In this document: positions 1 through 64,000 of the stretch, piece after piece
How positions within the stretch are numbered: the stretch's first letter is position 1
Layout: each line of letters starts with the position of its first letter
Source of the DNA: Trifolium pratense
Lineage: Eukaryota; Streptophyta; Magnoliopsida; Fabales; Fabaceae
Assembly: GCF_020283565.1 (NCBI RefSeq)
Contig: NC_060063.1
Span: 18,294,720 to 18,358,719, forward strand
Length of the DNA stretch: 64,000 bases
Direction of reading: 5' to 3'
Notes under the pieces: model-generated
Told to the model about the DNA's origin: nothing
What the model saw: the letters and a program-made list of their open reading frames with translations, nothing else
Database searches by the model: none
Position numbers and translations under genes: made by a program

Positions 1-3000
1 CTTAATTAAACTAATTATCACCTTGTTGGCCGCTTCAACTTGGCCATTTGCTTGAGCATAATAAGGCGTTGAGGTCATTAGTTTAAAACCTGATTGTTCA
101 GCAAAATCTTGCATCTTTCGACCAACAAACACTGTTCCTTGGTCTGTAGTGATCGTCTCAGGAAGCCCAAACCTATAAATAATATGGTCTTGGATAAAAT
201 TGATCACTGTTTCCTGATCCACGTTTGTTAGGGCAACGACCTCTATCCATTTGGTAAAATAGTCGATCCCAACTAGTATATAACGTTGGTTCTTGGATGA
301 CGCAGGCCTAATCTCACCAATTAAATCTAAAGCCCAGCCTCTAAAAGGCCAAGGTTTGATAATCGAATGCAACTCACTGGCAGGGACGTGTTGTATCCCT
401 GCGTGTTTTTGACACTCTTGACAGCCCTTTGCATATTCTATGCAATCCTTAAGCATCGAAGGCCAATATAAACCTTGTCGAAACAAAAGCCATTTCATTT
501 TGTGGCCTGCTTGATGGGCGCCACAGGCTCCACTATGGGCATTTGAAATTGCTACATACGCCTCATTTTCATTTAGGCACTTCAACAAAACCCCTTCAGG
601 AGTCTTCTTAAATAGCTCATTTCCCATGATTGTGTAATTCAAGGCTCTATACTTAACCTTCCTATCGGCTGTACCTGTTGGATTTTCTATGTATTTAACA
701 ATGGGTTGTCTCCAATCATTGTCAGCCAAATGGTCAATCACGAAGACCTCAGTCATTACTTCATCAAAGTGTGCATCAGCCATTTCTGACTCCATTTCGA
801 CATTTGGTTCATTTGCCCCCAGCTGGTGGGGTATTACCTCACATGAGATTAGTTTTTCTTTAATTTCGACTATCTCATCCAATTTTTCCCTTGTTATCTT
901 ATAGCCAGAAGCAATTTGGGCTAAGTCATTTGCTTCTTGGTTCTCGACCCGAGGCACGTGTTGAATATCACATGAATCGAATCGTTTTAGTAACGAGAAG
1001 GCAATGACAAAGTATTTCATCAAATGTTCTTGAATGCATTTGTATTCCTTTGCCAATTGTTTTATTACTAATTCAGAGTCTCCTCTGATTTTAACATGTT
1101 TTGCCCCCAAGTCTAAGAGAATCTTTAGACCTGCAATTAAAGCCTCGTACTCGGCTTCATTATTAGAGCATGTCCCATTAATCTTATACTTAAACTTTGT
1201 TGGAATCTTTAAAGGAGAAATGATTAAGATTCCAATTCCTGTACCATGTTTGTGCTTCGAGCCATCAAAGTATAACATCCAAGGTTCATGTTCTACGTAT
1301 GTTATTGGAATCTCAGCCACCGAGTGATCAACAAGAAAGTCAGCCACTATTTGACCTTTTACAGCCCTCAGGGGTTGGTAAGTCAATGAATATTCAGTTA
1401 AAGCTAAAGCCCACTTCCCAATTCGACTATGCAAAATTGGTTTTAACAACATATGTTTAATGATGTCAAAATGAGAATAAACATAAACATGAACTGGTTT
1501 GATATATTGCTTAAGTTTGGTACAAGAGAAATACAAACATAGACAAAGCTTTTCAATTGGACTATATCTAGTCTCAGCATCATTCAAGATTCTACTTAGA
1601 TAGTAAATAGCCTTTTCTACGCCATTTTCATCCTCTTGTGCGAGCATGCTTCCAATAGTCGAATCTGATGCTGCGATATACAACTTCATTGCTTTGTTTC
1701 GAATAGGAGGCATCAAAGTTGGAGGCTTCGACAGGTATGCCTTGATATCATCGAATGCCTTTTGTTGTTCCGTTCCCCATTCAAATACATCACCTTTCTT
1801 GAGCCGCAGCAGTGGAGAAAAAGGTTGAGCTTTTCCACTTAGGTTTGATATAAACCTTCTCAAGAAATTGATCTTTCCTAGCAAAGATTGAAGCTGTTTC
1901 TTCGTTCCTGGAGGTTTTGTCTCCATGATAGCCTTTGTCTTGTTTTGGTTAATTTCTATGCCCTTTTTATGCACAACAAAGCCAAGGAAATCTCCTGCAT
2001 GTACACAAAAAGCACATTTTAGTGGATTCATCTTTAATCCACATTTTCTCATTCTTTCGAACGATTTTTTAAGATGTTCGATATGTTCATCCTGGGAGGA
2101 GGATTTCACAACAATATCATCAATATAAACCTGCATAAATATTTCGATAAAATCATGAAAAATTAAGTTCATGGCTCTCTGGTACGTTGCTCCAGCATTT
2201 TTCAATCCAAAAGGCATCACCACCCACTCATAGGTGCCTAAAGCACCAGGGCAACGAAATGCGGTTTTTGGCACATCATCTTCGTCAATAAAGATTTGAT
2301 TATAACCTGAATAGCCATCTAACATACTCAAATATTCATGCCCTGCTGCTGAATCGACTAGCATTTCGGCTACAGGCATGGAATATTCATCCTTAGGTGT
2401 AGCATTATTCAAATCTCTAAAGTCTATGCAAACCCTAAGTGATCCATTTTTCTTAATAACAGGAACAATATTAGCTAACCATTCCACATACCTGGTCGTT
2501 CGAATGAACTTGCATTTGAGCAACCTTTCAATTTCTGCCTTGATCTTTGTCATGATTTCCGGTGCAAACCTCCTTGGAAGCTGCTTTACAGGTTTCTTAT
2601 CTGGTCGAAGGGGTAGCCTATGCTCCACGAGATTTCTACTTAGCCCAGGCATTTCATTATAGTCCCATGCAAAGCAGTCTCTGTATTTCTTAAGCAATTC
2701 GACCATTCTTTCCTTTAGGGTTGACTCTATATTGGCACTAATATAAGTTGGCCTTTTAACAGAGCCATCTCCAATATCAACTTCCTGCAAAGGATCCTGG
2801 GCTTGCATTCTTTGAATCGAACTATGTGGGTCCTTTTCAAAACCCAAAGGCTCATCATCATAGATACAATCCAACCTTTGCTTTTTTCCATCATTTTCTT
2901 CACTAGCCTCCAAGGCCAGTTCATCTCTTAAGTCACCATTGGCTTCGACAGCCATATCTTCTTGAACATTAATGGCCTCAAGAGCCATTTTGATTCTATT

Positions 3001-3060
3001 TTCGGCTGCGTAAGCCGTAATTCGATCCCATGCTGGGGACTCAATCATCAAACTCATCAT
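1..3060 (-). CDS. pol: Pol polyprotein: reverse transcriptase, two RNases H, integrase (runs off left edge)
   Basis: Reading this strand in the frame of the ATG at 3060 I found no stop codon down to base 1 (1,020 codons). In order: RT with the YIDD catalytic motif at 2127-2116; RNase H; a second, archaeal-type RNase H beginning near 1300 with an FDGS start; the integrase HHCC zinc finger near 540-400; and the integrase core with the three acidic residues in LDLIGE, TTDQGT and GQVEAANK (the last near base 30). The frame overlaps the end of gag-protease by about 20 bases and is +1 relative to it, so Pol needs frameshifting or re-initiation (ATG codons at 3060, 3057 and 3048). It makes cDNA and inserts it into chromosomes. 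The C-terminal end is outside the window. Confidence 0.9.
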   Translation of the reverse strand, partial: MMSLMIESPAWDRITAYAAENRIKMALEAINVQEDMAVEANGDLRDELALEASEENDGKKQRLDCIYDDEPLGFEKDPHSSIQRMQAQDPLQEVDIGDGSVKRPTYISANIESTLKERMVELLKKYRDCFAWDYNEMPGLSRNLVEHRLPLRPDKKPVKQLPRRFAPEIMTKIKAEIERLLKCKFIRTTRYVEWLANIVPVIKKNGSLRVCIDFRDLNNATPKDEYSMPVAEMLVDSAAGHEYLSMLDGYSGYNQIFIDEDDVPKTAFRCPGALGTYEWVVMPFGLKNAGATYQRAMNLIFHDFIEIFMQVYIDDIVVKSSSQDEHIEHLKKSFERMRKCGLKMNPLKCAFCVHAGDFLGFVVHKKGIEINQNKTKAIMETKPPGTKKQLQSLLGKINFLRRFISNLSGKAQPFSPLLRLKKGDVFEWGTEQQKAFDDIKAYLSKPPTLMPPIRNKAMKLYIAASDSTIGSMLAQEDENGVEKAIYYLSRILNDAETRYSPIEKLCLCLYFSCTKLKQYIKPVHVYVYSHFDIIKHMLLKPILHSRIGKWALALTEYSLTYQPLRAVKGQIVADFLVDHSVAEIPITYVEHEPWMLYFDGSKHKHGTGIGILIISPLKIPTKFKYKINGTCSNNEAEYEALIAGLKILLDLGAKHVKIRGDSELVIKQLAKEYKCIQEHLMKYFVIAFSLLKRFDSCDIQHVPRVENQEANDLAQIASGYKITREKLDEIVEIKEKLISCEVIPHQLGANEPNVEMESEMADAHFDEVMTEVFVIDHLADNDWRQPIVKYIENPTGTADRKVKYRALNYTIMGNELFKKTPEGVLLKCLNENEAYVAISNAHSGACGAHQAGHKMKWLLFRQGLYWPSMLKDCIEYAKGCQECQKHAGIQHVPASELHSIIKPWPFRGWALDLIGEIRPASSKNQRYILVGIDYFTKWIEVVALTNVDQETVINFIQDHIIYRFGLPETITTDQGTVFVGRKMQDFAEQSGFKLMTSTPYYAQANGQVEAANKVIISLIK

Positions 3061-6000
3061 GGTTGACCCATCCAGACACTGGTGGGTATGCATCCTCACA
3101 CAAGGGTTTCTCTATGTCTTCCCTTTCCCAACAAAAGCCATGGGTTGGATGCAACTTAACTGAATGGTATACATTTTTTGATACCACTTCATTTGGATCG
3201 AAGGCAGCATCTTGCTCACCACAAGGAGCAATCAAAGCCAGGTTTTTGTCGAAGTTCTGTAAAGTCACAGTGCCTGTCTCTGAAACATATGCACTTTGAT
3301 CTGCTTCTACATTCTCGACCAAACCATCTTCTCTCCAGATGATTAATCTTTGGTGCATGGTTGAGGGAACAGCTCCAACACCATGTATCCATTCTCGACC
3401 TAATAACAGATTGTAATTAGGTTTGGCAGCTATGACCATAAACAAGGTCTTTCGAACTGTGCTACCAACACATACTTCCAATTGTACTGCCCCCAGGGAA
3501 TGGCCAGTTTTTCCTTCATAGTTGGCCAGCACCACATTGTGGGAATGAAGGTCTGTGTCATAGAGACCTAATTTCTTCAACATGAAGTGAGGCATGATAT
3601 TCACCACAGCTCCTCCATCCACTAAGACTTTATTGATTCCCACATTATTGACTTTTGCCCTAATGAACAAAGCCTTCAAGTGGTTCTGCATTCCCAGGTC
3701 TGGCTTCTCGAAGACAGCTTTTTGCTCTTCGACACAACCATTTTGCATAACATAGTAACACATTGGCTTATGATCAGCCAAATTAAGGGCCTCGAAGTCT
3801 TCTTCCAACTCATTGACTTCAGTAGGCACATCATATTCCAGTGGCAGAATAGACACCACATTGACCATGACGTCAAAATCAGACCCCTCATCTAAGAGAT
3901 CATCATCCTCCATATCATCCTCATCTTCTGCCCCTCCTTGGGCCTCTTCAGCTATTGGCTCTTCCAATATTATGGACAGCCTCTCCTTGACTGGCCTCTT
4001 GGCCATTTCAACCTTTTCAGCTTTCTGGGTTGCAACAACCTTGCCCCCAGCCTCAGCCCCTTTCGCTGTCAACTTTTGTTTCCTCTGAAACCTTCGCCAC
4101 TGAGTGCGAGTCATAGGATTTTTTCCCTTATAGTTATTCCTATAAGAGTATTTGTTGACTTCAGTGGCAGCGTTCACTGTTTCCTTTCCAGCTACCACTT
4201 TTGAACCCTTGGGTTCAGCCACAATGTTTACATTAACATTGCTAGAGCTTCCATTTTCCATCATCCTTCGATTGAACGTGACGTACTGTCCACTCACCCA
4301 TTGGTTAACAGGTGCTCTCCCAGATGGTTTGAAAGTGTTTTGGGGACCTAGCCTTTGCTGGATCGAAAGGCCTTTGGTAGTAGGTTTTCCCCAATTGGCC
4401 CCTTTGTAAGGCCAAGCTTTTTGATTTGGCCTAGCTTTTGGCCATTTTCTCTTGTTTTCAGCATAAGGTACAACATTTTGAAGACCTGCAGTGGCCTCTT
4501 TGTCGCACACAACACTGCACCTAGGGCAAAGCATCACTTCAGCATTCATCAGCTTGCACCTATTTAGGAAGTCCACCAGTTCTTCCTCAGCATTGGGGTA
4601 CACCTCACGCACCCTCTTTTCATACTCCTCCTCAGGCACAGCCTTGATTGGAGCAGCAGCATCTATCACTTCAACCATGTTGCAGTCATAGACTTCGACA
4701 TAGGTAGCATCAGCAGGTGGTAAGGGATCTGCATCTACCTTCATTGGAGGCTTTGCCTTATCAGCATACTTCAGCCTTCCTTCATTCAGCGCTTTTTGCA
4801 CCAAATCCCTGAAAACAACACATTGATAAGTTTTATGTCCCAAATAGTTATGAAACTTACAATAACCTCTTTTCTTTCTTTGTTCTATTGGTGGTATTTT
4901 CATATCTTTTGGCACAATAATTTGGCCGTCAGTCACCAATAAATCAAAAATTTCATCACATTTAGTAATGTCGAAAGTATAAGTCTTCGTAACAAACTTA
5001 TCATTTTTTGGTTCGATTGGATTTTTTCCATTCGACGGCCTCAACAATTTGCAAGTGTAAGGAGGCCCAGGCTTCAATTCAGCCACATTAATATCACTAT
5101 CATCGAAATCTAAATACTCATCACTAATTTCATAATCAATTTCATTATCATAGGAATCAACAAAACCTATTTCTTTCTTTTTCTGAAACTTAGAATTTCT
5201 AACTTTTTCAGCTTTTAACCTTTCGATTTGTCTCACCCTGTCAGCCAACTGTGACATGTCTCGAAGGTATTGGGTATCCAACTTCTTTCGAATCGAATAA
5301 TCTAACCCACCAGCAGCCATTTCTACTAGCTCATGTTCAGGCACTTGAGTAAAGCACCTGGACTTCAGCAAACGAAACCTATTTAAATAGTCATCAATTG
5401 ACTCTTGGTTTTTCCTTTTTACACTGGCTAACTCTTTCAGGCTTATCTTGGTTTGGCCCATATAAAATTGCTCATGGAAAGTTCTTTCCAATTGGGCCCA
5501 ACTATGAATCGAATGGGGAGGCAAAGTTGTAAACCAAGTAAATGCATTCTTGGTAAGCGAATTAGGAAAATACTTCATTCGCAAATTTTCGTTATTCGCC
5601 AAATTCCCAGATTCAGCTAAATACCTAGCAATATGTTCTACGGTTGACTCATTAGTGTCCCCAGCAAACTTAGTGTACTTTGGGACTTTCCAACCTCTTG
5701 GTAACTCTGTTTGCAACACGTATTCAGTGAAGGCAGAGACAAAATTTGGCCTTCGACAACCCGTGTTTAGGCCGTTTTGGGCCAAAATCGTTTCGACCAT
5801 GTTGGCCAAATTGTGTTGGCCAAGCAAGTTATTGTTCTGCACCTCTCGCACTACCTCGTCAGGATCTTGGTTCCTCCTAACCATTACCACTTGGGGGTTC
5901 TGATGTACCACTTGTGGATTTGGGTTGACAACAGGAGGGTTTTGATTTACTACTTGAGGCATTTGATTAACCTCGTGAGGATAATAGGTTTCCTCTTGTA

Positions 6001-6658
6001 CAACTGGCGTGGGTGTTGGGTTAGGAACTGTTTCAGTGGCCACATAAGTTGGCCTTTGTTGCACTGGAGTTGAAGACATTGCAGGTAATATTACTGGTGG
6101 AGTAATAGGATTTACTCTAGGAGGTGGTGGGGGTGTCCCAAAAAAATCTGCAATTCGACTCATTTGAAATGCCAACATTTGATAACTCTCGTTGGTATTC
6201 TGAATTAATGGGTTAAACACAGTACCAATTTGTTGGGTTAAGAGATTAACCATTTCATGGTTGCTCTCATCCATTTGCTGTCTCAAAGACAACACAGACG
6301 CAGTCGTTAAGGGTGTGGGAGTTACCCTTGACGAAGTATACCTCTCAGATTCGAAACTTGGCATCCCTAAGCCAAGTGTAGGGGGAGGCCCATACATAAA
6401 ACCCTGACCTGATGGGGGTTTCGAACGTCCAAAACCAGCAGTCACGGACGGAATTGCCATAGTTGGTATTGGCAAAGTTGGGATAACATCATGCACAGTC
6501 GAAATAGTTGGACTGGAGAATATTGGAACATTCACCAACTCAGATGTTACCAAACTCTGTGGAGGTGGATCGACTCCACCACTCGAACTTGCTTCGCTAC
6601 TCATCGCACTAGAATTTTGAGTTTTACTAGGGTTAGATCTCTGAGTAGTTTTAACCAT
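3041..6658 (-). CDS. gag-pro: Gag-protease polyprotein of the Tat element
   Basis: An uninterrupted frame of 1,205 residues. Residues about 1-300 are Pro/Gln/Asn-rich and low in complexity. A retrotransposon Gag domain follows (about 320-440, with an FAGD start and an AFTWF motif), then a Cys/His knuckle of the CKFHNYLGHKTYQC type near residue 610. A Lys/Arg-rich linker and an acidic stretch lead to a retropepsin-like domain with active-site D1014 in VDGGAVVNIMP; DGG instead of DS/TG is common in this lineage. It forms the virus-like particle and processes the polyprotein. ATG 6658 is about 85 bases inside the primer-binding site, as expected for gag. The stop at 3043-3041 overlaps the pol frame. 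Confidence 0.93.
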   Translation of the reverse strand: MVKTTQRSNPSKTQNSSAMSSEASSSGGVDPPPQSLVTSELVNVPIFSSPTISTVHDVIPTLPIPTMAIPSVTAGFGRSKPPSGQGFMYGPPPTLGLGMPSFESERYTSSRVTPTPLTTASVLSLRQQMDESNHEMVNLLTQQIGTVFNPLIQNTNESYQMLAFQMSRIADFFGTPPPPPRVNPITPPVILPAMSSTPVQQRPTYVATETVPNPTPTPVVQEETYYPHEVNQMPQVVNQNPPVVNPNPQVVHQNPQVVMVRRNQDPDEVVREVQNNNLLGQHNLANMVETILAQNGLNTGCRRPNFVSAFTEYVLQTELPRGWKVPKYTKFAGDTNESTVEHIARYLAESGNLANNENLRMKYFPNSLTKNAFTWFTTLPPHSIHSWAQLERTFHEQFYMGQTKISLKELASVKRKNQESIDDYLNRFRLLKSRCFTQVPEHELVEMAAGGLDYSIRKKLDTQYLRDMSQLADRVRQIERLKAEKVRNSKFQKKKEIGFVDSYDNEIDYEISDEYLDFDDSDINVAELKPGPPYTCKLLRPSNGKNPIEPKNDKFVTKTYTFDITKCDEIFDLLVTDGQIIVPKDMKIPPIEQRKKRGYCKFHNYLGHKTYQCVVFRDLVQKALNEGRLKYADKAKPPMKVDADPLPPADATYVEVYDCNMVEVIDAAAPIKAVPEEEYEKRVREVYPNAEEELVDFLNRCKLMNAEVMLCPRCSVVCDKEATAGLQNVVPYAENKRKWPKARPNQKAWPYKGANWGKPTTKGLSIQQRLGPQNTFKPSGRAPVNQWVSGQYVTFNRRMMENGSSSNVNVNIVAEPKGSKVVAGKETVNAATEVNKYSYRNNYKGKNPMTRTQWRRFQRKQKLTAKGAEAGGKVVATQKAEKVEMAKRPVKERLSIILEEPIAEEAQGGAEDEDDMEDDDLLDEGSDFDVMVNVVSILPLEYDVPTEVNELEEDFEALNLADHKPMCYYVMQNGCVEEQKAVFEKPDLGMQNHLKALFIRAKVNNVGINKVLVDGGAVVNIMPHFMLKKLGLYDTDLHSHNVVLANYEGKTGHSLGAVQLEVCVGSTVRKTLFMVIAAKPNYNLLLGREWIHGVGAVPSTMHQRLIIWREDGLVENVEADQSAYVSETGTVTLQNFDKNLALIAPCGEQDAAFDPNEVVSKNVYHSVKLHPTHGFCWEREDIEKPLCEDAYPPVSGWVNHDEFDD

Positions 6659-6745
6659 AACCTAACTTATCATCTGTTATATGCAAGTAACAAATTTTTA
6701 TTCCACAACATAAAAATGAACACAACTTTAATAAACACAAAACCA

Positions 6746-6763
6746 GTCCCACTGGGCGTGCCA
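6746..6763 (-). other. Primer-binding site of the Tat element
   Basis: On the minus strand the 18 bases TGGCACGCCCAGTGGGAC follow the LTR end after a 3-base gap. The TGG start (pairing with the CCA end of a tRNA), the GC-richness and the position just inside the LTR fit a minus-strand primer site. I did not identify the matching tRNA. Confidence 0.75.
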
Positions 6764-6766
6764 ATT

Positions 6767-7541
6767 TGTTTACGTGGAAATTTGGTAAACAACCGCTAGT
6801 TTAAGTATTTAAACTCGCGAGATCAACTAGTAAATCTCAGGACAATTTTGTGTTTATTCGTTTTAGGAAAACTGTTTGAATGTTCGTTTTAACAAGGAAA
6901 CAAACACTTAGGAATTACAACGTTTCTAAAAGATACAAGAGAAACTAGTTCGAATCGCCTCGAAGTAGCAGTTCTCAAGCAAGTATTTGAAATTAAACTT
7001 AAAGAAAATTACTGGAAAGCAAATTGCATTGAATGAAAAGCAATTACAAATAAAGATGGTTCACAAAACATACATTTCTCCTCTGAATTCCGTTCGTTCG
7101 ATCGCTGAGTACTTAGAATTTTAGAGAGAGTGTTTGTATAAAATTTTGTGACCCTTGTTCTGAATGAAAAACCACTATAAGTACTATTACAAAGTGGTAA
7201 CTGTTTCTTGATCATCTGGACGCTCCTCCATCTGCCACGTCGACCACGTTCTCCACTTTCATCTTTCATTCCTTCAGTGCGCGCCAATGCCTCTTGGGCC
7301 GCTCGTTGTTCCTTCTTTGGGCTTGGCCCAACTCTCCATTGGTTCGATTTCGCGCTTTCGATATCTTTTTGGCAAAACCAAAACTGAAGCGTTATCCGTA
7401 TCTCTCGAAGCGCTCTTTGGCTTCGACCTAGTTGGCTTTCGACGCCAACTTTGAAAGTTTCATTTTGACAATATCACCTCCAAATAAATATTGGACCTAC
7501 CAATTATATTTAATTGATAAATACCAAATTTACATCCAACA
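6767..7541 (-). repeat. 5' LTR of the left Tat element (775 bp)
   Basis: On the minus strand it begins TGTTGGATGTAAATTTGG (from 7541) and ends ...AAACA at 6767, i.e. TG...CA ends, next to the primer site. It carries the element's promoter and terminator. The end at 7541 is set by the TG terminus only, because the partner LTR is not in the window. Confidence 0.8.
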
Positions 7542-7550
7542 GTCGGCCTA

Positions 7551-8711
7551 TTTAAATTAAGGCTTAATTGCACATTTGGTTCCTTATCTTTACTTTAGGT
7601 TTCAAGTTGGTCTCTTATCTTTTAAAAATTTAAAATTGATCTTTTATATTTTATTCTGTTTAATAAGTTAGTCTCCCCGTCAATTTTCTGACTAACACTG
7701 TTAACCATAGACAGGTGGCAAACGATGATACACACTTGGACCGACACGTGGATTTTTTGCCATGTCATTTGCCATATCATTTCCTTTTAATTTTTAAATT
7801 AAAAATAAAATCAAAAACAAAATTGAATCACGACTCGCATTCCCTCGCAACTGCTTGGGTTGTTTCTTCGTTTAATTGAAAGATGAACAACCATGACAAT
7901 TGGGAGGATGAGGAAGAAGATGGCGAGGAGGACATGGAATTCTCGAGAAATTATTTTCTAGCAAAGGAATTGACATCTTCAGTGAAGAAATCCAAACACA
8001 AGATTACTGACATCGACCCAAAAAAAAAATCAGTTTTTAAAACATTAATATTGTGCATACTTTTTTTTTCATATTGTGCATACTTTGGTCGACATCTTCT
8101 GTAATCTTCAATAAATTGGGTTCCATTTTTGGTTTTGTAGTTGGCTCCACTTTTGTTGCAGGATTTTCCATCGCAAGATTTTCCGGATCTAGTGTGGGTT
8201 TTAATTTGGGTACACTAAAGCATAGTAATATGTTTCTCATGGTTCTGGCATAGTGTTTGGATCAGATTTTCTTTATAGATTCATCAATTGCACTATGCAT
8301 TTTGGCTTTTTGAGATTTTTTAATAGAAATTGAAGATACAGTTTTGGGGATTTGAGTGTTGAAGATGACAATGAAATTTAAATCTAATAATTGAAAGGAA
8401 AGATTCAATTTTGTTTTTGTTTTTATTTTTAATTTAAAAATTAAAAGGAAATGATATGGCAAATGACATGGCAAAAAATCCATGTGTTGGTCCAAGCGTG
8501 TGTCACCGTTTGCCACCTGTCCACAGTTAACGGTGTTAGTCAAAAAATTGACGGGAGGAACTAACTTATTAAATGAAATAAAAGATAAGGGACCAATTTG
8601 AAATTTTTAAAAGATAAGGGATCAACTTAAACCTAAAAATTGTTTCAAAAAAAAAAACTTAAACCTTAAAATAAAAATAATGGACCAAATGTGCAATTAA
8701 GCTTTAAATTA
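7551..8711. mobile_element. Foldback Mutator-like element (Pack-MULE candidate) with target duplication
   Basis: Bases 7562-7829 and 8402-8702 are imperfect inverted repeats of about 270-300 bp, ending GCTTAATTGCAC and GTGCAATTAAGC. The direct repeat TTTAAATTA flanks them at 7551-7559 and 8703-8711. Long terminal inverted repeats with a 9-bp duplication are the hallmark of Mutator-like elements (family knowledge). The roughly 570-bp interior has no transposase but holds gene-like sequence (see the ORC2 fragment), so this is a non-autonomous gene-capturing element. The interior from 8030 to 8400 is unrecognised. Confidence 0.85.
7883..8026 (+). pseudogene. ORC2: Captured ORC2 first-exon fragment inside the MULE
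   Basis: The frame from ATG 7883 gives an acidic N-terminus followed by FSRNYFLAKEL, a short Lys/Ser stretch and a KITDID-like segment. This order matches my recollection of the N-terminus of plant origin recognition complex subunit 2 (acidic leader, SRNYFLAKEL, basic segment, LSDI). The match stops at about 8026 in an A-rich run, so at most the first 48 codons are present and the AAA-like and winged-helix parts are absent. ORC2 normally acts in the nuclear complex that marks replication origins. This copy cannot do so and is best read as an exon captured by the transposon. The assignment rests on motif recall, not a search. Confidence 0.65.
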
Positions 8712-8712
8712 A

Positions 8713-8743
8713 CTAGAACTTTGACCCGTGCAATGCACGAGTC
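8713..8743 (-). mobile_element. Helitron-like 3' terminus, minus strand
   Basis: Read on the minus strand, a hairpin (GACTCGTGCAT / TGCACGGGTC, one mismatch; 8743-8723) is followed by a short spacer and CTAG (8716-8713), then T. A subterminal hairpin and a CTRR end next to T are the Helitron 3' signature. The element would extend rightward; I could not find its 5' TC end. Confidence 0.5.
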
Positions 8744-8805
8744 TAATTAGTCTAATATATAACAAAAAATTGTAATATTAAAAGGTATTTTAAAAAAATA
8801 TATAT

Positions 8806-9480
8806 ATTGTAAGCAAATAACGTGGGTTTGATTCCCACGGTAAACAAATTTATTTTTTTAATTTAAAACTACAATAAAAAGAGAGGGAAAATGAGCAGAA
8901 AAAAGATTAGGTTTAGGATTAGCGTATCGGAATAAGCTTATAATATATAAGAAAAGATTAAAAATACATTTAATATTAGGTTAACATATTAGGATGACAA
9001 AATTACATTGTTGGTCCTTTATCTTATTTTTTTTGTAACACTTTGGTTCTTTATCTTTTTTTTTAACACTTTGATCCATTATCTTTTTTATTTGTAACAC
9101 TTTAATACTTTTTTTTTTGTAACATTTTGGTCCTTATCTTATTTATTTATAAAAAATGAATGAACTAAATGTTACAAATAAAAAATAATAAAGGACCATA
9201 GTGTTACAAAAAAAAATAAATGACCAAAGTGTTACAAAAAAAATAAGATAAAAGATTTGCAGTGTAATTTTGCCTATTATGATTTTTAACTTTAATCACA
9301 ATTGAAGCACATGCTCTAGTGGTTGAAAAACTTTATTGTAAGCAAAAGACGCGGGTTCGATTTCCACTATAAACAAATTAATTTTTTATATATATAAAAC
9401 TGCAATAAAAAGAGAGTGAAAATGATTAGGTTTAAGGTTAGTTTATCGGAATAAACTTAGAATATAAAAGATATGAATAA
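8806..9480. repeat. Duplicated SINE-like segment flanking a foldback MITE
   Basis: Two similar segments (about 8806-8960 and 9336-9475) share a box-B-like GGGTTYGATTYCCAC, then AAACAAATT, ACAATAAAAAGAGAG and TCGGAATAA. The right one also has a box-A-like TGCTCTAGTGG. Between them, 8994-9276 is a foldback: AAAATTACATTG...GTAACACTTTGG on the left is mirrored on the right, with several internal GTAACACTTTGGT sub-repeats, as in a hairpin MITE of about 280 bp. No protein-coding sequence. Confidence 0.55.
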
Positions 9481-10100
9481 TATTTTTACTACTATTATTA
9501 TTTATATATTAAAATTTTTACTTCGATTAAATTATAAATTTATTAACTTTTTCAGTAGTTTAAGTTTATTAATTGACAATAGTTTTTCACATATATAAAT
9601 GTATTATTATAAACTATAATTGAAATATGATGACATATATAGTCAAAGTCTCTAACATATCATGTTAAATATCAAAAGGACATTGATTTATTAGTTCATA
9701 AGTATATTTAAAAATAAATATAATTATTTATTTAAATATGTTCATGTGAAATAGTATTTTAAACAGGCTAACAGGCCACATTAGACTTTCAATAGGTCAG
9801 ACTCAGGCCTAAAAGATAAGCCTATGATAGGCCACATGCCTTCAAATTATTGACAGGCCAGACTCAGGCTTGGCAAAGTCTAGCTCGTCCTAGCTTATTC
9901 CCACCTCTAACTGTGACAAAGTGTAACATTGCTTTGAAAAATTAATTTCTTTATGTCTTGAATAAGCATAGTAGTATGTACATAGTACTTGACGACAGGA
10001 CATTAAATAAAGTTTGAAATTCTGGTATCACTAGAATGATGTTATCAAAGATGTCCCAACAACAGCTTTATGAATAATGTTGTATTGGTTGTTGGCACAT
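9481..10100. other. AT-rich non-coding stretch
   Basis: I see no gene. Bases 9530-9625 resemble, without the insertion, the two flanks of the nested block at 12398-16364 (shared TTTCAGTAGTTTAAGTTTAT and CACATATATAAATGTATTAT). Bases 9760-9900 contain several AGGCC/CAGGC motifs as in decayed repeats. Confidence 0.5.
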
Positions 10101-10915
10101 CTTACATAACATGTAAAAAAAATAAACTGACAGAAAGTAAATTGCACAAGTAATTGTTAACCCAGTTCAGCCAACTGCCTACTCTAGGGGATACCAATCC
10201 AGGAAGGAAATCCACTAATAGTTCTAGTCACTAAGACCTCCAGCAAACCCTTGGATTTACGTCTTATACTAAGACCTCCAGCAAACCCTTGGTTTACGTC
10301 TTATAACCTCGACACTACTCATGTAACTTCTGCCTAGGAACTCCTAGACATGAGATCTCATCTCACTTCCACTCACTCAACACAACATGTGTTGTTTATA
10401 CAATGTTGGGAATAATGTGGTAACAACTTATCAAGACAATATTTCACTCTTGCTTAAAAGCTTCAAGTGAATCACACACAGTTACCTCCGTACTTCAAAG
10501 CTTATGAGTAACCTTACAATAATAAACTCAGTTCTTAACTCGTGTTATAGAATCCACAAGTAAGAATCACAATAAACAAATACAGACACAAAGACTCAAT
10601 AAAGACTCAATATATATTTTCTAATACTTTTCAATGAGATACTTAGTCTTGAACTTGGTCTTCATATATATAGTGAATTAGCACGCTCCTCTTGCTTCAC
10701 AAAGGTTAGGACGCTCCTTTGAGAATCATAAAAGGTGATCTGATTCGTTTTTGATCTTCATCAATAATGTATAAAAACTTTCCAAAAGTGTTTAAGGGAT
10801 TTTAGAAGATAAGAGTAATATTACCGTTGTTCTATTAAGTCCATCTTATCCTTAAAGAACCTGATCAGATCAAATCTTCATTAAGCGCGCTCTTAAGTGG
10901 ATTTCCATATATAGA
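10101..10915. repeat. Probable decayed LTR-like repeat with a short tandem duplication
   Basis: Non-coding and of LTR-like composition, with a TTGTTAACCCAGTTC motif as in legume copia LTRs (my recollection). A unit starting ACTAAGACCTCCAGCAAACC and ending TTTACGTCTTAT is duplicated in tandem at 10230-10267 and 10268-10304 (one base longer in the first copy). No ends were found, so the class is uncertain. Confidence 0.35.
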
Positions 10916-10921
10916 AGATGC

Positions 10922-11760
10922 TCATATTAAATGCGCGAGATTTCCTTTAGCAAATAGGATGTTGTAACATGTTTTCCAACATCTTGTTAGCATATTTGTT
11001 TTAGCAAAATTAAGCCAATTCAAATATCCAACAAAGTTAATGCAAAATAAAGAGTCTGAGTGGCAAACTAGCTCTTCATCGGCCAAGTCTTTGGCTAAAG
11101 TGAGGCCTCGGTAAATGGCATATAATTCTGCAAGCATAATGTTAGATGGCTCTCTAATGAAGCAAAAAATCCTGATGAGTAAAAACCCAAGTTGTTTCTG
11201 ATAATTCCCCATATATCCTGCTCTAGTTGGGGAGCCTAGACAACTATCATCCACGTTGAGGATGACACAAGAGAAGTTTTCATTGTTCCATTTGATGATT
11301 CTGTCAACCAAGCTACCAACGGGGTTAGAGGAGAAGGTCTTTGTGAAAATGTCCACCATGCGCTATATATTGAAAGATAGTCAACTAAGGGACCAAAATT
11401 CATTATTAAAACACATCAAAATATGATGTCTCCATTCTCCAAGTCCACCAAGCACCAGCCGAAAATGTATAAGCTTGGGAGCCCATAGAACCAACCTTGA
11501 TCCACTCACGCGCATCCATTGTCAAGAAGAAAGTAAGGTTATTTAATCCAATATGATTTCAGAAGCTTCAAGAAAAAATACAGTCACAAACACAATTAAG
11601 GAAAGTCTCTTCCCCAATGCCACAACGAGCACAATAAAGCAGGTACTCATCTTTCGATGGTGGAGTAAGAAGAGGGTAGAAATCGAGTTATGACAGGCCA
11701 ACCAAATGAATAATGTGATATTGGCAAGTAACCGAAGCATTCAGATCAAAGACCATGAAT
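10922..11760 (-). pseudogene. LINE reverse-transcriptase C-terminal remnant (zinc-binding region and RNase H)
   Basis: The minus-strand frame 11359-10922 has an RNase H-like core of the plant LINE type: NVDDSCLGSPTRAGY (first catalytic Asp region), then AELYAIYRGL and HSDSLFCI. Upstream, 11740-11543 contains a fragment resembling the zinc-binding segment that precedes RNase H in plant non-LTR elements, but in a different frame and with stops. The reverse-transcriptase core is missing and the frames are broken, so this is a dead LINE 3' fragment rather than a host gene. Confidence 0.65.
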
Positions 11761-12114
11761 GAGAATGATTAAGGGATGTTACTAGTTCGTTATGACATAC
11801 TAACTAGTTGTAACCACTTTTTGTGGTATAGGTACCATCCTTATTACTTGATTAGTTGAAAGTGTCTTCAATAGTAACATTGAATTTCACGAATTAAACA
11901 AAATGATTAGTTTGGTAAAAAAATAATAATACTTTCTTTGTTTAAATTATATAAAAAATGTATTTATCTTTTTAAAAAAAAAAAAATTGCTTATTCTCTC
12001 CCTTATTTTTTCATAGTTAATAAAAATAAAATTGTTTTTATATATTTTTCTATGCAACTAATTTTAAAAAAAAATACAAAAAAACACACACCAAAATTAT
12101 GGGTGTTTATTCCA

Positions 12115-12240
12115 AGGTATATTTGTATACTAGTAAGATACACGCGTTATGCAGGGGGCCGAAGTTCGAACCCCGATCATCCTACTTATCCGTCTTAAGA
12201 ATGAAATTTTTAGACATTATGCTAATTGACAAAATAAATA
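12115..12240 (+). repeat. tRNA-derived SINE, diverged copy
   Basis: Box-B-like AAGTTCGAACCCCGATC lies at about 12160-12180, after a GCAGGGGGCC motif, and the unit ends CTAATTGACAAAA. The same order (GCAGGGGCC, GGTTCTAACCC, CTAATTGACAAAA) occurs in the SINE at 39905-40040, so they are one family. Box A is decayed. Confidence 0.55.
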
Positions 12241-12685
12241 AATAAGAATAATGCTAGGGACACACCCTCAAACAAACTCCCTCAAATAAATACATGCGCT
12301 TTCACATTGGTCGCGTGTTCCGCAAGATTCGTCATGTTACGTGTGTTTTCTCGTCAGCTATAATTATAAATATATTAATTTTTTCAGTAGTTTAAGTTTA
12401 TTAATCTATATCTATTATTTATATATTTAGAAGTTTCTCTCTCATGGTCTTATTCCTATGTGGCACTATTTCCTTGATCCATGTATTATGTGGCATTCTA
12501 ATATTTCTCCAATTCCTATGTGGCTAACTATGAAGGCCTTTGCAATTTCTCTAATAAATGTGGATATGATTTTACTTAGAATCTTTGGCTAATTTGAAAA
12601 TTCAATCATTTCTCAATTATTGTTTATAAATCGTATTTAATGCACCTATTATTTATCCCCATTGTCTATTATCTATCTATCTATC

Positions 12686-12744
<59 letters not shown>

Positions 12745-13193
12745 TATTTGGGAGGATTTGATAGAAGGATTCTGTACACATGGCGTTCCCAAATGCATTT
12801 TTCTCCCATATTTTTGGCCATAAATGAATTAAATGCTTTATATGATTTTTTTTTTTGCATTATTACAAAATGAATTGTTTCTGAAGTGCTATATATAGCA
12901 AGCAATTATATAGTCATTATTTTTGTTTTCCGAAAATCATAAATTTACTCTAATAATTATTTCTGTACCAATTTCGTCAAAAAAAATTATTTTTGTACCA
13001 AAGCAATTGTTTTTTAAATTTTTTTTATGAAAGGAAGATTGCCAACTGCATATAATAATTAGGTATAATTGTCAGCTGGATATAATAATTTTTATGGTCT
13101 TCAAATTCAATTAAAAAAATATTAAATCTTTATGATCAAAATTATTCTCTCACAAAATTTTTTCTAAATGGTCGTGTATCAAAATACTAAGGT

Positions 13194-13269
<76 letters not shown>

Positions 13270-14112
13270 ATTACGGTAAAAAAAAAATATATCATATATT
13301 TTCATAATTTTATAATTATATAGAGTCACATAATATAATTAATATTTTATTATTATTTAAAAAAATTGGAATATGTGTGTTATATTCATGTGCATTAATT
13401 TATTTAATTTATTTATAATATAATGGAATATGTCTTATTTACTAATTACTAATTTACTAATATATTTTTAAAATTAAAAATGGAATCAATATATTTGACT
13501 TTAATGAATTTAATTTCATATTAAAGATAAAATTACTCATTTGTCCATTTTTTTACTATATATATAACATTTGTCTGAACTCTAAAACTCACAATTTTTC
13601 AATCTTCATTATCTCTTATTCGTCTCTCTCGATAATCACTATTTTTTCTGTATATTGTCACCTTTTTAAATTTCTTTATTTTTTCTTCTTTGTTCGATAT
13701 TTCTTATATTTTTAATATATTGTTTGTTTTACCTTTTAGATTATTTTCTTTTGGTCATCTTTTTATTTATTAATCCTATTTATTTTCGTGACAGGGAAAT
13801 AATTGAGAGGCAAGACGAAATGCATCACATTCTCACAAAATGGATTGAATTGAGAGCTCGGAGTCTGTTTTAACAACTGTAGTTTTGTTTTTTTAGAAAA
13901 TCTTGCTTATAGCACTTTATCAATATCAATGATGTCTTGGATACAAGTTGGAATATCAATGATGTATTTACTTGATGAATCTATTAACAAATTAATCAAA
14001 TGATGTATTTTTCCAATAGTATTAAGTTCATCATTATTGTATATTTTTCTATTGCAATTTTTATTTTATACTTCTTTTTTTTTTAAAAAAATGAGATCTT
14101 TATTTTTGTGAA

Positions 14113-15390
14113 TCTATCTATCTATTATTTATATGTTTAGGAGTTTCTCTCTCATAGTCTTATTCCTATGTGGCACCATTTCATTGATCTATGTCTTATG
14201 TGGCATTCTAATATTTCTCCAGTTCCTATGTGGCTAACTATGAAGACCTTTGCAATTTCTCTAATACATGATGATATCATTTTACTTAGAATCTTTGGCT
14301 AATTTGGAAATTCAATCATTTCTCAATTATTGTTTATAAATCGTACTTAATGCATCTATTAAAAATAATTTTAAAAGGAAATAACTCAAATTCAAATATA
14401 AATAATTATATCTCATTAATATATATATATATATTATACATGAATTTTTTTTTTGTGAAAGTATTATATATGAAATTTTATATATACCAAACAATGGAGT
14501 TTTTTTACGTAATATTTTTTTTTATATATCCCACAAGAGATTTTTCTCAAGGAATATTACAATATAAAGCAATTGTAATATTTTAGGCAATTGTAATATT
14601 GTAAAAAAAATTAAAAGAATTCAATTACTATATGATTGTTGACTGTGTACGGTACAATGTACTGCATCTCAATTGTTGATCAAATATAATTATTGCCTTA
14701 AATTCTGTCGATACTGCAGTAAAAAAAATTAAAGAATTGGATTACTTTATGATTGTTGACTTTGTATAGTACAATGTACTGTATCTAATTACATTAATAA
14801 CACGCGGATTATTTAGGACCTCTTTTTCAAAAAAAAAAAAAATCCACATGGCACTCCTACATGCATTCTCCTCTCATGTTATTTTCACATTAAATGTAAA
14901 ATTGTGGTGTCATGTTTTTTAAATCAAAGTTTACTACACGAAATATTTTAGGCAAGTAATATTGCATATAAAGCATATAAGGCAATTGTTTATAAATAGT
15001 AGGCAATTGTAATATTTTAGGCAAGTAATAAAGCATATAAGGCAAGTAATATTGCATATAAGGCAATTGTTCCCCGGTCAAAATCTCACGTGACAATCTC
15101 TCAATTCATTTTATGAAAATAAAAGAACAAATATATGAACATGTGAGTTGGGAACGGGGAGTGAAGTATCACTCTCCATTATGTCATTTCTCCTTAAAAT
15201 CTCCAAAATTTGGATCTTTTATCATATTTAAATAAACTATTACATTAAATATAAAATTAATTTTACAAATAATTAAAAAAAATTACAATATTAAAATTTT
15301 AATAATCCATATTTTTCATGTGCGAAAAAAAATGATCTATATTTTTCATAGAACATTAACCCGGGCGATAGCACGGGTAAGTTATACTAG
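14113..15390 (+). mobile_element. Non-autonomous Helitron-like element
   Basis: Starts A|TCTATCTATC, ends with a hairpin (ACCCGGGC-GATA-GCACGGGT, one mismatch) followed by GTTATACTAG and then T (CTAG at 15387-15390). The first 240 bp resemble 12410-12650, which looks like the 5' end of a related copy lacking a 3' end. No Rep/helicase gene. Composed of AT-rich sequence with repeated AAGGCAATTGT/AAGGCAAGTAAT motifs at 14950-15070. Confidence 0.55.
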
Positions 15391-16350
15391 TATTTTTTTA
15401 TAAGGCGAAGAACATCTAAACATCAGGGAATAAAGCAGGCTTTATTCTCATCCTTTGTTTATATCTCTTTATTATATCAATAAAAAAGAAAAAAATATAT
15501 ACAAAAACTGGGGGACATAAACCTAACTCAGCAAGTCACACAAAATACTAAAAATACGAGCCGAATGAACCGACCGCCAACACATAAACGATCCACATAC
15601 CGCAACTCCCTGCACCAAGCAGCAAGCGATTATGGTTTTTTTCAAGCTAAACGTTCCGAAATCAAGAAATGATACGTATATTGAAATTGACTCGGCACTA
15701 CTTGTTTGAGAGTCCAATGCAACTCAAGACATATTGAAAGTCGGATCGAGGGATGATCAATCAAATTGAGCTGAGCACCCCGAGCACCAAATCACCAAAA
15801 ACCATCGAACCTAGTAGCACGACAAACATCACTACCGTCAACACGGAGTATCTACGCACCTAGTCCTTTTGAACAATATCAGTCTAAATTCGATCTGATC
15901 TTGATCATTCCAACTTGTGGGAAAAGCTTCAAACAACAACAGCGCCAATCCAACAACATCACAAACAGGGCCAAAAAAGGGTGAAATCACGTTGACACAA
16001 CCTGTATATTGAAAGATGCACTCAAAGCAAGTGAACAGAGAACACCTTTGCATACAAATCTAATATTCAATAATATGAGATCCGACGTCTGCAAAGGATC
16101 TTTAAAGCCCTTTTTGTCTTAACCATCTCGCACCGAATCCAAAATTGGAACCCATGAGAGTGCCGCCGACAAAATTAGTGACAGAACTGCTTAAACAACT
16201 GCAGGCGTGGCAGGAACATCGAAGCACCGCTCCCATCACCAACAGCAAATAACGACCACCGCGGCAGACCGACGGAGGTTAGACTACCCTTACGGGTTTC
16301 CGACCCCAAGAGGGGTTAAGCGGTGATGCGGCCATGAAGGCTAGGCACCC
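15391..16350 (-). repeat. Unclassified GC-richer retroposon-like segment
   Basis: On the minus strand it runs from GGGTGCCTAGCC at 16350 to an AT-rich tail ending in an A-run complementary to the T-run at 15393-15398. The composition (GC-rich start, AT-rich A-ending tail) resembles the retroposon at 28129-28709. Its short frames (16053-15838 and 15717-15523) show no recognisable domain. Confidence 0.35.
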
Positions 16351-16403
16351 TTATTAATCTATATTAATTTTCACATATATAAATGTATTATTATAAACTA
16401 TGA

Positions 16404-16450
16404 CCAGTTTAAAGACCCGTGCATTCGCACGGGTCATTGATTTTTATTCA
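16404..16450 (-). mobile_element. Second minus-strand Helitron-like 3' terminus
   Basis: On the minus strand GACCCGTGCG-AAT-GCACGGGTC is followed by TTTAAACTGG and then T, matching the hairpin plus CTRR pattern. The element would extend rightward; the 5' end was not found. 16450-17000 is AT-rich with an (ATT)n run near 16708-16738 and no gene. Confidence 0.4.
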
Positions 16451-16703
16451 ATATTTAAGATTGTCATTATATTATGGTAGAAAATTTATTTAAAATTTTG
16501 TTATATAATGTTGTTAAAATATAAGTGAAACTATTGTGCTATTTTTTGTAAAACTTATTAAATGAATAAATTTGATTATAATTATCAATCATAAATTATC
16601 TAATTTTTTATGTATCTATCACTCCCGTGTATATTTTTTAATAAAAAATTAGAAATTTGATTAGGATAATTTAGTAAATTTGATAGCTCTAATTAACTTT
16701 ATT

Positions 16704-16741
<38 letters not shown>

Positions 16742-17007
16742 AGTTAATAGTATATTGTTTATTTTTTTTTATGAAAAATATTGTGTGTGTTTCTATTTCT
16801 ATATTCCTAATTTTATGCATATTCATCTTATTTTTTCTATAATTTTTTTATTGACTACTTTAACGTGTTTTGTTGCTATTTTTATGAGTATGGATTGTTC
16901 TGTTTTGTTCCGATCTATAATCCGTTTTGTTTCTATTTTTAAGCATATCATTTATTTGTTGTATTTATATTATATTCTTTCCATATTTTTTTATCAATTA
17001 GTATGTG

Positions 17008-17272
17008 AAAATTAGGTATTATGCTATTTTATAAGTCCACACTAGTGAAAATTGTAATTTTATAAGTTATTTTATCATAAACTATCTTGACAAACTTATA
17101 ATAATATATAAAAATTGTAAAACATATTTTTTTTTCTAGCTTATGCAAATAGCTTATGCAATTTTTTTATATTATTATAAGTTTGTCAAGGTAGTTTATG
17201 ATAAAATAACTTATAAAATTACAATTTTCACTAGTGTGGACTTATAAAATAGCATAATACCTAATTTATATT
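17008..17272. mobile_element. Foldback MITE with ~100-bp inverted arms
   Basis: AATTAGGTATTATGCTATTT starting at 17008 is mirrored by ...GCATAATACCTAATT ending near 17265. The arms (about 17010-17115 and 17163-17265) are nearly perfect inverted copies around a short AT-rich loop, giving a stable hairpin. It lies about 0.5 kb upstream of the ROS3-like gene. Confidence 0.7.
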
Positions 17273-17383
17273 ACATAAGTTGTTTGTATAAGCCATAAAA
17301 AAAATTGGGTCAAATGAGCCCTAATAATAAAACTAAAACCCCTTTTCATTTATGACCTAAAAAACCCCTTTTCATTTATGACC

Positions 17384-17506
17384 TAAAATACAGAGAAAGC
17401 CTAGCTTAACCGATAAAAATACCAAAATTGTTAAGTCGAATGTCATGTGCCGGGTTCGTAACCGAGATCCACAATTATATGTGAGTTTAAAATAAAATAC
17501 AGAGAA
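17384..17506 (+). mobile_element. Short SINE with 14-bp target duplication
   Basis: TAAAATACAGAGAA is duplicated at 17384-17397 and 17493-17506. The 95-bp insert begins with a box-A-like CCTAGCTTAACCG and has a box-B-like GGGTTCGTAACC. It lies about 300 bp upstream of the ROS3-like start codon, in the likely promoter. Confidence 0.65.
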
Positions 17507-17807
17507 GACACATAAGGGATGATATGGTTTTGTTAATCTGAACCGTTAAAAAAGTACTGTATTTGCCAGGTGTCACTCATCCGTAAATTAAATTGGGAAA
17601 CTGGAGTAAACAGGAACTGTAGCAGATGTGGACTTCCTTTTTCTCTCGCTGCCAATCAGAGTAACTTTGCCATCTCTCTTCCCTATTTCTACCCTACCAA
17701 ACAATAATCATCGAAACGGCGTCGTTAAACCCTGGTTCACTTCACCCGAAATCAAGTAAAACCCTATTATTTCGTTTCAGGTTTACAGAGAACAACGCTT
17801 CACAAAC

Positions 17808-20778
17808 ATGGAGGAAGAAGAAAGCGAGAAGAGAGTAGTGAGAATATTCGTCGGAGGAATAGGTGAAGCCGTAACCGCCGATGACATTCGCCGGCTTTTC
17901 GAATCATTGGGAACCGTTCAATCACTCGAAACCATTCGAACCAAAGGTCGTAGTCAAGCTTACCTCGACTTTCTCTCCGATCCTAAATCCCTTTCAAAAC
18001 TTTTCAGCAAGGTAACAACATTGCTCACTTCACTTAATCACTTCCATCACTTTTTTTTTTTAATCAAGTTAAATTCAGTTTAATTTGTATACATCTGTTA
18101 TTTAATGAATCCGAGACTTTTGCTTATAACTGTGGCAAATTGTGGCCGAAGGAATATTGTGACTTTAGAAGTAGTTATAATTAAAGTCAAATATTTTCAA
18201 TGATATGAACAATTTTGATTGATTGCCAACGTAAAATACATTTATGTGGAAAGTGCATATGAATTTGGGGACTTTTGGATCGACTTATTTAAGCTTATGT
18301 ACTGACGTATGGGAGAGTCTACGGAAAAAACTTATAGGATGTCTATAAATTGTGTCCGTAAGTTTTGTTGGACAACTTATGAAAATAACTTATAACTTGT
18401 ATGAAAACAGCTTGACTATATTTTAACTTTTGTTATATATATAAGGTCTATTTGGATTGGACTTATTTGAGCTTATATACTAGCATAAGTACTGCTTGGG
18501 AGAATTTATGGCATGTTCATATGTTGTTTTTGGCTTATATTTATAACTTTTCTAAGATAGCTTATGAAAACAGCTTATAGTTTATACGAATTTTTTTCCC
18601 TTTATTTTATCTTTTGCTATAGACATAGCTTATTCATAAGCTCTTATGTTATGTTGTAAGCTGCAAATTTTTTTTTTATCGATAGGGCCATAGCTTATGC
18701 ATAAGTGTTAATGCTATAAGCGCTTAATTATGTTTTTTTATCCAAAGAGGATCTAAATAATTGAATTAATTTCATTTCCTTCATATTTTTTAAAAAGTAA
18801 TGATTATGTTGGCATTGCAGTATAATGGGTGTGTATGGAAAGGTGGAAAGCTGAGACTTGAAAAGGCTAAAGAGCATTACCTTGATCGTTTGAAAAAAGA
18901 ATGGGAACAAGATGCAATTCTTAGTAGCAAACCACCAGCTACTGATCTTTCTACTCAAAAGGAGGATTTGGAAAAGGAAAAGCCTAATGCAAAACGCATT
19001 TTGGATTCAAATGCAAAGACTCTCAATATTTTCTTCCCAAGATTAAGAACGGTACCTTACCAATATAATCTATTTACTCTTTATGTGTTTTAGTATATTC
19101 TATTGGATTTATTGTTTTTGCTATTTAGGGAAAAGTCTATGGTAGATTGTTCTTTGCTTTTTATATTGTTATGAGATAGGTTTGGTCAAATTTTAAATTG
19201 CAGTTGAGTTGCGATTCATGACATATTGCAAAAATTTGCAGTTAAATATCACTAATCAGTCACAACTCACAAATATGATTTCTCAGACATCAAAATCTTG
19301 ATTTTTTTTTTTTGAAGGAAAAATCTTGATGTTAAGGCAACATTTGCAGTTACGGCTAGTAATTGTGATGTAGGGTGGAAGAAGTATTTTGGAATGATTA
19401 GGCTTTTCTAGGGTGAAACTGGTGTAGAAAACAGGTGGCTTTAAGGGTATCCGGAATAGTTTGATGGTGACAGAGTGTCGTATGGTGGCAATCTGATTAG
19501 AAGGGGGAATTGTAGTTAGGTAGCATAGGTTCATGTATGTTTAAGGCGATGTGGATGATATATTTTAGAGTTAAATGAAAGGAAGAGTTAACCTTGATTT
19601 GGTTGAATGGTTATGTGAGAATGTTTGCTAGGCAAAACTGTATGTAGTCATTGGGGTATATATACAAAATTTAGAGAATCGTATAGGAAATTGTAAACTT
19701 AAACAAAAAACAAAATAAATTTTGACTTCATCCCAAGGCTTTGATTGCATTGCCCAATAACCAGGTAAGTAAAAATTTATTGCAACACAACATCATAAAC
19801 CTATGAAGTATGAATGGAATCATTACATCTATTTAAATTGGTTGTCCTCCATGATTTTAGGATTAAAAGCATAATATAGTAATGATCGAGACTCTCTAGT
19901 CTCTGCTGCTACCAAGAGTGAATTAAAACCATAGTGAAATTACTCTAAGCCCAAAACGGTACAACAGAACATGTTGGAGCAATTACTGCATCGTGGTAGA
20001 AATACTATTTAAATAAGGTGTTCATATGTAGATTATTTATGTGGGGTTGGTAGTCACTAGTCAGTATTATAATCATCATTAGTCCTGAATCTGAATGTAG
20101 AAAACATTTGATCTTTAAACTATGGCTTTCTTGTTGCTATTTACATACAGTTCACTAATCACCATTGGTAGTAGATTAAACTATTAGGATTTACTTTGTA
20201 ACTAAAGCTCCTCTTGCTTGCTGCATCCTTATTGAGGAAATGTTTCATGTTAGTTGATTTTTATGCATGCTAAAAATACTATGTACTTTTGCTGGTAACA
20301 AATGTTGTTCTATAAAGTATCTACAGTACAATGCATTTTTCAGTGCAATGGTTTTGATTTATAAATGCTTTCCTGATCTAGTATTATTGCATGCTAAAAA
20401 TATACACGTGCTGTTGTGCAGGTGAAATCCATACCATTCAGTGGAACTGGCAAGCACAAATACAGTTTCCAGAATATTAAAGTTCCTCCTCTCCCTGTGC
20501 ATTTTTGTGATTGCGAGGAACATTGTAGTCCTTTTATCACAAAAAGGGAAAAGTTATCTATGAATGCGGAAGCAGAAAATGGGGGAATAAATGATGAAGA
20601 AATTAACATAATGAATGCTGTGATGAACAGGCTTTTTGAAAAAGAAAAGGTTTCTAACACCAAGCATCATGAAAACAAGCATGATTATTTTCAATCTCCT
20701 GATGCTTTACATTCTAATGAACGTGAAGTAGATAGTGTTGCTTTACATTCTAATGAACGTGAAGTGGATAGTGCAACA

Positions 20779-20809
<31 letters not shown>

Positions 20810-23233
20810 GTCTCATAATCAACATCGCAACGAAGAAAAATAAACCAGCTTTAACAGGGACCCGAGAACTTGAAAAGATCATGGAAAGTCAGGTTAGTTT
20901 CATGTCAATTCTTTTTTAACTTGGGGAAGGGGGATTTAATAAAATCAGGTTCGTTCATCGGTTTGTTTGGCTGAAATAGTTGACAAAAGTTGATATGCTA
21001 GTTGAAAGTTGAGAAATTAATATTTATGTTAAAAAGTTGTCATGTTATATTAGTTTTTTTTGAACAAGGTCATGTTATATTAGTTAATTGGAATTATTTA
21101 GTAAAATTAACAGTTGAACTAGTTGATAAATGTAAAATGATTTAATACATTTATATGATTTTTTATATAAATTTATTGTTTTGTATAAAAAATATATGTT
21201 TAATAAATATAGTTTTAGGCTTGTGCTTGTCAGTACACTTTTACCTTTTTGTTTTAAACAAATTTTTTATTGAAGAATTAAAATTAATACTGTGGTGATG
21301 AAAATATTCTGCAATATAAAAAAAGTGTAACCCGAAAAATAGTATAAGTATGGTAATTAAAATCAATATTTATGATATTTTTAAATACATTTTATGTTAC
21401 TCCCATAGTATCATTTAAGGTCTCACAGAGGACAAATTGTATTAAAATAAGAAGGTTAAAAATGATAAAAAGTTTAAAGCTATAATAAGTTCATACTTAG
21501 AGCAGTTTCTTAGAAAACAAAGTAAACTAATGAGATACTTTTGTTTATCAAATATCTCTATTTTGGTCAAATAAGTTTTTAAGCTAGTCAAATACTATAA
21601 ATGTTTGCTTAAAACAAAAGGTATAAACTAGCTGAAGTGACTAGTCAAACACAGTTACACAACTCTTTGTGCAAGTGTTAGAGTCCGATTAGTTTTATCA
21701 AATAATAGGTAAGCTATTCAATCTATTCCCTCCATCAGACAATAATGATCACATTTGCTTATTTTATACTGATTCAGAAAAAACCTATAAACGAAAGAGG
21801 AAGCGGATAGTAATTCTACCAAATTAAGATAAACTATTGGTGTATTCATTACTACTATAAATTTTCAAAGTGAAAAATATTGACTTTGGAATAAACCGCA
21901 CAGAATTAGGGGTACAGTTTGAAAATAATAATTAATATTACATTAAAATTTGAAAGTGCAGTTCATTTTGGGACAAATTTTGTTTGCAAATTTGTCAATT
22001 TTTATGGGACGTAGGGAGTAATTGTTATTTTCTGGTCTTCAGGAATGGTCCAAGAAAGCAAATATTGCAGAGGAAGAACCCATTGAAGTGCAAAAAAGGA
22101 GTAACAGCGATCCTAACAAGGGCAAGAAGAGAAAAACACTTCCCAAATCGGAAAACAATGAGGGTGTGTCTAGTACCACTGTTGGCAAGAGCAAAATGCA
22201 GACCCATCTAGATGAGCTGGGCCCTGGTGCACAGCCTACTGAACCAGGATATGATTTTGGGGAATCAGCTAAAGTTTCATGGTCTCAGAAGTCTTCATGG
22301 AAAGAACTTGTTGGGAAAGGTGGCAATGCTGCCTTCAGTGCCTCTCTCATATTACCAAAGTTTGATTCTGGTAAAGATCAACAAAATTCCGACAGTTCTT
22401 GCACATCCTCATCTACAAACGATGAAACTGAAGACACGGATGAAGATGAAACTGAAGACATGGTTGAAGATGAAACCGAAGACACGGTTGAAGATGAAAC
22501 TGAAGACACTATTGAAACTGAAGACATGGAAAGTGATGAATATCTAGAGAGCAAACCTTTGAATGCACAAGTGATAGAAGAGCCTGATGAATCTCAACCG
22601 ACCAACACACAGGTGATAGAAGAACCTTTTGAAGCTAAACCTACCGATACAAGATTGATAGAAGAGCGGGTTGAATCTCTACCTACCAATACACCGATGA
22701 TGGAAGAACCTGCTGAAGCTCAACCTAACAATAAACAAGTGATAACTGAACCTGCCGAAACTCAGCATAACATGGCACCAAAAATCACTGGCAGAGGTGC
22801 TTCATGGATGAAAAAAAAATCCTGGACCCAACTGGTTAATGAGAATAACAGTTCATTTAGCATTTCACAAATTTTGCATGACATTACTTTCCCAGAACAA
22901 ATGGCCACGGAACCCATTTTGTACCCTGTCAATTCCAATGATTTCAAGCATAATGGTGCTGATAAGAATACTGTTAATGGAACTTTCATTAATGGCTTCA
23001 ACACAAGAGAGATTGTACCAGAGAATAGGGAGCATGCCGCCGGTGCTGATGATATAGTTTCTGCTCCTGTAGTCAAGAAAACAGTTGAAACAAGTCCAAC
23101 GGATAAATCCCATGCAAATGTTCAAATAGGAGATACTTGCTCATTTATGAGAAGTGCTGCTTCTTTGAAAGAGTGGGCAAAAGCTAAAGCTTCTGTTAGT
23201 GGATCACTCAAAAGAAAACGCGGTGAGAAGTAA
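17808..23233 (+). CDS. ROS3: ROS3/NOL8-like RRM RNA-binding protein
   Basis: Four exons with GT-AG borders, all phase 0: 17808-18011, 18821-19051, 20422-20892, 22043-23233; 698 residues. An N-terminal RRM (residues about 10-95) has RNP2 RIFVGGIG and RNP1-like GRSQAYLDF, followed by YNGCVWKGGKLRLEKAKEHY, which NOL8 and Arabidopsis ROS3 share. Later blocks agree in order with ROS3: FFPRLR, SGTGKHKYSF, FCDCEEH, VMNRLFEK, WSQKSSWKELV, a second SW...KSWTQLV, and a C-terminal GDTCSFMRS...SLKEWAKAK. ROS3 binds small RNA and is linked to ROS1-dependent active DNA demethylation in the nucleus; NOL8 is nucleolar. Oddities: a run of about ten Asp, a duplicated ALHSNEREVDS unit, ETED repeats and VIEEP-type repeats in exon 4. 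Length is close to ROS3 (about 750). Identification is from recalled motifs and is strong. Confidence 0.93.
18012..18820 (+). other. ROS3 intron 1
   Basis: Non-coding. Contains two similar AT-rich units (about 18290-18420 and 18450-18590) sharing GGACTTATTTGAGCTTAT-like starts and AACTTATGAAAACAGCTTATA-like ends, probably old MITE-type repeats. ROS3 intron 2 (19052-20421) shows nothing recognisable. Confidence 0.45.
21722..22020. mobile_element. Stowaway-like MITE in ROS3 intron 3
   Basis: Ends TTCCCTCCATCAGACA and GGGACGTAGGGAG with flanking TA, the CTCCCTCCGT... type terminus of Tc1/mariner-derived Stowaway MITEs in plants (family knowledge). Its right end is only about 22 bases from the exon 4 acceptor, so it may supply part of the polypyrimidine or branch-point region. 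Confidence 0.6.
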
Positions 23234-23776
23234 AGGCATAATTTTCCATACAGCAGAAACAGGACTGTTAAGCTACTACTTGCATGATCTTTTACATGGT
23301 TTTGACTTCAACAAACATAAATTGGTCTTTGCTGTTAAACACTTGGTGTAATGTGATGAGGTGATTAATAACTCTACATCATCAATTAATTTTATGTGAT
23401 AGCCATGTGGTTTTTCATCAATTCTATGTTTCTCATTTACTTTTTACACAATTATCATTCTGGTACTGTAGTACATGCCCGTTTGAGGACAGGTTTTCAA
23501 TGCTGAACCAAGGTCGCATGGACAGTTATAGATTTCTTTTGTTAGAGGTTTGGATTGCCCTATTTTTCACTTAAATTACTGTTTTTATTTCGTTTCTTAG
23601 TTAGTTCTATGTCTTTCTAAGTTTTTGTTCTATTTCCTTCTTTATAATATATATTTTTGGCATCCAGACTGGAAAAAAAATCGAGTACATGCCCTTCCCC
23701 TTTGGAGTTGGGATCCTCTTCATTTTTCCTCTTCATTATTAGTTTTGAAGAGTTTTAAAATGTATATTAAATCATC
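23234..23776 (+). other. 3' flank of the ROS3-like gene
   Basis: Holds the likely 3' UTR. No further gene seen. T-rich with TATAATATATATTTTT near 23643; no decisive polyadenylation signal chosen. Confidence 0.4.
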
Positions 23777-23959
23777 GGACTCACCATTTTTTTTTGTCAA
23801 GTAGCCTAGTGGCTAGAGTCTCACAATTTTTTTTTTGACTAAAGAGTCTCACACATTTAAATGTGGAGAAATGTGAAATCCGGGGTTCGAACCCCGGCCA
23901 CTTCAATAATGTCTCTGGTAACTACCATTTGAGTTATACTTATGGGACTGGACTCACCA
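23777..23959 (+). mobile_element. Complete tRNA-derived SINE with 10-bp target duplication
   Basis: GGACTCACCA flanks the unit at 23777-23786 and 23950-23959. Inside are pol III box A (TAGCCTAGTGGCTAGAG) and box B (GGGTTCGAACCCCGG). The segment GTCTCACA-TTTTTTTTTTGACTAAAGAGTCTCACA shows a local duplication of GAGTCTCACA around a T-run. A related partial SINE lies at 54962-55017. Confidence 0.75.
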
Positions 23960-24318
23960 AATGTTACATTGTTGTATTCATATTCTCGAAAATTTAGTAA
24001 TGGCAAAAATCACTGTTGTTAAAATCGAGTGTTAACTCGTAGGTTTATGTATGAAAAACTTGTTAACTTGAAAGTAAACTCGGTTTTTGGTAAAATCGTC
24101 GGAAAAAAACGAGTTTAACCGAGTTAACTTGGAGTGAAAACGGTAAACTCGGATAAACTCAGGCGAGTTTGCATGTTTTTCCGAGTTTACCTTTTCAAAC
24201 TTTTCTGGCCAAATTTCATATTTTTTATTCATTAGACAAAAACTTTCCCTACACGTTTTTCGAGAAAAAAACGCAGTTTAAAGATGATGTTGTAAACTTG
24301 TATGAGACTATAATCTAA

Positions 24319-25126
24319 TCTATATAAGAAAATTTATTGTTCTGGTTAAGTCCAAAACACCCTTACTTAATTTGCTGCCATGTGTCCCAAATGAGGGTAA
24401 TTGATGTCCAAAAATTTGATAACTGAACTAAAAGTACACATCATTTGTCAAGTAACCAAGCCATTTAAGTCATATTTCATCTTGTCTATGCAAATGTTAC
24501 TTTATTGAAAGACATAGTTGCATTTTAACCAAGTCACAAGCCACTTAGTTACTTTTGAAGACAAATGCATGTGACAATGTCCTTTATTTTGCAAGTTGTC
24601 ATGAGTTATCTTTTGGAGGCAAACTATGATATTCAAATTTCAAAAGTAAAAAAATAAAATTTATATTTTACACGGGATAAATTATAACTGATATGAATTT
24701 TAACTATCATATACGGGATAAATTATCGCCGATAAAAAATTTATAATAATTATCATATGTGATACAAGTTCTTACTAATAAAAATTTCAAAAAAAAACTA
24801 TTTTACACGCGGTAAATTCTAACTGATATATAATATTTTTTTTGGTACAAACTGATATATAAATTTTAACTATCATATACGAGATAAATTATCACTGGTA
24901 AAAAATTCAAAATAATTATCATGTGAGATAAGTTCTTACTAATAAAAATTTTAAAAAAACTATTTTACACGGGATAAATTCTAACTGATATATAAATATG
25001 TTCTATGTAATTATTTCTTTCAATTTAAATATTTAGAATTGCAACCAATTTTGATTACCAAACTATAACTTAAAAAAATAGTGTTGTAACGTTACGACCC
25101 GTGCGATAGCACGGGTCTATTACTAG
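24319..25126 (+). mobile_element. Complete small non-autonomous Helitron (808 bp)
   Basis: Starts A|TCTATATAAG at 24319. Near the 3' end a perfect 9-bp stem GACCCGTGC (25096-25104) / GCACGGGTC (25109-25117) with loop GATA is followed by TATTACTAG ending at 25126, then T. TC start, hairpin, CTAG end and A/T insertion site all fit Helitrons. Internally it has several diverged copies of a unit with TTTTACACGGGATAAATT and AACTATCATATACG. No Rep/helicase frame. Confidence 0.75.
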
Positions 25127-25296
25127 TTTAAGTTAGAAACTTATGAATCTTCTTATTTTGGATTGTTATTTGGATATTTATATGATTTTGATGTAAATTT
25201 ATGGACACAATGCTATTTTTACGATGATTTAGTATATTTTGGCTTTATAATTAAGTTAATATTTTGAAATATTGTGATTTTTATAGTATTATATTA

Positions 25297-25298
<2 letters not shown>

Positions 25299-25388
<90 letters not shown>
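25299..25388. repeat. (TA)n microsatellite, left of the rps2 insertion
   Basis: About 80 bases of alternating TA directly abut the chloroplast-like sequence. A shorter (TA)n run resumes at 25767-25783 on the other side. Confidence 0.9.
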
Positions 25389-25392
<4 letters not shown>

Positions 25393-25766
25393 ATTCAGTA
25401 ATACGGGCTGCAATAAGATCTCGATGTCATTATGTTAATAAAAAATGGCTCGGAGGTATGTTAACGAATTGGTATACTACATAAACGAGACTTCGTAAGT
25501 TCGGCGACTTGAGAACAGAGCTAAAAACGGGGAAAATGAACTCTCTTACAAAAAGAGATGTCGCTAGGTTGAAGAGACAATTATCTCATTTGGAAAGATA
25601 TCTGGGCGGCATAAAATATATGACAAAGTTACCCGATATTGTAATAATCCTTGATCAGCAAGAAGAATATACGGCTCTTAGAGAATGTATCACTTTGGGA
25701 ATTCCAACGATTTCTTTAATCGATACAAATTCTGACCCAGATCGCGCCGATTTTTCGATTCTGGCA
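25389..25766 (+). pseudogene. rps2: Chloroplast rps2 fragment in the nucleus (NUPT)
   Basis: A single frame encodes the central part of plastid ribosomal protein S2: [18 protein letters not shown] near the start, then [38 protein letters not shown] and [10 protein letters not shown]. Start and end of the protein are missing (about 126 of the usual ~236 codons). A TAA at 25482-25484 interrupts the frame where plastid S2 usually has Glu, and there is no transit peptide, so it is not functional. S2 belongs to the small subunit of the plastid ribosome. Sharp borders with TA repeats suggest insertion of organelle DNA during repair of a break in a microsatellite. Confidence 0.92.
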
Positions 25767-25799
25767 TATATATATATATATATCATACGCATAATAATT

Positions 25800-28128
25800 T
25801 TAATATTATTTTAATTTTAGGTAAACTCTATAACACCCCATATTAATTTATCTAGAATATCAATAGGAGTATACATAACTGAATCGAGATACATTAAAAT
25901 TACAGAATTCTTTTGTCTAACATGGTAGAATTACGAGGTAATTATTCGCCAGACAAGCCTAACTTGGTAGGACTGAAAAGGTTAATACATATAAAATATT
26001 GTACAACCATTATGACACATAAATTGAAACAGATAACATCTAATTAATATCTCTGGATGCCTCCTGCTCCACTTAGCTCGCAGCCTCCATGCCTTGAGCA
26101 ACCTGTTTATCTGTAATCAATAAATCGTGGGGTGAGACTACTAAGCCTCAGTGAGTTTCTTACTACCCTCTACTTGGTGGTACTAACACCGGGGTCCTGA
26201 AAATAGTTGATCACTAATAATCTTATATTCATTAAAGAATAACATAATATAAATAAAAGTGTATCACACAAATATTATCTTGTTCGTTTTACAGGAAGCT
26301 TCCGAGGTGAGTATATCTCGAAAGGTCCACTAAGGATGTACTCCTATTAGGATGTTCTCCACTTAGGATGTTCTCCACTACCTGTTGTGACATAGCTATG
26401 TCACGTTGGTCTTACTCACAATAATTACTTAACGAATTTCTACTCATATGCAGAAATCCTCTTATAGCATAAGCTATACTGAATTGTGGTTTGGGATTAA
26501 CCACAATATGATCAACTATACTAATTCTAACATTCTTAATTAACAACCAGTCCCGGGGAACTAAAACAACTTATGTTCTCATGCGTCTATACATGATAAC
26601 TCACATTAGACGTTTGAGGGTTTACATACATTGTACTAATCACTTAGAGCTCCAAAACAATTTATTTGTTATGAAAATCAGTCAACTCTAAGTTATTACC
26701 ACAATACAATACCACAATCGAATATGGCGTTAACATGTCTAAAATATGGGAAAACCAGCACAAGTCATAAGCTCTAATTGTTATTATACTGTTCTAAAAT
26801 TGATGTTGAAATGGTGTGTGAACATGTCTAATAATCGAGGATCATTATTGTATGAGTCGGGACTCATCCGGACTTAAAACAACAGATTTTCTCCATTTTA
26901 CAGTGACCAATCGACTGGTACAGTCCAAAACTAGTTTTTCATGTGTTTTTAAAGATGACAATCAATTGGTACAACATGCCAATCGATCGGTACTGTACAA
27001 ATGTAGTTTTTTTTCATAAAATTAAGTTCTTGAATCACTTTTAACAATGCCCATTGACTCCTAACTTAGACCTCATGAAACTACAATTATCCAAACGTAT
27101 TCACAACACATTTGAGCATGGAAAAGGAAACTACTCAAGCATTTCAAAGTATGCATTTCTAATTTAATTCATCAATTTTTCTAACTTAGAAATTATAAAT
27201 TCCTATGCTTTGGACTTATGGTTGCCATGTCTCTACTTAAACAAACCCACCTGAGATATCCAGCATCACTGAACTGATCCGTACACTCTCGAGCATCCGA
27301 GCGCGTAAAACTCGCAATCCAAAACCCAGAATTTGACAGCATCAGTACCCTAGATTCAAACGTGGACTGAGACTTCATTATTAATCCAAAAATTACCAAA
27401 TTGGTACTCAGTCGAAGGAAATTGCGTCAGCTTTCCATAGAAACAAAAATCATTCAATTCTGAGTTACAGGGAGAGAGTACTTACTGTTTTACTGCAGGC
27501 ATATCCCAAACACGAATTTCCTTAGGCTCATTCCAATTTTTGCTTGTTTCCAATTTCTGTTCTTCTTTCCTATTTTCTTGTTCAATGCAGGTCTCAAGCT
27601 CTCATGAGTGTTCCAAAACATAAAATCATGTACAAACAATCAATCCAATGGGTAGGGACATATATTGGTCTTAGGGTTCATAGAGAAAAGGAATGAAACT
27701 GAAATTACTACTCTTACCTTAGAAGTCCAATGGCCCATATCCTTATGATTGAATGAACAACACATGCAACTAAGAATTGAGAGTGAAATTGGAGTTTGTG
27801 AAAATGAGAGAGTACGAGAGGCAGAGAGATTGGTGAGGAAAGAAGAGTTTATTTTTCTATTACCTTAATTGCCTAAATCCTTGGGTTGTGAGGAGTTTAG
27901 CCAAGAATTTGCATGTGATTTTGGGTGATTGAAAATAGTAAACTTTTTTATGGAGAAGAAGAACAATGGTGGTAGTTGGTGGTGATGGCGTGGAGAGAAG
28001 AAGAACAGGTCCTGACTTTGGGTAAATGAAACAAATAAAACATGAGTTGTTGTACGGCCCATGTGAGCATGTATAGTCTCTTCTAATTGGCACTTACATT
28101 TTTGCCCTTCACTCACTACTACAAGAAT
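25800..28128. other. Long non-coding stretch, possibly an LTR or LTR fragment
   Basis: No gene is supportable. Features seen: a TATAACACCCCAT motif near 25829 (similar starts occur in plant chromovirus LTRs), a GGTGAGACTACTAAGCCTCAGTGAGTTTC segment near 26135, and a repeated ATGTTCTCCACT element at 26351-26382. Short minus-strand frames at 27860-28143 are low-complexity and in competing frames. Assignment to an LTR is a guess. Confidence 0.3.
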
Positions 28129-28709
28129 ATTTATGACCTTCAATTTTTTTTTACTACGATAACAAAATGATATTCATTCATTCAAATTGATAGATTACAT
28201 CAAATACAATCACATAATTAACATCGCTAAAAACGTAAATGATGAATCTGTGAACAAAACTCACAGCATCCGAGTTAATAGCATACAACGACAAAATGCC
28301 TACAACAAATAATATGATAAAGTTAAAGTCAGCGAAGTATCCATGCCTCCGGATCTGCAGCGTTGAAGCCCAAATCATTGGTTGAATCTGTAATTGACTG
28401 AAGCTGATCTTTTCAATAGAAATCAAATGAACACTGCACAATACGGGACAACAAAAACGTCGCACAAGACGACGAACAACGCCGCACTCAGATGGCGAAA
28501 TCACAAAAAAAAATACAAAAGAAAAACTTGATCAATGTGAAGATCACTTATTTAAATAAAGAAGAAAAGGAAAAACAATTATGAGGGGTGATTTTGGGTC
28601 AAAAATTGACCCTAAAACCACCCCTCCTTGATAGATCAAGAAGAAAAAAAAATTAGGTTAAGGTGGGGGGGCGGCGGCTATGAAGAAAAGGAATTTATGA
28701 CCTTCAATT
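28129..28709 (-). mobile_element. Non-LTR retroposon with 17-bp target duplication
   Basis: ATTTATGACCTTCAATT is exactly duplicated at 28129-28145 and 28693-28709. The 547-bp insert begins on the + strand with a T-run, so on the minus strand it ends in poly(A): a classic target-primed insertion. Its 5' part (28690-28600, minus) is GC-rich (GCCGCCGCCCCCCC). The frame 28504-28178 has no recognised domain, so it is a truncated LINE, a LINE-mobilised non-autonomous unit or a retro-copied transcript. Confidence 0.75.
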
Positions 28710-29319
28710 ACTTCTTCATACTTTGGTAATTATTCTTCGTTTAACTCCGATAATTCTCTGTTTTAATTTTTTTCTTCTAGTAATTAAAGTCTGGTTGTTA
28801 CAAACTCGTACGATTTTATGATTCGAGTTTACGTGTCGAATTTACATATGCAAAACGAGTTAAGATAAAAACTCGATCCTGACGACCTTGGCAAAAATGA
28901 AGATGGTCCAAAATGGAGAAAATCTTGACTCCCTCTTGCGAAAATCATTGATTACACTCATTTTTAAGGTAAATTATTTTCCACTAAAATATGTTTATTA
29001 TGGTTGAAGGTGATTTACCGATAAACATAACTATTACTTTTTATAATGAAAGATTGAAGAGGGTTGAACTCACAAGTCTTCATCATTCCAACTACTATTG
29101 AATTTTTAAATTTTTTTTTATTCAAACAAAAAAAATTGATTACCACTCTTTTCCTTACTCATACATACTCTACCAAGAAAACAAAAAAGTTATCACTCTC
29201 AGTATACAAACATTTAGAAACAAAATTTAAACCATGTATTTTGTGCTCATAGCAGCATGAAGCACAAGCTGACTACCATCCAAACCAACCACAAAGTGAA
29301 CATGTTTTGTGATGCAAGA
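28710..29319. other. 3' flank of the DUF632 gene
   Basis: AT-rich; nothing coding. Bases 28800-28870 share AACTCGT / CGAGTTTAC motifs with 24010-24170 and are probably a dispersed repeat. The gene's 3' UTR should lie at about 29319-29050 on the minus strand. Confidence 0.4.
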
Positions 29320-32300
29320 TCACAGCATTCTATTGACTTGACCGAGAGAATTAATAGTCTCAATTGCTTGAGAGGAAGCACTTGAAAATTCCATCAGTGA
29401 CACGAAGAGATGAGGAAGTCTAGTTCTGAGGTTATCAAGGGTCATGGTCCTACTATACTGAACAGAATCCAAATAATCTGCTCTCACACTTTCCACTTGC
29501 TTCTTTAAGGCTTCTGTTTCGGCTTTTTTATGAAAAAGCGGATGCCTGGGGCTTATGTTAGCTGCATCTTCGTCATCTTCGAAGTTCCATTCAATTTTTT
29601 TCTGCATCTCAGCCAGGGACGTCAAGCACCTCTGCGACTTTCTTTCAAGTTTTTCCAACTTTTTCAGAATATTATCTTCCTCGACCTGTTGAGCTATTAT
29701 AGAACGGATGGATGACAAAAGGTTTTTTATTGCATCGGCAACCTCCTGTAACCACACCAAAGTGCCAGAAAATTATAATTATTCCACTCATAAAATATAT
29801 ATTATTTGTAATGTAGAAAAAGATAAACGTATCTTTGAGCAATAAGAAGTGTTTTGTGCTTCTTATTGCAAAATAAATCATTCAATCTTGATTCTTGAGT
29901 TTCAGGTGTTAAAAGAAACAAAACAGAATAGCAAAACAGTTCTTCTAAAAAGAATTAATATTTTCCATTAAAAAACAAAACATAGCATAGCACATTGTAT
30001 GGAGGGGTGAGTGACATTAAATTTTGGACTAGTACCTTATCAGGTAATCCATCAAGGCCAAGCTCCCACTGTTCACAAATTGTGCGAATAGAAGAGTGAT
30101 CACTGCTTTCATGACCGTCCCTGAGGCAGTTCGTAAGCTGAATCCATTTACTGAGGGTCCTTACGTACTCTCGTTGAGATTTTACAAGTTTACAGAAGCT
30201 ATGATACCAATAAGAGGCCTCACTCTCGAACTGAATTGTAGCCTGGTGATGATATTCAGAATTTAGAATTGTGTTATGATTATCACCGAGGTTACTCAAC
30301 TGCTGCGAGATCAGTGCCTGGGACTGATGACACTCATGCATTATCTTCCACATTTGTGACAACCTACGAAAACAATCAAGAGTTTAAAGGAAAACCCAGG
30401 ATAGGATTCAGATAATAATTAACACAATCAAGAGGAATCCATCACAAAATGGCATCGTTGTGAATGTGCAAATTGCTTTCACATGTCTAAGAGGATTAAA
30501 AAACATAAACTGATATGAACATATCATTGAGTTAAGCGTAATGCATCAAAGTTTGAGAAATATACCCGGCAGTTAATGCAACCAACTGTGGTAAAAGCTC
30601 TCCATCTATAAGTTCCAAAATTGATGAAGTTGTTTCAGTGATGCATTGCCGTAAGCTTAATAAATCAGACTCCAACTTCTCAACATTTGATCGAATTTTA
30701 TCAATTTTGACCAAGTCAAGGTTCTCATCCTCTTGTTTTTGCAATAACGACGACTTCCTCTCAAACTCCAATTTGGTAATTCCCTCCTCCTGCAATATAT
30801 GACATGATTTGAGCAATGAGGAAAAGACATTCATGTAAATTGAAGAAAAAAAAGGTGTTTTGCTCTCCATGGTCACCCTCCTCGGACAACCAATACTGCA
30901 CAGACTGCACACACAACTTCCACTCAGACAAGTATGCCACCATCGCGCCATTGGCACCTCTGACCATGTTTGTGATATTCTAATACGAGGCAGGTTAATT
31001 AAATATATGACTTCTTCATATTTGCACTAAAGTGCTAAACATGGATAAAAAATCAGCACCCTAATTGGCTTACCTTTACTGCCTTGTAAAGTTTCTTCTC
31101 TGCAGCATATAACTTTTTAAGCGTGGCACAATGAGCTCCAGGCCTACATGGTTCACTAGGACTAGAAAACTCGGCATCATCTTTGCTGAATGTTGGGGAC
31201 TTAGTATGCCTACTCCATGACAGTACACTAAATACTCTTGCAGAATTGCTTCTTTTGCCTACAAAAAACATGCCACAGTAACAAAAATGTCACTAACCAT
31301 ACCACTGAGGAAATAAACGATGGCCAAAATTAAGTATAAGCTTCAATTATGGATCTGTCACAAGACATGAAGCATATAGAGAATTAATAATATGTAGATT
31401 AAGTTTGATAATGATAGGTAGTTGATAGCATTTTTTATATGACTAAGCCCTTAACTAAAGCTCTTATAGTGTAAGAGCTTTCTATTTACTATCCTGCAGA
31501 TTGTAGTCTGAAATGTGAGAATGGTGAAATCATTTTTTAAACGTAATTTATTTACGTGTACATTTTAAAAAAAAGTTATAGAGACAGGACAAAATAACAT
31601 TTTCAAATAAATGATGTAATTTCCGATAAAAAAACACTTGTATTAATTGATTTCTTAACCGGTGCCTAAGAGCATTGATTAGCAAAACCCTGGGGAGGGT
31701 AGGTGTACACAGCGTTACTACTGCAAGCGGTTTCCAAGATTTAAACTCACGACCTCCATGTCACAAGGCAGCAATCTTCCGATTGCGCCAAAAGCTCGCT
31801 CTCAGCAGAAGTTATAGTATAATCTATAAACTTTCTATGAAAATACCATACGATTAAACATTTCTAAAAAAGAAATAATTCTCAATTTTAAGAGTATAGT
31901 TTTTGAACAAACAATTTTAAGAGTATGGTTGAACTTCAATAAGCTTAGAGGACACAGTATTTATGTAGCCTTACTATGATGACGCCCAGAATTCTGCCGC
32001 AGAAGCGTATCTCCGCTGCTGATATCAATAAGAACAGCAATTTCCTTTATACATGCCGAAGCTTTCAGGAAATGATCATCCAACTCTTTAACTATACCCT
32101 CCAACGTTTTCCCACTTCTACCAACCACCACATGCATAGCTTTAGTCACACGAGTTTCTTTTCTAAACAAACTAATAGCAGAAGAATTATCGATATCATC
32201 AACCGGTACTCTGACTGGTTGCTTCCCACTACGTGATTTTCCAACACTTACATCAGCTTCCGAGTCTTGAACTTCATCCTCGAATTCTGTTTTAGTTTCT

Positions 32301-32737
32301 TCCCAATTCTCCTCTTCAAACGACTCTACTATATCTAGTTTATCCATAGGTCGAAATAGCAGCGACGAGCTCATACTCGGATCAATTTGAAGCATATGAA
32401 CAAAGTTGTCACTGTCATCATTTTCTAGTATGTCATCTTGGCCACCCTGCATTATACTCTTGTCGGCAAGAAAAGGAGGCAGCGGTGGCGGTAACAAATT
32501 AGCCGGTGGGGAAGGTGGAGGATCAGGTAGGCCAGTAGAGGCAAAGTCCAGTTCTAATGTATCGGACTCGGTGAACTGCCTAAGTGTGGCTCCGGTGTTC
32601 CTCAACGCTTTCAAATAAGCTAATAAAGAATCAGAAAACTCTTCTCTATTACAAACTAACTGTTTGATTACTTTCTTCCTTTCTTTGCATATGCCAACTC
32701 TTCCATCCTCATCAATAGTTGATAACACACAACCCAT
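29320..32737 (-). CDS. DUF630/DUF632 plant-specific protein
   Basis: Five coding exons, minus strand: 32737-31975, 31258-31074, 30789-30566, 30363-30036, 29745-29320; GT-AG borders and phases agree, total 641 residues. N-terminus MGCVLST is a myristoylation/palmitoylation-type start, followed by the DUF630 block CKERKKVIKQLV...AYLKALRNTG. A Pro-rich linker (PDPPPSPP...PPPLPPF) and an acidic stretch come next. DUF632 spans about residue 200 to the end, with KAMHVVVGRSGKTLEGIVKEL, LKKLYAAEKKLYKAVK, LSQMWKIMHECH and WIQLTNCL, and is rich in coiled coil. The family includes NRG2 (nitrate signalling) and REL-type leaf-shape proteins, but this member's role is unknown; some databases call it bZIP-like without a real basic zipper. 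No disabling change seen. A 5' UTR intron is likely (TTTCTTTAG near 32840). Confidence 0.92.
31655..31803 (-). repeat. Au-like SINE in intron 1 of the DUF632 gene
   Basis: On the minus strand: box-A-like TTTTGGCGCAATCGG, CCTTGTGACATGGAGGTCGTGAGTTTAAATC (box B decayed), then GGAAACCGCTTGCAG...GTACACCTACCCTCCCC, the layout of plant Au SINEs. The 3' end (about 31655) is approximate. Intron 1 is 31974-31259. Confidence 0.65.
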
Positions 32738-33202
32738 TTCGAAAGATAAGATATACCAAAGATAACCGAAATAACTGTGCTGTTAGTAACAAGTTGTTAT
32801 TCTAACTTTCCAGAAAGTTGATCATCAACACCTAAAGAAAAAGACAAACTCAGAAAATTTATGGAGCATCAAATTTCACCATTCCTATTCACTAAGAGCA
32901 TTACTACAAACATAACTTTTGGAAAAAGAAGCTTACATGTTACAAAGGTTTCCAAAATCCTTTTTAATGGTTGTTTTCCATAAGTTAAGTATGTATGATG
33001 TTTCTGGTGATTCAAAAACCAAAGATTGTCACCTACCAAAAAACAATATATATAAACAAGTAAGACATAGAAAGAGACAGATTTACAATACTCTAGAGGT
33101 ATACCAAGTGAAAACAACAAAAAACATGTTTGGTTCAACTTCCAGAGTGGCCAAAATTGATTCCGGAGGTATAGAATTGATTTTTACATTTTTGGTTTCA
33201 CT

Positions 33203-33392
33203 AAAATAGAATTGATTATTGTTAGTTGATCTAGTGTTGATTGACGCACGACTTGATAGAGAGGATCACGGTTCGATCCCGCAACTGGAATCGAGAGGGG
33301 GCTGGAACCACTTGATCACATAGCTGACTCCCGAACTAGATTAGGTAGTTTAGTGGCCGAATACGGGTGGTGAAAAAAAAATAGAATTGATT
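33203..33392 (+). mobile_element. SINE with 15-bp target duplication
   Basis: AAAATAGAATTGATT lies at 33203-33217 and 33378-33392. The 160-bp body has a box-A-like TAGTTGATCTAGTG, box B GGTTCGATCCC near 33271 and an A-run at the 3' end, so it is a plus-strand SINE with intact ends. Confidence 0.75.
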
Positions 33393-33761
33393 TCGCCTCA
33401 AACTAAAAATTGTAACTTATCATTCTAAAATTGATTTTTAGACTTAAATTTTTTGTTCAATTCACCTTTATATGAATGTATCAAAACATAAATTATTTTA
33501 TGTTCAACTCAGTTTTAGTAAAAATCAAAATTTTTGCCGCAAAACCAAACATACATAAAAGGAAAATAAAAATGTATAAATTCCAAAAGAAATTGAAAAT
33601 CTTGGAATAAGAAAAATAATTAGAGGGGGAAAAAGGATGATTGTGAGTGTAAAGCATAGCATAACAGTAAAAAACAGAAATCTTAGATTGTTGTACTCAC
33701 TCCCTCACTCTTCCCTCATCATGCTTCACTTCACAAAACAAAGACACAAAACCCAAGAAGA

Positions 33762-33763
<2 letters not shown>

Positions 33764-33833
<70 letters not shown>
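33764..33833. repeat. (TA)n(GA)n microsatellite upstream of the DUF632 gene
   Basis: About 30 bases of TA followed by about 40 bases of GA. Read in the gene's direction this is (TC)n then (TA)n, placed about 1.0-1.1 kb upstream of its ATG, where a CT-rich 5' leader is plausible. 33834-34429 has no gene. Confidence 0.85.
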
Positions 33834-33835
<2 letters not shown>

Positions 33836-34429
33836 ACATGAGAGAGAGCATGCAGTGCAAAACAAGCAGAGGTTGTAGTTGTACTAACTAATAACAGGTG
33901 AAGGGGGACACAACACAACGCAACACAACACAATGGAATGGAAAGAGGAGTGAGTGAGGTGAGAGGTGGTAGCAGCTTAGCTTAGTTCAATAATTCAATA
34001 AATGAAAAATGAAGTTTGTATTGTATTGATTTGATTGTTGTATAAATTGTATAATGTATATAGAAAGAAAAAGTGTGTCTTTCTAATTGCTTTTTCTGAC
34101 ATGATGTGGCAGACTCATCTCTTCTTTTTTACAGTATGTTTTTTTTTTTTTTTTTGCTATAGTACTCCTAGTCCTATGTTCTTTTGGACATTTGCCTCCC
34201 CACTACTAATATAAAAAAAATACAGTAATATAAATACTACTAATCATTATGATTAACAATTTTAAAATATACACCACATAGGAGAAGAATTTAGGAAACA
34301 TCATCAAGAGATGTAGAATAAGGAATCGGATTTCTTGTAGTTAAAGTATAAGGCAATAGCTTCTTTGAACCGTTTGATTTTTAATTAATACTAGTTGAAA
34401 TTGCTTTACTGCATGAAATTAAATTTAAA

Positions 34430-34751
34430 ATATGAATCGTCACATTTAAAATTAAAAGTTGTGATGAACAACAACTTAAAATTGCCTGAAATGTTTTAAA
34501 ATATGAATCGTCACATTTAAAATTAAAAGTTGTGATGAACAACAACTTAAAATTAAATTTAAAATATGAATCGTCACATTTAAAATTAAAAGTTGTGATG
34601 AACAACAACTTAAAATTAAATTTAAAATATGAATTGTCACATTTAAAATTAAAAGTTGTGATGAACAACAACTTAAAATTGCCTGAAATGTTTTAAAATA
34701 TGAATCGTCACATTTAAAATTAAAAGTTGTGATGAACAACAACTTAAAATT
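34430..34751. repeat. Minisatellite: five 54-bp cores with two alternating linkers
   Basis: The core starts ATATGAATCGTCACATTT and ends AACAACAACTTAAAATT. Copies start at 34430, 34501, 34564, 34627 and 34698, i.e. spacings 71, 63, 63, 71. The longer units carry the linker GCCTGAAATGTTTTAAA, the shorter AAATTTAAA. One base differs in copy 4 (ATTG for ATCG). Open minus-strand frames here are only a consequence of the repeat. Confidence 0.92.
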
Positions 34752-36095
34752 CAGGATTTCTAGAAATAGTAGATTTAAAACTCTAGAAAAAAAAGAGCAT
34801 AAATTGAATTATAAATGACTTAAAGATGAGACTTCCTCACGAACAAAATAAATTGACAAAAGAGATGGAATAGTTGAAAAATTGAAATACCATTATTGGA
34901 TATTTAAGTGTATCGCACATGTCCACATAACTCATTTCTATATTTTTTTTTATAATAATACTTTATAAGCATTAAATCCTTCTAACACAATATTTTAAAA
35001 AAATTTAAATTAATTTCATAAACAACTCTACATCATTTTGTTTCATTAAAATAAAATCATATAAAAGCAAATGGATCCTACAAAGACATATCTTACTGAA
35101 AATTAATAGTGGATTCTGCAGGAAAAAGAAAAGGTGCTTGAATGAGAACTTCATCCATTAAATACTCTCAATTTTGGACCAAAATTACAAAAACAAAATA
35201 AAAAATAATTGAAGATAAAAAAAAATTGATTTAAAGAAGAGATACTATTTTCGTAGTGTCATAAAATAGTTACCAAAAATATAGTAACTTTTTACATGTG
35301 TTTATAACTTTTGGCCGTCATGAAGCAAAGACATGAATGAAAAGTTGTTGGTGGTGATTGTAATTCTGATTTTTGTAAGGGCCAACCAAGCTTGAACCTT
35401 AACATGCCGAAGTTTCTTCTTCTTGCAATTGCTTTTGCTTTATTTGGAATTATTTTTTTATGAATGGCAGGCAGTGACATACTCATCTTTATAATTACTT
35501 ACTTCTTAAGCGAATCCACGTGCAAATTGCAATAAGTGAAAGAAATTAAGATTTTCTTTTAAATGGGATTTGCTTTTTGCACCCACGCCTAAAATTCCTC
35601 ACGCACCCCCTCAAATGACCAAACTAACCCCTCTACCTTCTAGAATGCAAGCGTTTTTTGTATTATAGAATGCGAGCGTGTAAAAAAAGTGTCCGTTTAG
35701 CCACCGTCAAAGCGAAATTGTTTTAGTCGTTCGCTTTCTAGAAAGCAAACACGTCTTATATATAAGACGTGTCCCCGCATTTCTACAGTTACAAAAAAAT
35801 GTAAAACAAGAGAAGAAACCCTCCCAAAACCACAAATACATGAAAATTTCGTCCAAATCGAAGGATTGTTGCTCATTTGCGGTCGAAATCATCAAGGAAT
35901 TGAAGATTAACATAAGGTAAGCACACATTTGACTGCGTCTTGCATTTTTCTGCTTTTTTTTTTTTTTTTTTTGCGATTGCGTTCGTTCGACTCAGCCTGA
36001 GGTTGTAGAGACTGCTCACCCTGAGGTTGTGGCTGCTGAGACTGGTCACGCTGAGGCTGGGCATCATGAGGGTGACCCTACTTAGGCTAAGCATC
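34752..36095. other. Intergenic stretch between the DUF632 and NPH3 genes
   Basis: No supportable gene. AT-rich to 35270. 35560-36090 has a GC-richer, transposon-like patch: paired TAGAATGC(A/G)AGCG motifs near 35641 and 35666, a T-run at 35956, and repeats of CCTGAGGTTGT/GCTGAGGCTG at 35996-36060. Short frames overlap in several phases without a domain. Confidence 0.4.
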
Positions 36096-36257
36096 ATCAG
36101 TAATAATACAGAACCTCTAAATCCATTTTTATTTTATTTTATTTTATTCACCATTGTGAATATTATTGCACTTTCTGCAATGACAATAAGTTCCTACTGT
36201 TGTTGCAATCAATTCTCATTGAAATGGATTTAGATTTTAGAGGTTCTGTATTATTTC
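36096..36257. mobile_element. Small foldback (MITE-like)
   Basis: AATAATACAGAACCTCTAAA near 36099 is mirrored by TTTTAGAGGTTCTGTATTATT near 36233-36254, with AATCCATTTT / AATGGATTTAG extending the stem. About 160 bp in all. 36258-36712 holds the NPH3 gene's 3' flank and nothing else recognised. Confidence 0.55.
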
Positions 36258-36712
36258 ACAACTTTCACAACCTTAGCATGTAGCCACTTGAAAGGTTTTG
36301 TTTTGTGTTAAAATAAAAAGTTTAATCTTAGCCGTTGAAATGTTTAATTGCTACATGGCAGAATCTATTTCTGAAACTGGATTAAATGAAGGATAAGAGG
36401 AATGGAGGGGAACTAGACTAGTGATTAAATTCATAGACAAAAAAAAAAAGCAAATAGCTACATCTATAAAATTCAAACAAATGAATATTTTAGAGAAGTA
36501 ATCATAATGTGCATACACATTTTATATGCATAGTCAGAGTGGTAAAAAGGAAAGAAAAAAAAAAGAGAAAAAACTAAAGCTACAGTTTACAGTAAAACAC
36601 TAAACAGCGACTTTCATTTCCATCTCAATTAGATTCGCATGAGATGGAAAATCTAAGTAACTGTTTAGCATATTGCATAGTCACATACCAGAAAAAATAA
36701 AACATTTAGACA

Positions 36713-39700
36713 CTAAGAAGGAACAATTGAAGAAACTGATCCTTTGTCACTAATAGAAGAACTTCTATTGTGCTTTACATGTCTGTCCTTCAACTTCTCA
36801 ACCTTATTATTTCCATTGTTCTGTTTGCTAACAGATCCTTCTTGAGCACTACACATCTGAGACTTTACCTTAAACCCAAGTTTCTTCGACACAGCTCCCC
36901 AAGCGCTAGTTGATCCTTTTGCTTTACCACCAAGCTTCTCGATCTCTTGTCTCATGTTTGAGCACTCTTTCTCGAGCTCGGATACCCTCATCCTCATGTT
37001 ATCCATACCTACTTTCAATACCTGATTTTCCTTCACGGCTGACGCCCAACCACCTTCATTTGATCCAACCAAACCACTTCTTAAATTTCTTGATCCGTCG
37101 AGATTGTCTGATACTAGAAAGCAACCGGCGATTGATGTTCGAAGCTGGAGCTGCTCGAAAAATAGAACTTGAACTATGATTCTAATGGGTAGTCTTTCGT
37201 TTTGTGCGGCGTGTGTGCATGCTTCTAATGAGAGCTTCTGACAGTCCATTAGCCTGCATAGTTGTTCTCTATCCGACTCCACCAACCATGGGTGAGACTG
37301 CAATTTTATGTCACATCAACACACAGTAGTAAGAACAAACATGAATAAGTATTGTATTTCAGTAACGAAAACCAAAACAACAAAGCATTAGGAAATTTTT
37401 ATGTTTCAAGGACTAAAAAACATTTACATTGAATAAAAGCAAAAATTGGTATATTTGCAAGCTTGCAAAGACTACCTAAACCACCGATATAGTTTGAAAA
37501 CTTTCTACAAAGGTGTCGAATGATGTGGTTTTCAATCAAATATAAGCTTTGGGTAAAGTATGGTCCCTCAAATCAAAGAGGGGAATTAAACATGGGCAAC
37601 AACTTACTAACTCACAAGATTTTTCCTTGTCCCTTTTAATAGGACCCCTTTCAAATTTTTAACTGCATTAATTATTTTTTTACCAACATATCTTTAATCA
37701 TGTCATGTTACATATTTTCATGCAATCTGTAATAAATACTATGATGGAAATATAAACTAATTCTCAGTCCAAAAATACCATACAGAAGCATATTAAACAC
37801 TAACAATAGCATGATATATTATAAACTAACTTGCTACCGGTATTACCTTCAAATAAATATCTATAGCACGATACAAACCATCATCCAAAGGCCTGGCATA
37901 CTCTGGAACCGCAGCAGCAAGAGCTTGAAACTTGGGAAGTTTTAAGTTAACATCTGGGGCAACCTCTGCCAGGTATCCATCAATCAGTTTTGCCACCATA
38001 GTGATCGGTGTCAGTGAAGGTGATCCAATCAACTGGCCATCGTCGTCAATTGAGCATGGAGAGGCACCACCTGTAACCTGATCCATGGCAAGGAAATGGT
38101 CAAGAATTCTTTGCACACAGTCAACATTGTAAAGTGTCTCCATTGAATATGAGAAATTTGGCATCAAGAGATCTTCTAAAGCAGCTTGATCAAGCTGCAT
38201 CCCGATCCGTTTCTCCAAACTTGATATACAAGAGGGGTTCACTCGTAGAATCATGGCCGTTCGAAGTAGACCAAACAGGAACTTTGTTTGGACCAGGCCC
38301 TTTTGCATAGGGAGTAGTTTATCAATCTCTTCCAACAGAATCTTTTGATCTTCTTCAGATGGTGGAGACCCCAAAGCCACCGGGGCTAGCCTGGTACCAG
38401 ACTCACCAGAAACCTTACGTCGATTTAAACCAGGCAAATACATTTTAGCATAGAAAGCAAGAGAACCAGCAATGATTTCCAGCCTAATGCCTCGAGATTC
38501 CATGACAGTTATCAATCTCGTATAAATTGGTAAACTCAAATTCGCTACATCCTCGTACCACCAATCTAAACTTGTATTCTTTGGTCTTGCCCCGGTACTT
38601 ATTCCATTCCACAAAACACTTCCACCAGGGCTCTGCAACGGACCGCCACGTTCTAGTACTGGCCACCCAAATAAATTTGGGTCAGTCGATGCCTTTGCTG
38701 CAAGTGATTCAATGCACCTTTTCACAATGTGGAGTTCTTCGGCTTTGTCCAGAACATCATCACATGTTTGAAGTGCCCTCATGGAGTCTTTCCAACTTCG
38801 GAGGACCACTTGATTGAAAAAGGTTTCGGCTTGGGAAATAAGATTACCTTCACCATATTCCTCTGTCATGTCAAGATGCTCAGCAGCACACCATAAGCAC
38901 ACAACATTTGATGCCGTAAGTTCAAGTTTCACACCATAACAGAATTTTGCCACAAGTTCAAATGTTTTAGCCCCACCAGGAATGTCGTGGAGTTTAACAG
39001 CAGATTCTTCCTCTGATTCAGAAGCTTTGGCAATCAATCTTTCCAAAACTCCACTTCTAGAGAGCAAAGGGAACTGCATTAAGTGTGTATCCAGGTTAGC
39101 TTACTTTTATGTTCACAAAAGCTTATGTACAAATTACAAAATACCGAGGGCAAGTTTATTATGATGAAAAGCTATTCTGTAAAAATGAAAAATCAAACAT
39201 GTGCTAAATGATATATGAAGCAAAATGGAACAAAAAAATTGAATTGTATTCCAAAACAAGAACTAAATACTGCCCAAAGACACGATAATAACAGTGCAAT
39301 TTCAAGTAGTTTCTAGCGCACAAACATTGTCAATTGCAATTAATTCCAACTGTAACAATATCGAGTATTTTGAACTAATTATAAATTGACAGCAGATTTC
39401 ATAACATGGTAAAAATATGTTTCTAATGCACTACAGTTAACTCTGCTATGCTTGTTTTCATGCAAACTCTGACGATTTTAAGTTAGTCAAACCTTAATTA
39501 ACAAAAGAAAAAAGAACTGGGAATTTAAGCAAACAATTAGAAAGAAGATATTATGATATACCTTGTGAAGATGGAAAGACATCTCACCAACTTCAACAAT
39601 TATATCGCTGGGAAGTCCAGTCGTGCAAAACCTATGACAGCAATGAAAATATTAGACATTAAGTGACAAAATTTCAACAAACAAGAGTTACACTAACACA

Positions 39701-40493
39701 ACATATTTATTTCAGATCGTTCTCTAATGTCTCATTTTAAATGGCTTTCTTTAAGAAGAAATTAACAATGCCGTCCTTCATCATCTTATAACAGATGTGA
39801 ACTTACGGAACGAGGTGCAACAAGTTCATGTAACTGGACTATTGCCTATGATGCAAAAGGTTTCCTAGATTCCTTGTCAGAGGTGAGGAGGTATATAAGA
39901 AACAAGTCCACATGAGCGTAACTCAGTTGGTATAGGGAAATCGCAATATGCAGGGGCCGGGGTTCTAACCCAGAATTCCGCACATATTCACCTCAAGGGG
40001 TGAAATTCTGGTCACTAAACTAATTGACAAAAAAAAAAAAGGCATACAAGAGAACTCATGCCAAATCACATCAAATAGTAAAAAAATAAGGAAGGAACTC
40101 ATGTCATGAAGCCCATGTGTAGTCCACAAGAACACCAATCCAAAATTCGACATAAAAGGATCCATCAAGCAATACAAATGATAGTATAAGACCTTCACAG
40201 AATCATTAATTCAAACAATATCCATTCAAAACACTTCAACATGAGCTAAACATTCTGAACCAAAAATAAACACCAGATGAAACATGGCAAGTAAGAATTC
40301 AATAAACCCAACAAATTAAAAGTAGACAAACATGTTCTTCCAAATCCTTAACTTCACAAAACACAAACATTCCAACAAAGAAAATCACAAAAAATTGCAA
40401 TTGAAAGAGCATAAAAAAGGATAAGGGTACATACCAAGCTTGTCCTTGACGCTGAAATGCATCAGCTTTAGAACCCAATTTCACACAAGCCAT
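36713..40493 (-). CDS. BTB/POZ-NPH3 domain protein (AT1G30440-like)
   Basis: Four coding exons, minus strand: 40493-40435, 39631-39562, 39073-37847, 37297-36713; GT-AG borders and phases join to 646 residues. Start [20 protein letters not shown] continues into a BTB domain ([26 protein letters not shown]; about 27-100, finished by [13 protein letters not shown]). The NPH3 domain follows (about 190-480), with [40 protein letters not shown] and [12 protein letters not shown], then [17 protein letters not shown] coiled coil ends the protein ([19 protein letters not shown]), with an Arg/Ser tail (RSSSIS) like the phosphorylated 14-3-3 motifs of NPH3/NPY proteins. Such proteins are CUL3 adaptors or membrane scaffolds in phototropin and auxin signalling. 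The best recalled match is Arabidopsis AT1G30440. No damage seen. Confidence 0.94.
39905..40040 (+). repeat. tRNA-derived SINE in intron 1 of the NPH3 gene
   Basis: Box A GCGTAACTCAGTTGGTATAGG (about 39916), box-B-like GGGGTTCTAACCC (about 39959), CTAATTGAC and a terminal A-run at 40029-40040. Same family as 12115-12240. Inserted opposite to the gene's direction. Confidence 0.75.
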
Positions 40494-41280
40494 TTAGGAA
40501 ACAAATTGTACTCAAAATTCAGTCTTGTACTGTATTGTATCTAACAATGTAACTCCTTTCAAAATCAATTTCAATTTCCCAAAAGTTAGAACCTTTAGAG
40601 AAATTCCCCGAAACCCACCTAAAAAAACAGCCCCAAATCCACCAAAATCAGATTCAATTCAACAAAACCACTTGAAAACCCTAGAACCACTCCATTGTTA
40701 AAACACAAAAAACAAAAACCACAACAAATGAAATAAATAAATGTCTACTACCTAATCAAACCAGTTTAGGTCACCAACCAAATTCTGTTCAATAAAACAA
40801 TTGACAACTCACAAGGGTCGAAACAAAAACAAGTCTCATGTAAATAACAGTGTTGTTGTTAAACAAAAGTCTCTGTCATGAAAATGATTTAATGGGACAC
40901 AAGCATTGACTCTGCCTCTAATAAAAAAGAATGAATTTTTTGGGGGTTTTTTGTAATGGGTATTGAATGCATTAATTAGTTAATGGAATTGGCATCTAAA
41001 AACAGCACATGTGGGGTCATAGTAGTGAAACACACTCATTGCACTTTTCTCGAGTTAAGAATCTCTTTAATCACTAATCAAGCACACTACTACTAGTTTG
41101 GTTTTTGACTTTGGAAGAGAGAGAGAAGAGAGAGAAAAGGGAACAGAGTGGAATGGAAGGAATAGAAACGTAATAAGAAAAAGGAACAGTACACATGATC
41201 CATCGTCGTTTTTGTACTGTACTGTAATTTGTTTATTAAGATGAATTTTTGGATTGTTTAACGTGGCTCGCTTTCTTCAA
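40494..41280 (-). promoter_or_regulatory. 5' flank and probable leader of the NPH3 gene
   Basis: No other gene. The part next to the ATG is A/C-rich (minus: T/G-rich), as in plant leaders; a GAGA-type run (GAAGAGAGAGAGAAGAGAG) is near 41115. No single TATA box can be chosen with confidence. Confidence 0.35.
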
Positions 41281-42440
41281 TTTTTTTTTCTACCCCTACA
41301 TTTATCTCTTTACCTCAACATATTTTAAAATATTCTCATTATAATATTTTTTTTATTTTAGTATTTTTTTTATCTTTTACTATATCCCATCAAACACAGT
41401 TCCGGTAATTTTTTTTTTCTTTTCGGTATGTTAATTTTATCGGAACACTTTTTTAAAAATCTTCCGGTATACAAAAAGTTTTTGGAATCGTTCTACTTTT
41501 TATCGGAATACTTTTTTAAAGTGTTCCGGTTTGTATTAGTGTTCCGGTTAATACTAGTTTCAGTACAATATATTTCACCATGTTCCATGTGTCTCCTTTG
41601 ACCTCAAAGCTTATAGTTATCCAAACAGGTTGAAACCATCCTCAAGCTTCAAAACAACATCAACATCATCACCCTTCATCACCACACAACCTCCAATAAT
41701 TCCACCACCACTACAATTCATCGCCACCAATCCAAACAAAACCAACATTACCTCCACCATCTTCAAACTAACACCATAGCCAATCTATCACAAAATCAAT
41801 AACAATCACCATAACCATTCCTATTAACACGAAATCAATAACCACATAAACACTTCATCATCATTCATCATCACTATTTCCAAATCATAAACAAAAGACT
41901 AAGAATCTTCGATTATCTAAACTTATAACTCATTCCATCAAAACCAAAAATCATCAAACGGAGCAAGAGAAAAGGAAAAGAAGGGAGGAAGAATCTTTGC
42001 CACCACAAACAGAACACCACCGCAAATCCGGCCGCTGCCACCAAATCCGCCCCAACATAATCTCCGAACGACCTCTGCTCCATCCGGACCTCTACCCGTC
42101 GGCCTTCCACCTCTCTCTCTCTCTCTCTCTCACCCGATCTCCTCTCTCACGGTGACTCTCACTCTAGTCTCAACCGGAACACTTTAATACAAACCGGAAC
42201 ACTTTTTTTAAAGTGTTCCGAAAAAAGTGTTCCGATAAATAGGAGAACGATTCCAAAAAAAATTGCATACCCGAACACTTTTGAAAAGTGTTTAGGTAAA
42301 ATTAACATATCGAAACGGAACAGTGTTTCATGGGGTATAGTAAAAGATAAAAAAAAAACACTAAAATAAGAGAAGGGTATAATGAGAATATTCTAAAATA
42401 CGTTGGGTAAATAGATAAATGTAGGGGTAGGAAAAAAAAT
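41281..42440. mobile_element. Second long-TIR foldback element (MULE-like)
   Basis: Arms 41281-41549 and 42172-42440 (both 269 bp) are inverted copies: TCTACCCCTACATTTATC...GTGTTCCGGTT against AACCGGAACAC...GATAAATGTAGGGGTAGG. The interior (41550-42171) differs in composition, with AC-rich triplet-like sequence and a (CT)n run at about 42112-42131, suggesting captured host DNA; no product is recognised. I found no clear 9-bp target duplication, so MULE status is by structure only. It lies immediately upstream of the NPH3 gene's leader. Confidence 0.7.
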
Positions 42441-42722
42441 CCGGTTTCTTGGTAAAGTGAAACCCAGCTCAGCTACCTTGCCCATGTGCGTGGGCGTTAC
42501 TACCAGCCCATGGATAGAGAGATGCTGCTATTTATCGCTATAAATTACTCCATCACTCCCACAATAAATAGTACTCTGGCTCGGTTATAAGAAAATTTTC
42601 ACTTTTTATACTTCCTCTGGTTCTTTTATAACAAACAATCAATTTAATTTATTGCACCATTATTTTTCCGGTTATGCCATGTTTATAAAAATATTGGCAT
42701 GACCATTAATTTTGATGTTAAT

Positions 42723-43205
42723 TGGACTGGGCACTGAGCTTAAGGACATATCCAGTAAGCCCAATTAATATAAAAACATAGGATAGGCCCAAATCAAGCA
42801 AAACCCTAAATATCCATTAGGCGACAAGTGGCCAAGGCGTGGCTAACAACAGCGTGGCAACGCCCAGAAGGGTAATCCCGTATCGTATAAATATCTTCTT
42901 CTTCCCAGTGTTAACTGATTGACTTGAGAAGGAAGAAATCAACTTCTCATAACCGCCATAGCTTGAAGACCAAGTTTGTCATCCCTACTTTCACGCTGCA
43001 TCACCGAAGAAGACCTTGAGGACCGGATTTCTATGAATCTTAGCTTGGAGAAGAAGACTAAGCAGTCTATAAATAGCTTCATACTTTCATTTGTAAAGGC
43101 AGAGATCTTCTGACTTATAAAACTCCCAGGGTTGTTGGGATTGAACCAAGTGTAATCACACCATTTAATCAATAATACAACCCCCTTTGAGTTTTTACCA
43201 GAACA
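42723..43205 (+). repeat. 5' LTR (483 bp)
   Basis: Begins TGGACTGGGCA and ends ACCAGAACA. A TATA box (TATAAATA) is at 42886-42893; downstream signals include AATCAATAATACAA near the 3' end. Ends fixed by comparison with the 3' LTR and the TTAAT duplication. Confidence 0.96.
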
Positions 43206-43208
43206 TTT

Positions 43209-43226
43209 TGGCGCCCACCGTGGGGC
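43209..43226 (+). other. Primer-binding site
   Basis: TGGCGCCCACCGTGGGGC, 18 bases, starts three bases after the LTR. This is a typical Tat-group primer site. Confidence 0.88.
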
Positions 43227-43289
43227 TGCGGTAAAAACATTTGATCCCAGCCTATCACATCGAACTAGACAGAAATTAAACATTTCCAC

Positions 43290-46200
43290 ATGGCTGGAGA
43301 ACACAGAAATAACGATAATTCTAGTGTTAACACCTTGCAAGCCGCCGTCGTGGAAATACGGCGCTTACAGACCCAGATTGCGGCCATTGAGGCCGAAAGA
43401 ACACATGAGAAAGAAAAAGCGAAAATGATTTCAGAGGAGGAGGAAGGAGAGAGCGTCATGGACGTACAGCCTTTGGCACAACACTTATGGGATACCCAAG
43501 TCTTGGAAGCAATAAAGGTTCCTCACCTTCCTACTTTTGACGGAAAAACTGACCCTCGGGAGCATTTGATGGCAATAGGAACACAAACTGCCATAATCAA
43601 CGCTCCGGAGCATCTAAAATGTAAATTACTAGCCGGTACCTTCAAGGATGTAGCCTTGCGTTGGTACATGAACCTTCCAAGGAATTCAATAGAAAGTTAT
43701 GCTGATTTTCACAAAAAGTTCATCCACCAATTCGCCGGATCGAAACATGTGAAAGTCACGTCAACTAGCCTTTTTTCCATTCGCCAAAACCACAGCGAAT
43801 CGTTACGCAGCTTTCTCGCCAGATTTAGCGAGGCCACCATTAAGGTTTCAAATCCAAACCAAGAGATGTTCGTGGCGGCTTTCCACAATGGACTGAGAGC
43901 AGGGCATTTCAACGAATCCTTAGCCCAAAAACCAGCCTCATCAATGCAGGAGGTAAACAAGAGAGCGGAGTGTTACATAAAGGGCGAAGAGATCAACGCC
44001 GAGAAAAGGCAAAGAGATGCCAAGGAGAAGGAATATGTGGGCCGTGCTACTAAAGCGCCAGAACACCAGCGACAAAGGACTGGAGGCCATCAAGGAGACT
44101 CATGGCAAAGGCGCCATGGTAAGCCCTACCATCAACCATCAAGGAGAGAGTTCAGGAACCATCCCACCAATGAAGAGTTTACGCCATTAAATACTTCTAA
44201 GGCATACGTGTTAAACGAAATTCTTGCCAGTGGTTTGACAAACCTCCCCGCCAAAAGAACCAACAATATCCCCATGGGGCTCGACGACAACGCTTGGTGC
44301 TCCTACCACAGATGCAGAGGTCATTCTACGGAGAAGTGTTTCCGCCTAAGAGATTTGATCGAGGAGCTGATCAAAAGCGGCCACCTCTGGAAGTTCATTG
44401 ATGACGCAGCACAAGGCCGAGTCGTCGTGCCCAAAATCCCCAAGCAAGAACCACGAAATATTCCTGGGTCAGGTAAAGAACCTCCAAAAGAAAGGATCTC
44501 TGTGAATACAATAGCGGGGGGATTCTCAGGAGGAGGTGAGTCAAGCTCGGCGAGGAAACGATATGTGCGTCGCGTAATCTCAGAGATATACCTCGTGCGA
44601 CAACCACAACCACTCGCCGTCCCGGATTTGGCATTCACGGCAAAGGATGGACTGGAGGTGGCACCTCATGATGATGACCCTCTGGTAATACAAGTCCAAA
44701 TCCTGAACTGCGACGTAAAGAGAGTACTGATTGACTCAGGAAGCTCAGCAGATATTATGTACTGGGAAGCCTTCAAGGCCATGCAATTAGCGGAGGAGCA
44801 ATTGCAGCCATATGCGGGAGCTTTAGTTGGGTTTTCCGGGGAGCAGGTAGACGTAATGGGCTACGCCTCATTACTCACTACCTTTGGAGAGGGGAGTAAC
44901 ACCAAAACCATCAAAGTGCGATATTTGGTAGTCAAAACTCCATTCACCTCCTACAACATTATCATAGGAAGACCTGCTTTCAACACCTTGGGTGCGGCCA
45001 TGTCCACCCTATACCTAGCGATTAAATACCCTCTAGATAATGGAGAAGTAGGAACAGTTAGAGGCGATCAAATACTCGCCAAAAAGTGTTACGAGTCCAG
45101 TCTAAAGATAAGACATAGAACCTCCAATTCAAGTGGAGTATCCGGAGGAAGACAAGCCACAGTTCCGGGTGGTATAAACATCATTGAAAATTCGGATATG
45201 GATCCCAGAGAAGAATTTCAAGACAGAAGAGTGAGCCCTATAGAAGACCTGGAGAAAGTCCAAATCGGCGAGCACCCACACCAGACAACCAGTTTAGGGA
45301 CGGCGTTATCCCACCAAGAGAGAGGAAAAATCATCAAAATCCTGAAAGATAACGCTGATCTATTTGCGTGGAAGCCTTCAGACATGCCAGGAATAGATGA
45401 AGGGGTGATCACCCATAAGCTATCGATATCGCCCAGCATTAAACCAATCTCTCAAAGAAAAAGAAAGGTTGGAGAAGAAAGGCGAGTTGCAATAGCAGAG
45501 GAAGTAGAGAAGCTAAAAGAGGCTGGATTCATTGAGGAAATAAAATACCCTTCGTGGTTAGCAAATGTCGTCATGGTGAAAAAGGCCAACGGAAAGTGGA
45601 GGATGTGCGTAGATTTTACGGATCTAAATAAGGCATGTCCCAAAGACCCATATCCTTTGCCCAACATAGATAGGTTGATAGACGGCGCTTCAGGATGCAA
45701 GATGTTAAGCTTCATGGACGCCTACTCCGGGTATAATCAAATAAAGATGAACCCCACCGACGCCCGCCATACAACCTTTATGTCTAACACCTGCAATTAT
45801 TTTTACAACGTTATGCCCTTTGGGCTGAAGAATGCGGGGGCAACATATCAAAGGCTGATGGACAGGGTATTCTCCGAACAAATAGGAAAGAACCTGGAAG
45901 TGTACATTGATGACATGGTAGTGAAAACTTCCGAAGAAAACCAGCATGACGAAGATCTTCTGGACATCCTGGGTTCGGTAAGGAAATACAACATGAGGTT
46001 AAACCCAGCAAAATGTTCTTTCGGAGTGCAAGCAGGAAAGTTCCTAGGTTTCATGCTCACCAACAGGGGAATAGAGGCCAACCCTGAAAAATGTCAAGCC
46101 ATCATAGACATGAGAACCTACTTCCGTGAAAGAGTCCAAATTTTGACAGGCAGAATAGCGGCGTTGTCCAGATTCCTATCATGCGCGGGCGAGAAAGGTT

Positions 46201-46604
46201 TTCACTTCTTCGCATCTCTTAAGAAAAACGAAAGGTTCTCATGGACGCCCGAATGCGAAGAAGCCTTCAAACAACTAAAGGAATTCTTAGCATCTCCGCC
46301 AATCTTGACGCGCCCATTACCAGGCAATACCCTTTACCTTTATCTTGCAGTTTCTGATAGAGCCTTAAGTTCAGCTTTAGTTCAAGAAGTAGAGGGCGAA
46401 GAGAAGCCTATATACTTTGTAAGTAGAACCCTTAGAGGAGCGGAGATAAGATATCAGAGGATCGAGAGGTTATCTCTCGCGGTAGTTGTCACGGCTAGGA
46501 AGTTAAGACAATACTTTCAAAGCCACAAAATAGTTGTTAGGACAGATTACCCTATTAAGAACGTCCTCAGAAAGCCAGACTTAGCGGGAAGGATGGTAGC
46601 ATAG
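43290..46604 (+). CDS. gag-pol: Gag-protease-RT-RNase H part of the gag-pol frame (ends at premature TAG)
   Basis: 1,104 residues. Gag domain about 80-175 (PHLPTFDGKTDPREHL...ALRWYMNLP), Cys/His knuckle CSYHRCRGHSTEKC near 332, retropepsin with active-site D482 in LIDSGSSADIMY, RT with YIDD at Y872 (45903), then RNase H with YLYLAVSDRALSSALVQE. The frame stops at TAG 46602-46604, but the next stop-free stretch (46605-48425) is in the SAME frame and continues the conserved segment before the second RNase H, so this is a single nonsense change, probably from a Trp codon in a WSVELSEFDI-type motif. The intact family form should therefore be one polyprotein of about 1,710 residues. Confidence 0.94.
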   Translation: MAGEHRNNDNSSVNTLQAAVVEIRRLQTQIAAIEAERTHEKEKAKMISEEEEGESVMDVQPLAQHLWDTQVLEAIKVPHLPTFDGKTDPREHLMAIGTQTAIINAPEHLKCKLLAGTFKDVALRWYMNLPRNSIESYADFHKKFIHQFAGSKHVKVTSTSLFSIRQNHSESLRSFLARFSEATIKVSNPNQEMFVAAFHNGLRAGHFNESLAQKPASSMQEVNKRAECYIKGEEINAEKRQRDAKEKEYVGRATKAPEHQRQRTGGHQGDSWQRRHGKPYHQPSRREFRNHPTNEEFTPLNTSKAYVLNEILASGLTNLPAKRTNNIPMGLDDNAWCSYHRCRGHSTEKCFRLRDLIEELIKSGHLWKFIDDAAQGRVVVPKIPKQEPRNIPGSGKEPPKERISVNTIAGGFSGGGESSSARKRYVRRVISEIYLVRQPQPLAVPDLAFTAKDGLEVAPHDDDPLVIQVQILNCDVKRVLIDSGSSADIMYWEAFKAMQLAEEQLQPYAGALVGFSGEQVDVMGYASLLTTFGEGSNTKTIKVRYLVVKTPFTSYNIIIGRPAFNTLGAAMSTLYLAIKYPLDNGEVGTVRGDQILAKKCYESSLKIRHRTSNSSGVSGGRQATVPGGINIIENSDMDPREEFQDRRVSPIEDLEKVQIGEHPHQTTSLGTALSHQERGKIIKILKDNADLFAWKPSDMPGIDEGVITHKLSISPSIKPISQRKRKVGEERRVAIAEEVEKLKEAGFIEEIKYPSWLANVVMVKKANGKWRMCVDFTDLNKACPKDPYPLPNIDRLIDGASGCKMLSFMDAYSGYNQIKMNPTDARHTTFMSNTCNYFYNVMPFGLKNAGATYQRLMDRVFSEQIGKNLEVYIDDMVVKTSEENQHDEDLLDILGSVRKYNMRLNPAKCSFGVQAGKFLGFMLTNRGIEANPEKCQAIIDMRTYFRERVQILTGRIAALSRFLSCAGEKGFHFFASLKKNERFSWTPECEEAFKQLKEFLASPPILTRPLPGNTLYLYLAVSDRALSSALVQEVEGEEKPIYFVSRTLRGAEIRYQRIERLSLAVVVTARKLRQYFQSHKIVVRTDYPIKNVLRKPDLAGRMVA

Positions 46605-46613
46605 TCCGTTGAG

Positions 46614-48425
46614 TTGTCAGAATTTGACATCATCTTCTCACCTAGAGGGGCCATCAAATCTCAAAGGCTGGCCGACTTTGTATTAGAAATGTCTACCCCA
46701 CCAACAACTGAAAAAGCTTCGCCTTGGACCCTATCAGTTGACGGAGCCTCCAACGTACGGGGAAGTGGAGCTGGAATAGTATTGGAAGGACCAGATGGCG
46801 TTATGATAGAACAATCATTACGCTTCGCCTTTAAAGCTAGCAACAACCAAGCCGAATACGAAGCTTTGATAGCAGGAATGAAGCTAGCGAAAGATATGGA
46901 AGTGAAGGATTTGAAAGCCATGAGTGATTCCCAACTGGTCACCAACCAAGTATCAGGAAAATTTCAAACGAAAGAGCCACAATTAATCAAGTACGTGGAG
47001 GGGGTACAAAGTCTAGCTAAATGCTTTAACTCGTTCGAATTAGTTTATGTTCCCCGCGAGCAAAACATGAGAGCAGATTTATTGTCAAAATTGGCGAGCA
47101 CGAAAAAACCAGGGAGTCATAGAACCGTTATCCAAGAAACTATCAAAACTCCCAGCATTAGCGGAGAGGATCTGATGATGGTGATAGAGGAGGAAGACTG
47201 GAGGTCACCCATAATCCGGTACCTCCAAAAGGATGAACTCCCAAAAGAGAAGGAAAAGGCGTTCAAATTAAAAAAGATGGCGGCATGGTACTCCATGGTC
47301 GGAGATAAGCTCTACAAAAGAGGATTCGCATCCCCCCTCCTTCTGTGTGTTAGCAATGAAGAAGCAAAACACATTATGTCTGAAGTGCATGAGGGTTCGT
47401 GCGGCAGCCATATTGGTTCAAGAGCTTTAGCAGGAAAGATATTAAGAGCAGGTTTTTACTGGCCGGATATACATGATGATACCGCCATGTACGTAAGAAA
47501 CTGCGATAAATGCCAACGACACGCTAATTTGCATCACGTACCAGGAGAGCCATTGAAGTCAGTATTATCCCCATGGCCTTTTTTCATGTGGGGCGTGGAT
47601 ATCGTTGGTCCATTTCCGGTTGGTTACAAACAAGCGCGATGGATCATCGTCGCCGTGGATTATTTTACAAAATGGATAGAAGCAGAGCCAGTATCTAGTA
47701 TTTCGGCGGAACAGGTTAAAATCTTTTATTGGAAGAAAATCATTTGCAGGTTTGGTTTGCCCAAGTATATTGTATCAGATAACGGCACCCAGTTCGCCAG
47801 TGAAAGAGTCGTAGAGTTCTGTCAAAGCAAGGGAATTCAAAATACCTTCATATCGGTGGAGCACCCACAGGCTAACGGACAAGCGGAATCAGCAAATAAG
47901 GTTATACTAAGGGCATTGAAAAGGAGGCTAGCTAGCAAAGGCGAGGCCTGGGTAGCCCACATCTCGCCTATTCTTTGGTCGTATCACACTACCCCCCAAT
48001 CATCAACAGGAGAAGCACCATTCACAATGGTCTATGGTTCAGATGCAATGATCCCTGTAGAGATAGATCCTCCTAGTTGGCGCAGAGAAACCATAACGCA
48101 AGAAGAAAACAATAGAGCCCTGGAAGAGAATCTAGACATGATTGAAGAGAAAAGGGAAAGAGCACATTTCAGAGAATTCGCCATAAAGCAAAGAGCCGCT
48201 AGGCGTTATAATACCATAGTCAGACAAAGAAAGTTTCAAGAAGGCGATTTAGTGTTGAAAAGACCCATGGGAAAAGACAAAGGAGGAAAATTCGCTGCAA
48301 ACTGGGAAGACCCTTTTCGTGTGCAAGAAGCTTTTGAAGGAGGAGCATACCGCTTAGAAACAATGGAAGGAAGGACTCTGCCCAGAACTTGGAATATAGC
48401 AAACTTGAAGTTCTACTACAGTTAG
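46614..48425 (+). pseudogene. gag-pol: Second RNase H and integrase half of gag-pol, after the TAG
   Basis: 603 residues in the same frame as the upstream part. Archaeal-type RNase H about 38-160 (LSVDGASNVRGSGAGIVLEG, NNQAEYEALIAGMKLA, SDSQLV). Integrase HHCC zinc finger about 258-300 (HEGSCGSH...CDKC), catalytic core with D in WGVDIVGPF, D in VSDNGTQF and E in GQAESANK, then a C-terminal domain ending NIANLKFYYS. The presence of both RNase H types places the element in the Tat lineage. Without its own initiation site it can only be made by read-through or internal initiation, so it is classed as the broken part of the polyprotein. Confidence 0.9.
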
Positions 48426-48662
48426 CCATGGAGCGTCACACCACTGATGGAAGAATAAGTAAAATCTATTTCTTTTCAGCACTATTTAAAATAATGATGT
48501 ACAAGAACCATTTTCATCGATAAATAAAAACAATGAGACACTCTTTTCTCCTGTGCAAACAGGAGTTTTTATTGAGGCTCATTGAATTTCAAAATTTCAG
48601 TTTTTATTTTATGCATGTCTATTTTCACAGTCAAAATATCTACGCCAATAAAGGTCAACCTG

Positions 48663-49301
48663 ATTAAGTTACGGGCTCTGAACCAACAAAAAAAAAAATG
48701 GTTATCTCAAACTTGAGCTCTGAATCTTTATTAAAGATCAACTCAGATGTGAGCGCTGAACCAACAACAAAAAATGGTTATCTCAAACTTGAGCTCTGAA
48801 TCTTTATAAGAGATCAACTCAGATGTGAGCGCTGAACCAACAAAAAAAAATGGTTATCTCAAACTTGAGCTCTGAATCTTTATTAAAGTTCAACTCAGAT
48901 GTGAGCGCTGAACCAACAAAAAAAATGGTTATCTCAAACTTGAGCTCTGAATCTTTATTAAAGATCAACTCAGATGTGAGCGCTGAACCAAGAACAAAAA
49001 AAATTGGTTATCTCAAACTTGAGCTCTGAATCTTTATTAAAGATCAACTCAGATGTGAGCGCTGAACCAACAAAAAAAATGGTTATCTCAAACTTGAGCT
49101 CTGAATCTTTATTAAAGATCAACTCATATGTGAGCGCTGAACCAAGAACAAAAAAAAAATGGTTATCTCAAACTTGAGCTCTGAATCTTTATTAAAGGTC
49201 AACTCAGATGTGAGCGCTGAACCAACAAAAAAAAAATGGTTATCTCAAACTTGAGCTTTGAATCTTTAAAGATCAACTCAGATGTGAGCGCTGAACCAAG
49301 T
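48663..49301 (+). repeat. Tandem array of ~79-bp units after pol
   Basis: About eight copies of a unit containing GGTTATCTCAAACTTGAGCT, CTGAATCTTTATTAAAG and CAACTCAGATGTGAGCGCTG, differing mainly in the length of an A-run. Tandem repeats between pol and the 3' LTR are frequent in Tat elements (family knowledge). Confidence 0.92.
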
Positions 49302-49304
49302 TTA

Positions 49305-49484
49305 AAGTTGAAATGCTTTGGCGCTACCTGTAAATCTTACGAGTAGGGGGCGTCAGAAAAAGACAAGTTGAAATGCTTTGGCGCTACCTGTAAATCTTAC
49401 GAGTAGGGGGCGTCAGAAAAAGACAAGTTGAAATGCTTTGGCGCTACCTGTAAATCTTACGAGTAGGGGGCGTCAGAAAAAGAC
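49305..49484 (+). repeat. Three perfect 60-bp tandem repeats
   Basis: The unit AGTTGAAATGCTTTGGCGCT...GGGGGCGTCAGAAAAAGACA occurs three times without a mismatch that I can see. Identical units imply very recent expansion. 49485-49836 shows no gene. Confidence 0.93.
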
Positions 49485-49836
49485 ACAGCGAAGAAAGGCG
49501 AGATTATCAACACCGCCAGAAAAAGCTTATACATAACCAAAGCAAGGCGATTCATCACAACGCCAAAACAATTGCAACCACCAAAAAAGGCATCAGGTAT
49601 AAAGTTATTCATATATAATTATATTTAAAGTATCAAAGACATCGCAGGCGCAAGATTAAAAATGATAGAAGGTGTTACCTCACAACGCAATATGAAGACA
49701 GGAAATCAAAGAAGTCAAGAAATTAATAAAGACCCCGTGAAGGGAAAAATGTTCAAGCCACTAAAGGGCATACAAAAATAATTACAAAAGCCACAGAAGG
49801 GCAAGATAAATCCATTACAGCAAAAGAGAAAAGCAC

Positions 49837-51946
49837 TCATGGAGGAGGGATATAAGGGACGAGCTTCCCATCAACAATCTGATTCATCGCATCCACTTCG
49901 CCTAGGCGCTTGGCATCAAGATCTGGAAAAAGCAACTTGACTTGCTCAATAGCAAAAGAGAAGCCTTCATCATACTGGTTGGCGGCATAGAGTTGAAGCT
50001 CTGAGACATCCTTCTCCAACCTGGCCTTCTCCTCGCCCAAGGTTCCCGCATAAAATATCGCCTCATCCCGCTCCTTTGAAAGCTTTGAAATTTTTTCATC
50101 TTGAGCAGCAGCGTTCTCTTTAAGCTTAGTCTCGGAGGCGGCATAGCTTTCCTTAACCTTGGCCAGCTTCTCTTCATACTCTTTCTTCAGCCTCTCCGCC
50201 TCGCCTTCCTGATCTTTCTTCAGCTTTTGAATATCCTCCTCCAGCCTCGTCTTGGTCTCAGAGTATCTCTTCTCAATATCAGCAAGGTTATCATCAACTG
50301 TCTTCACCTTTCGCCTCGCTTCCTGAACTTCCTGCTCCTGGCGATTTGTCAGCAGATAGTTGAGAAGAGTACCCTTAACTTCGTACTCCAGAGCTTTCTT
50401 CCTCAAATCCTCTGTCGAAGTATTGGTGAAGCGAGTCATATCGCCTACCATTGTCACTCCCCTCTCGATAAATTCCAAAGGATCAAAGGAGCTCCAGGAG
50501 AGGGAAGCAGCAGTAGCGGCGTCATCACTGGGAAGCTGAGAAGAGCTAGAAGCCACGCCCTTATCTTTGGCGACACCACCGGCAGTCTGAGAAGTACCCT
50601 TGATTTTTTGCTTTTTGGCAGGAGGCGGGGCGACAGCCTCAGTCTCCACTACCCCAGCAGCAGCGTCTTCTTTTCGTGGGATGGCGATACTGATCCGGCC
50701 ATCATGCTTTTTCTTACTTCGCCCCTCTTTCGAAACAGCTTCCTCCACTTGCAGCTGTTTCAAGGGGTCGTCAACAGCAGCATCGGGTTTGGCTTTCTGC
50801 TGGCGAGCTTTAGCCAAAAATGCTAGCCTCTCCTCATTGGAAATAGTCCTCATTCTCTCTACAAAAACAAGAAAAGCAAGAAAAAATGAATTAGCAATAA
50901 GGCGAGACCAATATTAAACAAAAGGAGGAAATACAAATTTATTACTTACGTAAATACTCCTCCAAGGCTCCACTATTACCCTCATACCTAAGAATCTCAG
51001 CAGAATCCATGAGGGCATAAGAATCAAGAAAATTGACCGTGTCTTTCTCAAAGTCACTCAAGGCCTCAAAGATGGTTCCCTTGATAAGTCTAGGGTTATC
51101 GGTCCAGTAGAAGGGAAACAGAGGATCGTCAACCTCGTCATACATCAAGTCCGGGAGTTGCTCGCCACAGCGAACCCGTAGGAAGGAATCCTTAAAGTTT
51201 TTGAAGTTAGAGGCGTACAAACTGAGGAGACGACGGTTAGGTTGACTGCTAAGGGAAACCAGAGATTGAGGTTTTAAGTTTTTTATTTGGTAGAAGGAGA
51301 AGAAAACGCCAATTGAGGGTTTTAGGTCAAAACCTAAACACATTACCTCAAAGGCTTTGATGAAGGCCCAACTGTTAGGATGGAGTTGGGTGGGGGCGAC
51401 ATTAAGAACTTTCAACATCTCCGCCTCAAAGGAAGTAAAAGGCAGCCAGATGTTGAGGGGTTGGATCACGTTGGTATAAAGGTAGAAATAATCTGGCAGG
51501 GTGTCACTTTTAGCAAATACGAACTCGTCCTCTCTGACAGGCTCGGTTATAATAGAATCTTCATGAGAGGGGTCAGAAAGCTTGACGGCTTTCCTAAAGC
51601 TTCTCACCATTTCCGTATTGGTATACTTCGAAGAGACTTCCATGGTGACAGGAGTATAACCAGCAACAACCAGATCTCGACAAGGGTTCTTCCGCTTTCC
51701 TGTGAAAGAGGAAGGGGAGATTATGACGCAATCACTGTCATTACCGCTATCACTACTGCTATCATTATCACTACTACTACTACTCCCAACATCAAAACCC
51801 CACAATTCTGAGTAAAATCCTCGGCTATTAAGAACGCCGTTAGCCCTAGTATAGTGGGCGCGAACTTGTTGCGCCCACTCGAGATAACCAGGAGAAGAAA
51901 CAGGAACTCTCCCCTCATTATCATCTAACTCCCTCAAAATAACCAT
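49837..51946 (-). CDS. Antisense gene A: spliced gypsy-type-transposon-domain/coiled-coil protein
   Basis: Two exons on the strand opposite gag-pol: 51946-50950 and 50858-49837. The 91-bp intron (50949-50859) has donor GTAAGT and acceptor TTTTTGTAG; exons total 2,019 nt, giving 672 residues in frame. Residues 1-90 contain a Ser/Asp-rich stretch followed by CVIISPSS. Residues about 155-320 (YLYTNVIQPLNIWLPFTSFE...FDLKPSIGVFFSFYQIK) resemble the plant family annotated 'putative gypsy type transposon' (PF04195, by recall). The C-terminal half has Lys-rich nuclear-signal-like segments (RSKKKHDGR, KKQKIKG) and a long coiled coil (about 475-630, rich in KLKKDQEGEAERLKKEYEEK). Function unknown. A TATA-like TATAAGTA is at 52188-52195. 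The module's second copy lies at 57775-59172. Confidence 0.85.
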
Positions 51947-52187
51947 TTTTTTCTAAATCTAATCAGAAAAATTATTAGGGTTCCTACTCAGGACAAACCT
52001 AATTAGCGAAAAGAGGAAAGGTATGAAATGAAATACCTTAAGAAACTGATGAAAACTTCGAGCGAGGGATTGGAGTCGTCCTAAACAAAAATCGTTGAGA
52101 AGAATCGTCGAAAATGTGGAGAAGAGAGCGCGACTGAAGATGAAAATCCGTTAGAAGAAGTAAAGTAAAAGGAATGAATGGAAGTCC

Positions 52188-52195
52188 TACTTATA
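52188..52195 (-). promoter_or_regulatory. TATA box candidate for antisense gene A
   Basis: TATAAGTA on the minus strand, 242 bases upstream of the gene A ATG. The same motif at the same distance is in the inverted copy (57526-57533). Confidence 0.5.
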
Positions 52196-52605
52196 AAGTT
52201 TTAAACCCTTTCGTCTGAATCGAAGTTTTAAAGTTGGAACGGGTAATATCATACGCATCGTCGGATCATATACGTGTCAAAAGCGCGTATCTCGAGAGTA
52301 AGTTTAAGAAGATTTATCGTCAGATAGTTGACAACAACGCCTAGGGGCGAAGTCGGCCTCGAAGCACACCGCGCCTCAAGAATGATCACGCCAAAAATAC
52401 GAACCTTCCCTTTTTTTTATTAAGGCGTAATAGAAGTTAAAAGGGAAAACGCCCGAAAGGAAGAGATTCAAGATTAAGGAGAAAGCAAAACACAGGAGCA
52501 ACAAATTCAACCTTAGACTGAAAAAGAAATCTTTATTAATTGAGAAAAATAAAGGTACAACGATAGAAAGCAAAGTTACAAAGAAAAACTAGTCCTAAAA
52601 TCCTA

Positions 52606-52929
52606 TCACTCAGATTCCGAATCCTTCTGCACAGGCTCAGGAAGCGTCATCTTGGATTCCACGGTAATCCGGGATCCATCTTCTTCACCCGACGAAGAAG
52701 CACGAGAAGAAAGCTCGGGAGGAACGTACGTCTCCAGAAACGAAACATAATCCCTGTCAGCGCTATCAGAATCAGAGGTATCAGAAGAAAGAATGATAAC
52801 CTCCACCTTTTTGACTTCTTTAGCTCTTCGGGAATGAGTGGAGTTTGAAGTGGTTACCTCCACCTTTTTCTTCCTTCGCTGAGATTGAGACTTCTCAGCA
52901 ATGATTGTTTTGGCATTTTTCCTTTCCAT
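52606..52929 (-). CDS. Antisense gene B: small basic/acidic protein with SUMO-interaction-like motif
   Basis: 107 residues. The first 45 are strongly basic (KSQSQRRKKK, SRRAKEVKK); then VEVIILSSDTSDSDSADRD, a hydrophobic core followed by Ser/Asp, which has the form of a phospho-regulated SUMO-interaction motif; the tail is acidic and Ser-rich. TATAAATA at 52984-52977 is about 50 bases upstream of the ATG, and AATAAA (minus strand of 52532-52537) lies about 70 bases after the stop, so this is a compact pol II-type unit. The frame is intact in both copies of the module (second copy 56795-57118, three amino-acid changes). Function not known. Confidence 0.75.
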   Translation of the reverse strand: MERKNAKTIIAEKSQSQRRKKKVEVTTSNSTHSRRAKEVKKVEVIILSSDTSDSDSADRDYVSFLETYVPPELSSRASSSGEEDGSRITVESKMTLPEPVQKDSESE

Positions 52930-52976
52930 CGTGAGGACTCAGAACAAGTTGATGAAAATGTGAGTTCAGCGGTTAA

Positions 52977-52984
52977 TATTTATA
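52977..52984 (-). promoter_or_regulatory. TATA box candidate for antisense gene B
   Basis: TATAAATA on the minus strand, about 48 bases before ATG 52929; conserved in the inverted copy at 56740-56747. Confidence 0.65.
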
Positions 52985-53104
52985 GCCAATTGCATTTAAC
53001 CCTAGCATCGTTATTAACGGTCATAATTAATGCTTAGACGCTCATAACCACTTTGGTTTGACTGTCTCGAAAAGCGTAAATGGAAAGGCGAACAAGCAAA
53101 AACT

Positions 53105-53847
53105 TCATGGCATGGTAGAGCCCCCCAATTCACCAGCATCGGCGACGGCGATACTGTGCATTTCCTCCAATGCCCGTTTCACCCTCTTCGCCTTCACCAT
53201 ATTTTCTTCAATAGGCTTCAAATCTTCTCGCAGCTCGCCCTGTTTATCCAAAAGGTCCATTAGAGAGTGACGCCTGGAAATCAGCTTAGTAACATCATCC
53301 CTAATTTCGCCTTGAAGAGCCCTCTTTCTCTTCAAAAGCGGCTTCATTTCTTTGTTCAGCATCGCCAAACGCCAAACGGTCGTCCACTCTTCGTTCCTCA
53401 TTAAAGCATATACCCAGGATCTCCTCCTGCACGCCCATGGTTTCCTTCGTGATCTCTATCTGGCTATCAACAGCTTCAGTAACTTCGGAATGGCACTCCT
53501 TGACGTTCTCCACAGCAATCACAAAGGAACGAAGAGTGGAAGGGAATCACAGCAATCACAAAAGAGGCACTATCCTTTAACTCCTTCTCCAGACGCAATA
53601 CACTATCAAGAAAGCGTTTCTCCTCCTTGGTTAATCTCCAGCAATAGTCATTAAGCTCTTTGACGAATTCCGAAAATTCACCAAAATCATCCATTAGCTC
53701 CTCCGTACTTATGGTCAGCATACGCCGGAGCCGCTTGATGACGGGAGAAGCGGGAGATTGACCACATTCAAAGGGAGGATTTTTGGGAGACATGCTTTTG
53801 AACAGAGGTCTTAAAATTGAGCAAGCGAGAGAGGATGAATTTATCAT
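53105..53847 (-). pseudogene. Antisense gene C: coiled-coil protein, frameshifted copy
   Basis: The frame opens at 53847 but the better start is the ATG at 53793 (MSPKNPP), because TATAAATG at 53869-53862 is only about 15 bases from the first ATG. The product is helical: SPVIKRLRRML, EFSEFVKELNDYCWRLTKEEKRF, then charged coiled coil to VADAGELGGSTMP (stop 53107-53105). Compared with the other copy it is broken twice: a 37-bp insertion near 53525-53562 flanked by CACAGCAATCACAAA, and a 7-bp duplication (CGCCAAA) near 53365-53380, so the protein is read in three frames. The undamaged length implied by the pair is about 214 residues. Function unknown. Confidence 0.75.
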
Positions 53848-53861
53848 GTCACCGGACGCTT

Positions 53862-53869
53862 CATTTATA
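53862..53869 (-). promoter_or_regulatory. TATA box candidate for antisense gene C
   Basis: TATAAATG on the minus strand, 69 bases upstream of the preferred ATG at 53793; conserved at 55676-55683 in the inverted copy. Confidence 0.55.
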
Positions 53870-54052
53870 GGTAAAAAATATCATCGTGGTAGCAGTAAAA
53901 CGGTTGATAGATATTGCGTATGAACATAGGAACGTGCGCCAGAAAGTGGGAGAAGACGTGACAAAAAATTATTTCGCGCCACGACTCTGAGAGGGAAAAT
54001 TCGAATCATATTCAAGCACTTTACTCCTTTGGACTTCGTGCTTGGGGGGCTA

Positions 54053-54535
54053 TGGACTGGGCAATGGGCTTAAGGACATATCCAGTAAGCCCAATTAATA
54101 TAAAAACATAGGATAGGCCCAAATCAAGCAAAACCCTAAATATCCATTAGGCGACAAGTGGCCAAGGCGTGGCTAACAACAGCATGGCAACGCCCAGAAG
54201 GGTAATCCCGTATCGTATAAATATCTTCTTCTTCCCAGTGTTAACTGATTGACTTGAGAAGGAAGAAATCAACTTCTCATAACCGCCATAGCTTGAAGAC
54301 CAAGTTTGTCATCCCTACTTTCACGCTGCATCACCGAAGAAGACCTTGAGGACCAGATTTCTAGGAATCTTAGCTTGGAGAAGAAGACTAAGCAGTCTAT
54401 AAATAGCTTCATACTTTCATTTGTAAAGGCAGAGATCTTCTGACATATAAAACTCCCAGGGTTGTTGGGATTGAACCAAGTGTAATCACACCATTTAATC
54501 AATAATACAACCCCCTTTGAGTTTTTACCTGAACA
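54053..54535 (+). repeat. 3' LTR (483 bp)
   Basis: Same length as the 5' LTR with seven substitutions and no indel by my alignment. Preceded by the purine-rich CTTGGGGGGCTA (polypurine tract) and followed by TTAAT. Confidence 0.96.
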
Positions 54536-54540
54536 TTAAT

Positions 54541-55017
54541 CATGATGAATTAGTGGCTTAATTTGATATGAACCGTGAATCTTAGACAATTGAGGTCCAA
54601 CTAGAAGGGAGAATAATTTTTTTTTTACGGAAGAAGGGAGAATAATTGAAATAATGATAATGGTGCAACAAGTTAGAAAATTAAAATGCCAATTTGTTAT
54701 CTAAAATGACCTGCCTGTTACTTATATTTTCGCTGGCTCATTTTTTCTTATATTTTGGAATGGAGGGGGTGCATCTTAAAATAGTGACTCAATTAAATAG
54801 TAAAAATTATAAAAAGTTGATATTTTTAAAATATTCATCAAATTAAATCCAACAACATTTTATATGGAGTAAATATTTATTTTTTATTTATTAATAGGAA
54901 AATATGGTCAAATAGTTTATTTTTTCATTATAATTTTCACATTTAATTAAATGATTGAATTTTTTTTAGTCAAGTAACTTAGTGGTTAACAATTTCACCT
55001 TTAAGGTGAATAAGTGC
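54541..55017. other. Spacer between inverted Tat copies, with an interrupted SINE
   Basis: AT-rich, no gene. The last ~55 bases (54962-55017: TAGTCAAGTAACTTAGTGGTTAAC...AAGGTGAATAAGTG) look like the box-A half of a tRNA-derived SINE related to 23777-23959, cut by the LTR that starts at 55018. Its other half is not next to the truncated end at 59172. Confidence 0.6.
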
Positions 55018-55485
55018 TGTTCTGGTAAAAACTCAAAGGGGGTTGTATTATTGATTAAATGGTGTGATTACACTTGGTTCAATCCCAACAACCCTAGGAG
55101 TTTTATAAGTCAGAAGATCTCTGCCTTTACAAATGAAAGTATGAAGCTATTTATAGACTGCTTAGTCTTCTTCTCCAAGCTAAGATTCCTAGAAATCCGG
55201 TCCTCAAGGTCTTCTTCGGTGATGCAGCGTGAAAGTAGGGATGACAAACTTGGTCTTCAAGCTATGGCGGTTATGAGAAGTTGATTTCTTCCTTCTCAAG
55301 TCAATCAGTTAACACTGGGAAGAAGAAGATATTTATACGATACGAGATTACCCTTCTGGGCGTTGCCACGCCTTGGCCACTTGTCGCCTAATGGATATTT
55401 AGGGATTTGCTTGATTTGGGCCTATCCTATGTTTTTATATTAATTGGGCTTACTGGATATGTCCTTAAGCCCATTGCCTAGTCCA
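55018..55485 (-). repeat. LTR of the inverted Tat copy (468 bp)
   Basis: Matches the 483-bp LTR in reverse complement apart from a 15-bp deletion near 55369. The missing bases lay between two GCCACGC repeats, so slippage or recombination between short direct repeats explains it. Confidence 0.93.
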
Positions 55486-55751
55486 CAGCCCCCCAAGCAT
55501 GAAGTCCAAAGGAGTAAAGTGCTTGAATATGATTCGAATTTTCCCTCTCAGAGTCGTGGCGCGAAATAATTTTTTGTCACGTCTTCTCCCACTTTCTGGC
55601 GCACGTTCCTATGTTCATACGCAATATCTATCAACCGTTTCCCCACTTACTGCTACCATGATGAGATTTTTTACCTATAAATGAAGCGTCCGGTGACATG
55701 ATCAATTCATCCTCTCTCGCTTGCTCAATTTTAAGACCTCTGTTCAAAAGC

Positions 55752-56396
55752 ATGTCTCCCAAAAATCCTCCCTTTGAATGTGGTCAATCTCCCGCTTCTC
55801 CCGTCATCAAGCGGCTCCGGCGTATGCTGACCATAAGTACGGAGGAGATAATGGATGATTTTGGTGAATTTTCGGAATTCGTCAAAGAGCTTAATGACTA
55901 TTGCTGGAGATTAACCAAGGAGGAGAAACGCTTTCTTGATAGTGTATTGCGTCTGGAGAAGGAGTTAAAGGATAGAGCCTCTTTTGTGATTGCTGTGGAG
56001 AACGTCAAGGAGTTCCATTCCGAAGTTACTGAAGCTGTTGATAGCTAGATAGAGATCACGAAGGAAACCATGGGCGTGCAGGAGGAGATCCTGGGTATAT
56101 GCTTTAATAAGGAACAAAGAGTGGACGACCGTTTGGCGATGCTGAACAAAGAAATGAAGCCGCTTTTGAAGAGAAAGAGGGCTCTTTAAGGCGAAATTAG
56201 GGATGATGTTACTAAGCTGATTTCCAGGCGTCACTCTCTGATGGACCTTTTGGATAAACAGGGCGAGCTGCGAGAAGATTTGAAGCCTATTGAAGAAAAT
56301 ATGGTGAAGGCGAAGAGGGTGAAACGGGCATTGGAGGAAATGCACCGTATCGCCGTCGCCGATGCTGGTGAATTGGGGGGCTCTACCATGCCATGA
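55752..56396 (+). pseudogene. Antisense gene C, second copy (two nonsense codons)
   Basis: One continuous frame from ATG 55752 (or 55698) to TGA 56394-56396, interrupted only by TAG at 56046-56048 and TAA at 56187-56189. In the other copy these positions read CAG and CAA, so both are C-to-T changes, as expected from deamination of methylated cytosine. TATAAATG at 55676-55683 precedes it. The insertions that break the first copy are absent, so the frame of about 214 codons (coiled coil, basic and acidic patches) is the family form. Function unknown. Confidence 0.75.
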
Positions 56397-56794
56397 AGTC
56401 TTTGCTTGTTCGCCTTTCCATTTATGCCTTTCTTTTTATGTTTGTAGTTTGCTTCTGTATTTCAGGACTTTTGTAGTTTTTTCTTTGTATTTTTGCTTCC
56501 ATTGTATTTCCCTTCCGGTAATTTGAATTTCAAACATTTCCTTCCCATTATGTGTTGTTCTTTTATTTCTGCCAGTATCGCTTCCTTTTTGCAGTTTCCA
56601 ATAACTTAAATGGGTCAAATCTCGACTCCTTGGAAATATAAAGATGACGCTTTTCGAGACAGTCAAACCAAAGTGGTTATGAGCGTCTAAGCATTAATTA
56701 TGACCGTTAATAAAGATGCTAGGGTTAAATGCAATTGGCTATAAATATTAACTGCTGAACTCACATTTTCATCAACTTGTTCTGAGTCCTCACG

Positions 56795-57118
56795 ATGGAA
56801 AGGAAAAATGCCAAAACAACCATTGCTGAGAAGTCTCAATCTAAACGAAGGAAGAAAAAGGTGGAGGTAACCACTTCAAACTCCACTCGTTCCCGAAGAG
56901 CTAAAGAAGTCAAAAAGGTGGAGGTTATCATTCTTTCTTCTGATACCTCTGATTCTGATAGCGCTGACAGGGATTATGTTTCATTTCTGGAGACGTATGT
57001 TCCTCCCGAGCTTTCTTCTCGTGCTTCTTCGTCGGGTGAAGAAGATGGATCCCGGATTACCGTGGAATCCAAGATGACGCTTCCTGAGCCTGTGCAGAAG
57101 GATTCAGAATCTGAGTGA
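56795..57118 (+). CDS. Antisense gene B, second copy
   Basis: 107 residues, intact, differing from the first copy at three positions (Ile/Thr, Gln/Lys, His/Arg). The VEVIILSSDTSDSDS motif is unchanged. TATAAATA is at 56740-56747 and AATAAA near 57186-57191. The extra 214 bases absent from the other copy lie upstream at 56420-56640 and are T-rich, probably the 3' UTR of gene C. Confidence 0.75.
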   Translation: MERKNAKTTIAEKSQSKRRKKKVEVTTSNSTRSRRAKEVKKVEVIILSSDTSDSDSADRDYVSFLETYVPPELSSRASSSGEEDGSRITVESKMTLPEPVQKDSESE

Positions 57119-57774
57119 TAGGATTTTAGGACTAGTTTTTCTTTGTAACTTTGCTTTCTATCGTTGTACCTTTATTTTTCTCAATTAATAAAGATTTCTT
57201 TTTCAGTCTAAGGTTGAATTTGTTGCTCCTGTGTTTTGCTTTCTCCTTAATCTTGAATCTCTTCCTTTCGGGCGTTTTCCCTTTTAACTTCTATTACGCC
57301 TTAAAAAAAGGGGAAGGTTCGTATTTTTGGCGTGATCATTCTTGAGGCGCGGTGTGCTTCGAGGCCGACTTCGCCCCTAGGCGTTGTTGTCAACTATCTG
57401 ACGATAAATCTTCTAAAACTTACTCTCGAGATACGCGCTTTTGACACGTATACGATCCGACGATGCGTATGATATTACCCGTTCCAACTTTAAAACTTCG
57501 ATTCAGACGAAAGGGTTTAAAACTTTATAAGTAGGACTTCCATTCATTCCTTTTACTTTACTTCTTCTAACGGATTTTCATCTTCAGTCGCGCTCTCTTC
57601 TCCACATTTTCGACGATTCTTCTCAACGATTTTTGTTTAGGACGACTCCAATCCCTCGCTCGAAGTTTTCATCAGTTTCTTAAGGTATTTCATTTCATAC
57701 CTTTCCTCTTTTCGCTAATTAGGTTTGTCCTGAGTAGGAACCCTAATAATTTTTCTGATTAGATTTAGAAAAAA

Positions 57775-59172
57775 ATGGTTATTTTGAGGGAGTTAGATGA
57801 TAATGAGGGGAGAGTTCCTGTTTCTTCTCCTGGTTATCTCGAGTGGGCGCAACAAGTTCGCGCCCACTATACTAGGGCTAACGGCGTTCTTAATAGCCGA
57901 GGATTTTACTCGGAATTGTGGGGTTTTGATGTTGGGAGTAGTAGTAGTAGTGATAATGATAGCAGTAGTGATAGCGGTAATGACAGTGATTGCGTCATAA
58001 TCTCCCCTTCCTCTTTCACAGGAAAGCGGAAGAACCCTTGTCGAGATCTGGTTGTTGCTGGTTATACTCCTGTCACCATGGAAGTCTCTTCGAAGTATAC
58101 CAATACGGAAATGGTGAGAAGCTTTAGGAAAGCCGTCAAGCTTTCTGACCCCTCTCATGAAGATTCTATTATAACCGAGCCTGTCAGAGAGGACGAGTTC
58201 GTATTTGCTAAAAGTGACACCCTGCCAGATTATTTCTACCTTTATACCAACGTGATCCAACCCCTCAACATCTGGCTGCCTTTTACTTCCTTTGAGGCGG
58301 AGATGTTGAAAGTTCTTAATGTCGCCCCCACCCAACTCCATCCTAACAGTTGGGCCTTCATCAAAGCCTTTGAGGTAATGTGTTTAGGTTTTGACCTAAA
58401 ACCCTCAATTGGCGTTTTCTTCTCCTTCTACCAAATAAAAAACTTAAAACCTCAATCTCTGGTTTCCCTTAGCAGTCAACCTAACCGTCGTCTCCTCAGT
58501 TTGTACGCCTCTAACTTCAAAAACTTTAAGGATTCCTTCCTACGGGTTCGCTGTGGCGAGCAACTCCCGGACTTGATGTATGACGAGGTTGACGATCCTC
58601 TGTTTCCCTTCTACTGGACCGATAACCCTAGACTTATCAAGGGAACCATCTTTGAGGCCTTGAGTGACTTTGAGAAAGACACGGTCAATTTTCTTGATTC
58701 CTATGCCCTCATGGATTCTGCTGAGATTCTTAGGTATGAGGGTAATAGTGGAGCCTTGGAGGAGTATTTACGTAAGTAATAAATTTGTATTTCCTCCTTT
58801 TGTTTAATATTGGTCTCGCCTTATTGCTAATTCATTTTTTCTTGCTTTTCTTGTTTTTGTAGAGAGAATGAGGACTATTTCCAATGAGGAGAGGCTAGCA
58901 TTTTTGGCTAAAGCTCGCCAGCAGAAAGCCAAACCCGATGTTGCTGTTGACGACCCCTTGAAACAGCTGCAAGTGGAGGAAGCTGTTTCGAAAGAGGGGC
59001 GAAGTAAGAAAAAGCATGATGGCCAGATCAGTATCGCCATCCCACGGAAAGAAGACACTGCTGCTGGCGTAGTGGAGACTGAGGCTGTCGCCCCGCCTCC
59101 TGCCAAAAAGCAAAAAATCAAGGGTACTTCTCAGACTGCCGGTGGTGTCGCCAAAGATAAGGGCGTGGCTTC
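57775..59172 (+). pseudogene. Antisense gene A, second copy, truncated in exon 2
   Basis: Exon 1 57775-58771 and exon 2 from 58863, with the same 91-bp intron (58772-58862, GTAAGT...TTTTTGTAG). The exon 1 protein looks identical to the first copy, although synonymous DNA changes exist (for example TCG for TCA near 57915). Exon 2 differs at three residues (Val/Ala, Gln/Arg, Thr/Ala) and is cut at 59172, so the coiled-coil half is missing. The following stop comes from copia LTR sequence. TATAAGTA is at 57526-57533. Confidence 0.85.
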
Positions 59173-59228
59173 TAAACTTGACTAAAACACAATTCAACCC
59201 CCCCTTCTTGTGTTTTCACACCTTCAAT

Positions 59229-59241
59229 TGGTATCTAGAGC
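59229..59241 (+). other. Copia primer-binding site, altered
   Basis: TGGTATCTAGAGC resembles the usual initiator-Met tRNA complement TGGTATCAGAGC with one extra T. Confidence 0.55.
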
Positions 59242-59296
59242 TCTGGTCTGTTACTTTCACTTAACAGTGAGACAGTAAAGATCTTGTGAGAACACT

Positions 59297-60903
59297 ATGT
59301 CTGGAGGAGACGATAGTAGCACTAGAACAACCGGTGAAGCCGGTGATGCCAGTGGTGCTGGTGGTGGTCCTAGAAATGCTTTTGGTTTTGACTACTTAAG
59401 TAATGAATCAGATGAACATAGTGGCAATAGGAAAGCCCCTATATTCAATGGTGATGCATCATTATTTGAGTGGTGGAAGGAAAGACTGTATAGCAATATT
59501 ACTGCTATTGATCATGAGTTGTGGGATTTGGTTGGGCTGGGAGTAACTTTTGAAAACTTAAATGAACATGAAAGATTGTCCATTGAGCATAGAAAGTTAC
59601 TCACACCAGCTAACTTAAAAACCTACACTAAGCATCATAGAGTAAAGGACATTGTTGTTGGTGCTATTAGACATGAAGATTATGTCAGAATAGAAGACAA
59701 GTCTACTGCTAAATCTATCTTTGACTCTATGTGTGCTACCTATGATGGTAATGAAAAGGTTCAAGAGGCTAAGGCTAGTCTCTTGATAAGGCAATATGAA
59801 CTATTCACTATGCAACAAGATGAAAACATTGAAACTATGTTTACAAGGTTTCAAATCCTTGTATCTGGTCTTAAAGCTCTTAAGAGAAGTTATTCCACCT
59901 ATGACCATGTTCAGAAGATTCTGAGAAGTCTTCCTATTGCTTGGAGACCTAAGGTCACTGCAATAGAAGAAGCTCAAAATCTCAAGACTCTGAGTCTTGA
60001 GGCTCTGATAAGCAATCTCAGAAGCCATGAGATGGTTCTGAATGCTGATTCAGAAGCTAAGAAGAAGTCCAAGTCTGTGGCTTTACAGTCAACTAGGACT
60101 ACTTCCAAAGCTCTTAAGACTCAACTTCTTGACTTTGAGGAGGAATCTTCTGCAGATGGTCAAGAGGAGGAAATGGGTGAAGATGAGTTTGCTTTATTCA
60201 CCAAGTTTCAGTAATGGAACAGATTTAACAAAAGAAATTTCAGAGGTAACAGCTCCAGAAACTTTGTCAGCAAAAAGGATGATCAGAAGAACTGCTTCAA
60301 CTGTAAGAAGCCAGGACACTTTATTGCTGACTGTCCAGAAATGTCTGCCAAAGACAAAAACAAAAGATACAGCTCAAAGAAGCAACAATTTAAGAGCAAA
60401 TTGAAAAAGAGTCTGATGGCTACTTTTGAAGAGCTATCATCTGAGGAAGAAGTTGAGGAAGAGGAAGAGGCAAATCTAGCCCTGATGGCTTCAACTGACT
60501 CAGATGCAGACTCAGAGGATGAATCAGAATCAGATTCAGAAGTAACAGATGAGGTATTTTCTGACTGTTCTAAATCTCAACTTATAACTGCACTTAACAA
60601 GGTCATTGAGAAACATCTCAGAGTGTTAAGTAAACAAAAAGTTTTACAAGAAAAGCTTAACACTCTGACTGAACAAGCAGAACATTTTCAAGGTCTATAT
60701 CAAGAAACTCTGAATAGAGTAAATGACTTTGAAAAGGGTTGTGCTGTTTGTCACAAACCTATTGATGAGCAGGAAATAGCTCTTCAACAATTTGTGCATC
60801 TCAACCTTGGGAAGAGCAAAGCTGCTAATAGAATTTATAATGTTTTGAGACATAGAGGAGAAGGACTTGGCTATGAATATGGTAGACATACTCAAAGCTG
60901 AAG
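59297..60903 (+). pseudogene. gag: Copia Gag with a premature TAA and a 3' frame change
   Basis: First part 59297-60214 (305 residues): Gly/Ser-rich start, then the UBN2-type Gag (KAPIFNGDASLFEWWKERLY, TAKSIFDSMCATYDG, QYELFTMQQDENIETMFTRFQ, LPIAWRPKVTAIEEA). TAA at 60212-60214 interrupts it; the same frame continues with the zinc knuckle CFNCKKPGHFIADC (about 60281) and an acidic/coiled-coil tail (to TGA 60901-60903) holding a Cys-rich CAVCHKPIDEQE motif. The next segment is in another frame. Gag would form particles; this copy cannot make the full protein. Confidence 0.85.
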
Positions 60904-61544
60904 ACCTTTGCCAAAAAGGTTGGAAAATCTTGGTTTATTATGTTGTTCCACCAAGTGAAGAGGGAAAGAATCTTGGTATTGTTGAAAATGACAATGATGA
61001 TCTGAGTGATTTAGAAGCTGACAGCTCAGAGGAACCAAGTTCCTCAGGATCTGGAAAGAAAAGTTCAGAAGATAGAAGTTGTTCAGAACCTGAGAACATT
61101 AGTTCAGAAGTTCTGAAAGCTTCAAAATCTGAGACTTTAAATTCTGGATCCAAAGGAACTTCAGTACCTGAAGCTAGTCAATCTAAAAGATCAGAAGTTT
61201 TTAAAAGAAAAAATTCAAACTCCAAATCTCAGATGAAGTACAGGACTCAGATTATTTATGATTCTAGAGTCAGTAGATATAATCAATCAGAACATGGGAT
61301 TGATGATAAATACAAACCCTGGAATCATAAACAATCCAAATCTCGGAACAATAACAGATTTCAAACAAAGAAAAGGTTTCAAAAAGGTTATTATTCCAAA
61401 CCAAGATCTTTCTCTAACACTAAACAACATAGTAAGCATCTGTGGACTAACAAGCGTGGACCCAGAAGATGGGTACCAAAAGCTGAAATAATGTATCATT
61501 CAGATTTACCAACTAGGAAAGGATATGTCCTACCTAGAGTATGA
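60867..61544 (+). pseudogene. Gag-pol linker region, shifted frame
   Basis: 225 residues in a frame different from upstream Gag and downstream Pol. It overlaps the Gag end around a GLGYEYG-like segment, suggesting an indel near 60860-60900. Composition is Ser/Glu/Lys-rich and low in complexity (DLEADSSEEPSSSGSGKK), then basic (QKGYYSKPRSFSNTKQ), as in the linker between Gag and protease of SIRE-like elements. 61545-61699 continues in fragments. Confidence 0.65.
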
Positions 61545-61699
61545 AAACAAGTCCTATGCAAAGGAAGAAGGGCTTATGTCCTAGACAAATGGCTGACAAA
61601 TTCTCAAGTTAACAATCAGAACTTGAGAAATGAAGAGGAAGAATACTGGGATGACTTTATCATTAACTGTGATGAAGAGTTCTACCGCAATGATTAAAG

Positions 61700-64000
61700 T
61701 TGTTTCTCATACAGCCTGCCACTCAAAGAAGTATCATGAATCATTCATGGTATCTGGATAGTGGATGTTCAAGGCATATGACTGGTGACAAACAACTATT
61801 CTCTAAGCTGACTATGAAAGAAGGAGGATCTGTTGGCTTTGGAGGTAATCAAAAAGGAAAGATAATAGGTACAAGTACAGTAGGTAATTCTTCCCTATCT
61901 ATTAATGATGTTTGGTTAGTAGATGGACTCAAACATAACTTATTGAGCATAAGTCAATTTTGCGACAATGGTTATGTAGTTGTCTTTAATAAGGAATCAT
62001 GTACTGTGTCTAAACAATATGATAACTCCATTATATTCAAAGGTCTGAGAAAGAACAATGTTTATAAAATTAATCTTTCTGATTTGAATGAACAAAAAGT
62101 GATGTGTCTTCTGACCTTGAGTGAAGAAAAATGGATCTGGCATAAGAGGTTAGGCCATGCTAACTGGAGGTTAATCTCTAAGCTTAGCAAGCTTGACCTT
62201 GTCAGAGGTTTACCAAAAATCAAATATCACTCAAACACACTTTGTGGTTCTTGTCAAAAAGGAAAAATTACAAAATCATCTTTTAAACCTAAGAACATTG
62301 TTTCTACCTCAAGACCATTGGAACTTCTTCACATTGATCTGTTTGGGCCAGTTAACACTGCCTCTATCAATGGAAAGAAGTATGGATTAGTGATTGTTGA
62401 TGACTACAGTAGATGGACTTGGGTAAAATTCCTAAGAACAAAAGATGAAGCTTATGATGAGTTTAGCATCTTCTGCAAACAAATTCAAAATGAAAAAGGC
62501 TACACTATTTTAAAAGTTAGAAGTGATCATGGTGGAGAATTTGAAAATGAACCTTTTGAAAACTTTTGTGAAAAATATGGCATCCTGCATGAATTCTCTT
62601 CTCCTAGAACTCCTCAACAAAATGGGGTTGTAGAAAGGAAGAATAGAACTCTGCAAGAAATGGCCAGAACCATGATGCATGAAACTAATGTAGCAAAATT
62701 TTTATGGGCAGAAGCTGTAAACACAGCATGTTATGCTCAAAATAGAATCTATATCAGATCTAAATTGAACAAAACTGCTTATGAACTGTTCAAAGGAAGA
62801 AAGCCTGACATTTCTTATTTTCATCAGTTTGGATGTACTTGTTACATCTTAAACAACAAAGTCCATCTAAAGAAATTTGATGCTAGAGGTTATAAGGGTA
62901 TCTTTATAGGATATTCTGAACGCTCAAAAGCATATAGACTGTATATTTCTGAAACACACACTGTGGAAGAAACTATGCATGTCAAATTTGATGATAAAGA
63001 GCCTGACCAAGTGTCAGAGCTTGTGGAAGGTTTGTCTAGATTTCAGGTATCAGAGGATCAGTATTCAGATATTCCAAACTACTCAGAACATCCATTCTCT
63101 GAAGAACCTCTGAACATAACAGTTCCTACAGACTCTGAACAACAAAGAACTGAAGCAACTGCTGAACCTGCTGTTGATGAGTCTGAAGATGATGAGCCCC
63201 CAAGAAACACTTTCAAATACAAATCATCACATCCAGAGGAACTGATCTTAGGCAACAAGGATAGTCCAATGAAGACAAGATCTCAACTGAGAAATGAGGA
63301 ATCTTTAGTTGGTCTTATCTCAATGATGGAACCTTCAAAGATTGATGAAGCTCTGAAAGATGATGCTTGGATTGTAGCAATGCAAGAAGAGCTGAATCAA
63401 TTTCAAAGGAATGATGTATGGACACTAGTGCCCAAACCTTCACATAAGAACATTAATGGAACAAAATGGGTATTCAGAAACAAGCTGAATGAACAAGGTG
63501 AAGTGGTAAGAAACAAGGCTAGATTAGTTGCACAAGGTTATAGTCAGCAAGAAGGGATTGACTATACATAAACCTTTGCACCAGTTGCTAGACTTGAAGC
63601 TATCAGGTTACTTCTATCTTATGCTGTTAATCATGGAATAACCTTGTATCAGATGGATGTTAAAAGTGCCTTCTTAAATGGTTTTATTTCTGAAGAAGTA
63701 TATGTCAAACAACCTCCTGGTTTTGAAGATGTCTCAAACCCAGAACATGTTTTCAAATTGAAGAAATCACTGTATGGTCTGAAACAAGCTCCAAGAGCTT
63801 GGTATGATAGACTCAGTAATTTCCTTCTTGAAAAGGGTTTTGAGAAAGGGAAGGTTGACTGCACACTCTTTAGAAAAACAACCAAAGAAGACATTTTAAT
63901 CATTCAAATTTATGTTGATGATATTATCTTTGGTTCAACTAATGCTTCCTTGTGCAAGAATTTTTCTAAGATAATGCAGGATGAATTTGAAATGAGCATG
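61700..64000 (+). pseudogene. pol: Copia Pol: protease, integrase, reverse transcriptase (one TAA, runs off edge)
   Basis: Protease motif WYLDSGCSRHMTG near the start, pre-integrase zinc region (WHKRLGHANWRLISKL...CGSCQKGK), integrase core with D in LLHIDLFGP, D in VRSDHGGEF and E in NGVVERKNRTLQEM, then RT from WIVAMQEELNQFQRN to YVDD at about 63912. The frame is broken by TAA at 63569-63571, in a DYT-TFAPVARLEA motif where these elements usually have Glu, and then continues in the same frame to the window end. The RNase H and 3' LTR are outside. Confidence 0.88.

What the first reader, a model, noticed from the sequence alone, without database searches (positions are those of the whole stretch)
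49837..53869. LTR retrotransposon carrying a three-gene antisense module, each gene with its own TATA box
Seen: between pol and the 3' LTR of a complete Tat element lie three frames on the opposite strand (672, 107 and about 214 residues), each preceded by a TATA-like box, with AATAAA after gene B. The same boxes at the same distances are in a second copy (55676, 56740, 57526). Known: Tat-lineage elements of plants often have extra antisense ORFs of unknown role. Inference: this family has a module with independent promoters that could act apart from the LTR, for example in nuclear targeting, silencing escape or partner control.
Basis: partly seen in the sequence, partly recalled or inferred. 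Interest (0 to 1): 0.86.

Follow-up and report, generated by a model that had tools for sequence, protein, structure and literature searches.

The report
Spliced three-gene antisense retrotransposon module
A red clover jumping gene carries three extra protein genes on its opposite strand, each with its own promoter box and one interrupted by an intron, and selection has kept all three working, which suggests that the element makes its own helper proteins from a separate backward-running gene set.

Summary
The window (red clover, Trifolium pratense) contains an LTR element with 483-bp LTRs and a TTAAT target duplication. Between pol and the 3' LTR lie three minus-strand genes. Gene A is whole only when spliced: two open frames joined by a 91-nt GT-AG intron give 672 residues and carry the TRP28 domain (PF04195). 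Gene B has 107 residues. Gene C has 214 residues in 13 of 20 readable copies (one of these 212) but is broken in both window copies.

New evidence: the intron has the same phase in 62 of 62 junctions taken from the 120 best copies. It also sits at the same place in one distant locus of the same genome (exon 1 50%, exon 2 33% identical). That locus repeats the order pol-A-B-C, a TATA box before each gene and AATAAA after B. Median dN/dS is about 0.10 (both A exons), 0.24 (B) and 0.04 (C).

Antisense TRP28 frames are already known as a hallmark of Retand elements, and an own promoter and nuclear protein are in print for maize Grande. New here, as far as the papers I could search show, are the conserved antisense intron, the three-gene architecture and the selection test. 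Transcription and function are inferred, not shown.

The parts
42718..42722 (.). Target site duplication TTAAT (5' side; 3' copy at 54536-54540)
   Evidence: LTR ends; letters read
42723..43205 (+). 5' LTR, 483 bp
   Evidence: 7 differences from the 3' LTR, 3 of them transitions
43290..46604 (+). gag-pol, first part (gag, RT, start of RNase H); ends at an in-frame stop
   Evidence: Pfam RVT_1 3e-29, Retrotrans_gag 7.5e-14; stop seen
46614..48425 (+). pol, second part (RNase H, integrase)
   Evidence: Pfam RVT_3 7.9e-21, rve 7.2e-15
48678..49485 (.). Tandem arrays: about 8 copies of 76 nt (154-nt double unit) and 3 copies of 60 nt
49837..50858 (-). Gene A exon 2 (basic linker, long helix)
   Evidence: frame; acceptor; dN/dS median 0.106
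50859..50949 (-). Gene A intron, 91 nt, GTAAGT...TTTTTGTAG, phase 1
   Evidence: 62 of 62 junctions examined; same position and phase in the distant locus
50950..51946 (-). Gene A exon 1 with TRP28 domain (PF04195)
   Evidence: Pfam E 3.7e-7, 30.7 bits against a cut-off of 26.2; dN/dS median 0.097
52190..52195 (-). TATA box of gene A (TATAAG)
   Evidence: 19 of 22 copies, 243-258 nt before the ATG
52532..52537 (-). AATAAA after gene B; none lies between C and B in copy 1, so probably shared by both
   Evidence: 66-75 nt after B in 21 of 21 copies; copy 2 has one more at 56709, between C and B
52606..52929 (-). Gene B, 107 aa (basic N-terminus, then serine/aspartate-rich stretch and DYxxFLxTYxP motif)
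   Evidence: alignment; dN/dS median 0.242
52979..52984 (-). TATA box of gene B (CTATAAATA)
   Evidence: 21 of 21 copies; longest unchanged run upstream of B, 9 columns in 20 sequences
53105..53793 (-). Gene C, 214 aa in the family; frame broken here
   Evidence: intact in 13 of 20 copies with its start; dN/dS median 0.044
53864..53869 (-). TATA box of gene C (CTATAAA)
   Evidence: 20 of 20 copies, 72-78 nt before the family's ATG
54053..54535 (+). 3' LTR, 483 bp
55018..59174 (+). Second copy, inverted: LTR, gene C (early stop), B 56795-57118, A exon 1 57775-58771, intron, start of exon 2; cut by a Copia element

Best explanation
This is a Retand-type (Tat clade) Ty3/gypsy element of red clover whose long pol-3'LTR region is a second, minus-strand gene cluster: three protein-coding genes, each with its own RNA polymerase II core promoter. 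C and B lie in tandem and probably share one poly(A) site. A is a two-exon gene whose intron can be removed only from minus-strand RNA, so the life cycle through the sense genomic RNA keeps it. Most likely mechanism (inferred): host polymerase II transcribes the three genes from the integrated copy independently of the LTR. The products are accessory proteins of the element. Protein A has a globular TRP28 domain, a basic lysine-rich linker and a long helix, and probably enters the nucleus as a coiled-coil dimer. The strongly constrained protein C and the small adaptor B probably join it to control the element's own transcription, silencing or nuclear RNA/cDNA traffic. Shown here by sequence: genes, intron, conserved boxes, selection on the proteins, deep conservation of the layout. 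Inferred: transcription, splicing, complex formation, nuclear role.
For: Intron with conserved donor, phase and acceptor in 62 of 62 junctions, 86-126 nt long, and in a distant locus at the same place. Median dN/dS: exon 1 0.097 (20 of 22 copies), exon 2 0.106 (18 of 22), B 0.242 (19 of 21), C 0.044 (13 of 20); pol on 5 gap-free copies 0.034-0.084. In A and B the stated frame has the lowest value of six. TATA and AATAAA positions fixed. The distant locus repeats pol-A-B-C, a TATA box before each gene and AATAAA after B. Of 13 T. repens and T. subterraneum gene models aligned (33-43% identical), 12 run through the splice junction without a gap there. Predicted structure of a red clover homologue (P0001): confident domain at residues 105-360, later one helix of 138 residues.
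Against: No RNA data were available. The sampled copies are the best exon-1 matches, so their state of preservation is biased upward. 3 of 22 copies lack the exact A box. Copy 2 has an AATAAA between C and B, so a shared C/B end is not universal. Fold searches gave no known relative for the TRP28 domain, so DNA binding is not supported here. B and C were found by sequence only in Trifolium and one metagenome protein, so the full three-gene set is not shown outside the genus. The distant family is represented by a single locus.
Confidence: 0.62

Rival explanations
1. The antisense RNA itself, not the proteins, is the product: minus-strand transcripts pair with the genomic RNA and feed or modulate small-RNA silencing.
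For: Raised for such elements in PMC7264820 (passage). The two window copies form an inverted pair that could give double-stranded RNA.
Against: An RNA-only role does not explain dN/dS of 0.04-0.24, codon-position patterns such as 35/19/152 variable first/second/third positions of 212 codons in gene C, or an in-frame intron.
Confidence: 0.1
2. The proteins serve transport rather than regulation: export of the genomic RNA or import of the integration complex.
For: An LTR element protein elsewhere does this (CERV of Cer1, needed for export of genomic RNA; title and abstract start). Gene A has lysine-rich stretches (GRSKKKHDG, PAKKQKIKG) in its sequence, and basic stretches recur in many aligned homologues.
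Against: Nothing here separates transport from transcription control. An own promoter apart from the LTR fits an early regulator better than a late transport factor (inference).
Confidence: 0.2
3. The frames are a relic of a DNA transposon or captured host gene inserted in reverse, now passively copied.
For: The Pfam name 'Transposase_28' (its description is 'Putative gypsy type transposon') and the opposite orientation.
Against: Strong purifying selection on all three genes. Same three-gene order at a locus whose pol is only about 69% identical. Among 62 homologues of A, names given are mostly hypothetical or 'transposase (putative) gypsy type'; two bear host-like names (P0010, P0054).
Confidence: 0.03
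4. Exon 1 and exon 2 of gene A are two separate proteins and the 'intron' is only a spacer.
For: Exon 2 opens with an ATG just after the acceptor. Plain ORF listing shows two frames. The published survey used unspliced ORFs (methods).
Against: Donor, acceptor and phase unchanged in 62 of 62 copies although length varies from 86 to 126 nt. Same intron position in the distant locus, where a second intron is also needed.
Confidence: 0.05

Closest known systems
Retand lineage elements with antisense TRP28 ORFs (Vicient 2025, PMC11963269; outline and parts 1-3 of 5 of the text)
   Same: Long pol-3'LTR region, antisense PF04195 protein, tandem arrays, LTR and internal sizes inside the reported ranges
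   Different: That survey counted ORFs of at least 600 bp from ORF Finder; the word 'intron' is counted 0 times in it. It reports no selection test or promoter boxes in the parts read.
Maize Grande gene23 (Gomez-Orte 2013; paper not held; known from PMC7264820 passages)
   Same: Antisense accessory gene between pol and 3' LTR, own promoter, nuclear product
   Different: One gene; whether it has an intron could not be checked. Here three genes with a box each.
PvRetro13 and relatives of common bean, ORF2 (Gao 2014, PMC4093653, passages)
   Same: Legume Ty3/gypsy elements, reverse-oriented protein, some with an SMC hit
   Different: A single ORF2 of 436-849 aa in the table rows shown; 0 hits for 'intron' in the text
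HBZ antisense gene of HTLV-1 (mentioned in PMC11963269; splicing, bZIP domain and 3' LTR start recalled)
   Same: Antisense, spliced, nuclear accessory protein of a retroelement
   Different: Here the boxes lie outside the LTR and no bZIP family was matched
Ogre and EVADE introns (PMC12786077 passage)
   Same: Functional introns inside plant LTR elements
   Different: Those introns serve the element's own (sense) transcripts; this one is on the opposite strand

Membership tests
Retand lineage (Tat clade, Ty3/gypsy) | RT sequence groups with Retand RTs in a tree | not tested
   No reference RT set was at hand; RT domain itself found (RVT_1)
Retand lineage (Tat clade, Ty3/gypsy) | LTR 315-1,194 bp, internal region 7,380-12,869 bp, pol-3'LTR 2,933-6,566 bp (ranges) | tested here: met
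   483 bp, 10,847 bp and 5,627 bp (coordinates)
Retand lineage (Tat clade, Ty3/gypsy) | Antisense ORF with TRP28 (97% of clusters) | tested here: met
   PF04195, 30.7 bits, cut-off 26.2, minus strand
Retand lineage (Tat clade, Ty3/gypsy) | Tandem array in pol-3'LTR (about half of elements) | tested here: met
   48678-49485
Grande gene23 type: antisense accessory gene with own promoter | Own promoter upstream of the gene | tested here: inconclusive
   Position-conserved TATA boxes; no transcript data
Grande gene23 type: antisense accessory gene with own promoter | Nuclear protein | not testable with these tools
   Basic lysine-rich stretches only
HBZ-like antisense retroviral gene | bZIP domain (recalled) | tested here: not met
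   No bZIP family among Pfam matches of the A, B and C pieces at E up to 1
HBZ-like antisense retroviral gene | Antisense promoter inside the 3' LTR | tested here: not met
   All three boxes lie at 52190-53869, outside the LTR 54053-54535; further starts inside the LTR were not looked for

The most novel reading that the evidence does not exclude
The element carries a dedicated minus-strand regulatory arm: three polymerase II genes with own promoters, tandem C-B sharing a terminator, and spliceosomal introns that are kept because the sense genomic RNA cannot lose them. Their products (a TRP28/coiled-coil protein, a highly constrained helical partner and a small adaptor) form one nuclear complex that has evolved with the element since before two clover families split (pol about 69% identical). 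Many ORF pairs counted as separate in ORF-based surveys of Retand elements would then be exons of one gene.
Probability: 0.35. Interest if true: 0.75.

Novelty: new variant of a known kind. Interest (0 to 1): 0.62.

Why it matters
Antisense ORFs in plant Tat/Retand elements have been known for years, with little evidence on whether their proteins matter. A conserved antisense intron and dN/dS of 0.04-0.24 show that the encoded proteins, not just the open frames, are what selection keeps. A three-gene unit gives the field a defined set of products to test. It also warns that ORF-based surveys split this gene. If the proteins act on transcription or silencing, plant LTR elements would have a counterpart of retroviral accessory genes, encoded on the other strand.

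Tried and rejected

SUMO-interacting-like stretch in gene B (VEVIILSSDTSDS): its core is conserved among the 11 aligned Trifolium B proteins, but the distant locus's B has no such hydrophobic core, so I dropped it as a mechanism.

A precisely intron-free copy (L077) was looked for as proof of splicing: the copy has a deletion across the junction instead.

A 5'UTR intron in gene A: a donor-like TTAAG|GTATTT is common upstream, but one copy (L025) lacks the GT and the distant locus's interval is only about 48 nt; not claimed.

Public gene models that join C or B to A (P0004, P0005, P0006, P0010): they reuse the exon-2 acceptor but may be prediction artefacts, so not counted as transcript evidence.

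First integrase count (2 of 14 intact) misled me: it used the first stop in copies with indels and partial matches. The genome search shows 66 of 73 scored integrase matches without an internal stop (5,626 candidates, only the best scored), so I draw nothing from that count.
Full report
What was checked. The window lies in a 413.6-Mb genome. A protein match annotated as Trifolium pratense sits on a contig of 53,636,235 bases, the length of the genome's contig C1, so I take it as red clover. The element runs from 42723 to 54535 with 483-bp LTRs that differ at 7 positions, and TTAAT on both sides. Copy 2 lies inverted at 55018-59174 and is cut by a Copia element.

Gene A is a spliced gene. Plain reading gives frames of 334 and 338 residues. 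The first stops inside GTAAGTAA; the second opens just after a polypyrimidine-AG. I examined 22 loci (20 fetched copies and the two in the window) and 40 further junctions, 62 in all out of the 120 best exon-1 matches scored of 649 candidates; 116 of those 120 have no stop inside exon 1. In 62 of 62 the donor CGTAAGT, the AG acceptor and the phase are kept while the intron varies from 86 to 126 nt. Intron identity between the 22 copies is about 81% (median, gaps left out) against 89% for exon 1 in 20. One further locus (L077, outside that list) has a deletion across the junction.

Selection. Nei-Gojobori pairwise estimates for pairs with dS above 0.05: exon 1 median 0.097 (184 of 190 pairs; 20 of 22 copies, 2 broken ones dropped), exon 2 0.106 (150 of 153 pairs; 18 of 22 copies; three broken and one cut by Copia dropped), gene B 0.242 (166 of 171 pairs; 19 of 21 copies, 2 broken ones dropped), gene C 0.044 (78 of 78 pairs; 13 of 20 copies with a start motif; the 7 shorter ones dropped). 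The other two forward frames of exon 1, exon 2 and B give medians of 1.08-1.82. One opposite-strand frame is also low (0.144, 0.185, 0.323), as expected where its silent positions coincide, but higher than the stated frame each time (the control frames used a looser cut, dS above 0.02). No six-frame control was run for C. Pol on five gap-free copies gives 0.034-0.084 over ten pairs. So gene C is about as constrained as pol. Copies were chosen as best exon-1 matches, which favours intact exon 1, but B, C and exon 2 were not selected for.

Promoters and ends. TATA boxes: B at 54-57 nt before the ATG in 20 and at 42 nt in one (L028, offset start) of 21 loci; C at 72-78 nt in 20 of 20; A at 243-258 nt in 19 of 22, missing as an exact hexamer in L011, L019 and L023. 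L011 has no B or C, and L014 has no C start. CTATAAATA is the longest unchanged run upstream of B (9 columns, 20 sequences); upstream of A the box is not among the longest runs. AATAAA lies 66-75 nt after B in 21 of 21. None lies between C and B in copy 1, but copy 2 has one at 56709, so a shared C/B end is an inference. Gene A has no AATAAA within 250 nt downstream in 21 of 22 loci (L010 has one at 227 nt; copy 2 is cut and tests nothing there); TGTAA recurs at 10-20 nt in 21 of 22 and again at 45-55 nt in 17 of 22.

A distant locus has the same layout. Searching the genome with P0014 (38% identical to gene A) found C7:980000-993000. Read piece by piece, it has pol about 69% identical on one strand and, on the other, A exon 1 (50%), A exon 2 (33%), a B-like 96-aa frame with DEDYAVFLQTYDPQE (40% over 40 residues, E 3e-4) and a C-like 184-aa frame (28% over 180 residues, E 1e-21), in the same order. 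Gene A there has an intron at the same place and phase (TTAC|GTAAGT...CTTCTGCAG|GTAGAATG) and a second one further on. TATA boxes precede B (CTATAAATAT, 83 nt), C (TATATATA, about 40 nt) and A (ATATAAGG, 197 nt), and AATAAA follows B. It is one locus, so this is one independent comparison, not a survey.

Distribution. Homologues of A: 62 proteins, the named ones all from legumes (Trifolium, Vigna, Mucuna, Cajanus, Stylosanthes), one from a metagenome; only the 7,991 candidates sharing most words were scored. In the alignment of 19 of them, 12 of 13 T. repens and T. subterraneum models run through the splice junction without a gap at it; P0037 is gapped there, P0035 shortly after, and the Mucuna P0049 and Vigna P0052 and P0058 have gaps nearby. 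These are gene models, not transcripts. C: 17 proteins, 16 from Trifolium and one from a metagenome at 42%. B: 16, all Trifolium, with a B-like tail in T. subterraneum P0037 and, by eye, P0027.

Proteins. The predicted structure of a red clover gene A protein (P0001) shows a confident domain at 105-360, a disordered linker, one helix at 478-615 and a small C-terminal cap. No known fold was matched. Gene C has no Pfam family above cut-off in its two pieces; that it is helical is my reading of the sequence, not a prediction run.

Known and new. Vicient 2025 (outline and parts 1-3 of 5) found antisense TRP28 ORFs in 97% of Retand clusters and tandem arrays in about half, and proposed a regulatory role. 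PMC7264820 (passages) states that Grande gene23 is transcribed antisense from a promoter upstream of it and that its product localizes to the nucleus. A 2025 review says plant LTR elements generally lack introns, naming Ogre and EVADE as exceptions (passage). In my literature searches I saw no report of an intron in an antisense retrotransposon gene of plants, but the Grande and Retand papers are not held and only open-licence papers are searched. Hence: new variant of a known kind.

Mechanism. Shown: genes, intron signals, boxes, selection, layout. Inferred: minus-strand transcription and splicing (very likely), nuclear complex of A with C and B (plausible), control of transcription or silencing (my first choice, about 0.45), transport of RNA or cDNA (about 0.2). 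One point follows from the anatomy: an intron readable only on the minus strand cannot be lost through the sense genomic RNA, so antisense genes of retroelements can keep introns.

Noticed in passing
L009-L028 and window copies, genes C, B, A exon 1, A exon 2, integrase, LTR: Trees of the pieces disagree with high local support: L019, for example, groups with different copies in C, B, exon 1 and exon 2. The subfamilies look mosaic, as if recombined by template switching.
   Followed up: partly
42723-59174: Two related elements lie in opposite orientation about 480 nt apart, giving long inverted repeats (1,873-nt arms at 99%) that could produce hairpin RNA.
   Followed up: no
59174-59297: The Copia element that cuts copy 2 has its gag ATG only 123 nt after the break, leaving little room for a 5' LTR; a public model (P0013) carries both TRP28 and Copia gag domains.
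   Followed up: no
P0004, P0005, P0006, P0010: Public red clover gene models join gene B or C to gene A exon 2 at the same acceptor: either alternative splicing over the whole module or prediction artefacts.
   Followed up: partly
genome G000, integrase matches: At least 73 close integrase copies, 66 without an internal stop and many in open frames of 1,727 aa: the family was recently active.
   Followed up: no
52018-52039: A short inverted repeat AAGGTAT...ATACCTT between the A box and its ATG recurs, by eye, in many of the 22 aligned copies; function unknown.
   Followed up: no
37826-39079: NPH3-domain plant gene on the minus strand beside the element (PF03000, E 1.1e-77).
   Followed up: no
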